Positions 1 to 64,000 of a DNA stretch of 64,000 nucleotides are shown here, in pieces. The DNA lies in the NCBI GenBank assembly GCA_000827325.1, contig KN832872.1, positions 2,466,096-2,530,095 on the forward strand, in the 5' to 3' direction. A program made the translations under genes and the position numbers. The notes below the pieces were generated by a model, which was not told the origin of the DNA, made no database searches, and was given only the letters and a program-made list of their open reading frames with translations. Every line of letters begins with the position of its first letter. The stretch's first letter is position 1. The stretch is from Oidiodendron maius Zn (taxonomy: Eukaryota > Ascomycota > Leotiomycetes > Myxotrichaceae).

Positions 1-2054
1 ATTTCAAAAACTTGATTGCAGAAAATCCAAACTACTTTGGAAATGCCCCGGAAACAAACCAACCGTCGGTTATCCCGCTATCGTACGATACTCAATATGA
101 GCAACTCGTTTCAATTGGATTTAACCCAATTCTGAGTGTCCTTGAAGCCACTATTGAGATCAAGTTAGACTACGGCTTCGACGGCGTCCTCTGCACCAAT
201 GGCTCGTTCGAGTATGTGCGTTTCTATGAGCGCTATGGTCCACTTTGGTATCAGTGGACTGACTTAGGAGCTGTCACTGTCAACACACACGATATCTTAG
301 ACAGTCTCGATTGCAACAAGGCGTCTGTATTTCCATTATTCTACGTTCTTACGCTCCCATTCCAGCCCAGTACTCAGAGCAACTGTGAACTGCCCCGGCT
401 CCCTGAGATCCGCGCAATCCTCTCGTGGGATCAGTTACCGCCGCCATCGTCTCCATATTTCCCTCCTACATGGGGAAATGCTCTTGACCAGTATATACAG
501 TCGCCTACACTTCCACTCCCGCCTCCTAAGGTTGATTTCATCTCCCGTGCATTATCAGAAGAGAACATTCGTAAGGAGCTCCGAACGCCCAAAGAGCGGT
601 TCCATTATTCTCCAAGCAATGCAGACCAACAACAGGTTTTATCTCACATCCCCTCATCAGCAACCACCCTCAGTGAACTTCCTCGGCCTGGATCACCCTC
701 AAACATAATTTTCGAGGAGCTCATCGGGCTCGGCCTCGACTATAATCTTCAGCGCTTAGTAGCCACGATCCGAATCAAGGAACCAAAGGGCTACGGTACA
801 GGAAATTGCGGGAACGGCACTTTGGAATATATCTCCTTCTGGGCTGACTGGTATAATACTTGTGATTGGACATACCTGGGCCAAGCAACCATTAATGTGC
901 ACAACCTTCCCGACATCCCTCCTGGTGGAGTGGCATACTCAGCAGCATTGCCAGTGGATCTTCGGAATGTAAGCCATATATGTAACACGACCCAGATCTC
1001 GCGCGTCAGAGCCGCACTGTCGTGGAACGTGCCACCCCCGGAGCCGCCCAAGACAGCACGCAGAGGAAACTGGCTACAGGTCCATGTACAGATCCCGCCG
1101 AATTTGAATTCGTCCAACCTCACGGCCCCAGAGATATTTACGATTGGCGGCGTTCTCATCGAAGATATCGATGTTAAGTTGTCCGGACTGACCCTTCCTG
1201 ATGCAGCGTATGCCTTCTTCTACAAGCCCAGCGCCAGTACACTGCAGCCACTGCCTGTCGACATCGATTGGGCGTACGGGCAATCTCGTCCATGCCCTTT
1301 CGGCGGCTCTATCTACATTACTGGTCCTACCGTAGGCACGGTGCCGCAGCCATCCGGCCCCAATTGTGACGTCGGGCCCAGCCAGTACCAATACCGGGTA
1401 GTATACCGTCCCTTCGGATCCACGCTCGAACCCCATCCAGTCCTGAACTCAATAACGCCGACACAAATATACTCACCTGGCTATTCGACCATTCAGCCTT
1501 TGAATTCCCAGGGGTACTTCTATTACCTCCCATTAGAGTGCAACATCTTCGGCATGCTCTCCTGGTGGCTACCCGCTACAGGCGGCCTGTACCAGATCCG
1601 TCTTGAGTTAGCCACACAAACGAGCCCCAGTGGACAGACGCCCGTCACATACAAAACTGAAGGGACAACGGATTGGTACAATATCACAGTCAACGATATC
1701 GGTCCCTCGGGAACCTTCGTCCCCACGAATGAACCTGTCTGCGGAACCTTCCCCGCGGGAACGAAGCTCACCGGCACCCTGACCGCAGAGGCGCCCTATT
1801 TTGGATCATACTATGCGGGGGTGTCCAACTCTGCCATCAAAGTCGTTATCGATGGTGGAACTGATATTAACCCGGGCTTTACGGAGATCCCCTGTGTGCC
1901 TTGGACTTGGGATTCGGCCACCGCGCCGCCATGTGGGTATGTGGCTGGTTTGGAGGTGTGTGATCGTACCATTTATGACAGTGTACCGTATGAGCCGGGT
2001 TGTATACAGGTGGGTGGGTTTGGGTTTTGCGTGGGTCCGGCATTGGGGATGTAG
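1..2054 (+). CDS. Hypothetical protein with two repeated beta-rich modules (5' truncated by window)
   Basis: I do not recognise a named family. The frame is open to the left window edge (F-K-N-L-I-A-E-N-P-N-Y-F-G follows), so the true start lies upstream; at least 680 residues remain. There are no introns. Two clear internal modules occur at about residues 28-140 and 232-345. Each has a core of the type LEATI.IK...GY.G.LC..GS.EYV.F, then W..LG...V..HDI, and ends in R-A-(I/A)-L-S-W-x-x-x-P-P. A third, diverged domain follows (about 355-680) and the C-terminal part is Cys-rich. The repeated aromatic/beta pattern, the lack of introns and the NPNYFG opening look bacterial rather than fungal, so horizontal origin is an inference worth testing. 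The function is unknown. No signal peptide can be judged because the N-terminus is missing. Confidence 0.8.
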   Translation, partial: FKNLIAENPNYFGNAPETNQPSVIPLSYDTQYEQLVSIGFNPILSVLEATIEIKLDYGFDGVLCTNGSFEYVRFYERYGPLWYQWTDLGAVTVNTHDILDSLDCNKASVFPLFYVLTLPFQPSTQSNCELPRLPEIRAILSWDQLPPPSSPYFPPTWGNALDQYIQSPTLPLPPPKVDFISRALSEENIRKELRTPKERFHYSPSNADQQQVLSHIPSSATTLSELPRPGSPSNIIFEELIGLGLDYNLQRLVATIRIKEPKGYGTGNCGNGTLEYISFWADWYNTCDWTYLGQATINVHNLPDIPPGGVAYSAALPVDLRNVSHICNTTQISRVRAALSWNVPPPEPPKTARRGNWLQVHVQIPPNLNSSNLTAPEIFTIGGVLIEDIDVKLSGLTLPDAAYAFFYKPSASTLQPLPVDIDWAYGQSRPCPFGGSIYITGPTVGTVPQPSGPNCDVGPSQYQYRVVYRPFGSTLEPHPVLNSITPTQIYSPGYSTIQPLNSQGYFYYLPLECNIFGMLSWWLPATGGLYQIRLELATQTSPSGQTPVTYKTEGTTDWYNITVNDIGPSGTFVPTNEPVCGTFPAGTKLTGTLTAEAPYFGSYYAGVSNSAIKVVIDGGTDINPGFTEIPCVPWTWDSATAPPCGYVAGLEVCDRTIYDSVPYEPGCIQVGGFGFCVGPALGM

Positions 2055-2149
2055 GCGTGCGACGGTGAGCTTGATATGTTTGATGAGGTTGCTCGGGTAG
2101 TAACTCAGTTGGATTACCTACGGGATTGATCAAAGGGTCAGGAAGTCAG

Positions 2150-2615
2150 GGAAGTCAGGTACAGTACCTACAGGATCTGTTATAGAACCAGCAATTCCAA
2201 CTTTGCTGTTTAACTTAACGGCGTCCATTCTCGCATCACCACTACTCCTAGTAATAATAGCTTTAGGAATAACTACCTCTGTCACTTCAATTGCATTCAG
2301 GATATCAAATATAACCGGATCAGTCTTAATTTCTAGATATCAAATTCTCTATAAGCGGCTCGAAGTTTACGGAAGCCCAGGACCGTGTCGGACACCGCCA
2401 GTCTTTTGGTCGGCCCGACCCCTCCTCTGAATACGCCACCCAGAGGAGATCAGTAAGTTCAATATGTATCTAGAGGCCAGCTATATATTTCGTTTGTCCT
2501 TGCGCTCGTATCTGTTTTGCCAGGCTTGACAAGGCTGGACTTATGCCGCTCTCGAGGGTAAGCCCCTTGCTGGTGTAGTCATGGACGATCTGACGCGCCA
2601 AAGTTGACTTGAAGA
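2150..2615 (-). pseudogene. HET-domain protein C-terminal remnant
   Basis: The minus strand carries disconnected coding pieces that match the C-terminal region of fungal heterokaryon-incompatibility (HET) proteins. The pieces are a segment ending SLAKQIRAQGQTKYIAGL then a stop where the family has W, a segment with the hallmark D-L-L-W, and C-P-T-R-S-W-A-S-V. A further in-frame piece of about 50 residues lies near 2170-2335. The frame is broken by stops and shifts, and no N-terminal HET motifs were found upstream. The stop after A-G-L is what TGG-to-TAG mutation would give. The same C-terminal layout occurs in the larger HET gene at 60.3-62.5 kb. The identification rests on motif recognition only. 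Confidence 0.45.
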
Positions 2616-3513
2616 AAAGGACGAGCGTTAATTTTCGGCTCGCTTCGACGGCCTCCTACGTCGCATTCGATCCTAGTGGCTGGCATAGGGTTTCAAGTGC
2701 ATATCGACGGAGGAGCCTTCAGTCTTGTTGTCAATTATGGCTTGGTCTCCAGGTGATTTTAGCAGATATTCCCTCCTATTATCCACTTGTACTATTTATA
2801 AAACATAAGTTCTGGCCTGCATATGCTATACTGCTTGGTGGTATCGGTTTATTGAGTTTTAGGGACGAGCCTGGCCAAGCCACCCGAGTCAGCCACAACA
2901 GTTTCAGAACAAGTCCGCTTGGGATACACAGGCGCCTGGGGATCTCGCGTAGATCGTGGGATTTAGCGGAAAGAGTTCCGGCCGCATGAACACATCGATT
3001 CACTTTCGCTATACTGGATTTGGAATGCGAAAGCGAGACGTAAGGCAAATTCTAAACCCAGCCGGCCATTTTTTTGCCGTAGGATCTGACCTCAAAGCGA
3101 AACCGAAGAAGCAGCCACATTCATCCGTATTCAGGACCAATCATAGTGCAAGATGATTCGCTTGATTTACCTCAGCCCCCTTTATGCGAACCTACTATAG
3201 AGTTCGAGTGTGTGAACCTTGTCTTAAACATCGATTCAATCCATTCTTGATTCTAATCCTTAGAGGTGCCTTGCAGCATGTCAATATCCGGCGCCCGTTA
3301 CAGGCTCCAGCCACTGTATTACAATCTGGCACTTCCGTGTGAGGCGCGTTGATGGCTCAGCTGCGGCTCATATAGCATTCGTTCCCGTTGGCTCCTCTGG
3401 AGACGAAGGAGCCTCCTACAATCTTATATTCTAGTAGTTGCATTAAGTATACTATAGATTTCTACTTGATAAAGCAATTGCTACTTGAAGTATAAGTACC
3501 CCTTCTCTATACC
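2616..3513. other. Intergenic, no gene seen
   Basis: I see no supported gene here. Short open frames lack family motifs, introns or signal peptides. Confidence 0.5.
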
Positions 3514-3520
3514 TATAAAG
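3514..3520 (+). promoter_or_regulatory. TATA-like box upstream of secreted repeat protein
   Basis: TATAAAG lies about 124 nt before the ATG at 3644. A T/C-rich tract (about 3588-3603) separates the two, as in many fungal core promoters. Confidence 0.4.
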
Positions 3521-3643
3521 AATATCAAATCACTATCAGCTACAACGCACATCAGCCATCTTCATACATTTTAGATTTCGCAGGATTCTTTTTTTCCTCC
3601 TATTAAAGCGTTTCGGTATCTAAAGGATATCACTTTTATCATC

Positions 3644-3955
3644 ATGAAGCTCCTTAACGCAGCAGTTATAAGTATGGCGTCAACCTTCATTCTCGGAGGG
3701 ATGGCTTTGCCCGTATACCAGATAACCCCAGGTGTAGCAAAAGCCCTTCAAGACGCTCCAGACCTTCACTACGACACTGGGGCATTTGGTGGTCTTAATC
3801 AGGCTAAACTTTTTTCTGGCAGGCCACTGTCACAGCGTGCAGAGCCAAACCTTCACCACGACACTGGGGCATTTGGCGGTCTTGATCAAGCTAAATTTTT
3901 TTCCGGCAGGCCATTGTCACAGCGTGAAGAGCCTTCTGAAATGGTACGTTTGTAG
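3644..3955 (+). CDS. Small secreted protein with two 29-residue tandem repeats
   Basis: The 103-residue protein starts with a convincing signal peptide (basic MK, hydrophobic core to about residue 20, then A-L-P). Residues 40-68 and 69-97 are near-identical 29-residue units with the core DTGAFGGL.QAK.FSGRPLSQR. The 87-nt DNA repeats (3761-3847 and 3848-3934) differ at scattered sites. Each unit ends in S-Q-R followed by (A/E)-E-P, which could be a monobasic processing site; classical Lys-Arg Kex2 sites are absent. The layout recalls repeat-containing peptide precursors (fungal RiPP precursors, repetitive secreted peptides), but no RiPP enzyme genes such as DUF3328 or tyrosinase lie nearby. 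A donor-like GTACGT overlaps the last codons (3942), so a further 3' exon is possible. I cannot assign a function. Confidence 0.65.
   Translation: MKLLNAAVISMASTFILGGMALPVYQITPGVAKALQDAPDLHYDTGAFGGLNQAKLFSGRPLSQRAEPNLHHDTGAFGGLDQAKFFSGRPLSQREEPSEMVRL
3761..3934 (+). repeat. Tandem repeat, 87-nt unit x2 (coding)
   Basis: There are two direct copies of 87 nt, in frame and inside the secreted repeat protein. They encode the 29-residue units. Confidence 0.85.
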
Positions 3956-4490
3956 GAAAATACCCTGCTAGATATCGCTTAGATTGGTTCGCTGCTTTCA
4001 AAAAGTACTGCTTTTTCTTGAATTTTTTCTGATGCTTGGCTCCAAAGTCTAAATGGAGTTATCGTTTGGTTGGTATCACTCACTTTTTACGTGCATGTAT
4101 TCTATTTTCTCGGCACTTGGTATACGGGATTAGATATACACAGTTTGTGGAGCGTTTATCATAGGAGACTGCGTTTGCTTGGTACTGTCCTTAGAAATAA
4201 AAGTTGTTCATTTGCATTTTTAACTTATCCATTACATAATTCTTCAGTCTGCCACATAAAAGATTCTAATGGCCCCTTTTAGAATTAAGTTAAGCCTCCT
4301 TAAAGCAACGCCAATTTTGTGTATCTTTGCAATTTTATAGGCCATTCTAAACTAAATCTTCCTCGCCATCCTTAGTTGCTCTCTCGGGCCCCCAAAAGTT
4401 TTAGCCTCTATGACCTACATTAGAGAGCAAGCCGAGAACAAGTATTCAGCGTGAACTAGCGGTCCAGAAGAGCAATTTTAGTAAAATTGG
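3956..4490. other. Intergenic, no gene seen
   Basis: This is AT-rich non-coding sequence. A short frame at 4070-4282 has no recognisable features. Confidence 0.5.
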
Positions 4491-5210
4491 GTGACTCCTC
4501 AACATAATCGAATGGCCCAAAGTTCGTTGGAAGACCTACTCCATGAACTTGCTGCACTTGCTTCAAAGTTTCGGGGCTCTACGTTGCTAGAAATGACACT
4601 AGCTATAGGGGCTACTGGGAGTTTAATCCCCGGACTCAGAAATATGTTCTTAATCAGCAAAATCTCGAAAATTCATGGTGAGGTCCACGAGGACTTTCGT
4701 GCCTTCAAATTTAGCAACGAGTTAACCCATTTGCCATACTCGTTTCAAAACTAGCGCATTGTAAAAGGAAACCTTCAGTCTCAAACCCTCCAGGATTTAC
4801 TGGGTTATCGGTTTGAATCTCTAGATTGGAAATATCGAAGATGGACTGGAAGTCCTGTTCGTAATGGGGGCCCCGAAATTCCAGATTAGATTATGAGGAC
4901 GCTTGACTGTCTCTTCATCTCAAACACTTCTTGGGCGAAGTGAGCAATTGTGAGCAATTATTCCTTTCCATCGGAAGGTATTTACCCCGACGACCTTAAA
5001 AGCGACGCATCATTGTATCTTGCTCGACATGCGATAATCTGGCCTGAAGTTAACCACGATATCACTGTTTTCGTGGAATACAATCTGCAAGTTATTAGGC
5101 AGGAAAGCCCTCTAGAAACTAGCTGGCCGACCCGAAGGTTATGTTGCGTCATGTTCAGAATGCAGGTGACTGTTTATATGGGCTGCAACTGCATGTCGGT
5201 TTATTCATGA
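4491..5210 (+). pseudogene. Possible STAND/NACHT-type protein remnant
   Basis: Two short plus-strand frames (about 4512-4754 and 4950-5210) read like decayed protein rather than random sequence. The first has an amphipathic helical stretch containing LLHELAALASKF. The second contains YPDDLKSDASLYLARHAI, a stretch N-H-D-I-T-V-F-V-E-Y and then L-Q-V-I-R-Q-E. The latter resembles the segment after the P-loop ATPase core of fungal NACHT/STAND proteins (D-I-x-x-F-(L/V)-x-x-x-L-x-x-(I/L)-R). No Walker A is visible and neither frame is complete, so this is a tentative reading. It could equally be chance. Confidence 0.25.
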
Positions 5211-5619
5211 AGGGAAACGATTCGCCGTAAAACGGCTAGATACGATTCTCTATGGGTCTTTATCAATATCACAATCCAAGGGTGAACGAGAGTGAAAAGA
5301 ATATAAATCTCGCATGTACCTGAATCGCTTCACGATGAGCTGGCAATTAGTGGTTTTCAGCGCCGCCGAGCTTAGAATAGAGCATCGCAGAGAGCATACA
5401 GAGCGGAAAGGAGAATCAACTGAGAAAAGCCGAGCAATGGCTAAAGGAACTCTAGGGTCCACACAATAATCTCTCTAGTCCTTGTGAGTTCTCGCATCTT
5501 CGGCACTCAAATGTTAAGATGGGGTTGGTCTCTCTTCTCCCAAAACTTTTCTGGGACAGAGCGTTAACTCCTCGTTTCGAAGGGCAAGATTATTATATAA
5601 ATTAATTCTAAGAGCAGTA

Positions 5620-8094
5620 TTAGTTCAAGATAAGCTCGTTTAATTGAAAAGTCTCTGGCTTGATTAAGCACCCCGTTACACTCTCCGAAATAACACACAG
5701 ATTGGCTAGACGATATCGTTCACTCCCGCTCTAAGTCATGTAAGTTACTTGCCTATATAATGTATGAAACAAATAGGACTTACCCATTGCGCATATAGAC
5801 CTACAGGGACGGAAATTCCCCCAGGGCTGGCCTTAGGGGCAATAGTTATTTTTTCTAACGTGGGTTCCATTATGTTCCAATCATCACCCAGATGTTTCTG
5901 GCGCCCTCGATTGGTAAAAATCTGTTAGATCTCAGTAAAGGCAAATCTGTCAGGGTGACAGCTTGAATTAACAAGATCTACGAAATATGAAATAATTACT
6001 TGCCTTGAATGTATCGAAATCTTCGTGCTTATGAATATCAATCCCTGTGATTTTCTCACCCCCCCTGCTATTAATATGGAAGCACGTAGTCTGAAATTCA
6101 GTATCACGAAAACATTTAGGACCTAATCTCCGAACATTCCCAGCGCTATCATGAAAATCAATTGCTAGGATGCCAAAAACGTCCGAAAAGTCGGTAATCC
6201 TTGTTAGATCCGGGATGTCTTTAAATAATACGTAGCATAGAGGCCGAAACCCAGTAGTAAGATCTTCTGTGGCCGTAAAAAAAGGCATGTTCCATTGCAG
6301 ATTACTCTGAGGAATATCCGGGAACCAGACGGCATTTTCCAGCAATGACTCTTTAACTGTCGGACCACCGTGATTAGGGGTTAACGGCTCTGCAATTGCA
6401 AGGCTAGTCATTTTAAATCCCTATTACAGCTGGTTAATGAACTGGAGATAATAAAGACAATAAAGAAAAAGTATATCATACATCAAAGCCTACCTCTAAT
6501 ACTATTATAGGCTTAAATGCAGTGAGACGGCGCGTCTTAGGTAAGCCCTGTGGGTAGCCAAACCATTGTGACAACCGCCCACTAGTCGTAATAAGCTGTA
6601 AGGCATTGACTCCTTTTGATCCTACTGCAAGGATAAAGCCTTGTATACTTGTGATCTCTATAGATTGAACCATGAGAATTTCTGACGGTTTTCCTGTATA
6701 TCCTAAACAAACCATCTCTCCTTGATAAGGAATAAAGCGGATTCCTATAATATAAGTCATATCCCCAATCAAAATAGAAGAGACGACAACCTGCTGGAGC
6801 GCAATTGGTATCGAAGTCCTTTGTTTATAAAATCTTTGACTGGACGTTTTAAAATCTCTGTATGTGGGTTCCGATAAACACCCATAAACTTCCTTCCATC
6901 TTAGTTTGTTTGTATCCTGATCAGAAGGCAGTGATGATTGATTACCACTCCAGTGTAGAGAGAGTAATTCTGAGAGTGGTGACTGTATTAGACGCCAGAT
7001 GCGTCTTCTATTCTGTAAACCTCTAGAATGGCGTAGAGCATTAACTATCTCGAAGTAAAGCCATTTCCAATCGAGATTGCCCTGGTGCTTCCTTGCCTCA
7101 AAAACAAAGTCGAATTCGAAGGTAAACCGCGAGGCCCAGAAAGATTGTCCCAATTCAGACGGAATAATTGCTTTCAGCCCCTTAGATGCCTGAGCGAAAG
7201 TCCTCACATCTTGAGTTGGTAGAAAGGCCATAATGGCCACTAAAGTTTCGTAGGGAAGTCTTGTGAAACAATTAGGTACTATGCCATTTTTCATAGCCAC
7301 CTTCCGTGTTCTTGGGATTTGTCTGCGTTGTGTTCGCCCAATAGCTGTAGAGCTCAGCTGCTTTGACTTGGCCAGATTCGCTGTTTGTACGAGCTTATTT
7401 AGGTCTAGTAATCTGCAAGGATCTGCTTCTTGATAATTAGGCTCTAGGTCGTCTTCTATACGTATTATTGTTGAAACATCCTTCTCTTCCCAGGGGTAAA
7501 AATTGTCTAATTCAACTCTCCCGCCATAGTCATGGCCCCAGCTTATGCACCTATGGAAATCAAAATCCAGTGGACATGATTTACACACCTCAACGAGACG
7601 TGCTATAGGAATCGGTGCTGGACTGAAATATTCCTCGAGGAGTAAACAGCAACTAGCGTGTAGAATGAAAGCAGAAGTATTGTCATTTTGGTCGTACGGT
7701 ATCAACTGCAATTTTTCGGTATCAAGAAGGTCTTTATCATCCCACCGTGCGTGGTAGCGGGACGGCACAATTAATGGGTTCATGTCCGAATCGTCATCAT
7801 CTTTACGATGAAAACCTACGCCAGATAAGCGTAGTGTGTCAATGTTTGGTTGCGAAGGCATTATCACTGTATCTCAGTCAACTATCAGCAGCTGGTCAAT
7901 AGATAAAAATGAATGCATATCAGACACGTACCAGCACGAAATTCGCGGAGCCAGGAATCATGTGTTTCATACAAATCTAGCGGAGCACCGCATACAATGC
8001 AACCAGTACGACCGTTAAGATGATAAGTCATGGTAAACTGAGCCCGAATCGGGTATGCACAGGAACGCGATGTTTCGATTAGAGAGGGCTGCAT
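5620..8094 (-). CDS. F-box domain protein, 737 aa, five exons
   Basis: Exons are 8094-7932, 7866-6482, 6420-6004, 5921-5784 and 5730-5620. They sum to 2214 nt with no internal stop. The N-terminus has a zinc-knuckle-like C-x-x-C (G-R-T-G-C-I-V-C-G-A-P). The F-box lies at about residues 257-300 (R-L-P-Y-E-T-L-V-A-I-M-A-F-L-P-T). The C-terminal half has the family's conserved VGFD-GFKMTSLAIAE junction and then NRGRQKHLGDDW. By family, the F-box should recruit Skp1 and so place the protein in an SCF ubiquitin ligase; the substrate is unknown. Intron 3 (6003-5922) begins with GC instead of GT. The last two exons are short and the 5783-5731 intron is the least certain splice. An alternative start is the Met at residue 22. 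The gene looks intact despite decayed neighbours. Confidence 0.78.
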
Positions 8095-10098
8095 GCTTGA
8101 GGGTATCCACGAGGGGCGGTATATATATCTATAAATTTCTCAATCTGTTCCTGCTCTAGTACTGATGTCAGTCAATATTACGGTCAGGTAGTCCGATTAA
8201 TCAAGTGGGGAGGCAATATGACTCACCAAAAATGAGAGCTTCTAATATTAAGCTCGCTTACATCAGTCAACTAAATGCATTGGCACTTAGCCTGTGAAAG
8301 AAAATGCGTAATATACCTGTATACGTAATATACGCGAATGCGTAATATACACGAATATGTAATATAACTTGTACAAATATATGGTATATACAAATGACAA
8401 CATTCTATTTGTGACGACTCAAGAATAATAGGGGACTCGTTCTATAGATATCTGAGAGGAAGGATAAAACGTTATATCCAACTATTAACGGTCTTAATAA
8501 AGGCAACAAAGAGAAATATAAAAAGTTCCTTACATATAGAAATCTTAGTTATATAGCTCTAGGCGATTAAAGGGGCAATTATCCTGTCTGCAAAATGTCG
8601 TATATATTAAATTGTAGTAGTGTACCAAGGGATAATTGTCCTTGACATCTGCCCTATTCGGACCGGACAATCCCGCTACTAGGTGCATGGCTCCATTTTC
8701 CAACCGCATTATGATCCTTCTCTGCCCCGTCTCCCAACACATCCAATATGATGTGTATTTGCTCGTATCTTGTACATGTAATATCCACCTGCCTACCCAG
8801 GTAGCAAATGTTGATGGTATAACTAGTCGAACGGAGGGTTCAGCCTCACAAATGGGAACCAACGGTTAGAACCAACTGCTAGTTCTCTTCATCCTGATAG
8901 TGTAGATTCAACAAGGGCTGACTTTCTAAATGTGAGTTCCATTTATGCTACGTAACTCTAGCGGAGCTTGACTTTTCAGCTGATTGTCTAGTAAGCTAAT
9001 TATGCCTTAGGGACGATCGCCTATTTATGTGGTGATATGACAAACGCGTTCGTTACGATCACATATCGAAAGTTAATCCAGTATAACCTCTACTGAGTTC
9101 TTCTGTTTCTGTTTGTATTACTCCGGTGATACTGCATATGCAATATGGGGTCAAAAGGTTGGTTAAATTAGTTGTTATTCTCTAAAGGTAAGGCTACCAC
9201 GATCTCTATTATATTCATCACCCGGTCCGATATTCATCTACCTGAATCGTCGTATATAAGTTGATCCGGTTACCTTGGTTATACAGTTTCAAAATTGCCC
9301 ATTCCAGCCAGGAAATCATGAGGTCGTTTCAGTTACAGAATCCCGCAAATTAACGTTATACAGTCCCAGCGCTTACAATAATTACCAAGCAATGCTGGTT
9401 TCAAGAAATAAATGCCCAAGACTAAAGATACATACTATTATAGATGCATCGTTTTATATAAATGAGCTAGGGCAATTTAATTGAGCTTGTGAGCGCACAA
9501 AGCAACTCAGTGTTTACAGAGGTAAAGTTAACACTGCGAAAAACTGCGTTAAAGAGGATGTCTGTACTGCAGGTTGGCCAGAATTCATTAGCTAGGATAT
9601 AATATATATCAAGTAAGACAAAACAGCTTTGGGAAGTATACACTCGACACTCACCACTCATCTAGGTAGTTAGGAAAGAGTTAGTGTAGTTAGCCTTTCA
9701 GCTAAATATTTTTCCTTTCCGCGTCGCACATAGCTCATCGAGATTTGAATGCTGTGGGATCTTGCTTTGAAACCCGTTAATACAGGACCGTGTTATTTTA
9801 AAACCAATCTTTGATTTTCCAGAAATTAAGGCATTTATGATTGGATCCAAAGTCGGCCTTCTCCCCAATCGCAATGAACTAGATGATCTTGTAACCTTTC
9901 ATATATTCTAACCATTTACTTGTATTTTAGTCGCATGTGTGTTTCTGTATGTAATGGAATGAGGTGATGTGTGTGCGTTTCTGTATGTAGGTGATGCGTG
10001 AGCTCGCTGTCGCGTTAGCTGGCACCCAAAACAGAGGAGCAAGTGTAAGGGACCAGAACAACAATAACAACAACGAGAAGAAAGAAATTACCCTCAAC
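8095..10098. other. Intergenic, AT-rich, no gene seen
   Basis: I see no supported gene. The stretch holds a 17-nt minisatellite at 8307-8374. Short frames near 8545-8862 and 9275-9484 carry no motifs. Confidence 0.5.
8307..8374. repeat. Minisatellite, 17-nt unit x4
   Basis: Degenerate copies of CGTAATATAC begin at 8307, 8324, 8341 and 8358, exactly 17 nt apart. Confidence 0.7.
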
Positions 10099-10664
10099 AT
10101 GACTGATGTAAGCCACTATTCAATATCACGCTATCGCACCTCCTAGCTAACTCTATATAGTACTTCAATGACGAGTGGGTTAAGCTCGCATACTCAAAAA
10201 TCAGCGACTCCTCCTACGAAGACAAAGTCGACCAGTTGTGGGCGAATATCCTCAGCATCATTTTCCCTCGCAGCAGCAATTTTCTGGTGCTTCAACAGTA
10301 CCATCTAGACAAAACGGCGATACCGGATATTGTGGTGAAGTTTTTTAGGGACGGCCAAGAGCAGATTGTCTTAGTGATGGAGAATAAGCGTTCCGACAAT
10401 GGCCATGGTTGGGACGAGGGCATCTCGAAACTAGAGAGATATTTAATCTAGGCGCGAAGCCTAGACTTATTTAATGTTAATATCCCTGAATATGGGATAG
10501 TTGGGGTTAAGCACAAAGTAAAATTCTATAAGAGGGAGATAGGGCGGCGGACGATGATCACAGACTATGATGACGAATTGGTTAGGTACGATGTTAAGAA
10601 GGACAGTGCCTTAATACATGAGCGACTTGTACAGATCAGGGATACAGTCTTGAACAATGTATAG
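10099..10664 (+). pseudogene. PD-(D/E)XK nuclease-like protein, nonsense-interrupted
   Basis: A three-codon first exon (10099-10107) is joined across a 53-nt intron (10108-10160, GTAAGC..TATAG with a CTAAC branch site) to one long reading frame up to TAG at 10664, about 170 codons. The frame contains I-P-D-I-V-V-K-F-F, then V-L-V-M-E-N-K-R about 16 residues later. This is the P-D...(D/E)-x-K arrangement of restriction-endonuclease-like nucleases, followed by a helix with KLERYLI. An in-frame TAG at 10449-10451 interrupts it, after which the same frame stays open for 70 codons. The stop sits where a Gln codon (CAG) would be natural, so one C-to-T change explains the break. The biological role of this fungal group is unknown to me. 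Confidence 0.6.
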
Positions 10665-10794
10665 ATGTGCGAGTATAATCAATAATAATCAGTTACATTG
10701 ATTTCCTAATATCCTAATTGAGTTAGTAATAGACTATAGGTTAGAGCCTTATGTCACGGCGCTGGTCAAGACTGCCTGGGCAATTTCCAAATTA

Positions 10795-10908
10795 CCTCCG
10801 TCAGTCAAACTACCCTCCGTCAGTCAAACTACCCTCCGTCAGTCAAACTACCCTCCGTCAGTCAAACTACCCTCCGTCAGTCAAACTACCCTCCGTCTGT
10901 CAAATTAC
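10795..10908. repeat. Tandem repeat, 19-nt unit x6
   Basis: The unit is CCTCCGTCAGTCAAACTAC. Five copies are perfect (10795-10889) and the sixth is diverged (10890-10908). There are no spacers between units. Confidence 0.95.
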
Positions 10909-11106
10909 CCTGGTAACTTCGAAGTTAGCTATGTGCTGGCGGATGGCCGGATTCGTTTACCCGGGCCGCCGTTTACCCGAAGGCTGACTCAGAAAGCGTG
11001 AGGACAGGCATTCTGCTCAATGCCTGGATACCATGATGATGTTCAGTGAACAAATTTATCGCTCGTCGCCAACTAACAATAAGATCAGAAGCTCAGTCTC
11101 CAACAT

Positions 11107-11114
11107 TATATAAA
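11107..11114 (+). promoter_or_regulatory. TATA box of 81-aa ORF
   Basis: TATATAAA lies 59 nt upstream of the ATG at 11173, with a T/C-rich leader in between. Confidence 0.45.
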
Positions 11115-11172
11115 CATCGATCGACTTCTCTTCAGACACCTTTCTCATCTCTATCATATCAATAATTTCTCT

Positions 11173-11418
11173 ATGCAGTTCACTTGCACCTTCACTATTC
11201 CAATCTCTGAAGACAAAGTCAAGGAAGTTGTCACACGACTCTCCAAGGCTGGCATCGACGCAACGGAGATATCCCGCACCGAATCCAAGATCACCTTCAC
11301 AGCACCAGGAACAGACACCCAAGTTGCAGGTCCTCTTCTCTCGTCATGGATTACCAAAGGAGATCCCATCACAGGCTATACGCTTGTGGGCTCAATGCCG
11401 CCTGCTTCTTCATCCTAA
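11173..11418 (+). CDS. Hypothetical small protein, 81 aa
   Basis: I do not recognise this protein. It is a single-exon frame with a TATA box 59 nt upstream and a pyrimidine-rich leader. The N-terminal part alternates beta-like (MQFTCTFTIPI) and helical (EDKVKEVVTRLSKAGI) segments and then a second beta-like stretch, so a small alpha/beta fold is plausible. No signal peptide or membrane segment is evident. Codon use is balanced and unlike the AT-rich surroundings, which favours a real gene. Its stop is only 19 nt before the broken Cys-rich frame at 11438, so it might once have been joined to that sequence. Confidence 0.5.
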   Translation: MQFTCTFTIPISEDKVKEVVTRLSKAGIDATEISRTESKITFTAPGTDTQVAGPLLSSWITKGDPITGYTLVGSMPPASSS

Positions 11419-11437
11419 TCACTAGCGTCTTTTGCAG

Positions 11438-11724
11438 TACCTACTGTTGAGGTGGTGGGCCGTTCTATGTCGGTGCGAGAGCTAGCCTCAGAGTTGCAGT
11501 CCTCTTGGTAGTTCAACTGCTATAGTTCCGGTCAGAGATGCAGTGGAAATACGGGCAACACACAAGGAGGGGGTAGCGGTACTGCAGGGTGCTCTCCTAT
11601 TGATAGCAGGGTTTGCGGCCAATATGACTTTAATGGCGGGGGGCAGTTTAAGTTGTGTCTTTACAGTGCGACTGATTGTGGGAATGAGTTCGAGAGTGTG
11701 GATGGTGGCTGTGTCATGCATTGA
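11438..11724 (+). pseudogene. Broken cysteine-rich (probably secreted) protein, 3' part
   Basis: After an acceptor-like TTTTGCAG (to 11437), one frame stays open to TGA at 11722-11724 except for a TAG at 11509-11511. The downstream 68 codons are Cys-rich: a first Cys at 11518, then Cys spaced by about 6, 17, 7, 13, 7 and 13 residues. They are Gly-rich and end C-V-M-H. This composition is typical of small secreted fungal proteins. The signal-peptide exon was not located. The nonsense codon is consistent with a single C-to-T or G-to-A change. The family is unknown. Confidence 0.4.
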
Positions 11725-12610
11725 GTTTGGTGCCGCGCCGCAGTCGTGGCAAGTGGTTTTGCGAGGGCGTAATTGTTGAGGTCTGCCAAATCTCAAAGAC
11801 ATTTTGCCAGTTTTGTGCTTTGAGGCGGGAAGAAAGAGGTTATATTGGTAGGGGATTCAGATAATCTTACACGATTGCAACTCTAAGGAAATGAGATACG
11901 ATGTTATTTCTTCTTTGGATACTTAAAATATCTTGAAATATTTGTTTGCGTGATGAGGAGTCTTTACTACCACTACTGACGGCTGGTGACATCGAATCGA
12001 AATGGTTCGTCGCTCTGTGCTTCCGCGCTACAAACAGGTACTCGGTGTTGATTAAGTGACTCTATGAAATATTTTATTGGGCCGTGATGTTATTTGTAAA
12101 AGAAATCTCTTTATCTGGTCCGATGCGGGCATTTGTAAATTTCTTGGCTGGGCCCACCGGATGTGCAATATGGTGGATTGTACTTCGAGGCAGTGCGTAA
12201 CTATCCAATAGGAACTTCCGGCGGCGCCCCTCTATTGCAACACCAACATGAATACTTGGTCTAGCTTTTCAGGGTGCATAATACTCGTATCGCATTGTTA
12301 ATCCCACGCTATTCCTGGTTAGGCAGCTAGTCGTGTGTTGGTTTTTGCTCGTTACACAACCACAATAAGCGTCAGATAACGCAACTGCCGTGTACATGGC
12401 TGCGCCTGCCACCGATCAAAACCTCCATTTCAAACCTTTGCTGTGTGCCCTCCATTGACTATAGCTTTGAATAAGTCTCATAGGTGGAAATACAACGCAG
12501 TACCTTGACAACACCGCGCCAACGCCCTTGAGTGTCTCCCGCAGCCACTGCATCCATGAATCGACTACTACCTCCATGAATCATCGACTGCTCCTGCTTT
12601 CCTGCAACTC
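11725..12610. other. Intergenic, upstream region of ABC transporter
   Basis: I see no gene here. Part of this stretch is presumably the promoter of the transporter that starts at 12611. No clear TATA box is visible. Confidence 0.5.
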
Positions 12611-15600
12611 ATGGCTTTCGTCCCGTCAAATTGCTCAGTGGACTTTGATGATGTTTTCGGCCCGGGCGTGGCGCCTTGTCGCCGTTCATTCGATTTCACC
12701 CAGCTGTTTGAAGAGAGCATCATGGGCCTTGCTCCTTCTTCCCTTCTGATTGTTGCCGCATTGTTACGTCTTTGGCGCCTGCGGACTTGTCGTAAAGAGA
12801 GCAAAAGAGTGTGGAACGAGACGTTAAGACTCCAGAAACTCATAGCGCTGGCTGGCTTAAGTGCCATTTCTTTAGTCCTGGTTATTTTTTGGACAGTAAG
12901 GCCTCGTCTGCGAGGACGTGTTACTCAGATTACTGCAGTTATGTCTTTCCTGGATACTCTCCTTTTGGTACTTCTCTCAAACTGGGAGCATATTTACAGC
13001 ATTCGGCCTTCTGTCCTCCTCGAGGGTTACTTGGCTCTGTCTGTTGTTCTCGACGCTGCCAGAGTTCGCACTTACTGGATGATTGATACTGGCCATACAT
13101 TAGCCGCATTGTTTTCCACGGCACTGGCAATCAAAATAGCTGTGTTGATTCTAGAATCGCGATCAAAACGTCCCTATCTCCGCGGGGTTGATGCTGCAGC
13201 TTCTACAGAACAGACTGCGGGGATGTTCTCACTTGCCTTTTGGGCATGGTTGCTGTCTTTTCTTATCAATGGTTATCGATACGGTCTCAATAGTCTTAGT
13301 GATCTTATTTCTATAGATGACACACTTCTGTCTATCCCGTGGAATGGATCTAGAACATGGAATACAAGTATGAGCGCCCGCTTACCCTCGCGTCTTTTCA
13401 CAACTGTATTATAACCCTTTACAAGATTACCATCTGACTCTGACAGTACAGATTCTCGCCATCGCAAGCATGCACTCTTTTTTATCACTCTCAAGCATCT
13501 GGGATGGCCATTTTACACGCCTATTCTTCCACGACTGGCAATGTCTGCTTTCACATACAGCCAACCTCTTCTTCTCATGCGAGCGATTTCATACGTCAAT
13601 GGAGAGCCTGAGCCGAGCAAGAATGTGGGTTGCGGTTTGATTGGAGCATATTTCATTGTATATATGGGCCTTGCTGTAAGCGTTGCCGCCAGGCCCCTCG
13701 CGTTGAATTTTCTGACATTGTCTTGGAAGATATCTAGTGCCCAGTATTGGCGAGGGATTAACCGCTTCGTGGCACAAATCCGCGGAATCCTTGTTCGGGC
13801 CATATACGAGAAGATTGCCTTGTTGACTCATGGGCAAGATATGGAGGCGGTGACATTAATGAGCACAGATATCCAGCGTATCGCCGACGGCATCAATTAT
13901 ATTCATGAGATATGGGCCAGCGCCATTGAAGCTGCGATAGCTGTATATCTCCTCCAACAACAAATTGGTGTTCTGGCAGTTATACCCATTGGGATGGCCC
14001 TGTGTGAGTAGGACCTTGAGAGTGAAGACCATAAAGTCTGCTGAACACCTATGACAGTGAGCACGGTTGGTTCGTCTCAGCTTGCTAGATTGGCGGGGAA
14101 AAGAGAAACGGTTTGGTTGGCAGCAATCGAAAGACGACTCAAGCCTACCATCCAGGCGATACGCTCGATAAAAGAAGTTAAGATGCTTGGGCTCGAAAAA
14201 CTGGTCGAATCTACTATCAGTGATCTCCGTGTTGACGAGGTAAAAATAGCTCGCTGGTACCGCGACATAATCGTTTTGTCTTTAGGCCTCTGTGAGACAA
14301 ACTGCCCCACTGAGCGGGTTTTGTGCGTTATGAGAGCTAACAGTATTTTGTTAGCTTACATTACTCTTACCTTGTCCCCTGTTATCACATTCGGCGTGTT
14401 TTCTGCTCAAAATTCAAGCGGTGGTCGGTCACTTGATGCGTCACGGCTTTTCACCTCACTGTCTTTAATTAACCTACTCGCCTCACCCTTAATTACACTC
14501 CTGCAGTCCTTACCACGCCTGGCATCAGCTATTGCCTGTTTTACCCGTATTCAATCTTACCTGGACTTGGAAAATAGGGCCGAGTGCAGGGAAATTCTTT
14601 CTCCAGCCCCTCTCAGATTGAGTGCTTCTGGCACAGCAATGGGAGAAAAAGATTCTGGTAAGTTTTTCTGGGCAGCATAATATCACAATATGTAAAACTG
14701 ACAGGCGAAGTTAAAGATTTTGCTTCCGCCACAATTCAAGCAATCCAGATCCAAGACAGCTCTTTTGCTTGGGCGCCGAGAGCTTTGCCGGTTCTTAAAA
14801 ATATCAACCTAAGCATCCATTCTGGGAGCTTGACAGTCATTGTTGGCCCTTCAGGTAGTGGGAAATCAACTTTTCTCAAAGGTATTTTAGGCGAATGTAA
14901 CCCTCTCTCCGGAAAAGTATCAGTGGCATCTTCTAAAATATCATTCGCTGACCAAAACCCGTGGCTATCTAACGCGAGTGTGTTGGAGAATATTACTGGA
15001 TATTGTGATACCGGAATGGTTGACGGTTGGTACGAGAAGGTTTTAAAGTGCTGCGTCCTTGATGGTGATCTGGAACTATGGGAAAGTCGCGATAAGAAAG
15101 TTGTGGGAAGCCGCGGGATCAATTTGTCAGGAGGGCAAAGGCAACGCGTGGTAGGTGTAGTTTTTAAAATAATACGTTTACGGCACTAACATTCCTATTC
15201 ACTTAGGCTCTTGCTCGGGCAATGTACAATAAGAACCCGATCATGCTTTTGGACGATATCCTTAGCGGGTTGGATGCTGTGACAGAAATGAAGCTTTTGA
15301 CCCGTCTTTTCGGTATAGATGGGCTTTTTTCGAAGAATCGTCCGACCATAGTGATTGCCACGCATTCGGGTTTGTCTAGCGTTCGAATCCTTTTGGCCTA
15401 ATCTGACCTATATTTAGCTCGCGTTCTTAAGTACGCTGATTATATTGTTGCGTTAGATATGACCGGTTCCATAGTTGAGCAAGGAACATTTGAAGAGCTC
15501 GGCAGTCTCGGAGGATATGTGCAACATCTATGTGAACTACAGCCGAATATTTTACACGATCATCGTCCTGATGAAGTAGCCATCTCAGCTCCAACCGACC

Positions 15601-17595
15601 GAACTTCAGGTATGGGAAAACCTGACTTGATCAATGAGACATCCGAGGGTGTAACGTCAACGGGAAAGGACGAAAAGTCAGCATATCGCTACTACTTTCG
15701 TGCCATGGGTTGGTTCAATGTGGTTATATTCTTCATCATGGGCGTCGCCTTTACGTTTTTCTTGCGCTTCTCCGGTTTGAGTTTCAACATATTTCACAGC
15801 TGAGGATAGGTGCTAATGGTGTAACTAGATCTGTGGGTGGCGTGGTGGTCGACAGTAAATACTAGGAGCCCAGGCCAGGAGCTAGGCAAGTATCTCGGTG
15901 TTTACGCCGTGCTTCAGGTTGCTGCGCTATGCTCAATTTCATTATGGGCATTGTAGGTCATCACAACCATATAGCGAGTATGGACGTGTGTAAAGCAGTT
16001 CAAACTAACGGTTCCTCCAGTCTGTATCTAAATTTCGCCGTACCAGCGTCTGGCATCCGTTTACACAGTGACATGATACGCACGGTTGTTCGAGCAGCTA
16101 TGGAGTTCTTTAGCACCGTGGATTCAGGAATTACAACAAACAGGTTCAGCCAGGATATACAACTTATTGACAGCGAGCTCTCAGGAGCACTGATTAATGC
16201 CACAGCGGGTAAGCCAACTCTTAAACATTCTGTTGCGATTTCCTTCCAGAAGGCTTACCAAAATATTCAGAATTCATGAATGGAATTGCGCAGATAATTT
16301 TAATTGCGACCGCTTCTGCCTACGTCTGTTTAACCTTCCCCTTCCTAGCAATTGCCATTTTTGTGGTTCAAAAGTTTTACTTGAAGACATCGCGACCATT
16401 GAGAATGATGGATATCGAAGCGAAGTCTCCACTGTATACTCATTTCGTCGAATCCCTCGAGGGACTTGTGACTATACGTGCTTCTGGATGGCAACAAAAG
16501 TTTCAAGAGAGAGCTATCCGTCTCCTGGATATTTCCCAGAAGCCCTTCTATTTACTTCTTTCCGTTCAGCGCTGGCTAAACCTTGTACTTGACCTCATGG
16601 TTGGCGGGCTTGCCGTCGTTGTTGTTGGCCTCGCAGTTGGTTTGAATGGCGCTATAAGTCCCTCCTACATTGGTGTTTCACTCTCTAAAATAATGACTAT
16701 TGGGGAAAGTTTGCGCGAGTTAGTCGTTTGGTGGACAATGCTGGAGATGTCCATTGGAGCCGTTGAGCGAATCAGAACATTTACTGAAGACACAACTGTC
16801 GAACCCCAAGACGAAGTACTGGATATTGCTGACGATAAAGACTGGCCGTCCATGGGCGCTATCGAATTCCGCAATGTTTCTGCGGCATATAGTATTGGTA
16901 CTCTTGGCAGATGGTCAGTATTGAAAGATATCAGCTTGAGCATCCCTGCTGGCCAACGCGTCGGAATATGTGGTCGCAGTGGTAGCGGCAAGTCATCCAT
17001 GATAGGTGCTCTATGTCGTCTGCTTGAGTTGCACGAAGGACATATAACCATTGACGGCGAGAATATCAAAAACGTGCCGCACTACGCCCTTCGTTCACGT
17101 CTCAATATCATTCCCCAGTCACCATTCTTCATCATAGGCAGCATTCGTACCAACCTTGAGATATCAAGTCCCGTGTCTCATACTGATGAAGAACTCTGGG
17201 GTGTGATTGAGATAGTTCGACTATCAGCAGTTGTTCAAAACCTTGGCGGGCTTGATGTAGAATTCACTGAAGAAAGCTTCTCGCAAGGCCAGAAGCAGCT
17301 TTTTTGTTTTGCACGGGCACTTATTAGAAGAAGCCATTGTAGTAAAGTATTACTGCTAGACGAGGCAACAAGCTCAGTAGATGAGGAAACAGACCAACTG
17401 ATACAGGGAGTTATTCGAACACAATTTACTGGGCATACGGTGTTAGCAGTAGCACATAGGCTGAAAGGCGTTCTAGATTTTGATACCATTGTTATCTTGA
17501 ATGGAGGGGAGGTGATTGAGTGTGGACCACCAAAAGAGTTGCTTCGAAAGAAAGGAGGCGCTTTCCGAGAACTTTATGAAGCAAAAGAGGTCTAA
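12611..17595 (+). CDS. ABC-C (MRP-type) full transporter, 1482 aa, ten exons
   Basis: This is an ATP-driven membrane exporter of the fungal ABC-C (multidrug-resistance protein) group. Exons: 12611-13367, 13452-14003, 14058-14291, 14355-14657, 14705-15150, 15207-15369, 15418-15774, 15829-15952, 16021-16208 and 16271-17595; together 4449 nt with no stop. Order: an N-terminal hydrophobic TMD0-like region (about 35-200), TMD1, NBD1, TMD2, NBD2. NBD1 has Walker A GPSGSGKS (about 663-670), signature LSGGQ (about 756) and Walker B L-L-D-D, with Asp for the catalytic Glu as is usual in this family. NBD2 has GRSGSGKS (about 1276-1283), a modified signature F-S-Q-G-Q (about 1378) and an intact Walker B LLLDEATS (D1405, E1406). 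Apparent stops at 13412, 14009 and elsewhere lie inside introns. The substrate is unknown; nearby oxidoreductase, amidase and GST-like genes fit a detoxification or metabolite-export role. Confidence 0.92.
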
Positions 17596-18333
17596 GGAAA
17601 TACAAGTGAGGTAGATTGTTATTTTTATTTATGCGATGAGTTTATAGTTCCCACAACGTTATGCTTCTTCCAAATAAATTATAGGCTTTGTAACATTCCG
17701 GTGAGTGCTTTATCAAGATCGAAACCCAACAGGTTGTGTTCATGAGAGATTCTCTATTAAAAATGATGCCCAGCGGTGCAACCTCACCAGCTCTAGTATC
17801 AACTTCCGACACCATCCTAGATCAGAGGGAACAAACCGGTTGTGTCCATAATTTGATCTACCCCGCCTAGAATAAGTTACTGCCTAAGCTCACAGTAATA
17901 ATCAATAGATATGTCTAACTACCCGTTACTTCACAGGTAGGTTACGTTAGTGCTAGGCATGGTCCTTCTAGATTTTCACGTCAAGATCCCTTGTTTAGGG
18001 CTAAACTAGATCAATAGTCCAAAAGAGTCTAGATATTCTTGATAAGTATACCTAAAATTCCAACTCCTAAACGCCATTTTCCTTTTCCCTCTATATACCC
18101 TTTCCTCTAAGGCCTTTGCAACCCAGGCCTACATATACCAAAAACTTTGAAGTTGATAGCCTATTCAAGAAATCAACCGTCGTCCCCCCTACATAAGCCT
18201 TATACACAAAGTGCGAGTCCAGAGACCGTGTTAATGTTGCATGCCCTCGTTCCATGATCAGTGCACTAAAGAGTATACTAGTTAGCTTCATCGATCTATA
18301 AAGCAACCATGTACAGTAAAGGAATAAAAAGGA
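17596..18333. other. Intergenic downstream of ABC transporter
   Basis: There is no confident gene. A 71-residue minus-strand frame (18306-18091) starts with a weak signal-like stretch (MKLTSILFSALI) and ends 3' of the secreted-peptide gene. It has no further support. Confidence 0.4.
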
Positions 18334-18633
18334 TTAACGAACCGGGTGTCGTGGATCGCAATTTCTAGTAATGGCAGCTCCTCCTCTACCAGGCATCCTA
18401 GCTCTGCATATCCCGTCGCCCGCCCCAACATGTGGGGTACAAGACTAAAATTAAATATGTTAGTGTTAAGAATTAGTGTTTCATGATGTGCGAATACGTA
18501 CTCCTGGAACTACAGCACGTGCTTCGATGTTTTCTCCTCGCGCTTCGAGACCATCATCGACTAGGGGTAGGGCGTTTGCAGCAAGGAATAGGTTACTAGC
18601 TGCAAGGAAAGTGGAAATGGTAATGAAACGCAT
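18334..18633 (-). CDS. Small secreted protein, 80 aa, two exons
   Basis: Exon 1 (18633-18502, 44 codons) encodes a clear signal peptide (MRFITISTFLAASNLFLAANA) and then a short acidic pro-like stretch with two E-A-R motifs. A 57-nt intron (18501-18445, GTACGT...AACACTAAC...TTTAG) joins it in phase 0 to exon 2 (18444-18334), which ends at TAA. The mature part would be about 36-55 residues, basic and Gly/Arg-rich, with three cysteines, all in exon 2. An odd Cys number leaves one unpaired or allows dimer formation. Exact intron signals and an uninterrupted frame support a real gene. No family is recognised; effector-like or antimicrobial roles are only guesses. Confidence 0.68.
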
Positions 18634-19365
18634 GTTGGGTATGAGGGTTGGGAGGAGGGTTATGAAGAGTGAGGTCGGTTATTGAAAGATGATGGTGATT
18701 GTAATGTGGTTGCATGTAGTGATATCGACCGTTTGAAGAGGGAGTTGTCATAGACTTTATATGCAAAGGGTAGATCCAACATATCGTCTAGGCTATAGCC
18801 TGGTTATATTTTTAGATTACAGGTAATGATAGATTTTGTCAAAGAAGGCATCGCCACTTATGAGGATCTAGAATCCGTTGGCTTTCTTTGTACTAGAAGA
18901 TATTATATTTCAGTGTATTTCTATTAACGATATCGCAAGACCACGATTTCCAAGCCACTTCCTAGTAAGGATGATTAAAGGATTATTGTCTGTAGGATCT
19001 TCGTACATTTCTATATTGGCAGACAGCCCAAGTCGCTACCTCGAGCCGACATCTAGATTTATCCTTTGTATAGGGTTATGTCTCGGTTAGCGACGTGGGG
19101 CCGGCGTCAGGATGTGGGATGGGCTGTGCCAGGGCGGGATGCACCGGTCTCTAGGGATATGCTACGCCAGGTTGGGATCAGTTAGGGTACGCCGTTTAGG
19201 ATGCATCGGTTAGGATGCATCGGTTAGGATGTGTCGGTTAGGGTTCGCTAACTAGAGTGCGCTGGTATCTAGGATACGCTGCGCCAGGTTGGGCTATGGC
19301 TAGGGGCTATGTTGGCTGTGCCTCGGCTAAGTTTAGGCTGGCTTGGGGTTTTGCCTCCCATGGGG
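18634..19365. other. Intergenic with minisatellite
   Basis: This is the upstream region shared by the minus-strand secreted-protein gene and the plus-strand DUF3632-like gene. It contains a G-rich repetitive stretch (about 19095-19345) with a 14-nt minisatellite inside it. Confidence 0.5.
19194..19249. repeat. Minisatellite, 14-nt unit x4
   Basis: Units of GGTTAGGATGCATC start at 19194, 19208, 19222 and 19236. The first and last copies are diverged. Related degenerate G-rich sequence extends on both sides. Confidence 0.8.
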
Positions 19366-19371
19366 TATAAA
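19366..19371 (+). promoter_or_regulatory. TATA box of DUF3632-like gene
   Basis: TATAAA lies 96 nt upstream of the ATG at 19462, within an otherwise GC-balanced leader. Confidence 0.5.
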
Positions 19372-19461
19372 CATAGAACACCTGCCGATTATTCCGCTGC
19401 CTAGGTTCCTTAAACCTTCAACTCGAAATCTCCACTATCAAATCGGAATACCTTAGTTGCT

Positions 19462-20307
19462 ATGGACTCTAAACTAGATACAGAGCTGCTCCAGTCCACG
19501 GAGCGATACTGGACAATGTACCGAGAGAGTATCGCCAAAGAAGCCTCTCAGGGTAACGAGAACACGCTAGACATTTCTATATCCTCTGCGATATTTGCTA
19601 GTGGGACCAGATATATGCATCCACTCCTTCTCGACTTGGAGATCCATGCTTTTTGGTACACCTTTATCGAAGCGGCAAAAAACTTCACCTGCGATAGCTC
19701 CAAGCAAGACACACTTGTTCGTCAGATCCTATATGTCAAGGAGATTGGGACGGTAACTGCCAAAACACAGGCGACTGATGCCATCCTTCGAACCTCTAAT
19801 GACCAGAAGGTCTGGAGTGACCTTCCCTATCTGGCTACAGACTTAGAGAAAGCTTGCGCAGATGATTCTATGTCAGCAACCCATCGAACTAACCTCCACT
19901 CCTTTATCGCACGGCTTGCTAGTGTTGGAATCTGTGGGAATACACTTACGGGGTGTGCGCTACTACTATTGCGGGATGCCTTCGAGACTCCAAGCGGTGA
20001 TGCAAAAGTACCAATTGGAGATCTTTTGCCTGCGATTAGCATGTGGGCTTTATACGCTCCTCACAAACTAGCCTTCATTCTTAAACACTCGTCTAACGAT
20101 GGGCTTGATCCAAAGGTGCTAGCTTTAGGGAAGCTATGCCGGGAGGCAGGGGTTACATCGGGTGGGTGGAGTACTCTAAGATGGGCCTTTTGGGAGAAGC
20201 AAGTGGAGGCGATAGCCAAGTCAGATCAGAGAGAGTTAGCGCTGGAAGCATCAACACTGCTGGATATGATGGTTATGATTGATAACGACAATAAGCTTGC
20301 TGATTAA
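19462..20307 (+). CDS. DUF3632-like cytosolic fungal protein, 281 aa
   Basis: This is a single-exon, uninterrupted frame with a TATA box 96 nt upstream. The protein is predominantly helical, has no signal peptide or membrane segment, and is Ala/Leu/Trp-rich. It follows the layout of the fungal DUF3632 family: a conserved N-terminal L-E-I-H-A-F-W-Y-T-F-I-E-A-A-K, then K-Q-D-T-L-V-R-Q-I-L with a downstream acidic segment, and a C-terminal W-A-F-W-E-K-Q-V helix. Family members are usually 200-300 residues and have no known biochemical role. The assignment is by pattern and could be wrong at family level, but the gene itself looks real and intact. Confidence 0.62.
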   Translation: MDSKLDTELLQSTERYWTMYRESIAKEASQGNENTLDISISSAIFASGTRYMHPLLLDLEIHAFWYTFIEAAKNFTCDSSKQDTLVRQILYVKEIGTVTAKTQATDAILRTSNDQKVWSDLPYLATDLEKACADDSMSATHRTNLHSFIARLASVGICGNTLTGCALLLLRDAFETPSGDAKVPIGDLLPAISMWALYAPHKLAFILKHSSNDGLDPKVLALGKLCREAGVTSGGWSTLRWAFWEKQVEAIAKSDQRELALEASTLLDMMVMIDNDNKLAD

Positions 20308-20419
20308 ACAAGACTTAGAATCCTAGCGGAATGAAAAGGTTTAGCTAGCCTAAAGACTATATGACGAATTATCCTCTATCCACTCCAAATAGCTGCCTTG
20401 GGGTTCGGTAATATGTGAA

Positions 20420-20462
20420 GGATATTCGGGCATTCGGATCCGAACGGGTGATCTGAATATCC
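20420..20462. repeat. Nested inverted repeat (cruciform-capable)
   Basis: Outer arms GGATATTC (20420-20427) and GAATATCC (20455-20462) flank a perfect 12-bp palindrome TTCGGATCCGAA (20433-20444). Confidence 0.7.
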
Positions 20463-21494
20463 GTAACGTAGCGAGTGTCGGGGCACCATATATTTGTGGT
20501 TATATGCAGCTTAGAACCTTAGTCAACTCAATAACAACGATTCTACATACATACTGATGAATCCTTCGATCCTGTAACTTTTGACATAATATTTAGTCCT
20601 CCTAAGGCTTAGGTCCTAGGGATTACTTAGGGTTGGCTATAAATAATGGTCCGAGCACACCCTAGAGATATTCACGTAAAATATGTATAACCGTTAATAT
20701 ACAAGGATGAATAGAAATCAATCCTCCTAATGTTAGGGGCTTAGAGTATTCCTTGGCGGTGGTGGCAGTAGGAGACTTAATACAACCTTGCAGAAAGGAC
20801 TTAACAGCGGCCCGTGCCATCTACCCTCGGTATCGTAGTATAGGTATCGGTACCTCTTATAAGGAACTAGCGCTTATAGCGCGTCCTCTCTCTTAACGTC
20901 CTTAAGCATACACTAAACTCCACCCTTTGTTTAATAAGAGCTTTTATTAACCATGTTGGTGCCTTAGATATATATACTATAAATTAATATTTTAGGTGTA
21001 TTTAAACTCAAGACTTTGAGATACAATTAGGCCCCTTCCTATGCTCTCTAGGGTTAAGGAGGGTAAGTTAAGCGGCGTATATTATATACCTTAGAATTCG
21101 CAAGGGTCTTAAGCTCTAACATTCCTGTCTGAGTGGACGGGTGGTTTTGTACCATGGCTCCAAAGTCTTAGGCTGTGGCTCAAAGAGCTGCACTGTACAG
21201 GATGGGCGAGAGGTCTAAAGCTATGGCTTGATAACATTTCACGAGTATAACCCTAAGTTCTCAGGGTTTGGGGCAGACAGAAATATCTTTGGGGAATCGT
21301 AAGGCCCCTTTCCACAGGGAGTACAGCGCAAGAGATTGCGGAGGCAAAGGTATTTGATTCTATCGCTGTGTTATTAAGAGCAATTGATAAAGAGAAATAG
21401 CGGAGAGGGATCAGGAAGGACTTAGGGTGTATTTAACTACTACCTGTCTTATCCTAAAGAACAAGCTAAGGAGAAGAAATCTTAATCCCTTACC

Positions 21495-21570
21495 ATGATT
21501 GGTACCGCTTAGTATGATTGATACCCCTTGCCATGATTGACACCCCTTGCCATGATTGATAGCCCTCACT
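21495..21570. repeat. Minisatellite, 19-nt unit x4
   Basis: ATGATTG-initiated units begin at 21495, 21514, 21533 and 21552, exactly 19 nt apart, with the core ATGATTGATACCCCTTGCC. Confidence 0.75.
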
Positions 21571-21933
21571 ACAATCAATAAATAACCCTAACTCCCGCTG
21601 TTTAAACCCCTACAACTTGCCTCGATCATATGGACTAAATACAACTCTATATTGGCCTGATCTACTCTACTCTATTATCTTAGCCCTTCTCGTGTCTGGA
21701 GCTGTATAACACCCTCTAAATAACCCTACCTCTTCCCTCTCCACCCCTCCAACCCAATTCTTAAATAATAAAATGCCTAATACCATGTTTTCCCCGTTTT
21801 ATGGGCTAAACACGACTTGATGTGCAATGTATATAGGCCCCTCCTAACGGTAGTGCGGTTAGCGCGGGGACGCGACCCGCACGCAGCGCCCTGGTACTCT
21901 CTCAGCGTCAGCCGGCCCAGGACCCTACCAGGC

Positions 21934-22432
21934 TCACGGCTCACCGTCCACACCCATCCCAGCCTCAGCAAACTCCATAGTGTCAGCCTCGCATGCCCCA
22001 CCATCGCCGTCATCGCCCTCGTCCGCGTCTGAGTCTGAGTCGACCTCGGGCATCGGCAGCCCTTGGAGAGAAGACCTATCCTTGAGGTAGAAATATGAGC
22101 CGTCACCAAATGCCCGTCGCTCGGCATCCGTAACAGCAGCGAAGGCCTTCCTGACCTCCTCCCTAGCCCGAGCCCGCCACGATTTGACAAATGCTCCGGC
22201 CGACGCCCGATCCAGGCCTAGCATCGTGTCCCTTTCCAGCAGCACCTGCAGCGAGTCCCACCTGCGGCGATAGACCAGCGCATCGGACAGAGGCCCCAGA
22301 CCCGTAAGTTCAACAGCGGCAGGGAACCGATATGGGATGGCCCCGTATCGATTAGCGAGACCAGACGGAGTTGCTGTCGGTGCCGTAAGATCTCGGTGGG
22401 TGGTGGCCAGGTCACTCCATGAGCCCCTTCCG
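21934..22432 (-). pseudogene. GC-rich coding remnant, unknown function
   Basis: One minus-strand frame is open for about 165 codons, ending at 21934, with protein-like composition. It starts without an ATG near 22432, just after an in-frame TGA. It reads ANRYGAIPYRFPAAVEL, then an Arg-rich helix around R-R-R-W-D-S-L-Q-V-L-L-E-R-D, then W-R-A-R-A-R-E-E-V-R-K-A-F-A-A-V-T, and ends in an acidic D/S/G tail. An adjacent frame (22218-22634) may be the upstream part in shifted register. Local GC is much higher than on either side, which suggests a fragment of a different origin or a recently duplicated exon. No family is recognised. Confidence 0.4.
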
Positions 22433-23292
22433 CTACCTCAAGGGACTTGAGATCCTCTTGCACCCAGCGTCGGATTCCGAATACGAAGGCTCCCCATACT
22501 GCTGAACGATGATTATCTAAAACCCCTGCTGTTTCACGAGAGAAAGCCCCAAATTGTATGAGCCCATTCTGGACTACAATATCCTGGCGCTCTTGGCCAA
22601 TTCGATACTTTATTTCAATTATATGTCTCTTCAAAAAATTGTATCTAATCGTGTGGCGGAGTCAAGCCTATCGCATCAACCGGAAGTTCATCTCCGTGTA
22701 CTACATCCGGTAAGATGTTTCGAAGGACAAGGCGTCACTGCCAAAGCCTTGTAGGTATATCCCTTTCTGGGAACATATTCAGCATAATTTTCTAAAACAA
22801 TATTCGCCATGAAACCTAGTGCAGAAGCTGTTCATATAGGTTTCGAAAAAGCTCGAAAATAGCAGCTGGGGTTCCCCGCCCGGTGTCACGCCACTATCCC
22901 GATACCCCGCAGTTGAGCCCGGAAAGAAGCCGAGGCGCAGGAACATCTCCCGATGACTACACATCTAAAGCAACAAAGACGACGTTTTCTTCGTGTTCAG
23001 TTTCTAGAAATCTAACCGTACTGTACTAGAGACTATTAGTTCAGGAAGGTAAACGGGCTTTACGTGTCGACTCTGCCGGTAGTCACTGGAGAGAACAAAG
23101 GGCCGAGAATCGTCTGATAGTGATCGTTACATCCAAACCACTTCCCGAGAGACCCGGTGCAGATCTTAAACAATAGCTCAGTTGATAACGAATCAGCCAA
23201 GCCCTTTGAGCAAGTAAAATTCTCAGCCCGCATACAATACCGTTCTCACCACACCTAGCGGACAAAGCGAAGCAGACAGTTAGGTGTATAAA
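22433..23292. other. Intergenic upstream of SDR gene
   Basis: I see no supported gene. The right part is the presumptive promoter of the dehydrogenase at 23293. Confidence 0.45.
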
Positions 23293-24209
23293 ATGTCCCA
23301 GCGGCTGAAAGGCAAGGTAGCTATCGTCACGGGTGCATCATCCGGGGTCGGTCGAGCAATATCGCTGCGATACGCTGAAGAGGGAGCGTACGTAGTGTGT
23401 GCCGACCTGAATCCGCTGTCGCTATCTGCTGAAGGAGAATCGGTAGGGGCAACACATGACATGATCAATATGAATGGAGGTCGAAGTATTAGCGTTGAAG
23501 TCGATGTTGGCGACTCTCAAAGTGTTCAAGATATGATACAGGTAGCTGTGAAGGAGTTTGGCAGAGTTGATGTGTGAGTACCTACGCCTTCACGACTTTG
23601 CGTCTCCTGGAAATCTCATTTTGACGGGACTCTAGGATGTGCAACAATGCAGGCATCGCGCTGGAAGCTAAATCACCACGACCTTTAGGCATATGGGAGA
23701 CACCCGACGAGCAGTTCGACCAGACCATTCAAGTAAATCTAAGAGGAGTATTCTTGGGCTGCAAATATTCAGGCGCGCAGATGATCAACCAGAAGCCGCA
23801 CCCAAGTGGCGATAGAGGCTGGATCATCAACACTGCATCTATCTTGGGTCTGGTCGGGTCCTATGGAACTTCATCGTATTCAGCTGCAAAGGGTGGCGTA
23901 GTAAACCTCACGCGGACTGCTGCATTGGACTTTGCGCCTCATCGAATCCACTGCAATGCAATCTGCCCTGGCTGTGAGTCGATCTTCGGACATTTTTGAA
24001 TCTGCTAATATTTGACCAAAGACACCGATACTGCGATGATAGCGAATCTGTCAAAAGAAAACCTGGGAAAGATATCGCTTATGCAACCGTTCAACGGACT
24101 AGGCAATCCTGATGATATTGCTAGTGTGGCGGTCTTTCTTGCAAGCGACGATGCAAAATGGGTTACGGGTATCTCGATGGCGGTTGACGGAGGCTATACT
24201 TGTCAATAA
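23293..24209 (+). CDS. Short-chain dehydrogenase/reductase (classical SDR), 268 aa
   Basis: This is an NAD(P)-dependent oxidoreductase. Exons 23293-23573, 23636-23973 and 24022-24209 sum to 807 nt. The Rossmann glycine motif T-G-A-S-S-G-V-G is at residues 13-20, the structural N-N-A-G at 97-100, catalytic Ser at about 162, and Tyr175/Lys179 in Y-S-A-A-K. P-G-Y-T-D-T spans the second splice junction, and the C-terminal M-A-V-D-G-G-Y-T motif is present. An acidic residue after beta-2 (C-A-D-L-N) suggests NAD(H) preference. ATG at 23293 is chosen because the upstream in-frame start is GTG. Both introns (62 and 48 nt) have standard borders. It converges with the decarboxylase-like gene downstream. 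The substrate cannot be inferred. Confidence 0.9.
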
Positions 24210-24788
24210 TGAGATAATACAACGGCTTCTCTGTCTTTAACCCATATATTCAATCAAGCTCTAAGTATACGTACTGGCTCTACTTTCGCTAGTCACTTCG
24301 TTGCATTTCATATCTTCAAATAACCTCTCCAGCAGACTTTTGTCTAACCTTCAGTACTCTGTACGTCATTTCGGAGCGCGTTTGTCGTTCTTCATGTGAA
24401 TTCCCAACTCTTGAGGCCATACAAGCCTTCCCGAGACTAATCCAATCTTCATATTTACCATTCGGAAGCACCTGGTATAAGGCATCCTTGCCCCAGCCAC
24501 CCTTTATACAAGCTCGGTATTACCCCGAGGGTGTCGTCCGGTACAGGCTTCGTTACAACAGCAGGTTGCGCGGCCCCCTCCTGGTGAAGGACAAGGTACC
24601 AGGCCCAGATCCATTGCAAGAACGCCCGCGGGATAAACCTATATAGAAAAAGCGACTCTGTACTAGACCCCACGTTCTCCACAGACTGAGCTATGGATAT
24701 TCAATACAGAACTAATACAACGAAAGGCTCGATCTTAATATTTTCGTACTGCTCTAGAGGGGTATTATGATACTTAGCTACGAGTAAT
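24210..24788. other. Convergent intergenic region (SDR / CMD-like)
   Basis: This is the 3' space between two convergent genes. No gene is seen; a short minus frame at 24455-24682 lacks motifs. Confidence 0.5.
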
Positions 24789-25392
24789 CTATACCCTTCT
24801 AGCCCACTTCTTAGCCTTCTCATAATCGCCTTTAGCCCCTTCATCAATAGATACCCTGATCACAGTTGCAACGCGTGACCATGTATAGCAAAACCCCTAT
24901 AATAAAGTATTATTATATAGTCGTAGCTCAGCTCCGCGAGAGAATACTTGCTTGCATTGTCAAAATTTCGATAATTTCTCTTTCATTAAAGTACCTCTTT
25001 AATTCCTCGAATGTCCTCTCGCTCACGTCCGGATGCTTGATAACCTCGGACAGAAATACCAACATAGATGATTCAGCTTCGCTCCACATCGATCCATTTA
25101 GATCATGGTTTAGAAGTGCGTTAATCTGAGACTCAGTGCAGCCAGCCTTTCGTCCGCCTTCGATATGACGACTCCACATATATTGACAACTCATTGTACG
25201 CGCGCAATGTAACATTAGGAGCTCTCTTGTTTTCACAGGTAAAGATACCGACGATATACAGGCTATACCCAGTGAAATCATGGGCTGTAATACAGCAGGC
25301 GAGTGCACCCACATGCGGAGCATATTTGCTCTTGGAAGGTCTGTTGGGTATGTTGAAGGCGGAGGGTAGCTGAGCCGCTCACTAGAATCCAT
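24789..25392 (-). CDS. Carboxymuconolactone decarboxylase/AhpD-like protein, 182 aa
   Basis: Exon 1 is 25392-24952 (147 codons) and exon 2 is 24896-24789 (35 codons plus stop). Family features are P-V-K-T-R-E-L-L-M-L-H-C-A-R, then C-Q-Y-M-W-S-R-H with its conserved Tyr-x-Trp-x-x-His, and a C-terminal E-I-I-E-I-L-T-M-Q joined to G-F-C-Y-T-W-S-R-V. The CMD fold includes ring-fission decarboxylases and alkylhydroperoxidase-like proteins; many fungal members work in secondary metabolism or aromatic catabolism. The single 55-nt intron starts with GC (CAA|GCAAGT) and ends TATAG. No GT donor restores the frame, so a GC-AG intron is the best reading. It is convergent with the SDR, which may act on related small molecules. 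Confidence 0.85.
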
Positions 25393-26730
25393 GATAGTGT
25401 AGTAAAAGAGGAATACTGCTCAATGCAGATGAAATATGCGTCAGACAGAGGAACGGATTACCCTACCTTTATGTACTTATGAAAGGGCCAGATTAGAAGT
25501 GCATTGTAGTTGACGAAATACTCCAAGCGCTGAGTCAGATCAACTTTTTGCTAGTCGTGGAGCTCGTGCTAGAATCTCAGAGGGTAGACATATAAGAGTC
25601 GAGGAGGGATCGGGTCTAACTCCGACTTCAGTTGACTAATTGACTAATTTACCGGAAAAATGAACTAGTTTATGAAGCAGATTCAGCTAGCTACTTTATA
25701 TATTCCGATTTCGATTCGAAGCATAGATGGTAAGATATGTCCAAGTCAATGTAAACGGGGTATGACTCAGCTCTAGCCATGCCATAAAAACGCGTCTTCA
25801 AATTACCGCACCTATATCTATCCAGGTTGTCGAAAGGGAAATTGTTCGATGCTATAGGGCTGGCTCGTGCATGGCTCCTTGTTATGTGTTTTGCTGGCAT
25901 AGCAAGGACAAGCATAAGGCTGAGTTGTTAATTGCTTTCCTTTAGACGGTAAGGAACGTTACGTCTTGCATCCCTCATTTGTAAACATCCTCGCATCTAC
26001 ATGACCCGGGCCTAATTTCCCATGAACAATTCCTTTAATAGGTTGGCTTGATTGGTGCGGATCGCATCAATCTAGACTGCCTGGTCCTTACCCCTATCTC
26101 GTATGCGCTGTAACGCCACCTCTAGGTTCTCGTTAACTTTATAGTCAATACCGTTATGACAACTGTTTCTCTGTAGATTAATTTGCCCACACATAGAATA
26201 AAACAGCGTACTGAAGGCTCTCGCTCAGTTTTGACTTTCTGAGTGTGAATCGCACGAGAGTAAAAGAGGCTGATCAAGTCTCAATCTCAATCCATCTAAG
26301 CTCTTCGAGAGGATTTACTAGGTTGAGGCCTTAATAGACGGAGCTTACCATTTTGAAGAGTAGATTTTTTGATCGATTATATTTGGTTGTGTGGTTTGGG
26401 TTGAGCCTCCAGCAACTCAAAACTCTTGCTATAAAGTTGAACATTAACCCTAAGCTCTCAAAAGTAAGGCAGGCCAGGCGCTCTGCTATATCCAGTCATT
26501 GAATCCCAATGCGAGGCTTTGCAACGACGAAAACTTGGCGCTGTAGCCTACCAGAGTGTTAGCATCAGCGCATCAGGAAATGAGCTTTATGTGAAGTGTC
26601 TTGATATAATACGCGGATTTAGGAGACTTTAAGGCCGCTTTAGCGAATCTAACTAATACTAGAGCAGTAAAGTAGCACAGGGTTGTGCTAGACCCCACTT
26701 ATTCCGCCAAGTATCCGATTATCTCTGCCG
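25393..26730. other. Intergenic, no gene seen
   Basis: There is no supported gene or repeat in this stretch. Confidence 0.5.
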
Positions 26731-27201
26731 TTATTTATGTCTTCTCCTGTTGTCCTTGCCAGGAACACCTTTCGCGATGTGCTTAAATCTTCCTGCAATT
26801 AGATTGCGCCCTAAATCGTAAGTCGCCTTACTGTTTCTTTTGGACAGACGATATTGAGAAAATCGGCACCCTAGAAGTAGACATAGCCAAAAAGCCCAGC
26901 AACAACCACCTAAGCCCACGAGGAGTAACACTGTGGTAATTGATGTAGAGCGGTATCCAAATGGACGGCGTGTTAAGCCGTTGAATTCGAAAGATGCAGG
27001 GGGAAGGTGGCGATTCGAGCCTTTTATGACGACGCCGAAGTAAGGGGAAATGTGGTAGCTGAGCCATGGAGAATTTTCATTGCTATAGCAGTAAGGGATC
27101 AAGTGCAGAAGTTCCCCAAGCCAAACTTTCACAGGGGGACTTAGCAGGACAAATTTAATGGAACATATGTCAATGAGATGATAAGCAAAATATGGAAGCA
27201 A
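26731..27201 (-). CDS. Hypothetical membrane-protein fragment, 156 aa
   Basis: I do not recognise this frame. It is open for 156 codons. A strongly hydrophobic segment around TSITTVLLLVGLGGCCWAFW is followed by a basic tail (R-L-S-K-R-N-S-K, ending D-N-R-R-R-H-K), as in a single-pass protein with a cytosolic C-terminus. The N-terminal part is Tyr/Pro/Ser-rich without a normal signal peptide. It may be the last exon of a decayed gene or a chance frame; upstream exons were not found. Confidence 0.25.
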   Translation of the reverse strand: MLPYFAYHLIDICSIKFVLLSPPVKVWLGELLHLIPYCYSNENSPWLSYHISPYFGVVIKGSNRHLPPASFEFNGLTRRPFGYRSTSITTVLLLVGLGGCCWAFWLCLLLGCRFSQYRLSKRNSKATYDLGRNLIAGRFKHIAKGVPGKDNRRRHK

Positions 27202-27909
27202 TCAATAACACACAGTCAATATGTTATCGACAACAGGAATATTTTATCTACTAAAACTTGATTTTTGAGCTCTGTGGATAGAGGCATTATGACATTGACT
27301 CGAATATCATTTCGCCTATTGTTGTATTTTAACAGAAATCGTAACGTTAAGGAAATCCTTCTTTATCCGCCTCGTCATGCGTCTCGAACCGCCTGTTCTC
27401 CTCTATCTCTAACTTCTAGCAAATCACTTGCAGCAGCACGTAATTACAACAATAAATCTGCAAGAATCACGTCCAGAGTATGTACGGCATCGCCGCTCGG
27501 AAACAAGGCATGTGAGAGGCAGGAATTGTGCGTCAAGGCACGTGCCAAAGCAGATGCAGAGTCTTAAAGAAGTCGTCTCGTTGCTTTTCACAATTCGGCA
27601 TTCAATAAATATTCTTTAACATCATCATCTATATCATAAAAGCAGGAAATGGAGCGGACTAATATATTCAACATTCATCAAAGCCAGAGGTAGCTCTTCT
27701 AGTTACGCTAGCAATCCCTCGGCACGATCAAAGTTTCTGCTCTCCTGGCCGAACACCGCTCACCTTGTCGACATGCATCTTGTCGTGTCGGCAGCTTGTT
27801 CTTTCAATCTAAATTCATCATATATGCTCAATGCCCTACTAGCATGCTACATTTGTTGATTTAGCATCTGGGACCAAGCAAATAGCCACTCCACTGCCGC
27901 CACAAGACC
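27202..27909. other. Intergenic downstream of amidase
   Basis: No gene is seen. A plus-strand frame at 27265-27567 has no family features. Confidence 0.5.
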
Positions 27910-29661
27910 TTATAATCTCGCATGAGGGTACTCTCTCCTCTTAACCACGTTATCAATGATCGTCATGGCTTGGAGGAGCCTCCTCTCCTGCAACCGCGGA
28001 GCAACCACTTGGATGGATAATGTCGTGTTGAGATACACCCGCCTATCAATGGTATTCTTGTCCCCTATACGTACCACGTTAGCAAATCATCTTCCGTATC
28101 AAACCATCCCTGGCATAAGTTGCAGATGAAGTGACTTACATAACTTCCTATTATACTCATCCCAGCTACCCAGCGGCTCGCTATTGCCGGTCCGTTCATC
28201 GTGCAGGTCCTCTTCTGTGAACTCTCTTATCGGCAACGTGCCAGCAGGATAGTCCAGCAGCACGAAGCTGCTGGTGTAACCCACGCCATTCCAGCGGTCA
28301 ATCGGCGGCACCGGATGCGGCGCTACAGGACAGATAAATGCGTCGATGCGTCGTCCCTTGGCATCCGTCCAAATCTTAAGCATCTCCGCCTCCAGCGCCT
28401 CCTTGTGCGCGTGGATCGCCACGAGTCCGCCCATCTTTATCATCTTCCCCCTCTTTAGCCGCAGACTTAGCCACTCGATCAACGGCTCACCTGTCTTCTC
28501 CAGCAGGTCAAACATGTAGTTCGCTCCGCCCATCGTAAAGAACTCGTTCACAAGTGACGGGCACTCCTCGAGCGCCGGAGCGTCGATCTCCACGACTTCC
28601 ATGCCCTGTGATCTCAACATCTGCACCGTCTCATCCAGGACCTTCTTCACCGGCGGTAACGGCTCGATCACCCTGTCGCTCCGGAGCACGCCGATGAGCA
28701 TCTTCCCCTCCTGGCCAGCCGTGCCCTGCTCTTCCCATCCGCCATACACAACCTCCGAATCTCTCTCCCACGGCGCCGCGCCTGCCACCGCTGAGAGGAA
28801 CAACTCGCAGTCCCGCAGACTTGTTGCGATCGGCCCTGCGCTCGCATTCAACGCGATGCCTGCGCCGCCGGGCCTCGATCCGGTTTCCTGCCCCGCGAAG
28901 GGTACCCGCCCGCGCGACGGCTTCACGCCATACACGCCATTGCACATCGCGGGGATGCGGATGCTGCCACCAATGTCAGTGCCGACGCCGAGCACGCTGC
29001 CGCGCAGGGCGATCAGTGCGCCTTCGCCGCCGCTGCTGCCGCCTGCGGTAACATGCCGGTTACATGGGTTGAGCACCCGGCCGAAGACGTTGTTATCCGA
29101 GTCCAGCGCCATGAGCGTCTGCGGCACGTTGGTCTTACAGTACAGCACGGCGCCCTGCTGCAGGAGCACATCCACGAGGAGTGAGTTCTCCTGCGCCGGG
29201 TTCTCGGATAGGCTGGCGATGCCGATGGAGGCGTCGTAGCCTCGCACCTTGAATGTGTCCTTGAGGGAGATGGGGACGCCATGTAATGGACCAAGCGTCT
29301 TGCTTGTGCGGGCGTATTCCTCGTCGAGGAATTTAGCACGGACGAGGGCGTCATCAAAGAAGATCTCAGTCAGGCAGTTGGTGAGCTGGTGGGCGATGGC
29401 AGCCCGTTTGCAGAAGGCGAGGGCCACAGCGTGGGCAGTATAGGTGCGGGAGCGGATTGCAGCGGCGAGGGAGGTGGCATCGTGCTGGGAGGTGATCTCG
29501 TGCTCCAGGGGCGTCAGGATAGAAGAATTACTGGGAATGGAGAGCACAGAGAGGGGTGCTGGATGAGGGACGGTGATTCGCCATTGGTGAGGGATGAGGG
29601 CGTTCTGTGCGGCCTTTTTGCGCGCGGCAATGGCCTTATAGGGAGCATCTGGAGAGGTCAT
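27910..29661 (-). CDS. Amidase-signature family hydrolase (fungal acetamidase type), 558 aa
   Basis: This enzyme hydrolyses carboxamide bonds to acid plus ammonia. Exon 1 is 29661-28140 and exon 2 is 28064-27910 (sum 1677 nt, intron 75 nt). The Ser-cisSer-Lys triad is visible as Lys134 in I-S-L-K-D, Ser209 in G-G-S-S-G-G and nucleophile Ser233 in D-I-G-G-S-I-R. The spacings (75 and 24 residues) are those of fatty-acid amide hydrolase-like enzymes. The intron joins D-E-Y-N-R-K-L-W to a second exon with Y-L-N-T-T-L-S-I-Q-V-V-A-P-R-L-Q-E, the usual C-terminus. I chose the internal ATG at 29661 because MTSPDAPYKAIAARKKAAQ is the normal family start; an ATG at 29742 would add 27 residues. The coding region is GC-richer than its surroundings and intact. 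It may provide nitrogen from amides or modify a metabolite. Confidence 0.92.
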
Positions 29662-30452
29662 TCTAGGGCTGGCGAAAGGAACGTGTAGAATGCAGATGCC
29701 CTGAAGGTGGGAGTGGCGAGAACTTATACTACCTCGGCTCATAAACTAAGCTTGGTCCTGTACGTAAGTCGTATTAGGTCAATCAGGCTGGCCGACACAG
29801 CAAAAATTGTACTGAACACAGAGCCATGGGACTTCCGTACGGGGATTATAGCTGTCACAGATGTAGTATCCATTGCTATGCCAAGGATATGAATGGTTGC
29901 GTGAAGCCAAATTATGTGTATGAAAGTCCTCAATGTCAAAGCAGACGATTCAGATCACGTCCATTAGTATCCACTACATACATTGAGAGACTAGCAAAAT
30001 GCGGGAATGTCTCTGAAATGTGAATGCGGGGAAAGTAGTCCCAGTCACAGGGCGTAGAGCTAGGAATTTAATAAGGCAAACTTTAGTCGAAAGAAGAGGC
30101 AGACTTTGCAGGTTGAGAAGGTGGTGTTATCGTAGAAACAAACTTCTGAGATGGACTACGTCGAATAAGGGTCCTATTGACCATATGGATATGCCAGGAG
30201 ACTAAGCAGCTGAATATGTGCCTCAAAACTTTCCCGTCGGAGGCTTTTCATCCACCTTTCGTCCGTATTCTCATTCTTAGTACGCACGACTAGATTTTAG
30301 GTCTGACTCGGCATCACAGAGTCGGTGGCTTTAGTATACGCAGTGAGTAATGGTTCGACAAAACCTATTTAAGTTATTGCCTCTTGATATCATTCATGAA
30401 AGCGTGGCTTATGGCTATATTTTAAAGAGACAAGATAGCAGAGCGAGACAAT
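29662..30452. other. Intergenic between amidase and GST pseudogene (divergent)
   Basis: This is the upstream space of two divergent genes. No additional gene is seen; short frames at 29707-30205 lack motifs. Confidence 0.5.
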
Positions 30453-31397
30453 ATGGCTGTAGCCGGCAGAAAACCCATCGACCTGTACTCCATTGGTAAG
30501 CATCTCCCTATTTGGGTGCCATGTCTCTGATTCTCTATCCTAGCATTTCTAAACGCTCCAAATCCATCGAAAGTAGCGATCATTCTCGAAGAATTGGGGT
30601 TGGAATTTAATATCATCCTTCTTGACAGATCTACAGATAAAAGGAAGCCTTACACCAATCTCAATCCGAATGGGCGGACACCTGCCATCGTCGATCATAA
30701 TCATGCCGAATTCGTGCTATAGGAGGTAAGCAACTTCAAACGCAGACATAAATAAGTAACAAGGGTTAACAGAGAGCAGACAATCGCTATAATTCAATAC
30801 CTAATCGAAAAATACGACGCCACTAGTCGATAGACCTACACTATAGGTCTAGAGAAGTATCTTGTGAACCAGTGGCTCTTATTCCAGGCCAGTAGTCAGG
30901 GCGTGTATTTTGGTCAAGGCAGTCAGCAGCAAACCCTCGAGACTTTGGACCCAACTGATGAATGAAATCTAGCTATCTGGTTCAGTCACGGCTGACTCGA
31001 AAAACTCCCCTCGGCCATTTCCCGCTTCCGTAAAGAAGTTCGACGAGTATTGGAGGCCTTTGATGTTGCGCTTGAGAGAAGAATATCTCGTCCGAGATAA
31101 ACTCACGATTTCAGATTTGAGTTTTGTGCCTTGGAATAGCATTATTCCAGTATGTCGCTTCGATTTATCTGTTCAATATTTAATACCTCCTGTGCTTATA
31201 AACATATCTCAATGGACAAGTAATTCAGAGAGTGGACTTGTGACTAACGAAACCATATACAGTTCGCATGTATGGAAGATACAGAATGGGTAACTAAAGG
31301 TTTCCCGAACGTTGACAGGTGGATGAAGGAAATGATGGAAAGAGAGTCAGTGAAAACTGTGCTTATAAAGAAAGAGTTGCTATCCAAGCCTTTGTAA
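30453..31397 (+). pseudogene. Glutathione S-transferase, decayed
   Basis: The frame starts MAVAGRKPIDLYSI, enters an intron at GTAAGC, and resumes with F-L-N-A-P-N-P-S-K-V-A-I-I-L-E-E-L-G-L-E-F and N-P-N-G-R-T-P-A-I-V-D, a GST N-terminal thioredoxin fold of the fungal Ure2-like type. A TAG at 30720-30722 replaces the Trp expected in V-L-W-E. Further stops follow Y-D-A-T-S-R and D-P-T-D-E. There is a one-base frame change before E-E-Y-L-V-R-D-K-L-T-I-S-D-L-S-F-V-P-W-N, the GST C-terminal helix. The final exon ends at TAA 31397. Several lesions mean it cannot make a full enzyme. Most nonsense codons are explained by single C-to-T/G-to-A changes. It converges with the protease gene. Confidence 0.8.
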
Positions 31398-31721
31398 GTT
31401 TGTTAGACTTCTGGATATGGATAGTTCTAACTTTTTATACTTCTTTTGCTATAACAACTGCACTGGGTTTTTAGAAGGATAAATGGATGGTTAAATTGGA
31501 GTATGACGAGACGGACGTAGATTACTAAAGTAGTATATTAATATAATCTTACTTACGTTATTTAGGTCACGTATAAAGCTCTAGACAAAGGAAATAGGCA
31601 TCAACTTGCCTGAAACTTTAAGAGGAATATAAGCCTTGTTATGGACCATGGCTTAGTAATAGCAGAAGCAAATATTCAACCTATTTAATATTCAAAATCG
31701 CAAAAAAGCGAAATAATCCAA
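31398..31721. other. Convergent 3' intergenic region
   Basis: This is the space between the GST pseudogene and the protease stop. Nothing else is seen. Confidence 0.5.
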
Positions 31722-34186
31722 TCAAGGAAGACTCAAAAAGTACTCCTTCATACTTGGGTAGTTTGGTGTTCCAAGACCTGTCACAGGATCCCATCTATAT
31801 AGCATTTAGTTAGTCAACTTGTGTCGAAGATTGTCTAACAGCAATTCAAGGACTTACCCAGGAGCAGCCGAGAAGCCGTTGGTTCCGCAGCCGGGGTTGC
31901 TACCTTCGGTGATATCATTGAGGATACCTGGATTGAGGTACAGTGCCGGGTTAATGAATCCAACCGGTCCTTTGCTATGGGCGATACGCTCATCGATGAT
32001 ACGATTTATAATCGAGGCAAAAATTGGAGCACCTAGGATCTGTCAATATGTATTGGTACGATTGTGGTCAGACGGTACATACTTGCACTCGTCCCATCGA
32101 TGTGGGAACGTCTTCCGTTGACGACGGCAATGATGTTTTGACCATTTGCTGAGACATCCGGATATGCACGGCCGAGACGGTTGTAGACGCCGCCATTGGC
32201 ACCAAAGCTGTCGTTTCCAGAATAGTATGCGTAAGGGGGGTTGTGCTCGAGGAAATAGCTGTTGTCGAGGAATGAAGTTAGCGACGCAGATTCAAACAAG
32301 AATATGCAGACTACGACTCACGTTTCAACGGCTTCTTGCTGATAGTCAGCAATGTCGTAGATGTTGCTAAATCCACCTCCAGATGAAAATACCACCGAAC
32401 TGTTACCATACGGGGGGTCGTAGGCAGCAACCTCTGGATCTAAAACAGTTTTCCCAGTATCCACCTTGGTAGCTCCAACGTTGGTGACATATGGGCAACT
32501 GCAGGAGAGGTATTGTGTGTTATTATGACTGCTTTATTACGGTTCCGACCAAAGAACCAGTCCAACTTACGTATTCGGGAATGCAGGGCTGAAAACCTTC
32601 AAGTCTGTTCCCAGACAGCCATTGGCACTGCCGTCACCAGCAGGGCCGGCAACACCGTTGTCCCCAGATGCCACGAGAACGGATACTCCCTGGAGACCGA
32701 GCTTCATAAATCTGAGTAATTCATTGCCTAGTTAGTCAGAGTTACGGAAAGGGTAAGAGGGAACACCATGACTTACTCCATGCACATTCTCTTCTGGTAG
32801 TTTGCGGGGAGATCTTGTTCTTGAAGACCGTAGGAAATTGATATCACGTTAGTGGGCTTGAACGTCCCACACATGACGTTTCCTCCAAATGAAGGATCGA
32901 TGCTCGAGTCATCTCCACATTCGCCATATGCGCAAAATTTACAGTATGACTATCGTGCAAAGAGTAAGCCAGTGAGAAATATGGCAATATTATGAAAAAA
33001 ATACTTACACCATCAATAGCGTCAAGGAATGAGTTGAAACTTCCACCAAGTTGGTACAGTGTAAGGGTCTGAGGATAGACAATCGGGTAGGCCACTTCAA
33101 AGTCAAGATCGGCTTCAGTGCTAGCTTGGTCCACAGTCGTCGTTCCTTTCGCACCGTTAATCAGGTCCGGAATAGGGTGGGTTCCTTGCGGGATATTAGA
33201 CGAATAGTTAGCGAAGAACTTGTTCAAGTCCTCTTGAGCATAGTGGTTTCCTGGCGCAGTAAATATTCCTAGAGAATTATTTGGCTGAGCAGAATTTGAT
33301 TGGGGAAATTTGTACAACGCGCGGAGGCAGTTTGGCGTAATTGATGTATCACAAGCGGACAGATTCGATGTCACGGCCTGTCTCCGTGGAAGCTGCATTG
33401 ACATTGACCTCCGCACATGACTTGTCTTCCAACGGAGAGAGTGTCCGTATTGTCTTTTCGCCTTGCTAGTTGCCGAAGAAGCAGTCGGCAGACCGACACC
33501 GGGATTGATATAATCTATATGGTCTTGGAGATTCCGAGGTACATGGTACCTGTCAGATAAAGTAGCTGTCAGTGTCTCCTAGCCCAAATCTAGTTGCATA
33601 AATTAAACAGAATATTTGAACGTACTGTTCGCAAGCAGTGACAACTTGGCCCGTCTTCGTGTTTGAGTACTTGTAATAGGTTGTCTGCAGAAGATCCTCA
33701 ACATCTTGTGCCTTTGCAGCGAAGACAAGCCATCCCTTATTCTCAGTATGGATGATGCTTGAATCATCAATACCGGCGTCACTCAGCCATTGACGGACGT
33801 TGTCAACAGTTTCGGCTGCTGGAGCAAATGTCTCAGTGATTTCGTCTTCGGTCCAGAATTTTCCATAGTTCGCGGATCCAGGGTGAGAACTATGCCAGAT
33901 AAGTTAGTTATTATTCAACCTTTCCCACACTTGACATGAATAAGTTTTTAATTGAGAAACAGGTGTTGACTAACACATCCATGAGATAGCTATGACCTTG
34001 GTCTAAGTTACTCTGACTTAGTCCAATGCGGACAACTAGGTTTGTGGTCGGGTCAACTCGTCCTAGGTTAACCCATCCCGATAGGGCTGTCTCCCGTTTC
34101 TCATGGACGACATGGCTGCTGGAAGGTATGGCAGCGACAGAGGAAGCGAGCGCGGCTCCCAGAAGGACAAAGGTAGAAGCCTTCAT
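31722..34186 (-). CDS. Secreted S53 sedolisin-type serine-carboxyl protease, 643 aa, nine exons
   Basis: This is an acid-active extracellular protease or tripeptidyl-peptidase with a pro-domain. Exons (minus): 34186-33975, 33889-33626, 33549-33009, 32949-32777, 32711-32571, 32498-32322, 32258-32083, 32032-31858 and 31794-31722; sum 1932 nt, no stop. A signal peptide (MKASTFVLLGAALASSVAA) precedes the pro-domain (Y-L-M-D-V-S-H-P), and a basic linker (about residue 190) precedes the catalytic domain. The catalytic set is complete: Glu304 and Asp308 in E-A-D-L-D, oxyanion Asp414 in S-G-D-N-G, nucleophile Ser560 in D-G-T-S-A-S. A calcium-site motif G-W-D-P-V-T-G-L-G-T-P-N lies near the end. The S-L-G-I-F and I-P-Q-G-T-H-P motifs suggest the aorsin/SedA subgroup. 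The start at 34186 is chosen because the signal peptide begins there. The gene is intact next to a heavily mutated block. Confidence 0.95.
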
Positions 34187-34990
34187 TTTGCTAGCAATAC
34201 ACTCAAAAGTAGTATTGATTGACTGGAAACCACATTTTGTCATAGGTAGCAGAACAGTCGCTTTAAAGTCTGGACTGGCAACGGTATTCGGAATTGTTTC
34301 TCCACTAACCAGGCTGATTATCAGCTGCTATTCGTGAACAAAAAAATCATCATCCACGGGATCCATAGAGCTAGCATCGCTGACTGGGCGGAAATAAGGT
34401 TCAGCTTGTTGCTATCTACCAATACGGAGTGAGCGGCCTGCTGAATGAGTTCTTGACTTGGCATTCAGTTTCATTAGGGATTGATTGATTGATTGATTGA
34501 TTATGTCATACACTGTCCCAGCCTCCTTTAGGAAGCTATACAGGAATTCTATATAAGCAACTGACCCCATACCCTCTTTGACCCACTTAGCTGTTCATCC
34601 GTTACGCTTCCCGCAATAAATGGACTACTTGCTGTCGCTATCAATTCTGACCTCCATTATCGTCCTGGTGGTTGTTATACTACTAATAGAATCTATTCTA
34701 TAAAGCTGCAACTTTGTAGAATAGGTGAGGGGTTAGGGAGAGGCCTGTTCTATCTGTGGCTACTTAATAGAAACTAGTATCTGTCTTGTCTACTGTAATC
34801 TACTCTACTCTATATAGTGTTGTATAGTTATAGCTGTCTATAGATACCTTAAAGCTAAAGTAAGGGCCGGATTCAAATTTTCAGAATTTAGTGCCTGAGG
34901 CCAAAATAGTTGTATTAAATAGTCTTAAAGTCAAAGATTAATGAAATAGTTTCTAATATATAGTTCGACAAGTCGAACATATAGTAGTCT
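34187..34990. other. Intergenic, promoter of protease and edge of transposon block
   Basis: There is no gene. It contains a short TGAT microsatellite (34480-34502). Base composition becomes AT-rich from about 34.7 kb, which may be the 3' end of the LINE. Confidence 0.5.
34480..34502. repeat. Microsatellite (TGAT)n
   Basis: About five uninterrupted TTGA/TGAT units lie upstream of the protease gene. Confidence 0.9.
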
Positions 34991-35232
34991 ATTAGTATAG
35001 CGGTTCTTTAATGAAGTGATGTTTTCTTATATAGTAGTTAGTATAGACACTTCTCTGAATTGTTTAAGAAGACTAGTCTTTAGTATTATTTTGGCTGCTC
35101 TGATCGCTATCTTAGAGTCACTAAGCAGCCCTTTAAGGTTAAGTATTGGTCTTCTGCCTGCCTATAGGTCATGTCGCTCTGCTACCTACTCTCTATACTT
35201 TAGTAAGATATATTCTACTGTTTGGTTGCTAT
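34990..35232 (-). mobile_element. Tad1-like LINE, C-terminal end of ORF2 (segment 4 of 4)
   Basis: Read on the minus strand from 35232, the sequence encodes Y-S-N-Q-T-V-E-Y-I-L-L-K-Y-R-E, then W/Stop-V-A-E-R-H-D-L, then L-L-S-D-S-K-I-A-I-R-A-A-K-I-I-L-K-T-S-L-L-K-Q-F. This matches the region after RNase H in fungal Tad/I-type LINE ORF2 (T-V-x-H-I-L-L-x-C ... R-T-G-L-L-x-Q-F). It continues the frame that breaks off at 41974 on the other side of the LTR element. It is less mutated than the rest of the LINE. The 3' end of the element was not defined; it may reach about 34.7 kb. Confidence 0.65.
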
Positions 35233-35237
35233 ATCTA

Positions 35238-35583
35238 TGTAATAATAGCTTATACCTGGTGTTAGGTAAGTCGTTGAGTAGGTTGGGTAAAGCAGGGATA
35301 CCATCAAGTCAAGAAGTAATATATAGACTCAGTAAGTTACTAAAGTAGTAATAAGATACTTTATTTGAGTTAAGCATGAAGCTTCTATCTACTAAAGAAT
35401 ATACGCTGTTTATATAGAACCTTTATTGTCCTGGATTATCTAGATTATCTGGATTATTACCCTGATTCTAATGATTCCAATGATTCTATATATATTATAT
35501 AACCCTTCCTAGACTACTTACAAGGGTTCTCTATATAGACTATTGTCCGCTAAGCCTCAGGCCCTTGTTCTATATTTATAACA
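35238..35583 (-). repeat. LTR of Gypsy element 1 (3' LTR), lightly mutated
   Basis: This 346-bp LTR has intact TGT and ACA ends and is much richer in G and C than its partner at 41623-41968. Confidence 0.92.
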
Positions 35584-38500
35584 CTAGCCCCCTTCTAGCT
35601 AGCGTTGTCTTGATTGCTTAAAACCTAGAAGTAGTTCTTATTCAATCCCCTATACTTCTAATTCTTCCTTCATTATACTAGTGTCCTGTTACAAATATAC
35701 CAAGACTAACTGTTTAAATTTATATACTTGTATTTGCAAGAACGGAATTATTATACCCTCTTATACCTAGTATCTAAAAGCATCCCTCTATCTTTACTAT
35801 ATAGTATCTACTAACTCTAATTAGTATACCAAGTATATCTATATAGGTAGTAATATTTCCTGTAATGTTTAGGGTCCCTTTAAGGGCAATTAGAAGTATC
35901 TTGAATATACTAAAGAGCGGCTTACTACTGATTCTAATACTATAATAAATAAGCAGTAATAGTTACTAACAAGGCTTACTAAAGTAAATATAAAATTAGT
36001 TTAATTTGAAAAATAAAAGAAAATGTTTTGTTTTTATATTATAGAAATATTATATTATAGCCTAAAGTCTCTAGATAACCTAGATATAGTAGAAGTAAAG
36101 GAGGTATATAAGAGAGATAAGGCTTTACTATAGGCCCTTACTCTAACTAGCTCTACTAATATACTAGATAACCTGTTAGACTTTACTAGTATTACTTTTA
36201 ACTCTAATCTATCTATCTTACTTTCTTTCTAGGATTTGATTAATATTAGTAGAGAAACTTCTTTAAAAGCTCTAGACAGTTAAGGTTTTTCTCTAATTCT
36301 TATAAATTATCTGTCTGATTATATTCTTTCTATTTAATCAAGTATTCTTACTAATCTTTTATAGTTATTCTAATATCTAGGATTTTCTTAACTTTATATT
36401 CTTCTAGATTGTTTTCTAGTTAGAGTTTAGCTTATATTACTATTAGTATATCTCCCTTTACTAGTTCTAGTAAAGATATATAGAATATAGGATAGAGTCT
36501 AGAGTTCTTAAATAGCTATAGTTTATAATTAATAGATTTAATCTTTTCTAGAATTCTAAATAGTTCTAGTTTCTTAAAGTCTAGCTTACTACTTAATTGT
36601 TTAGTTTTAATATTCCTTTATAATAGATATACTTTATCCCTTTTTTTAGTAGAGATTCTATATTATACTTTTTATTAGTATTTATTATAGTTTACTACTA
36701 GCTAAATATAATATCTTTTATAAGCTATTCCTTTAGTTATTATAGCTTATTTATAAATACTCTAGATAGTTCTACTTTTTCTTTATCTTTTCTTAGCTAT
36801 CTATAAGTCTTTAGTTTATAGCTAAAGTTAGTAAAGAAGAGTAAAGTCTCTATTACTTTACTTTTTATACTATTATAAGTAAACTATATTAGTAGTAGCT
36901 ATTCTATCTAATTGTTTTATTTATAATTAATATAGTTTTTTAAATACTACTCTAAAGTTTAGTTTAATTGTTCTATTTAATTATCTATCTAAAGATAGAA
37001 TACTATTAATAGTTTATAGTTTACTTCTAGCTTTACTATAAGAGATTACTAGAATTTTAAGATAAATAGCTTATCTTTATCTAAGATTATTTCTTCTAGT
37101 AGTCTATATTAACTAAGAATAATTCTTAGGAATATATATATTAATTCTAGAGTATTACTGCTTTCTTTATAGAGTATAAAATATCTATATTTAGTTAATC
37201 TATCTATTACTATCTATATTAAGTTATAGATAACTTTAGTTATTAGTTCCTTTAATAATAGAAGTTTAATAATAAAATCAAAGGTAATAGATTTCTATAC
37301 TCTATCTAATATTAGTAGTAGTTATAGCAATCTATAGAATATATATTAGTTTATCTTACTTTTATTATATAAGATATACTTCTCTACTATCTTTTTAACT
37401 TCCTTTTTTATTTCTAGGAAATAATAGTCCTTTATTAATCTTTTGAAGATTCTTATAACTCTTTAGTATCTATATATAAGGAGTATATATTACTTCTATA
37501 TAAAGTTCTATTTTATTCTAGTTAGGATATAGATAAGTCTCTTAAATTATAATATACTCTAGTAATTAACTAGAAAGTCTATAGTTAGTTTCTTTATAAC
37601 TCTTTATATATTTTTATCTTTTATATATATACTCTTGATTATTTTCTTTAATTATATATCTTCTATAACTAAAATAGTAGCTAATAGTTTATAGTTATAT
37701 TCTATACCTTTATTATTAGCTTTTAATATTGCTTAGAGCTTCTCTATAGGTTTTCTAGTATAGTCTTATTATTAGTTTAGAGTATTAGCTCTAGTATTTT
37801 CTAATCCTTTCTTATATACTATAATAAAGTTATAGGCTAATAATACTTTAAACTATTAGACTTATCTTTAGTTTAGGATCTTAGTTATAGTAAATAAAGT
37901 AAGGTTCTTATAATCTATCTAGATCTATACTTAATATATAGATCCTTTAAGGTAAACTCTCTATTATTTATATATAATAACTATTACTAATAGTTCTTTA
38001 TTATATATATTATAGTTTAACTTAGCTAGTAATAGTTTATATAAGTAGTATATAACTAGTCTTAACTTCCCTTACTTATTGATTTATTTTAGATAAGCTC
38101 TAATAGTAAAGTTAGATATATCTATTTCTAGAATAATTTTCTATTTTAGATTAAAGATAGTAAGTATTAATACTTATATAAATTTATATTTAAGTATATT
38201 AAGGGCCTTTTAGACTATTTTATTCTATATAAATTTCTAGTTCTTTTTTATTAGTTTTATTAAAGGTACTATTACCTTTAAGTAATTCTAGATAAATTAT
38301 TAATAGAAGTTAGTAAATCCTAAGAAGGATTATATCTCCTTAATAGTTTATAGAACTAGCTATTTAAGGATAGCCTTTACTTTTTCTCTATTTATCTAGA
38401 TTCTATTTTCTTTAATAATATATTCTAGGAACTTAAGTTCCTTTTTATAAAACTTATATTTTCCTAGTTTAATTAATAGTTTTATTTACTTAATCTTATT

Positions 38501-41500
38501 TAGTATCTTTTTAATATATTTAATATATTTAGTTAGTATTTTAGAGAATATAAGGATATTATCTAAATAAACAACTATAAAGATATTAAGATATTTATAT
38601 AACTAGTTATTAATTATTTACTAATAGATTATAAGGGTATTAGTTAGTCTTTCTTATATAACTAGAGTCTTATAGAGGCTATAATAGATATAAAATACTG
38701 TTTTCTATTCCTTACTTTTCTTTATTTTTATTATATAATATACTCTATATATATTAAGACTTATAAAGTATTTAGTTCTTTAGAGTCTATTATATAATTT
38801 ATTAATTAGTAGTAGTATATATCTATCCTTAATAGTAATATTATTTAGCTATCTATAGTCTATATATAGCTTTACTATTCTTTTTTAGTATAAATAGAAC
38901 TAGATTTACTACTAATAATATAGATAGTTATATAAATCCTTTTATTAGATTCTTATTAATAAATTTCTTAAGAATCTTTAACTTCTTTTCTAATATTTAA
39001 TATAGTAGTCTAAAAGGAGATATCTTTCTAGACTTAATAGATATTCTATAATTCTATAGCTAGTACTTTAGAAGTATCTTGTTTATAGGTATTTCTTAGA
39101 ATAGTAGCTTATATTCCTTATATACTACTAGAATTTGCTTTAGTATAAAGACCTAGACTAGATCCTCTTTCTCTTTAGTAGTTATATATAACTACTTATA
39201 GAATAGAAGTTCTATCTTTTCTTTAAATACTATACTATTGCTTTTATACTAGTATTAGTTTATAGTAATATATTCTTCTATCTAGTTAATTTAGAGGTTA
39301 TAGAATTATAACTAAAGTATATTAAGTATTACTTTATAAGTACTTATAGTAATAATATTAAATTGAATCTCTTTAGTATATCTCTTTAATATAGTTATTA
39401 ATAATTTCTTAGTCTTATAGATTACTATTCCTTTATTAGATCTGATTTCTCCTTTATTAATAAAGAGTAGTTAATATAATACTTTCTTTTCTAAAGCCTA
39501 ATACCTTTTTTATATAACTATTTATATATTAATAAAGTTGCTTATTGTTTCTAAGTCTATTAATACTCTAAGTATTTATTCTTTTATAAGAATATTTAGG
39601 AAAATCTAGTATCCCTTTCTTACTATATTTAATTCTTTATATAGTCTTCTATAGCTTTACTAGTATCTTAATATAGACTTTCTTATATTAATACTAACTA
39701 GTTTTTTGACTTTATTCTAGCTTTATTAATATAAATTATTAAGGTTTAAGGTATTTTTATCTAATAGACTAGTTTCTTCTTTTTAGACTAATATTTTATC
39801 TTCTCTTTACTAGATTTATATATTATATATTTATTAGTATAATAAAAGCTTTAAGTAAGTTCTCTATATTAAGGGTAATTAATCCTTACTATATTCTTAG
39901 CTTTTCTATATTCCTCTAGCTATTATTCTATAAGTTTCTTCTTTTTAATTTATCTATTAAATTCTTGTTTTAGATAGAGTAGAAGATTGATATTTATAAC
40001 TAATTTATCTTAATATTACTAGCTTCTTTTAATATTTAGTTTTACTACTTTATCTATTTCTTCTATCTATTTCTTGATTATAAGTTCTAGATATATTATA
40101 TTAGTATAGTAGTACTTTATAGATTCTATAATATCTTTTATTTTATTAATTAATAGTATTAGATTCCCTTTATAATCTCTATATTATTTCTTGATTTGAT
40201 TTATTATATTATAGAAGTTATCTTTAGACTCTTTAAAGTACTTTTATATAGATACTAATCCTACTAGTATATAGATATCCCTTTTTTCCTATCTTATTAT
40301 ATTTAGTATCTTTTAAAAAGATATCTCTTTAGATTCTATTTACTCTTTCTCTAGCTTTAGATCTAGAGTTATCTATCTTTATAAACTCTCTAAGTCTTTA
40401 GTATCTAAAGAATTACTATTTATATTATTAACTTTTATTTCTATAAAATTAACTACTATTAGGCTTTATAAAATATACTTATAATTGTTTTTATTATCTA
40501 GGTTTATTTCTACTAACTCCTTTATCTAAATAGTCTAGTCTTTCTATCCTAAAGATAAGGATAATAATTAGAATACTAGTATATAGGTTTAAGTACTAAA
40601 AGCTCTTATAAAGCTTAATTTCTTATAAGAGCTAAATATTATTCCTATAAAGGAGATATTATATTCTATTAGTCTATTATAGCTACTATAGTTTATAGTA
40701 TTAACTTTATCTCTATATAGTTCTTTTTGTCTATTTCCTCTAGACCTATAGTTATATACTATATATCTAGGTTTTCTATATTAGAAGTATAATTTCTTCT
40801 CTATATAGTTTTATTATTTCTAGAGTAATAGTTCCTTTCTATATATAGTATTAAGTTCTATTAATTAAAGACTATAATAGTTTCTATAATTATACTACTT
40901 TTTAGAGGTTAGATTATAGAACTTTTTTTTCTTCTAGATTCTTTTATAGAATTAATTATTAATATATATAGTATCTTTAGTTAGCTCTTTAAACAAATTA
41001 AGGAAGTTTACTCTAAATAGTTTATTCTTTATAATCTCTTTTAGTCCCTTATAATATTTGTCTTTAAGTATTATATTATTCTATCCTGTTTTAATAGAAT
41101 ATCTATTAAACTCTATTATATATATAGCTATAGATCTCTTTTATTTTAGAGACTAGATCTTTCTAACTACTTATTTAATTTTATTAAAATCTCTAAAAGT
41201 ATAGTTAAGTCTTTCTAAAAATCCTTTAAAGGTTATAAAGATATAGTATATCTTTACCTTTATTTTAGCTATTATTTACCCTTATAGACTAGTATTAATA
41301 AGGTAGTTCTATATAAATCCTTTAATCTAGTTTAATACTTCTCTCTTAAAAAGAGTAATAGTATATAATACTCTTTTAATTAAAGAGATAAAATATTAAA
41401 TATAAAAGATTAGATATAAGTTTAGTTAAACAAGGAAGCCTTTAAGCTTAGACTTTTCTCTAAAGTAAACCTAAGGTATTTCTATCTTAATACCTTTATT

Positions 41501-41622
41501 TAGTAATCCTATAAATAGTTTAATTGTTTAGTATTTACTAGTAGAACTTTCTCCTTTAATAGAAAATATATTAACTTCTTAATAATAATAGTATATTAGT
41601 ACTTTAGAAAGAGTACTTAAAG

Positions 41623-41968
41623 TATAATAATAGCTTATATCTAGTATTAGATAAATTATTAAGTAAGTTAGATAAAATAGAGATATTATTAAGTTAAGAA
41701 GTAATATATAGACTTAATAAGTTACTAAAGTAGTAATAAGATACTTTATTTAAGTTAAATATAAAGCTTCTATCTATTAAAGAATATATACTATTTATAT
41801 AGAACCTTTATTATTCTAGATTATCTAGATTATCTAGATTATTACTCTAATCCTAATAATTCTAATAATTCTATATATATTATATAACTCTTTCTAGACT
41901 ACTTATAAGGGTTCTCTATATAGACTATTATCTACTAAACCTTAGACCCTTATTCTATATTTATAATA
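41623..41968 (-). repeat. LTR of Gypsy element 1 (5' LTR), heavily mutated
   Basis: This LTR is 346 bp and aligns end to end with 35238-35583. Nearly every difference is a C-to-T or G-to-A transition in this copy. Confidence 0.92.
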
Positions 41969-41973
41969 ATCTA

Positions 41974-42745
41974 TATATATATTTACTAGAGTCTATTTTA
42001 TTAATATTATAGAGATAGACTCTAAGGTCTATTTTTCTAGTTCTTATTTATATAATAATAGAGCTAATTATATAAAGTAGATTCTAATATATTTTAAGAG
42101 CTTTCTTGTCTAGTCTAGTATTAAGGGAGTAGAGAAAGTATCTATATTTCCTTTATTCTTAAATAGTTTTCTAGTTATTCTAAAGAGCTTTATTAATAAC
42201 TCTCTTAGCTATAGTAAGGAGAGTTTATATTCCTCTAGCTCTTCTATTATTCTAGCTTTAATTCTAGCTCTAGCTTTAGCTCTAGATCTAATAGCTCTTC
42301 TATAGTATTCTCTCTTCTTTAGCTACTTATTTAGCTACTAGATCTATTGCTTTATTATCTAGAATACTTTTATATATAGGTATCTATTAGAGCTTTACTT
42401 CTATCTCTAGAGTAATAACTTTCTATAGAAGAATAAATAGTTTCCTAAGTATATACTAGTCTAATATATTTCTAGGTTTATATATAGTTCTTAGAGTACT
42501 CTAATTGTCTATAAAGATAGTAGCCTTTTTATATTAAGGTTTAGAGTCTGTTTTAAGGATCTAGAGAGCTAGATAGACTCCTTATAGTTCTACTATATAT
42601 ATAGTACTTTTAGTATTATATTCTATATAATATATATATCTTTAGAGTATAGAGCTATATAAGGAGGTTAGTATTAGAAGAGTTACTATTATTACTCTAA
42701 TATAACTATTAATACTACTACTATCTATATATATATATAGTATAT
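41974..42745 (-). mobile_element. Tad1-like LINE, RNase H segment (segment 3 of 4)
   Basis: On the minus strand, starting at 42745, the sequence reads as a LINE RNase H domain: I-Y-I-D-S-S-S-I-N-S-Y-I (YTDGS-type motif with the first catalytic Asp), then T-I-Y-I-V-E-L-(stop)-G-V-Y-L-A-L (the A-E-L-Q-G-I helix with the catalytic Glu, Gln turned to stop). An A-R-A-R-I-K-A-R-I-I-E-E-L linker region follows, then (S)-L-A-L-L-L-Y-K near 42070. The frame is resumed at 35232 beyond the LTR element. Stops are almost all TAG/TAA at Gln/Trp positions, as RIP produces. Confidence 0.75.
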
Positions 42746-43674
42746 TATTAAAAGTCTATATTTAAATCACTAAAACTATAATTTTTTATATTTTATCTTT
42801 AACTATCTTTTAACTTAACTATACCTTAACTATCTAATATATCTAGACTACCTCTATATAAAGTATCCTCTAATTCTAAGAGCTAAGTAATTACTGCTTA
42901 TAAGTATAGTATTAAGTTTACTAATATTATATAAGGTAAAAATCTTCAACTAGGAATATATCACTAAATTATCCTAAATATATCAATTTAGACCTTCTAT
43001 ATTTCTTGACTATACTTAGAATACCTTGAATTAATTACTTTATATCTAGATAGATAGTTATTTAGAGTAATAGCTATTAATCTAAAGATTACTATAGCTT
43101 AATTATATATTGTAATTACTTCTAAGATCTTAAAGATTATAATCTACTAATATTTAAAGAAATCTAGTATCTAGAAATAGTACTATAAAAAGAGACTATT
43201 TCTAGATAATAAAAAGACTACTATATATCTTTAATAGATACTTAATTATAATAACTAGCCTCTTGAATACTAGTAATACTAAATCTAATCAGATAAGTAC
43301 TTAATTAAATATAGAAAAGAAAGCAAATAGGACTTTATATACTAAAGATAGAGTAAATAAAAGGTATAAACTTAAGGGTTTAATTACTTATATATTATTA
43401 TAGATAAAGGTTTTATACCTTAAGTAGTCTAAAAGAAGAGTATAAAGAATTAAACTACTATATTTTAGATAGTATTTAGATATAGTAAATATACTAAATT
43501 AGTTACTATATCTAGTAATCCTATATCTGCTTAAAGGGGAGTTTTAGTATACTAGTATATTAAGATTCTTAAAGAATATATACTAATAATACTTAAAACT
43601 AATACTTTTTTTATATATAATAATATATAGATATATATAATAATATTAGTTTAGGAATAGTTTACTAAAAGAGA

Positions 43675-45538
43675 TAACGTGCATGTATAGCGAGTTGTAA
43701 ATATAAGCAAGTTGTAAGTTTTTCAGTAACCTTATTATTAAAATTAATTATTATTTAACTATAATACCTTGAAATCAATTCCTACTATATATTTCTCCTT
43801 CTTTAGAGGCCTATATTACCTTTGATAAGTATGTACATTATGCCCTGCCTTATTACACTTGCTATAACGCCGAATACACGATTGTACCCCTTGGTCCTGA
43901 CTACCACTACTATCTATTTCATCACCCTGCTAGCCACCTATATTAGTTTGAGCTACTAAGTCCTCTACCTCCTATATAGAAAGTAATCCTCCTTTTTGTA
44001 GTCTGGTTTTTTTTAGCCTGCGACGCTTGCTAAGCCTCTCGTTTACCTCTTCAAGCTTAGTGATTTGAGATTGCAATAAAGCTACCTTATGTATAATTGC
44101 TACTGAACCCTTAGTAAATTGGTCTATAGCATCAATAGTCTATATTGGAGAGCTACCCTGATGGCAATTAATTCGGGTTTTAATGAAGGCAGACTGTCGT
44201 GAAGTATCGGTTGTATTCTTTAGGGTTATAGGGTTCCAGGTTTAGGCTATACTAGGATATAAGTTTAAAGGAGTCGGTGTTTTTGTATAAGGAGGGAGGG
44301 TATCCAGTACTCGCTAAGGGTCAAAAGGTACAATTCTAGTCCCCCTAAAGCCTCCCTGGATGTTTTGTATAGTTATTGACTCTTGGAATGCTACCTGGAA
44401 TGCTGGAAAGAAATCCTCCTTTGTAATATAGGTCTAACTACTATACATTAACCCCTTGATTTGCTTGCTGTACGCCTTTTTTAATGGACTAAAACAGCCT
44501 ATATCAAGTGGCTATAATATATGAGAGGAGTGAGCAGGTATACAGAATGTAATAATATTGTGGTCCTGGCAGAAAAGCTCAAATTCAGTCAAGTGGTGGG
44601 ATTTATGGCCATCAAGTATTAGGAGTCGATATCTATCCACTTTTCGAGGCTGTATATATAATTCAAAGTGCTTAATCCATTCTAGGCTAATCTTATTTGT
44701 AGTCTACCTATTATCACTTATAGAGAGCCTCTAATGCTTTAGTAATTTGAATTTATTGTACTAGGATAGTAGGATATATATACCCTTTATAACTATAAAT
44801 GGCGGCAGTGACTAGCCAAGTGCATTTATAGCCTGGATTACTGTAACCTATTCGCGATTACTAGGCTGCTTTGCCTTTGCCTTACTAGACCTCTCTAAGC
44901 TTGTAACCACTATTGCTGTTAAGATAATGCCTATTATAAACCCAGTCTTGTTAAAATTATAGATATCCGCGTCCATGATCCTATACTTTATAATTGTGTT
45001 CTATATAAGGGTAAACCACTCGCTAATAAGCTTTGGATCTTTGTATTTCGCTCTTTGATAGTCATATTTTCGATTAAAATGTATAGTAAGCTGTAGTTAT
45101 CGTTTTATAAAGTTTGAAGCCTAGTGTATTCTGATGCGTCCTGTATTTCGCTCAATAAGCAGACGATTAGCTATATCTTCAACACTACAAAGCCTAGGTG
45201 GAAACCCTTTAGAATCAAGGTCAAGAATATATTAGACAATCACTAATTCTTCTGAATCAGTAAGCTTTCGAGATTTAGGTTGAATATCGCGTCGTGCAGG
45301 TATTCCATGGCTCCGATCGCGTAATGTAGTATAAGGTATATTATAGACCTTTGTAGCCTGGTAGAGATTAATAGCCCTAGGTGGTTTGATTGCTTGAAGG
45401 GCTAAGAGTATTCTGCTTTCTTGAGAAACTGACTCCATGATTTTTGGTTAAGATATTAGATTTTAAAGTAACAGGGTCATGATTCTTAGAAAAACTTACA
45501 ACTCGCTTATATTTACGACTCGCTATACATGCACGTTA
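43675..45538 (-). mobile_element. Fot1/pogo-type DNA transposon (1860 bp plus TA duplications)
   Basis: 47-bp terminal inverted repeats (43677-43723 and 45490-45536, outer end ACGTGCATGTATAGCGAGT) differ at only two positions, both transitions. TA target duplications flank them. The element retains normal G and C content and CpA/TpG dinucleotides, unlike the surrounding sequence, so it arrived later or escaped most RIP. It splits the Tc1/mariner element. Confidence 0.93.
43759..45438 (-). pseudogene. Fot1/pogo transposase, decayed
   Basis: The gene runs from ATG 45438 to TAG 43759. It opens MESVSQESRILLALQAIK, then V-Y-N-I-P-Y-T-T-L-R-D-R and P-K-S-R-K-L-T-D: the two N-terminal HTH modules (psq type plus start of the CENP-B-like one). 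After the first stop the same protein can be followed through K-Y-D-Y-Q-R-A-K, I-Y-N-F-N-K-T-G-F (Y-N-F-D-E-T-G-F with the first catalytic Asp and Glu lost), L-L-I-L-D-G-H-K-S-H (second catalytic Asp present), H-S-S-H-I-L-(stop)-P-L-D-I-G-C-F and a C-terminal zinc-knuckle-like C-x-K-A-G-H-N. Several TAG/TGA codons fall at Gln/Trp sites. It cannot be active. Confidence 0.88.
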
Positions 45539-45950
45539 TTAATATAATAGATTATCTGTCTTTTTTACTAGATATAAATCTAATCAAGAACTTATAGAAA
45601 ATACTTAAAGCTAAGATAATTAAATTATATCTAAAGCTTATAACTATAAATAATAATAATATAACTAGACAATTCTTAATTAGAGTAGTAAAGGAGATAT
45701 AAAAGCTACTTAAAGAGAAGCTTTTAAATAAACTTATATTAGAGATATAAAAGAGGATTAATATACTTAAAGCTATAAAAGGATAGTATACTAAATATTA
45801 GACAATTAAAATTAAAGGGATTTAGTTAAGTATTTGATTTATATTAATATTAAGTAACTAGCTAACTAATTAGTTAAGTTATAATTAATTTAATTGAATT
45901 TAGTTACTCTAAAAAATATAGGGGATTTACTTAAATATAGACTTTTAATA

Positions 45951-46033
45951 ATCTATTATAGTTTATATTATCTATTAAACAGATATTCTAGTAGTATAAT
46001 ATAGCCTCTTTAGATATACTATCAATTACAACT
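45951..46033 (-). mobile_element. Tad1-like LINE, short middle segment (segment 2 of 4)
   Basis: These 83 bp lie between the Tc1/mariner element and the left target duplication of LTR element 2. Read minus, they join the segment ending at 52567 to the RNase H segment starting at 42745 with one mutated stop. Assignment to the LINE is by position rather than by motif. Confidence 0.5.
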
Positions 46034-46038
46034 ACTAG

Positions 46039-46267
46039 TATAATAAACCTAGCTAGATTAGTTAGTAGTTTACTAGTATAATAGTAATTATACTTTTATA
46101 GGTTATCTAATAAGCCTCTTTTATATATAAGAAGCTCTACTCTTATTCTCTTCTTTACTCCTTAACTTATTCTTTTAGTTATCTTAATTAATAGTTGAAT
46201 ATACTTTATATTTAGTACTATACTCTATTCTAAGGATCTAGATCTCTATTCTTTCTAAGCTATTATA
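46039..46267 (+). repeat. 5' LTR of Gypsy element 2
   Basis: This LTR is 229 bp, the same length as 52333-52561, with matching ends and matching ACTAG duplication outside. Confidence 0.9.
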
Positions 46268-49200
46268 TAAGAATAAGTTTAATAAACTTTCTAAAGATAG
46301 AGTTTAAATATATCTCTCTCTTTTATATTAAACCTACTATATTAAATAGATCTATAAAGCTATAATATAATATTCTATAAGCTTACTTTAACTAGAAGTT
46401 AAATAGAAGAGATATTAGATTAGAGCCTTCTATCTATTACTATCTTCTCTAGCTTCTCTTGATTAAGTTAAGCTAGCCTTTCTTAAGAAGAGCCTAAAAT
46501 ACCAAGCCTTTATTATTAACCTCTATATTAGTAATAATATCAACTATATAATATAAGCCTATAGATAAAACAGCAGCTATCTAAAAGATAGGAGAATCCT
46601 CTACTTACTAGGAAATATCTCCTATATAGTCTAAAGACTCTATCTTTAAGTTCTAGCTAATTGATTTAGACTCTACTTAAAATCTAGAACTAAAGGTATA
46701 TTTAAATTAGAGCTTATTAAACTTTATTAGATCCTTAGTCTAACTAATAGATAAGTAGTTTTAGAGTCTTCTAGTATAGTTTCTAGCTAAAGATCTAAAA
46801 ACTAGTATACTAGATATTTAAAAACCTCTTTATTATCTATTAGAAGATCTAGATAACTCTCCTTCTAATAGCTTCTATAGATCTTATTAGGATTATAGCT
46901 CTAGATACTACTAGTATAATTGAAGCTACCTATAATCTATAAAGTATTCCTTTAAGTATATAGATTTTATTAAGCTTAATAATAGTATTTTATCTATCTA
47001 TATTATATAGTAATCTCTTCTATAAGGAAAACTATATACTAATATAGACTAATAGTCTATAAAATAAGACTAGATTAATTATATCTTTAGTTATATTAAA
47101 GGTAAGACCTAAAGCTTTCTAGAACTAAGGATTAATAAAGATAGTCTAGATCCCTAGCTAACTATAAACAAGATACTAGAGTATTTAAATATAGTCTTCT
47201 AGAACTACTTTAAGACTAAATAGTTAAAGAACTCTTTTTATACTTTAAAGTATTCTCTAGAGTAAGACTTTAATAAATTCTATACTAAATTTATATATCT
47301 AGCTTTAGTAAAAAGGGTCCTCTCTATTATATAGTAAAGTTATTTATAGTATAAGCTAAATAAAGAGTTTAAGAACTAGCTTCTAGCTATATACTACTAA
47401 TACTCTATATACTAGAAACTAGTATATAAGTACTAAAGACTAAATATTAACTTTAAGAAACTTTACTATTAATTTCTACTTATAAGTTAGGTCTAGTATT
47501 ACTAGTCTAATCCTATAGCTATATAATCTATAAAACCTAGTAGTTCTACTATATAACTACTCTTAAGTATACTACTAGTATCTAGATATTTATATAGACT
47601 ATTCTAAGCTTTATCTATAGTTAAGAAAAGAGATTTATTAACTCTAGGTTCTAGAGTATCCTCTATACTAGTAACTAATCTATTAAAAGTATCTTACTTT
47701 AACTATAATAAAGTAGAGTATTTTACTAGCTCTTATTTTAACCTTTATACTATACTAAGAATTAATAAGATTAAATAAGATATTAAGGTTTCTAGTAATA
47801 AAGCAAATAATAAGATTAACTCTAAATCTAAGTTAGAAAACTAGAAGCTTTAAGTTAAGGCTCTCTCTTTAGAGTCTATATATTTAACCTCTAGTAGATT
47901 AATTTAAGTTTATTAATAGTAGGTAATTTCTTTACTCTTATATATATACTCTATAAGGATAGAGTTATAATCCAAGCTAAAGCTCTTAGTAATACTAGAG
48001 CTAGTAGCTATATTTTCCTTGATTTAAGATTTATATTAGACCTTTACTATACTTTTAATTTAAAGTCTAGACAACTTCCTTAAACTATCTACTCTAAGGG
48101 ATTTAATAGTAAGAAAGAATCTCTAATATCTTAATATCTCTTGTTTAATATAGAGATTAATAGCTATAGGATCTATAACCTTCTAATACTAATTATAAAG
48201 CTAGACTCTTATAATATTATTATTAGAAGGAATTTCTTTGATTATTTCTATATTTCAATTAATGTTTATAACTAATAGCTATAGTAGTCTTAGGAATTTC
48301 CTTCTAATAAAACTTACTTATAAACTATTACTATATATCCAAGAAATAAGATTAGGCTTTAAAAGATCTAGCTATAATATTAGTAAGATATATTTAAAAG
48401 AGACTATCTAATTACCTATAATAAGAGAAGATATAAGGATAGTATCTAGATTAAAGCCTTAATAAAGGATCTAGCTAAAAGGCTGCCTTTTAATTACTTA
48501 ATAGCTAGCTAACTATCTAACTAATAATTTAATCTAGTTATCTAGGAAAATCTAATAAGCTCTCTAGTACTTTAAGATAGAACTATCCCTCTAGAAGCAA
48601 AGGCTTATAGCCCTATATAAAAGTACTAGAACTATAAAAACTTAGAATAGATAGAATAAAAGTTGAAAGGTCTTAATAATCTTTATCTAGCTATATTAAA
48701 CCCCTCTAAAAAGCAACTATTAATCTAGAAAGTAAAGCTATAAGCTAAACCTTCTCTAATAATTAATATTAAGATAATTTTAGATAATAGATTTATATTT
48801 AATATAAGATAATCTAATATAGAAATGTTTTTGATTACTCTAGATAGTTTAGACTATATAATCAAGGATAAAGAATAGAAGTCCTAGCCTCTACTAGACT
48901 AATTAATTAAAGTACTAAAGTAGAAAGTATCTAGTTTCCTATATTACTATTTAGACTTCTTTTTAAAAGAGTAATTTAATATCCTACTACTATCTTATAG
49001 TATTAACTACTAGATTAAGCTAACTAATAATAGTAAGAACTTAGAGTTTAGTTATTTAAGTAAGTACTCTATAGAGAAGTTTACTACTATATATTACTAT
49101 TTAATAAATAGCTTAGTTAAAGGATTTATTATAGTAAGCTAAATACTCTTTATATCTTTTATTCTCTTTATATAAAAGAGTAATAGCTCTCTATATTTCT

Positions 49201-52200
49201 ATATAGACTATTATAAGCTTAATATACTAACTAAAAAGAACTAATATTCTTTACCTTTAATTAATAAGACTCTAGTATAACTAGCTAGAGCTAAAGTATT
49301 TATTAAGCTAGATATTTAATAGACTTTCTACTAGATCTATATCTCCTTTAAATCCAAGAAGCTAACTATATTCTAGATATATTATAGGCTATTTTAATAT
49401 AAAGTCTTTCTCTTTAGACTAACTAATAGACTAGCTACCTTTTAGAGCTATATTAATAATATATTAAGAGACTTCCTTAATATAATCTATATAGTTTATC
49501 TAAATAATATTCTAATTTACTCTAAAGATAAGCTTAAATATAAAGTATATATTAAGTAGATAGTTAATTATCTCTAGATTATAGACTTATAGACTAATAT
49601 TAAGAAATATAAGTTTAGTATTAAATAGACAAAATATCTTAGCTTTATTATTTTAACTAATAGTATCTAGATTAACTTTAATAAGATCTAGATAATCAAG
49701 GACTAGATATACCTTTATACTATTAATAGTATCTAATCTTTCTTTAGGTTTTATAACTTTTACTATAGGTTTATCTATAACTATAGCTAGATTATTACTC
49801 CTCTAACTTATCTAACTTATAAGGATTATAAGTTTAATTTTAACTAGTTCTATATCTAGATATTTAAGACCCTTAAATATATACTAATAAGTATATCTCT
49901 TCTAGTCTATTATAATATAGATAGTTAATATCTTCTAGAGATAGATATATCTAATATAGTAGTTATAGTAGTATTCTTCTAGAAGAGACTTAATAGAGAA
50001 TAGTATTTAGTTAGATACTTCTTAAAGACTATAGCTCTAGTTAAGATAAACTACTTAATCTATAATAAAAAGATACTAGCTATTGTCTAAATATTAGAAT
50101 ATTAGTATATAGAGCTAGAAGGAACTAAAGACTAGATCTAGATTATTATAGACTATAAGACTTTTAAGTACTTTATATCTATTAAACTACTCTTAGTTTA
50201 TTAGACTAGATAAATAGAGATTCTTTTATAATATTACTTTAAAATCTTATATAAGCTAAGTAAATTAAATAAAGTAGACCTTTTAATATAATTTAATAAG
50301 AAAGTTTTAAACTAGATAAAGTATAATAACTAAAAGCAGGTTTTATTACCTTTAGATTAATTAGATCTATAGATTATATAGAAGCTAGAAGTAAACTAGA
50401 TAGCTCTTTTTCTCTTACTAATTATAGAATAACTAGACTTAATTAATAAGATCCTTTAAGTAAACTAGACTATATCTAAACTAAAGCCTATATATAAGCT
50501 AGCTATAGACTAGAAAAGAGAATATACCTTTAAGAATAGATTACTTAAAAGATATAGTAAGCTAGTAGTAGCTGAATTAGTTTATATAGATCTAATTATA
50601 GCTATATACTATAGTCTAGCTATAGCCTATTTAGACTAGAGTAAGATAAAGGCTTTAATTAGAGTAAGATACTACTAGATAGAGATAGACAATAATATAG
50701 ACTACTTTATTAATAATTGCTATATCTACTATAAATTAAAGATCCCTTAAGATAAGACTCTAGAGCTATTATACCCTTTACTAATACCTGATTAACTATA
50801 GTAATATATCTTAATTGATTTTAAGGATATATCTTCTAATTAAGATAGTATAAATATAGTTTATATCTTTATAGATAGACTAGATAAGAGACTAGTTTCA
50901 ATACTCTATAATAAGTTAGTAGATACTTAAGTAATAGTTTAGCTTTACTTAAAGTATATATATAAATATTATAGACTAGTAATAACTATAGTCTTAGATT
51001 ATAGTTTATAATTTATATTAGTATTCTAGAAAGAGTTTTACTAACTACTAAATACTAAATTAAAGCTTTCTATAGCTTATTACCTTTAGACTAATAGATA
51101 GACTAAGAATATAAACTAGTAGATTAATTAATAGTTAAAACCCTTTATTAATACTTTCTAGAATAACTAGTCTAGTTTAATTAATATAGTTGATTATATA
51201 GCTATAACCCTTTTATATAACTTAATAGGATTATTATCCTTCTAGATTAAGTTAGACTACTAGCTATAAATAAATATTAACTAGAATTATCTATAGGATA
51301 ATATTATAGTCTTAGAATATATCTATAAGGTAAGGTAGGATATCTAGAAGCAGATTAAGAGGATCTATAAAGTCTAGAAGTAATATAGAGATAGTATAGC
51401 TAAGGCTTAGAAGAAGTAATAGATCTAGGCTAATAAGTACTATTAATCTATAGACTTTTAGATAGAAGATAAGGTATAAATATTAATAAGGAACTAGATA
51501 AGTAAATACTCTAGTTAAAAGCTAGAGTATTAGAATAAGAGTCTATATAAGATTATAGAGCAAGTTAGATACTTATATTAGCTTAAGCTATTAGATAATA
51601 ATAAGTAGTATAATATATTTATACTAGATCTCTTATATAAGGATCTAGAGAACCCTCTATTAGAGTAATATTAAGAACCCTCTCTATCTATAATATATAA
51701 CTAGAAGTAGAAGTAGAAGGTTAACTAAATACTCTAGAGCTATAAGAAGTATTAGAAGCTCTAATACTAGACTAAATAGAAAGGTATTAATTATAACTCT
51801 ATATTTTATAATATTAAGAGTTTTAAAGAGACTCTATATAAGATTAAAGCCTTCTATAATTAATACTTAAAAGCTATAGAATCTCTAGTAAACCTAGAAT
51901 ACTAGCTAGACTATTATAAATAAAGTAAAGAACTAGAAAACTATCTAAATAATAATGTTTATACTAATATATATTAAGCTTAATCTAGCTATAAAAGGCA
52001 AGAAAGGACTAACTTCTAACTACTAGAGCTTATACTTATTAGTAACTAAAGTATATAGAAGCTAAGTCTCTATAAAGTTAAGCTATAGCTTTAATCCTAG
52101 CTCTAGTCCTAGCTCTCTACTATTATACTAGACTATTAACTCTATAGCCTTTACTCTCTTTAGAACTATTACTGTTTAATTATTACTACTATTTAAAGTT

Positions 52201-52332
52201 TATTATTATTCTATTTTTATTATTAGATAACCTTTAATTATTACTTAATTCTTATTTCTAGTTACTTTCTATTACTACTAAATTGACTTTTATTATATAG
52301 CTTAAGAGTAAGCTTCTAAAAGAAAGGAGTAA

Positions 52333-52561
52333 TATAATAAACCTAGCTAGATTAGCTAGTAGTTTACTAGTATAGTAGTAATTATACTTCTATAAGTTAT
52401 CTAATAAACCCCTTCTATATATAAGGAGCTCTACTTTTATCCTCTTTTTTACTCCTTAACTTGTTCTTTTAGTTATCTTAGTTAATAGTTAAATATACCT
52501 TATATCTAGTACTATACTCTATCTTAAGGATCTAGATCTCTATTCTTCCTGAACTATTATA
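52333..52561 (+). repeat. 3' LTR of Gypsy element 2
   Basis: This 229-bp LTR is preceded by a purine-rich tract and followed by ACTAG. Confidence 0.9.
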
Positions 52562-52566
52562 ACTAG

Positions 52567-55500
52567 TAGCTTCTACTAGAGTATAATAATATATAGATAT
52601 TAGTATTCTAAATTAATATAGCTGATTTTATAATATATCTATAGTATTTTAGTATAATAATATAAAGGGCTTTTCTTAGAATCCTTCTAGTTAGATTTGA
52701 TTAATTTATATAGTAATAAAGATACTATATATAGAGTAGTATAGAGACTAGCCTTTTCTATCTATTAGTCTAGAGGTATAAAGTATACCTTAATTTCTAT
52801 AGTATTTGCTATAATAGTATAGAATACTCTTATAATAATTTAGATAGCTTGTCTTTATATAGAAACTAGGAAATATACTATTCTAGATTTATTTATATAT
52901 AGTTTTCTAGATAGATAATATAGTCTAGTTCTATATTATATCAAGTATCTATATAGTATCTAGAGTAAGATTATAGTCTAATATACCTACTAGAGAGTAT
53001 TAAGATTAGTACTCTATATTAAGGATATTATAGAGAATAGTATAGTAAGCCTCTTAATAGCTCTTTATTATATATACTATATATAGTCCTTCTATTTAAG
53101 CTTATTATCTATCTATATATCTAGATATCTATAGAATAAAGTAGATATAATTATAATNNNNNNNNNNNNNNNNNNNNNNNNNNNNNNNNNNNNNNNNNNN
53201 NNNNNNNNNNNNNNNNNNNNNNNNNNNNNNNNNNNNNNNNNNNNNNNNNNNNNNNNNNNNNNNNNNNNNNNNNNNNNNNNNNNNNNNNNNNNNNNNNNNN
53301 NNNNNNNNNNNNNNNNNNNNNNNNNNNNNNNNNNNNNNNNNNNNNNNNNNNNNNNNNNNNNNNNNNNNNNNNNNNNNNNNNNNNNNNNNNNNNNNNNNNN
53401 NNNNNNNNNNNNNNNNNNNNNNNNNNNNNNNNNNNNNNNNNNNNNNNNNNNNNNNNNNNNNNNNNNNNNNNNNNNNNNNNNNNNNNNNNNNNNNNNNNNN
53501 NNNNNNNNNNNNNNNNNNNNNNNNNNNNNNNNNNNNNNNNNNNNNNNNNNNNNNNNNNNNNNNNNNNNNNNNNNNNNNNNNNNNNNNNNNNNNNNNNNNN
53601 NNNNNNNNCTTTTAGAGTCTAAGTATTATATTATATTATAGATTCTATAGCTAGTAGAGATATATCATTAATATATTCTACTATACTAACCTTTATACTT
53701 ATATATTCCTTTAGAAGGTCTATATTATAGAAGAGATAAAGGATTAATAATAGTAGGGAACTCTATAGTATACTAGTATAGACTTTAGATACTTATATAG
53801 TATACTCTAGTAAGACTAATATTATAGTATAGCTAATAAGGAATAAATTAATCTATTTTATAATCTTTAGATTAATTTTCCTTACTCTAAGATTATATAG
53901 TAACTAGAGATAAGATATATTATTAAATACTTTAGAGATATTAAGTAGTAATAGACTAGCTACTTCCTTATACTTCTAGACCTTATAGATCTTCTTAAAC
54001 AATAGATAGATAGTATATTCTATAGATATTATCTTCTATCCTTTAATATATATTCTTAAGAGGAGATTATATTAGTTAGTTAAGTATATAAGTCTAGTAC
54101 TAATAACTATCTCTAGTACCTTTTTAAGAGTATTTAAGAGAGTAATTAGTTAGTAGGATTTAGATATAGAATAGTCCTCTTTTTCTAGCTTCTTTAGAAC
54201 TACTATAATAGATTAGTAAAAGTATTAGAGGAAGTATTCTAGATTTAGGCTAGTATTAAATAGCTAGTATAATATTAGAAGTAGTAGATCTAGCAATTTT
54301 TATAGGATACTATTTGTAATTCTATTAGTTCTAGATACTTTATTAAATACTATCTTTTAGATAGCTCTCTTAATCTTTACTTCTATAATTAAGGGATAAT
54401 AATAAACTATTAAGTATTTATAGTCTAGTATATCTAAAAGGTTAGTATTAACTAGTAGCAGAAAGAATATCCTTATTAATAGATCTATCTTTATCTCTAG
54501 AGTATTTACTAGAAAGCTATTAGGTCTAATAAGAGATAAAGTAATAGTTACTATTAGAGTATCCTACTAGTATACTACCTACTTAGTAATCTTCTATAGA
54601 CCCTTAGATAAAGATACTACTTCTATTACTTTATCTTAATAGGTTTATTAAAAGTATTTACTAATAAGTCTACCTTTATAGTTCTAGACTTTTATATATA
54701 TCTACTAATCCTTATCTAGTCTTAAAAGCTACTATTACTATCTAAGTTACTATATCTTTATATAAGTTTATTTATAATCTTTATTAAATCCTAAGATTAC
54801 TCTTAATAAGGGATTATTCTAAGGAATAGATATATTAATAGTTTTAAGAAGGGTTTAAATAAGTTATATTATAATCTTATCTAGGCCTTCTAGAGTACTT
54901 ATAAAGATATTAAGCTATTATAGTTACTGAATTCCTGTCTTAACTATAGCTTTTATCTTTTTGATATCTATAGTAGTCTAGTTATAGGTCCTATATCTAG
55001 TAGCTTCTCTCTATTCCTAGTTAAATTAGATACTTATTAGAAAGTAGTCTAAGTTATAGTCTAACTTATAGATAATCTTATAGTATATAAGCTATTCTCT
55101 TAATATATATATTATAAAAGCAAGGTTAATAGTAGTATTACTATTATACTAGTAGTAAGTCTTTATACCTCTAGATATTAATTACTATAAGTAAGAGATT
55201 TTAGTAATATTAAAGAGAGTATATACTTTATAGAATAGTTATTACTACTATATTCTAGACTATTATAGATAGTAGAGATTAAAGTCTCTAAAAAGTAGAA
55301 TATAGTTTTTAGGGTTCTCTTTTTTTAATTCCTTTTCTAGAATATCTAGAGTTTAAGTTATTAATTCTGTTTATAGTTTATTATATATATTATAGATCTA
55401 AAGATATCCTTATTAAGTTTCTATCTATAGTATATAGATATCTTTATTAATATATTTAATATTCTAGATACTAGAGTCTATTCTTTTACTAATAAAGAAA

Positions 55501-55745
55501 CAGGTTCTAGTAGAGTTGCTATTAAAGTAGAGAAAGTAAAAGCAGTCTTTAGTAGGATAGTAGGTTATAGTCTAGAAATAGTTTCAAAATAGTTCCTATA
55601 GTACTAGTATATTATAGTTATAGGTTTCCTAGAGGCTAAATAGATTAGCTATAATAGTATCTCTAGATTTTTAGATATTATACTATAAGATACTTAGAGA
55701 ATTGTTATTATAACTTATATCAAGCATTAGAGGTAGTGCTTTAAG
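52567..55745 (-). mobile_element. Tad1-like LINE, endonuclease and reverse-transcriptase segment (segment 1 of 4)
   Basis: On the minus strand the apurinic-endonuclease domain can be read from about 55520: F-F-I-S-K-R-I-D-S-S-I, then K-D-I-Y-I-L, and L-D-I-L-E-K-E-L-K-K-E-N-P-K-N-Y-I-L-L-F-R-D-F-N-L-Y-Y (the L-G-D-F-N-x-H-H motif, near 55255-55330). The reverse-transcriptase region follows; its end (around 53100-52650) has the Q-R-A-I-K-R-L and F-x-T-x-x-x-A-L-E layout of fungal LINEs. The 451-base gap falls inside the RT. Stops are at Gln/Trp codons. The 5' end is placed where composition returns to normal, near 55745. Confidence 0.75.
53158..53608. other. Assembly gap (451 N)
   Basis: This is a run of 451 undetermined bases inside the LINE reverse-transcriptase segment. 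Its true length is unknown. Confidence 1.
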
Positions 55746-56594
55746 TGCTAGATACTATAGTAGTTTATAATTTTCATAGCTATCGTGTTTCATACCTATA
55801 GACTGAAAGCTTGACCTTCCTCAGGAGGTCCTCGTTCCTACTATACACAGCTTCCGAGCGTGGTTCGGCATAAAGTCCTTCCGAGTAGACCCAGTGATCC
55901 AACGTGACGCGATCCTGACAGTAGTGCCTTGGTTGCACCACCTTAGATGCACCGCCTGGCCCAAGGAGGGAGGATATGCGGTCTGCAGCGATGCCGCGAA
56001 GTGGCCGAGAATAGGTACATATCGAGGGAATGCCCGCCTACTTACCAGGCTATCTAGGTTGTTACTCTCTTTTCATCTAAATATTGCTGCCAATTACCCC
56101 GATTCAGAATTGTCCCTATTATCGATCTCATCGGTCATCTGCATTTCGGTGCTATTCACTCTCACTGTACTTAAGACAGTCCAAGTGCGAAGCAAAAATT
56201 TAAGCTATTAATATTCTAAACTTGCTAGCAAAAGTTCAGATGCTTGTAAATAATACGAGGTAGCCTAGGAAAATTCCACACATATAGTAACGAAGTGAGT
56301 TCGGTCAGATTATAAATTGATTGAACTACGAAGAAGAAAAGAGAGATGCTAACTACGTGCCAGAGGAATACTCTCTGTAGGGCCAAACTAGTACAGGAAG
56401 AGTATACAAGGAATCGGAGGACGCGAATAACGTGCGAACTTCGAAATAGATCCTTACAAAATTCAATGAGCGACCTAAGATCCAATCACCAATGCCGTTC
56501 TGCATTACAATGCAGACGGGCCAGTAGGCGTCGCACACTAGCTGCCTACGTCCTGCGCAGGTAGCAATGACGAAGCGACTGTATGTCCCAAAAT
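55746..56594. other. Intergenic, right border of transposon block
   Basis: Composition returns to normal here. A 105-residue plus-strand frame (55894-56211) starts with GTG and has no family features; no gene is called. Confidence 0.5.
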
Positions 56595-57326
56595 CTACTT
56601 GTGGCACTTTTTCCACGAGATGGCAAACTTGACTGTGAGCTTACCACTGACAGAGTCGACCTGGCGCTTGGTTAGTTTATGTCAACATCGTCTAGCAGAG
56701 GGAAACCTACAGCGATCAGAGCCGGGAGGTGGGTAGGGGCGATGGAGCACTGGGTGTTCATGTTCAGAATAGCAGTCGAGCCGCCGCAGGGAGACCAGGA
56801 TGCGAGGGCAGGATCAGACTTAAGGTCGAAGTCACCGTCGGAAGGGCCAAGATTTTGTTTAAATGTTGCGGTTCCGGAGCCGCCAGTGAAGGAGAACACG
56901 TTCAAGCATGTGCCCTTCACACCGCTCGGGATCTCACTGAAACCCTGCATATCTGTTTCAAGGATGGAGAACCTAGCAATAAGCAATTAGCAAATGTCTT
57001 ACAACGCAAGTGTGTGGATGTGCTTGGACATTGTGGACATACTGGAAGCCCTCATCAAACTCCATGTTTAGAGTAAGCTTGCAGTTCTTGCGCCAGTCTG
57101 CGGCCATGGTACCTGGGCCAGTCTGGACTTCATAGGCCGAGAAACTAGCCTCAAAGAGAGTGCCGGTGGCATCTACTTGCACATCGGCACTTCCAGGTGG
57201 GCAACCGGTCCCCAGAAGTGAGATACCAAGGACCTTGACCTTCGAGGGTGCGTCTCTACGTTCTGCGACAAGTGGAGAAGCGGCAGCAAGGCCCAGGAGG
57301 AGGGTGAGAATAGTAGCGATGTACAT
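56595..57326 (-). CDS. Secreted DUF4360-family protein, 203 aa, three exons
   Basis: Exons 57326-57043, 56972-56711 and 56660-56595 sum to 612 nt with GTATGT and GTAGGT donors. A signal peptide (MYIATILTLLLGLAAASPL) is followed by the DUF4360 pattern: G-T-G-C-P-P-G-S-A near residue 40, an F-S-A-Y-E-V-Q-T-G-P-G core, R-K-N-C-K-L-T-L-N-M, then F-T-G-G-S-G-T-A-T-F. The C-terminal exon V-D-S-V-S-G-K-L-T...W-K-K-C ends in the usual W-x-K-C. Conserved cysteines are present. The family is common in secreted proteomes of ascomycetes and its function is unknown. ATG at 57326 is chosen because the signal peptide starts there, although the frame is open 14 codons further up. The gene is intact and lies 0.9 kb from the RIP block. 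Confidence 0.93.
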
Positions 57327-57463
57327 TTTGGACGAATCAGCGGACGAAGGTTGGAACAAGGGGCTCAAGAGAAGTAATGAAGAATGGACTAAGGCTTTGA
57401 TCCGGGATTTAAGAGCTTAGAGGTAGTGGAGAAATGATCAGAATTTAGGATGGGGACAGCTCA

Positions 57464-57470
57464 ATTTATA
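57464..57470 (-). promoter_or_regulatory. TATA-like box of DUF4360 gene
   Basis: TATAAAT on the minus strand lies 138 nt upstream of the start codon. Confidence 0.4.
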
Positions 57471-59125
57471 AACATCTGGTATGGCCTTCGAACTTGATAG
57501 CTACACTCGCCACTGGTATGTGAGTTTCCGCAGCATCATTGTTCTTGAGTCCGCCTTACGAGTCCCAAGATAGGCACAACATCAACTGTGGCCCACGGGA
57601 TCTATTAGACTGCTCCCCCAGAACGAAACAGCGCAGCCCCCACTTGGCAGTTGTTTAGCTAAAGTTCGTGTTCGTGATCTAATTTGAGCCGCCAAGAAAG
57701 AGGTAGATGGTAAATTTACCGCAACGAAGTCAGCGACAAGCACACGTTTCCCGTACAGCCTCAGTGAAATCCAATGGCGTGATGCCAACAAGAAGAAGTA
57801 GCCCAGCCTTTTTCAAACGGTGCTACTAATTGTTTCTCCTTCAGTGGGTGAGTTATTATATGACACGGGATGAGGGGACAGACGGGATCAAGCCAAGACT
57901 AAAATCCTCAGCTCGGCGGTGCTGACGGGGCGGGGTACACTACGACGGAACTATCCAGCAACACGCTGTCTACCCCTTCGTTTCATATTTACTCAGCCCT
58001 ACCAGCTAAGTCTTGGGTCGGATAAGCAGTCATGATCTCACTTCTCGGTTGGCTTTCGCTCTCTGCTACCGTACAACACGATCCTCGCAGTCGTACATAG
58101 AGTGCTACTTAACGGAATCCAGCGCGATTAAAACAAGGCTCATATGGAAAGAGTCTTCTTTCGAACATACATAGCGAAGGATACTCAGAGCACTTCTCCG
58201 CTGATTGCCATTGATTGGCCGCATCAATACGCCTCTGCCCAGCTATTAGGAGCGGCATATCACGATGATCGTTTTATATTTATAATACAAGGCCTAGATT
58301 GCACTATTGCTGAACACGAGGGCTGAATTCCGTTCCTAAGCCACTATCTTAGTTGTTTCAGTGCTTATGGCCTATAGTTAACCATTTACTTATTTTCATG
58401 ACATATTGATTTAAGGGATTTGCGTATTGAGGTCGCAGATCGCAACTGCCGACCACAGCACTAGCGCCTCGCTTATGATTGTTGAATACAGGTCTCGGGT
58501 GATTGGATAACGTTGATTACTAATTAGGTACTATTGCATGGCGGCATTGAATCACCAGAATAAGTTACAGCTAATATTAAGTGAACTATCCAGCTATAGA
58601 GCGTTTGTATTGCTTCGTTATATATTCATTATATAGGTCGGTTAAATGACCCGAATATTGCTAATATCAGCGATAGTCAGCCTACTCGGTGTATTCATTA
58701 GAAGCTAATTCAGGGGACTGATCCCATGACATGACCACCTGACTGAGCAGAAATAACATACACCGGTAGTCCATCAGTATGCGGATCGTATCAGCAAGCG
58801 GACTGATTCTAACCCTCCTAAACGTCTTGAGCAGTTAAACCCCTCCTCTACCGACAGACACTATTTTCTTTAACCTCTTCTTCCGTACCTTCTCATTTGC
58901 AGCCTATAATTGCCTATTCTTAGCCGCAAGGATTGTTGCGTTATGCATATCCATTTGTTAGTCCTTAATTAGCTAGTTTACGGCGTAGATGGCGGGAATA
59001 GAAGGACTCTATATGTTATAACGAATCAATGCCTAAATAATCATGGTTTATAGTCTAGTTTGGCAATATTGTGTAGAGTTTAGGGTTCTAGGGATGTGGA
59101 ATAGTTAGTACTAGAGGAGGTGATG

Positions 59126-59888
59126 TGTCACGAACACGTGGCCACTGGATCGTAGGAGCCGATGGTGTCCTAGAACCGTTCAGCGTCCTAAGATCAGTGG
59201 TCCCCAGACATCAGATGGACTAGGATAAGAGAGCATCCCGAAACGGAAGCACGAGGGAGCGCAAAGAGAGCACCCCGACCCCAGTCGTTAACAACCAATG
59301 TTGAAGGTAAGAATATTGATATTATACATGCTGAGGAAGTTGAGAAGAGTATTTCCTAAAGCAGCAGTCACGTGACGGACCTCCAGGTGGCCGCGGTCCC
59401 AGAAATCGCAGATGGCCAAGCTAGATGCTCAGTCGGATGAAACTTTCGTCAGCAGTTTCTATCCCTTTCATTGCAACCCAAACAAGGTAGAGGGGCTGAT
59501 TAACCACCTACTTAACCTATTACTTTCAGCGGCTTTTTATCTATTCTAAATCACAGTACTAAGAAGCGGATCTAAGCGTTTAGAAGTGGATTATGTACTA
59601 AGAAGTAGGTCCAGTATACTAAAGCCTGACGCTGCTGATTAGTCATACTGGATGCTTCCAGCAGCTTTTTATCTATTTTTGATTAGGTGTTCTAATCTTG
59701 ATATGGCTGAATGGTCGTCACGTGGCTAGGGGCGAGACACAGAGCGCAGCTGAGACGCTGGTGCGATGCACTAGCTCCAATGACTCCTAGATTCTAGGAG
59801 TGGGACTCTAATAAAAAGAGAGTAGCCCTCTCTAAATGTTCTATAAGAAATAGTCTATCTTTTGAATTGGTTTCTGCTTTAGGATACA
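59126..59888. mobile_element. Possible solo LTR or LTR fragment
   Basis: The stretch starts TGTCACG and ends GGATACA, so TGT...ACA ends are possible. A promoter-like CTCTAATAAAAAGAGAG lies near the right side. No target duplication could be confirmed and no second copy exists in this window. Confidence 0.2.
59783..59801. repeat. Perfect hairpin, 9-bp arms
   Basis: ACTCCTAGA and TCTAGGAGT are separated by one T. Confidence 0.8.
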
Positions 59889-60257
59889 GGTATCGTCCTG
59901 AAAGCCCACATAGTACCATGGCATGTATTACGCCTGCGATTCCCTGCCTTTACGCCGGCCTCTGTATAGGCATCCTTGCATAAGATTACAAACCTACTAA
60001 GTTAAGTTAGAAAATATCATTTAGCCATGTATGATAAGATGACGTGACCATAATCAAGGTGATCGCTTACAGTATGGCTTACGGATGATCACAGAGCTAA
60101 TGGACTGAAGGACTGATCTGACCTATTGCTTTTGTGTCTCAACAACATCTTCATAGATGGCTTTTCTCGCCTGGCTTAGTACGTCCTCATGACTTCACAT
60201 CCGCCTGCTCTGCAACTTCTGGACGTTCCTCAGATTGGGAATTATTTCAGCTTCCAT

Positions 60258-62505
60258 TCAGACGATAATTACAGTTTCTCTCTTCCACGGCTCTCTCTGT
60301 ATCTCCGTAATTACATCATTAGAAACCTTCCACTTCCTTGGCTTTTCCCTCTGTGGACCAAGGCACACGGCACGGGAATTTTCAATCTTCTTTAGCATAG
60401 CAATAAGATTTGGCGATGCCACACTTTTGTTGTGGAAATGCCGGATTTTGACTACCCCAACACGACGGTACACATTGATCTTGTTTGAGATTTCACCAGT
60501 CGCTTCCAGTACAAGCAGATCTAGCGAATTCATGTCTATATGCATCTGCAGGGCAGCGAAATGGCCACTAGGCGGAGAAGAGTACCTATGTTCCACGTCT
60601 CCGAGGCTTTCCTTCTCGACAATTTTCGAAAGTTGTCGCTCAAATTCCGAAATTGACGCTTCCGCAGATTTCCATTCCTTGTTGTAAAGTCTTGGTACTC
60701 TCTTCAAAGGACCGGCGATAGTGACACTACCACTTTTCACAGAACCAAATGGATCGCATTGATCAACGAGGTCGATCTGTACGTTCTTGACTAATGATAC
60801 AGCTTGGAAATTATCATTGTTCTTCTGGCTGTTCTTCACCAGTTCATAACCAGCACTACTAACCCAGCTCCAAGATGGAAGGGCGTTGACCGCTGGCGTA
60901 TTGTCTGCAGACAGTCGAGGAATAAGCTCTGCACCTTCTGTGTGCCATATAAGCCCCCGGATCAAGTCCGGTTTCCATAGACCAGCCACGTATTCATCAC
61001 TTCGAATCGCGTTAGCGAATATTTTAGCCACACCTGAGATTGCCGCAAGACGGTTGCTGATGTATGTGAATTTTCTCTGAGAGTATTCCTCGATGAGGTC
61101 GTACCACAAGCGAAAGGTTTCTGGTTCCGACTCCAAGGGGTAGTCCAAGTTGGTCGGTAAATACTCCGGAAACCTTTTGAATTTCATAAATGTGTCCAAT
61201 TTCCAGAGCCATCCAGATCCAAAACTTAAGTGGTCGGAGTATATCGAGATTTTAGCCAGCTCATCTTGTAGACTTTTTGTCACGCCTCTTTCAAATTTCT
61301 GCTCTTCACAACATTTCCAAATCATTTGAGAATGTGTGTAGTGCAGTAGTCGACTGGGAAGTAGACCCTCTTGCATCGTCCATCCTCTGCTGCTCCAGGG
61401 TCCATTGAGTTTGTCATCGTTCTTGTCCCACTCTGGTGACAAGAACATTGTAGCCAGAGGCTTGATATCGTCAGAGTCTCCAACTTGGTTGCGAGACCAT
61501 GAAATAGGTATGTATTGCAATTCGCGTTCCTTCAGAAACCCATTCATGACAGAGTTTGAGCTGGCAGCCACAAGAGTCACAGTCGACCCTCCGTAGATTT
61601 CATTCATTTTGGAAGCTTGTTCGTCCCAGTCTCTTGCATCATGGTCTTGAATAATGCACAGGGAATCAATCCAAATGTACCTGATTTCCAAAGCCCTAGT
61701 GACCAATATCGAATCCCGGATCGTAGGATCGAATTTGTTCAAAGGGATTCCATTCCTCAGCATGTTCATGATCTCAGTGTGAGCGGTAAGTTTCATCGAA
61801 GGTTCTTCTCCCCAGCAGTAGCTTAAAGATAACCATTTCAGCTGTTGAGAACCAGGGGAGATTTCAACCATAAACGGATTCTGAGTTTCGTTCCCGACGT
61901 CGATTAATCGTTTCGGCGGCTTCTGACATTCAGCTGGGGGGTTGCAAGATTCATGGTTTTTCAAACAGTCTCTCAACCAGCGGGCAGCAACTGAAAAAGA
62001 TGCTCTGGAGCCTGGGTCCTTGTCAATTTTCTTTAGAATCGGCGGCGAATCGTCCTCCTTTATCTCGCAAAGCCGGAAACATTCATTGACCGAACTCTAG
62101 TATTAGTCCTCGTCGCGAAATTTTACAAGGCAATAAATGCTTACCATTAGCTTCATTCATATATATATCAAGGCCGCATAGTTTAATCAATCCTTCCTCA
62201 GTATCATAACACACTTCAATCCTGTTTGCGAATGCACGGAAGACGATTGGTAAACACCTTGCCTCTTCTGCCTCCGCGACATTTCGCTTCTCAAAGGCCT
62301 GAAATATTAATTTGCAAAGATTGCAATCTCTACTAGATCTTTCGACCTCGAAAATGTCGTCGTGGTGTTTAACTGTGGATGAGTTATCGGACGGGAGCGG
62401 GTGATGATCTTCGCCAATAGCTTCTTGTCTGTCTCGACATTGTTGAAGGCAGGCAATAAGGAGAGAACAAAAGTCTACACTTTTGCATGTCGCGCACAAG
62501 GCCAT
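60258..62505 (-). pseudogene. HET-domain protein with apparent frame break at exon 1/2 junction
   Basis: Exon 1 (62505-62145) begins MALCATCKSVDFCSLLIACL, contains C-N-L-C-K-L-I-F-Q-A-F and ends ...Y-M-N-E-A-N. A strong donor GTAAGC (62144) and strong acceptor ACTAATACTAG (to 62097) delimit a 48-nt intron. Exon 2 (62096-60258) holds the HET domain: L-S-Y-C-W-G, Y-I-W-I-D-S-L-C-I-I-Q-D, Y-G-G-S-T-V-T-L-V-A-A, R-G-W-T-M-Q-E-G-L-L-P-S-R and C-terminal L-P-S-W-S-W-V-S. Exon 1 ends in phase 1 but exon 2 is open only in phase 0, so canonical splicing gives a stop a few codons later. Either one base has been gained or lost, or a site I cannot see is used. HET proteins trigger cell death on fusion with an incompatible strain. 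Confidence 0.75.
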
Positions 62506-63108
62506 TTTCAAAGATGGCAGAAGTAAATGGCGTAAAAGGTTGTCGGGTAATATCGCAGGTCTGGCTGCCCAAGCAGCAATGAGGTGTGGTCTAAGCCTTG
62601 CTCTCGCAAAGGATGTAGGATACACCTATCACGAGACGCACAAACGCCAAACCTCATCCTGTTGCTGCGCCACAACCCTTTACAGTTCCAGTCTAAAGGC
62701 AACGAACTGCTTTTCCAGCGACTACTAGTTGACCAATAAGCGATGGAACCCGCGCGCGTTACAGGCATAAGCCGCTGCTAATTATTATTGGGTCGGATTC
62801 GGACATTGCGGATTTCCTCATCCTTTGCATCCTCCACGTCGCATGAGACTCAATGAGCCTCTGTCGGTCAAGGCGCAGCCCAACCATCCCGATTTCTACA
62901 GAAATAGATAGAATAGTTTCGTCCTTTTCTGGGCATCTTCGGATATATAATGCGTCGTCAATTTGTTGTTGGCACGGTATTCTGATCAGCATCGTCCCGA
63001 TATCATCATTTCCTTCCTCGTCTCCTCTTCACTATTTTCCCGCGCCATCCTTTTCGTTGGTCACATCTCCTTCTTTTCCTCTCCTCTTTCTCACTTTGGA
63101 CTTCTACC
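62506..63108. other. Divergent intergenic region with CT-rich tract
   Basis: No gene is seen between the HET start and the peptide gene start. A strongly pyrimidine-rich tract (about 63006-63092) leads into the plus-strand ATG, as in many fungal promoters. Confidence 0.55.
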
Positions 63109-63554
63109 ATGTATTTTTCTACACGACATTCGGCCACCCTAGCGGTAGCTCTCTTCTGTACTAGCTCTGTCGCCTCCGGTGTCAAAGCCGCTCCTATCGA
63201 TAAGCTTAGCCTGGAGCACGTAGCCTAGGGCTTTGGAATTACTAACGATTTCGCACAGGCTAACGGCGTAATCCACCAGATACATGAGCAAGAGCCGTCC
63301 AACCTCGGAGGGATCATCAAGGATGATGGCAACGGTCTTGATTCAGAGCCCGGCGCCCTATCCAAGAGAGCAAGTTGTCCATCAGGAATGAGGGCGAACG
63401 GATATTGCGGAGCTCCAAAATTTCTTTGTACTTCTCCTTCCGAGAAGTGTTTTGGCGTAAGTTTGACACCTATCGACTCACTGTTTTATTATGGGCACAA
63501 ATAAGCTAACAAGGTCGAATGTTTCTACTGATATAGACTATTTGTTGCAAGTAG
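63109..63554 (+). pseudogene. Kex2-processed cysteine-rich secreted peptide precursor with premature stop
   Basis: Exon 1 (63109-63456, 116 codons) and exon 2 (63537-63554) are joined by an 80-nt intron (GTAAGT...CTGATATAG). The order is a signal peptide of about 28 residues, a pro-region, a Lys-Arg processing site about 30 residues before the end of exon 1, and a short mature peptide with six cysteines (spacing 9, 6, 6, 3, 0) ending C-C-K. The intron falls between the fourth and fifth Cys. The layout is that of small disulfide-rich secreted peptides (defensin/antimicrobial or effector type); the exact family is not recognised. An in-frame TAG at codon 40 (63226-63228), inside the pro-region, should abolish the product. 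It could be a recent C-to-T mutation, a sequence error or a read-through case. Confidence 0.62.
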
Positions 63555-64000
63555 AACGAATAAGTCATGTAAATATGTGTATAAGTTCCTTTTGGTTAGC
63601 TGTTTACCATCTATAAAGGTATAGAGCTAGACAGGCTAAGCGTTTATAGGCGTTAGGAATTCCATTTTGAATTCCACCTTGTTCCTACCTAAATGATATA
63701 TAAAAGCCGATCTATAAAGAGCAAGCTCGACGCGTCAAAAATGCTAAACGCGATGGAATTGAAGGAAGAGAATATCCGTATTGGAGTTAATGGAGATGGT
63801 CCATACGACTGAAGCCATTGAGACGGCCCCCACGGCACCCAAAAGCCAAGCTACCGGCGATTGTCTACACCAGCCAATGATACTTTAGATAAGCGCAGAA
63901 GCATAAGTGCAGATCCCAAATTTTTTAAGTCCGGTGTTGATAACGGTTAATGCAATTCCGTTCGACATTTCTAGCTAGCTGGAGATCTGTGATCTAGGAG
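63555..64000. other. Intergenic to window end
   Basis: No gene or repeat is recognised. Confidence 0.5.

What the first reader, a model, noticed from the sequence alone, without database searches (positions are those of the whole stretch)
34990..55745. Four-element transposon nest with footprints that restore reading frames
A minus-strand Tad1-like LINE is interrupted by two LTR retrotransposons and a Tc1/mariner element, and the mariner by a Fot1 element. Each insertion has readable ends: ATCTA and ACTAG duplications, equal LTR lengths of 346/346 and 229/229, TA duplications for both DNA transposons. Removing each insert with one duplication copy lets the LINE and mariner proteins continue. 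This gives a relative insertion order: LINE first, mariner and LTR elements next, Fot1 into mariner later.
Basis: partly seen in the sequence, partly recalled or inferred. Interest (0 to 1): 0.75.

Follow-up and report, generated by a model that had tools for sequence, protein, structure and literature searches.

The report
Nested jumping genes in a fungus
Five transposable elements are nested at one spot in a fungal genome; sister copies elsewhere in the genome are uninterrupted at the same points, and the pattern of mutations suggests that the innermost element arrived last.

Summary
A minus-strand LINE (about 34479-55765, some 510 bp longer on the left than reported) is interrupted by two LTR retrotransposons and a Tc1/mariner-like element, and the mariner by a Fot1-like element: five elements, four insertions. 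LTR lengths (346/346, 229/229) and duplications (ATCTA, ACTAG, TA, TA) check out. Sister LINE and mariner copies in the same genome run straight through the insertion points: 21 of 22 comparisons fit best with exactly one duplication copy kept and no gap. LINE before mariner before Fot1 follows; the LTR elements cannot be ordered against the mariner.

LTR1's two LTRs differ one-sidedly (49 of 50 differences), because load falls towards the block's left edge. The buried mariner lost 55% of its C/G, ten other copies 0.6-13%. Nested clusters in RIP-prone fungi are known; this is a well-resolved new member. A 451-base N run cannot be read.

The parts
34479..35237 (-). LINE piece 1 (3' end with a GATT-repeat tail), ends with first ATCTA copy; lightly mutated
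   Evidence: aligned with L037-L039; 80 of 343 reference C/G lost, measured from 34480
35233..35237 (.). target-site duplication ATCTA, copy 1
35238..41968 (-). LTR retrotransposon 1 (Ty3/Gypsy-type; RT, RNase H, SH3, chromo in this order on the minus strand)
35238..35583 (.). left LTR of element 1, GC 0.33
41623..41968 (.). right LTR of element 1, GC 0.19
41969..41973 (.). target-site duplication ATCTA, copy 2
41974..42737 (-). LINE piece 2, ends with mariner TA copy 1
42736..42737 (.). TA duplication of mariner, copy 1
42738..45958 (+). Tc1/mariner-like element, split by Fot1 (about 1.36 kb without it)
43675..43676 (.). TA duplication of Fot1-like element, copy 1
43677..45536 (-). Fot1/pogo-like DNA transposon with DDE_1 transposase, GC 0.366; 27 stops in the frame read end to end
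45537..45538 (.). TA duplication of Fot1-like element, copy 2
45959..45960 (.). TA duplication of mariner, copy 2
45961..46038 (-). LINE piece 3, 78 bp, ends with ACTAG copy 1 (46034-46038)
46039..52561 (+). LTR retrotransposon 2 (probably Ty3/Gypsy; only RNase H domain matches)
46039..46267 (.). left LTR of element 2
52333..52561 (.). right LTR of element 2
52562..52566 (.). target-site duplication ACTAG, copy 2
52567..55765 (-). LINE piece 4 (5' part; 5'-truncated compared with L037-L039), holds the N run
53158..53608 (.). unreadable N run, 451 positions; 128 bp expected from three LINE copies

Best explanation
A 5'-truncated LINE (endonuclease-RT-RNase H type) landed between genes of a fungus. 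Two LTR elements and a Tc1/mariner-like element then inserted into it, each leaving its own duplication (shown by anatomy and sister copies). The block was saturated with C-to-T / G-to-A changes, weaker towards its outer edges (pattern shown; repeat-induced point mutation, RIP, as the cause inferred). A Fot1-like element inserted into the already mutated mariner afterwards and has since been lightly hit (inserted into the mariner: shown; afterwards: inferred from its much lower load).
For: Sister copies without the inserts: 21 of 22 comparisons best at exactly one duplication copy, zero gaps (alignments). Collinear LINE pieces in L037, L038, L039. LTR pair differences are all transitions, 50 of 50 and 21 of 21. 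Loss of C/G against the least mutated copy used: LINE piece 2 0.51, the two readable parts of piece 4 0.54 and 0.50, mariner 313 of 571 = 0.55, Fot1 112 of 781 = 0.14 (piece 3 not measured). RIP index (CpA+TpG)/(ApC+GpT): mariner pieces 0.16 and 0.23, LINE piece 2 0.08, Fot1 0.93, gene flanks 1.18 and 1.20 (the 78-bp LINE piece gives 0.38, LINE piece 1 0.85). LINE copy L039 carries endonuclease, RT and RNase H. DNA-methylase-family matches in the genome: five, at four places, compatible with RIP enzymes but not assigned.
Against: L038 at the mariner point fits best with one extra base and has 3 gaps, and at the LTR1 point shows one gap with 60-bp flanks. No convincing duplication flanks the LINE itself. 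The Fot1 timing assumes that a repeated element present during the mutation phase would have been hit; the other mariner copies are lightly hit, so escape is possible in this genome. First displays of two joins used coordinates off by one or two bases and showed gaps (Fot1, mariner); they were set right from the TA and inverted-repeat positions.
Confidence: 0.93

Rival explanations
1. The block is a patchwork of unrelated repeat fragments that happen to lie side by side; the duplications are chance matches in AT-rich DNA.
For: AT-rich DNA gives short chance repeats (one search lists several); LINE and mariner pieces have no direct Pfam match.
Against: Three full and one partial LINE copies and eleven mariner copies elsewhere run through the points with one duplication copy, 21 of 22 without a gap.
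Confidence: 0.02
2. Fot1 was already inside the mariner when the block was mutated but escaped, so it did not arrive after the mutation.
For: Ten other mariner copies lost only 0.6-13% of C/G, so elements can escape here; Fot1 copy L030 keeps GC 0.358 between flanks of 0.338 and 0.319.
Against: The mariner pieces directly on both sides lost 55% of their C/G while Fot1 lost 14%; Fot1 copies L027 and L028, in AT-rich surroundings, lost 261 and 325 of 781.
Confidence: 0.08
3. The buried mariner is heavily mutated because it is older than the other copies and saw more sexual cycles, not because of its surroundings.
For: Transversions are too rare to date it; 0 in 936 still allows an age difference. 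Mariner copies L041 and L044 have AT-rich flanks (L041 right flank GC 0.279; L044 0.375 and 0.332) yet are lightly hit.
Against: No transversion against 9 of 11 copies in the left piece (two of these nine only partly aligned) and 10 of 11 in the right piece. Across 11 other Fot1 copies element GC follows flank GC (Spearman 0.82, p 0.002), although the same test on 11 mariner copies is not significant (0.44, p 0.18).
Confidence: 0.38
4. The lightly mutated left LTR and its neighbourhood come from gene conversion by an unmutated copy, not from an edge effect.
For: Only one end of LTR1 is light.
Against: The light zone also covers the adjoining LINE piece 1 (0.23); the LINE's other end in the window is lighter too (0.31 and 0.32 in its last two bins, 157 bp), and so are the 3' end of L038 and the outermost 3' bins of L037.
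Confidence: 0.12

Closest known systems
Nested TE clusters of Mycosphaerella graminicola (PMC4522978; abstract and passages seen)
   Same: TEs inserted in TEs, 5-bp duplication of an LTR element, in a genome with RIP-like mutation; 78 putative clusters, one of 47 kb; one element there has identical LTRs that escaped although its inside is mutated
   Different: Here sister copies without the inserts and mutation load are used to order the steps, and one LTR of a pair was largely spared rather than both
Neurospora RIP of euchromatic versus heterochromatic repeats (PMC11969663; abstract, outline and passages seen)
   Same: Chromatin state changes how repeats are mutated, a possible cause of the contrast between the buried mariner and other copies
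   Different: Experimental system; no nested block in what I saw; chromatin at this locus is unknown
Tad1-type LINE, Fot1/pogo, Tc1/mariner and Ty3/Gypsy elements of ascomycetes (recalled)
   Same: Domain content, terminal repeats and duplication type
   Different: Placement within these groups was not tested with reference elements

Membership tests
Tad1-type LINE | Endonuclease, RT and RNase H in one element (features as recalled) | tested here: met
   L039 copy: PF14529 2.5e-12, RVT_1 7.4e-24, RNase_H 4.3e-11, same frame, in that order, stops read as X
Tad1-type LINE | Upstream ORF1 | tested here: inconclusive
   No Pfam match upstream in L039, though an open run of 285 codons lies there
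Tad1-type LINE | RT grouping with the Tad1 clade | not tested
Ty3/Gypsy LTR retrotransposon (LTR1) | Matching LTRs with 5-bp duplication; RT, RNase H, integrase, chromo order | tested here: met
   order RT, RNase H, SH3_Tf2-1, chromo; RVT_1 and Chromo score below their cut-offs, domains lie in two frames, no integrase match
Ty3/Gypsy LTR retrotransposon (LTR2) | Gypsy domain order | tested here: inconclusive
   LTRs and duplication met; only RNase H domain matches found
Tc1/mariner | TA duplication, terminal inverted repeats | tested here: met
Tc1/mariner | DDE transposase | tested here: inconclusive
   DDE_3 in copy L040, E 2.2e-5, 24.8 bits against cut-off 28.6; window pieces none
Fot1/pogo | DDE_1 transposase, terminal inverted repeats, TA duplication | tested here: met
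   DDE_1 2e-25; inverted repeats 96%; TA at both ends
Fot1/pogo | Grouping with Fot1 within pogo | not tested
   No reference Fot1 protein compared

The most novel reading that the evidence does not exclude
A transposon nest behaves as one mutation domain: RIP load is set by being inside the block and by distance from its edge, not by element identity. The same mariner sequence is saturated inside (55% of C/G lost) and far less touched in ten copies elsewhere, and one LTR of a pair is spared only because it lies near the edge. Entry into a nest would then be what condemns an element.
Probability: 0.35. Interest if true: 0.5.

Novelty: new member of a known kind. Interest (0 to 1): 0.3.

Why it matters
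It is a compact record of four insertions and a mutation episode in partly readable order, with internal controls: uninterrupted sister copies in the same genome. It warns that LTR divergence cannot be used as a clock in such blocks: all 71 LTR differences here are transitions, and 49 of the 50 in LTR1 run one way. It offers a test of whether RIP works on blocks rather than on elements.

Tried and rejected
Direct Pfam scans of the window's LINE and mariner pieces found nothing, so sister copies were used. Ordering mariner against LTR1 and LTR2 by mutation load was given up, because their interiors are mutated to a similar degree. LTR-based dating was rejected because the differences are transitions only. 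For a duplication around the LINE, only short, badly placed shared words were found in the window; the same script found none for L037-L039, but it used the window's truncation point there, not their true 5' ends, so that says nothing. Mariner GC against flank GC in 11 other copies is not significant. Of 12 further mariner matches 11 were fetched; the twelfth, 114 bp, was not. That the other mariner copies lie outside nests was not checked beyond 1-kb flank GC. and one search are capped lists. Paper searches; two searches returned nothing. I saw no report of load set by position in a nest in the listings, but only four papers were opened, for passages or outline, so absence is not claimed.

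Full report
What was checked. The window is part of an unnamed 45.9-Mb genome (58 contigs). A block from about 35.2 to 55.7 kb has GC near 0.2, against 0.46-0.47 in gene-bearing flanks. Ten flanking ORFs were scanned; matches include an amidase, ABC-transporter domains, DUF7600 with a weak F-box, DUF3632 and a HET domain, which fits an ascomycete (inference).

Ends. LTR1 is 35238-35583 / 41623-41968 and LTR2 46039-46267 / 52333-52561. Lengths are equal within each pair and the 5-bp flanks identical, ATCTA and ACTAG. The Fot1-like element is 43677-45536 between TA copies. The mariner's ends are blurred by mutation and were placed by comparing 11 other copies: 42738-45958 between TA copies.

The LINE. 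Searching the host genome with the right LINE piece found three copies besides the window. The middle stretch (LINE piece 2 plus mariner) found the same three, a partial fourth on C40, and 12 further mariner matches. Fetched with flanks, L037, L038 and L039 carry LINE pieces 1, 2 and 4 in one order and orientation without the inserts; L038 has a break inside piece 1. Piece 3 is too short for that listing except in L039, but 60 bp of it align in L037, L038, L039 and L051. The other three copies continue beyond 55765, so the window copy is 5'-truncated. L039 shows endonuclease, reverse transcriptase and RNase H domains in one frame; that frame carries stops of its own.

Sites without the inserts. 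Short flanks of each insertion were compared with the sister copies while 8 fewer to 8 more bases were kept. LTR1: 3 of 3 copies best at exactly one duplication copy; LTR2: 4 of 4; mariner: 3 of 4 (L038 prefers one extra base and has 3 gaps); Fot1: 11 of 11. All 21 best fits are gap-free. With 60-bp flanks L038 shows one gap at the LTR1 point. First displays of the Fot1 join and the mariner join were off by one or two bases and showed gaps; they were corrected from the TA and inverted-repeat positions. This is stronger evidence than reading frames, and chance is no longer a workable explanation. That frames are restored is supported only in the sense that the joins are gap-free against relatives.

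Families. LTR1 lies on the minus strand with RT, RNase H, SH3 and chromo domains in Gypsy order, in two frames, RVT_1 and Chromo below their cut-offs. LTR2 lies on the plus strand and shows RNase H domains only. The mariner family is read from L040, DDE_3 below its cut-off. Fot1 has a clear DDE_1 match. The names Tad1 and Fot1 within their larger groups were not tested.

Mutation load. Differences between LTRs are transitions only: 50 of 50 and 21 of 21; in LTR1, 49 of 50 have C/G in the left LTR and T/A in the right one. LTR2's differences are two-sided (14 and 7). Against L039 the window lost 0.23 of C/G in LINE piece 1, 0.51 in piece 2, 0.54 and 0.50 in the two readable parts of piece 4, falling to 0.31 and 0.32 in the last two bins (157 bp). 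LTR1 is light for its first 0.6-0.75 kb and heavier further in: L053 and L054 are more mutated than the window in that zone, while L056 shows no such contrast (three of the five fetched LTR1 copies were profiled this way). The light zone thus spans the LINE end and the LTR1 end and follows the block's edge rather than one element. The LINE's 3' end is also light in L038 and in the outermost bins of L037, so part of the effect may be general to repeat ends.

Two contrasts. First, the buried mariner lost 313 of 571 reference C/G (reference L047); ten other copies lost 0.6-13%, one of them (L050) measured over 173 positions only. Transversions against it are zero in 9 of 11 copies in the left piece (L040 has 1, L048 has 7; L049 and L050 aligned over 484 and 392 positions) and in 10 of 11 in the right piece (L048 has 6). 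So some 250 to 310 RIP-type changes separate it from the fully aligned, otherwise matching copies with almost no other substitution. Second, Fot1, flanked on both sides by this mariner, lost only 112 of 781 against its nearest copy L026 and has an index of 0.93. The simplest reading is that Fot1 came after the main mutation phase.

Order. LINE before mariner before Fot1, and LINE before LTR1 and LTR2, follow from nesting. Mariner against LTR1 and LTR2, and LTR1 against LTR2, cannot be ordered.

Mechanism. RIP is inferred from the change type and its one-sidedness. DNA-methylase-family matches exist at four places in the genome (five matches) but were not assigned to RID or DIM-2. Why the block is hit so much harder is open. 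Fot1 copies support an effect of surroundings (Spearman 0.82 over 11 copies without the window, 0.71 with it). Mariner copies do not reach significance (0.44 without the window, 0.57 with it, p 0.055), and L041 and L044 are lightly hit despite AT-rich flanks. Whether those copies lie in nests was not examined. Work in Neurospora reports that eu- and heterochromatic repeats are handled differently by RIP (PMC11969663, abstract seen), which would fit.

Known ground. Nested clusters in RIP-prone fungi are described, for example 78 putative ones in Mycosphaerella graminicola (PMC4522978, abstract and passages seen). This is a new, well-resolved member of a known kind. The part worth following is the block-wise and edge-graded mutation load, for which one block is only suggestive.

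Noticed in passing
53158-53608: Run of 451 N inside the LINE; three other LINE copies have 128 bp between the same flanks, so the gap size is arbitrary or hides 323 positions more. Not probed.
   Followed up: partly
35238-36100: One LTR and about half a kilobase of its element are lightly mutated while the other LTR is saturated: load follows the edge of the block.
   Followed up: yes
42738-45958: Mariner family with 11 further long copies, most with no transversions against this one: looks like a recent burst, with the copy in the nest the only saturated one of those examined.
   Followed up: partly
10795-10911: Tandem array, 19-bp unit, about 6 copies, 97% matches.
   Followed up: no
60258-61976: HET-domain (heterokaryon incompatibility) ORF about 4.5 kb from the block's right edge.
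   Followed up: no
12611-17595: ABC-transporter domains in separate ORFs on the plus strand, perhaps exons of one gene.
   Followed up: no
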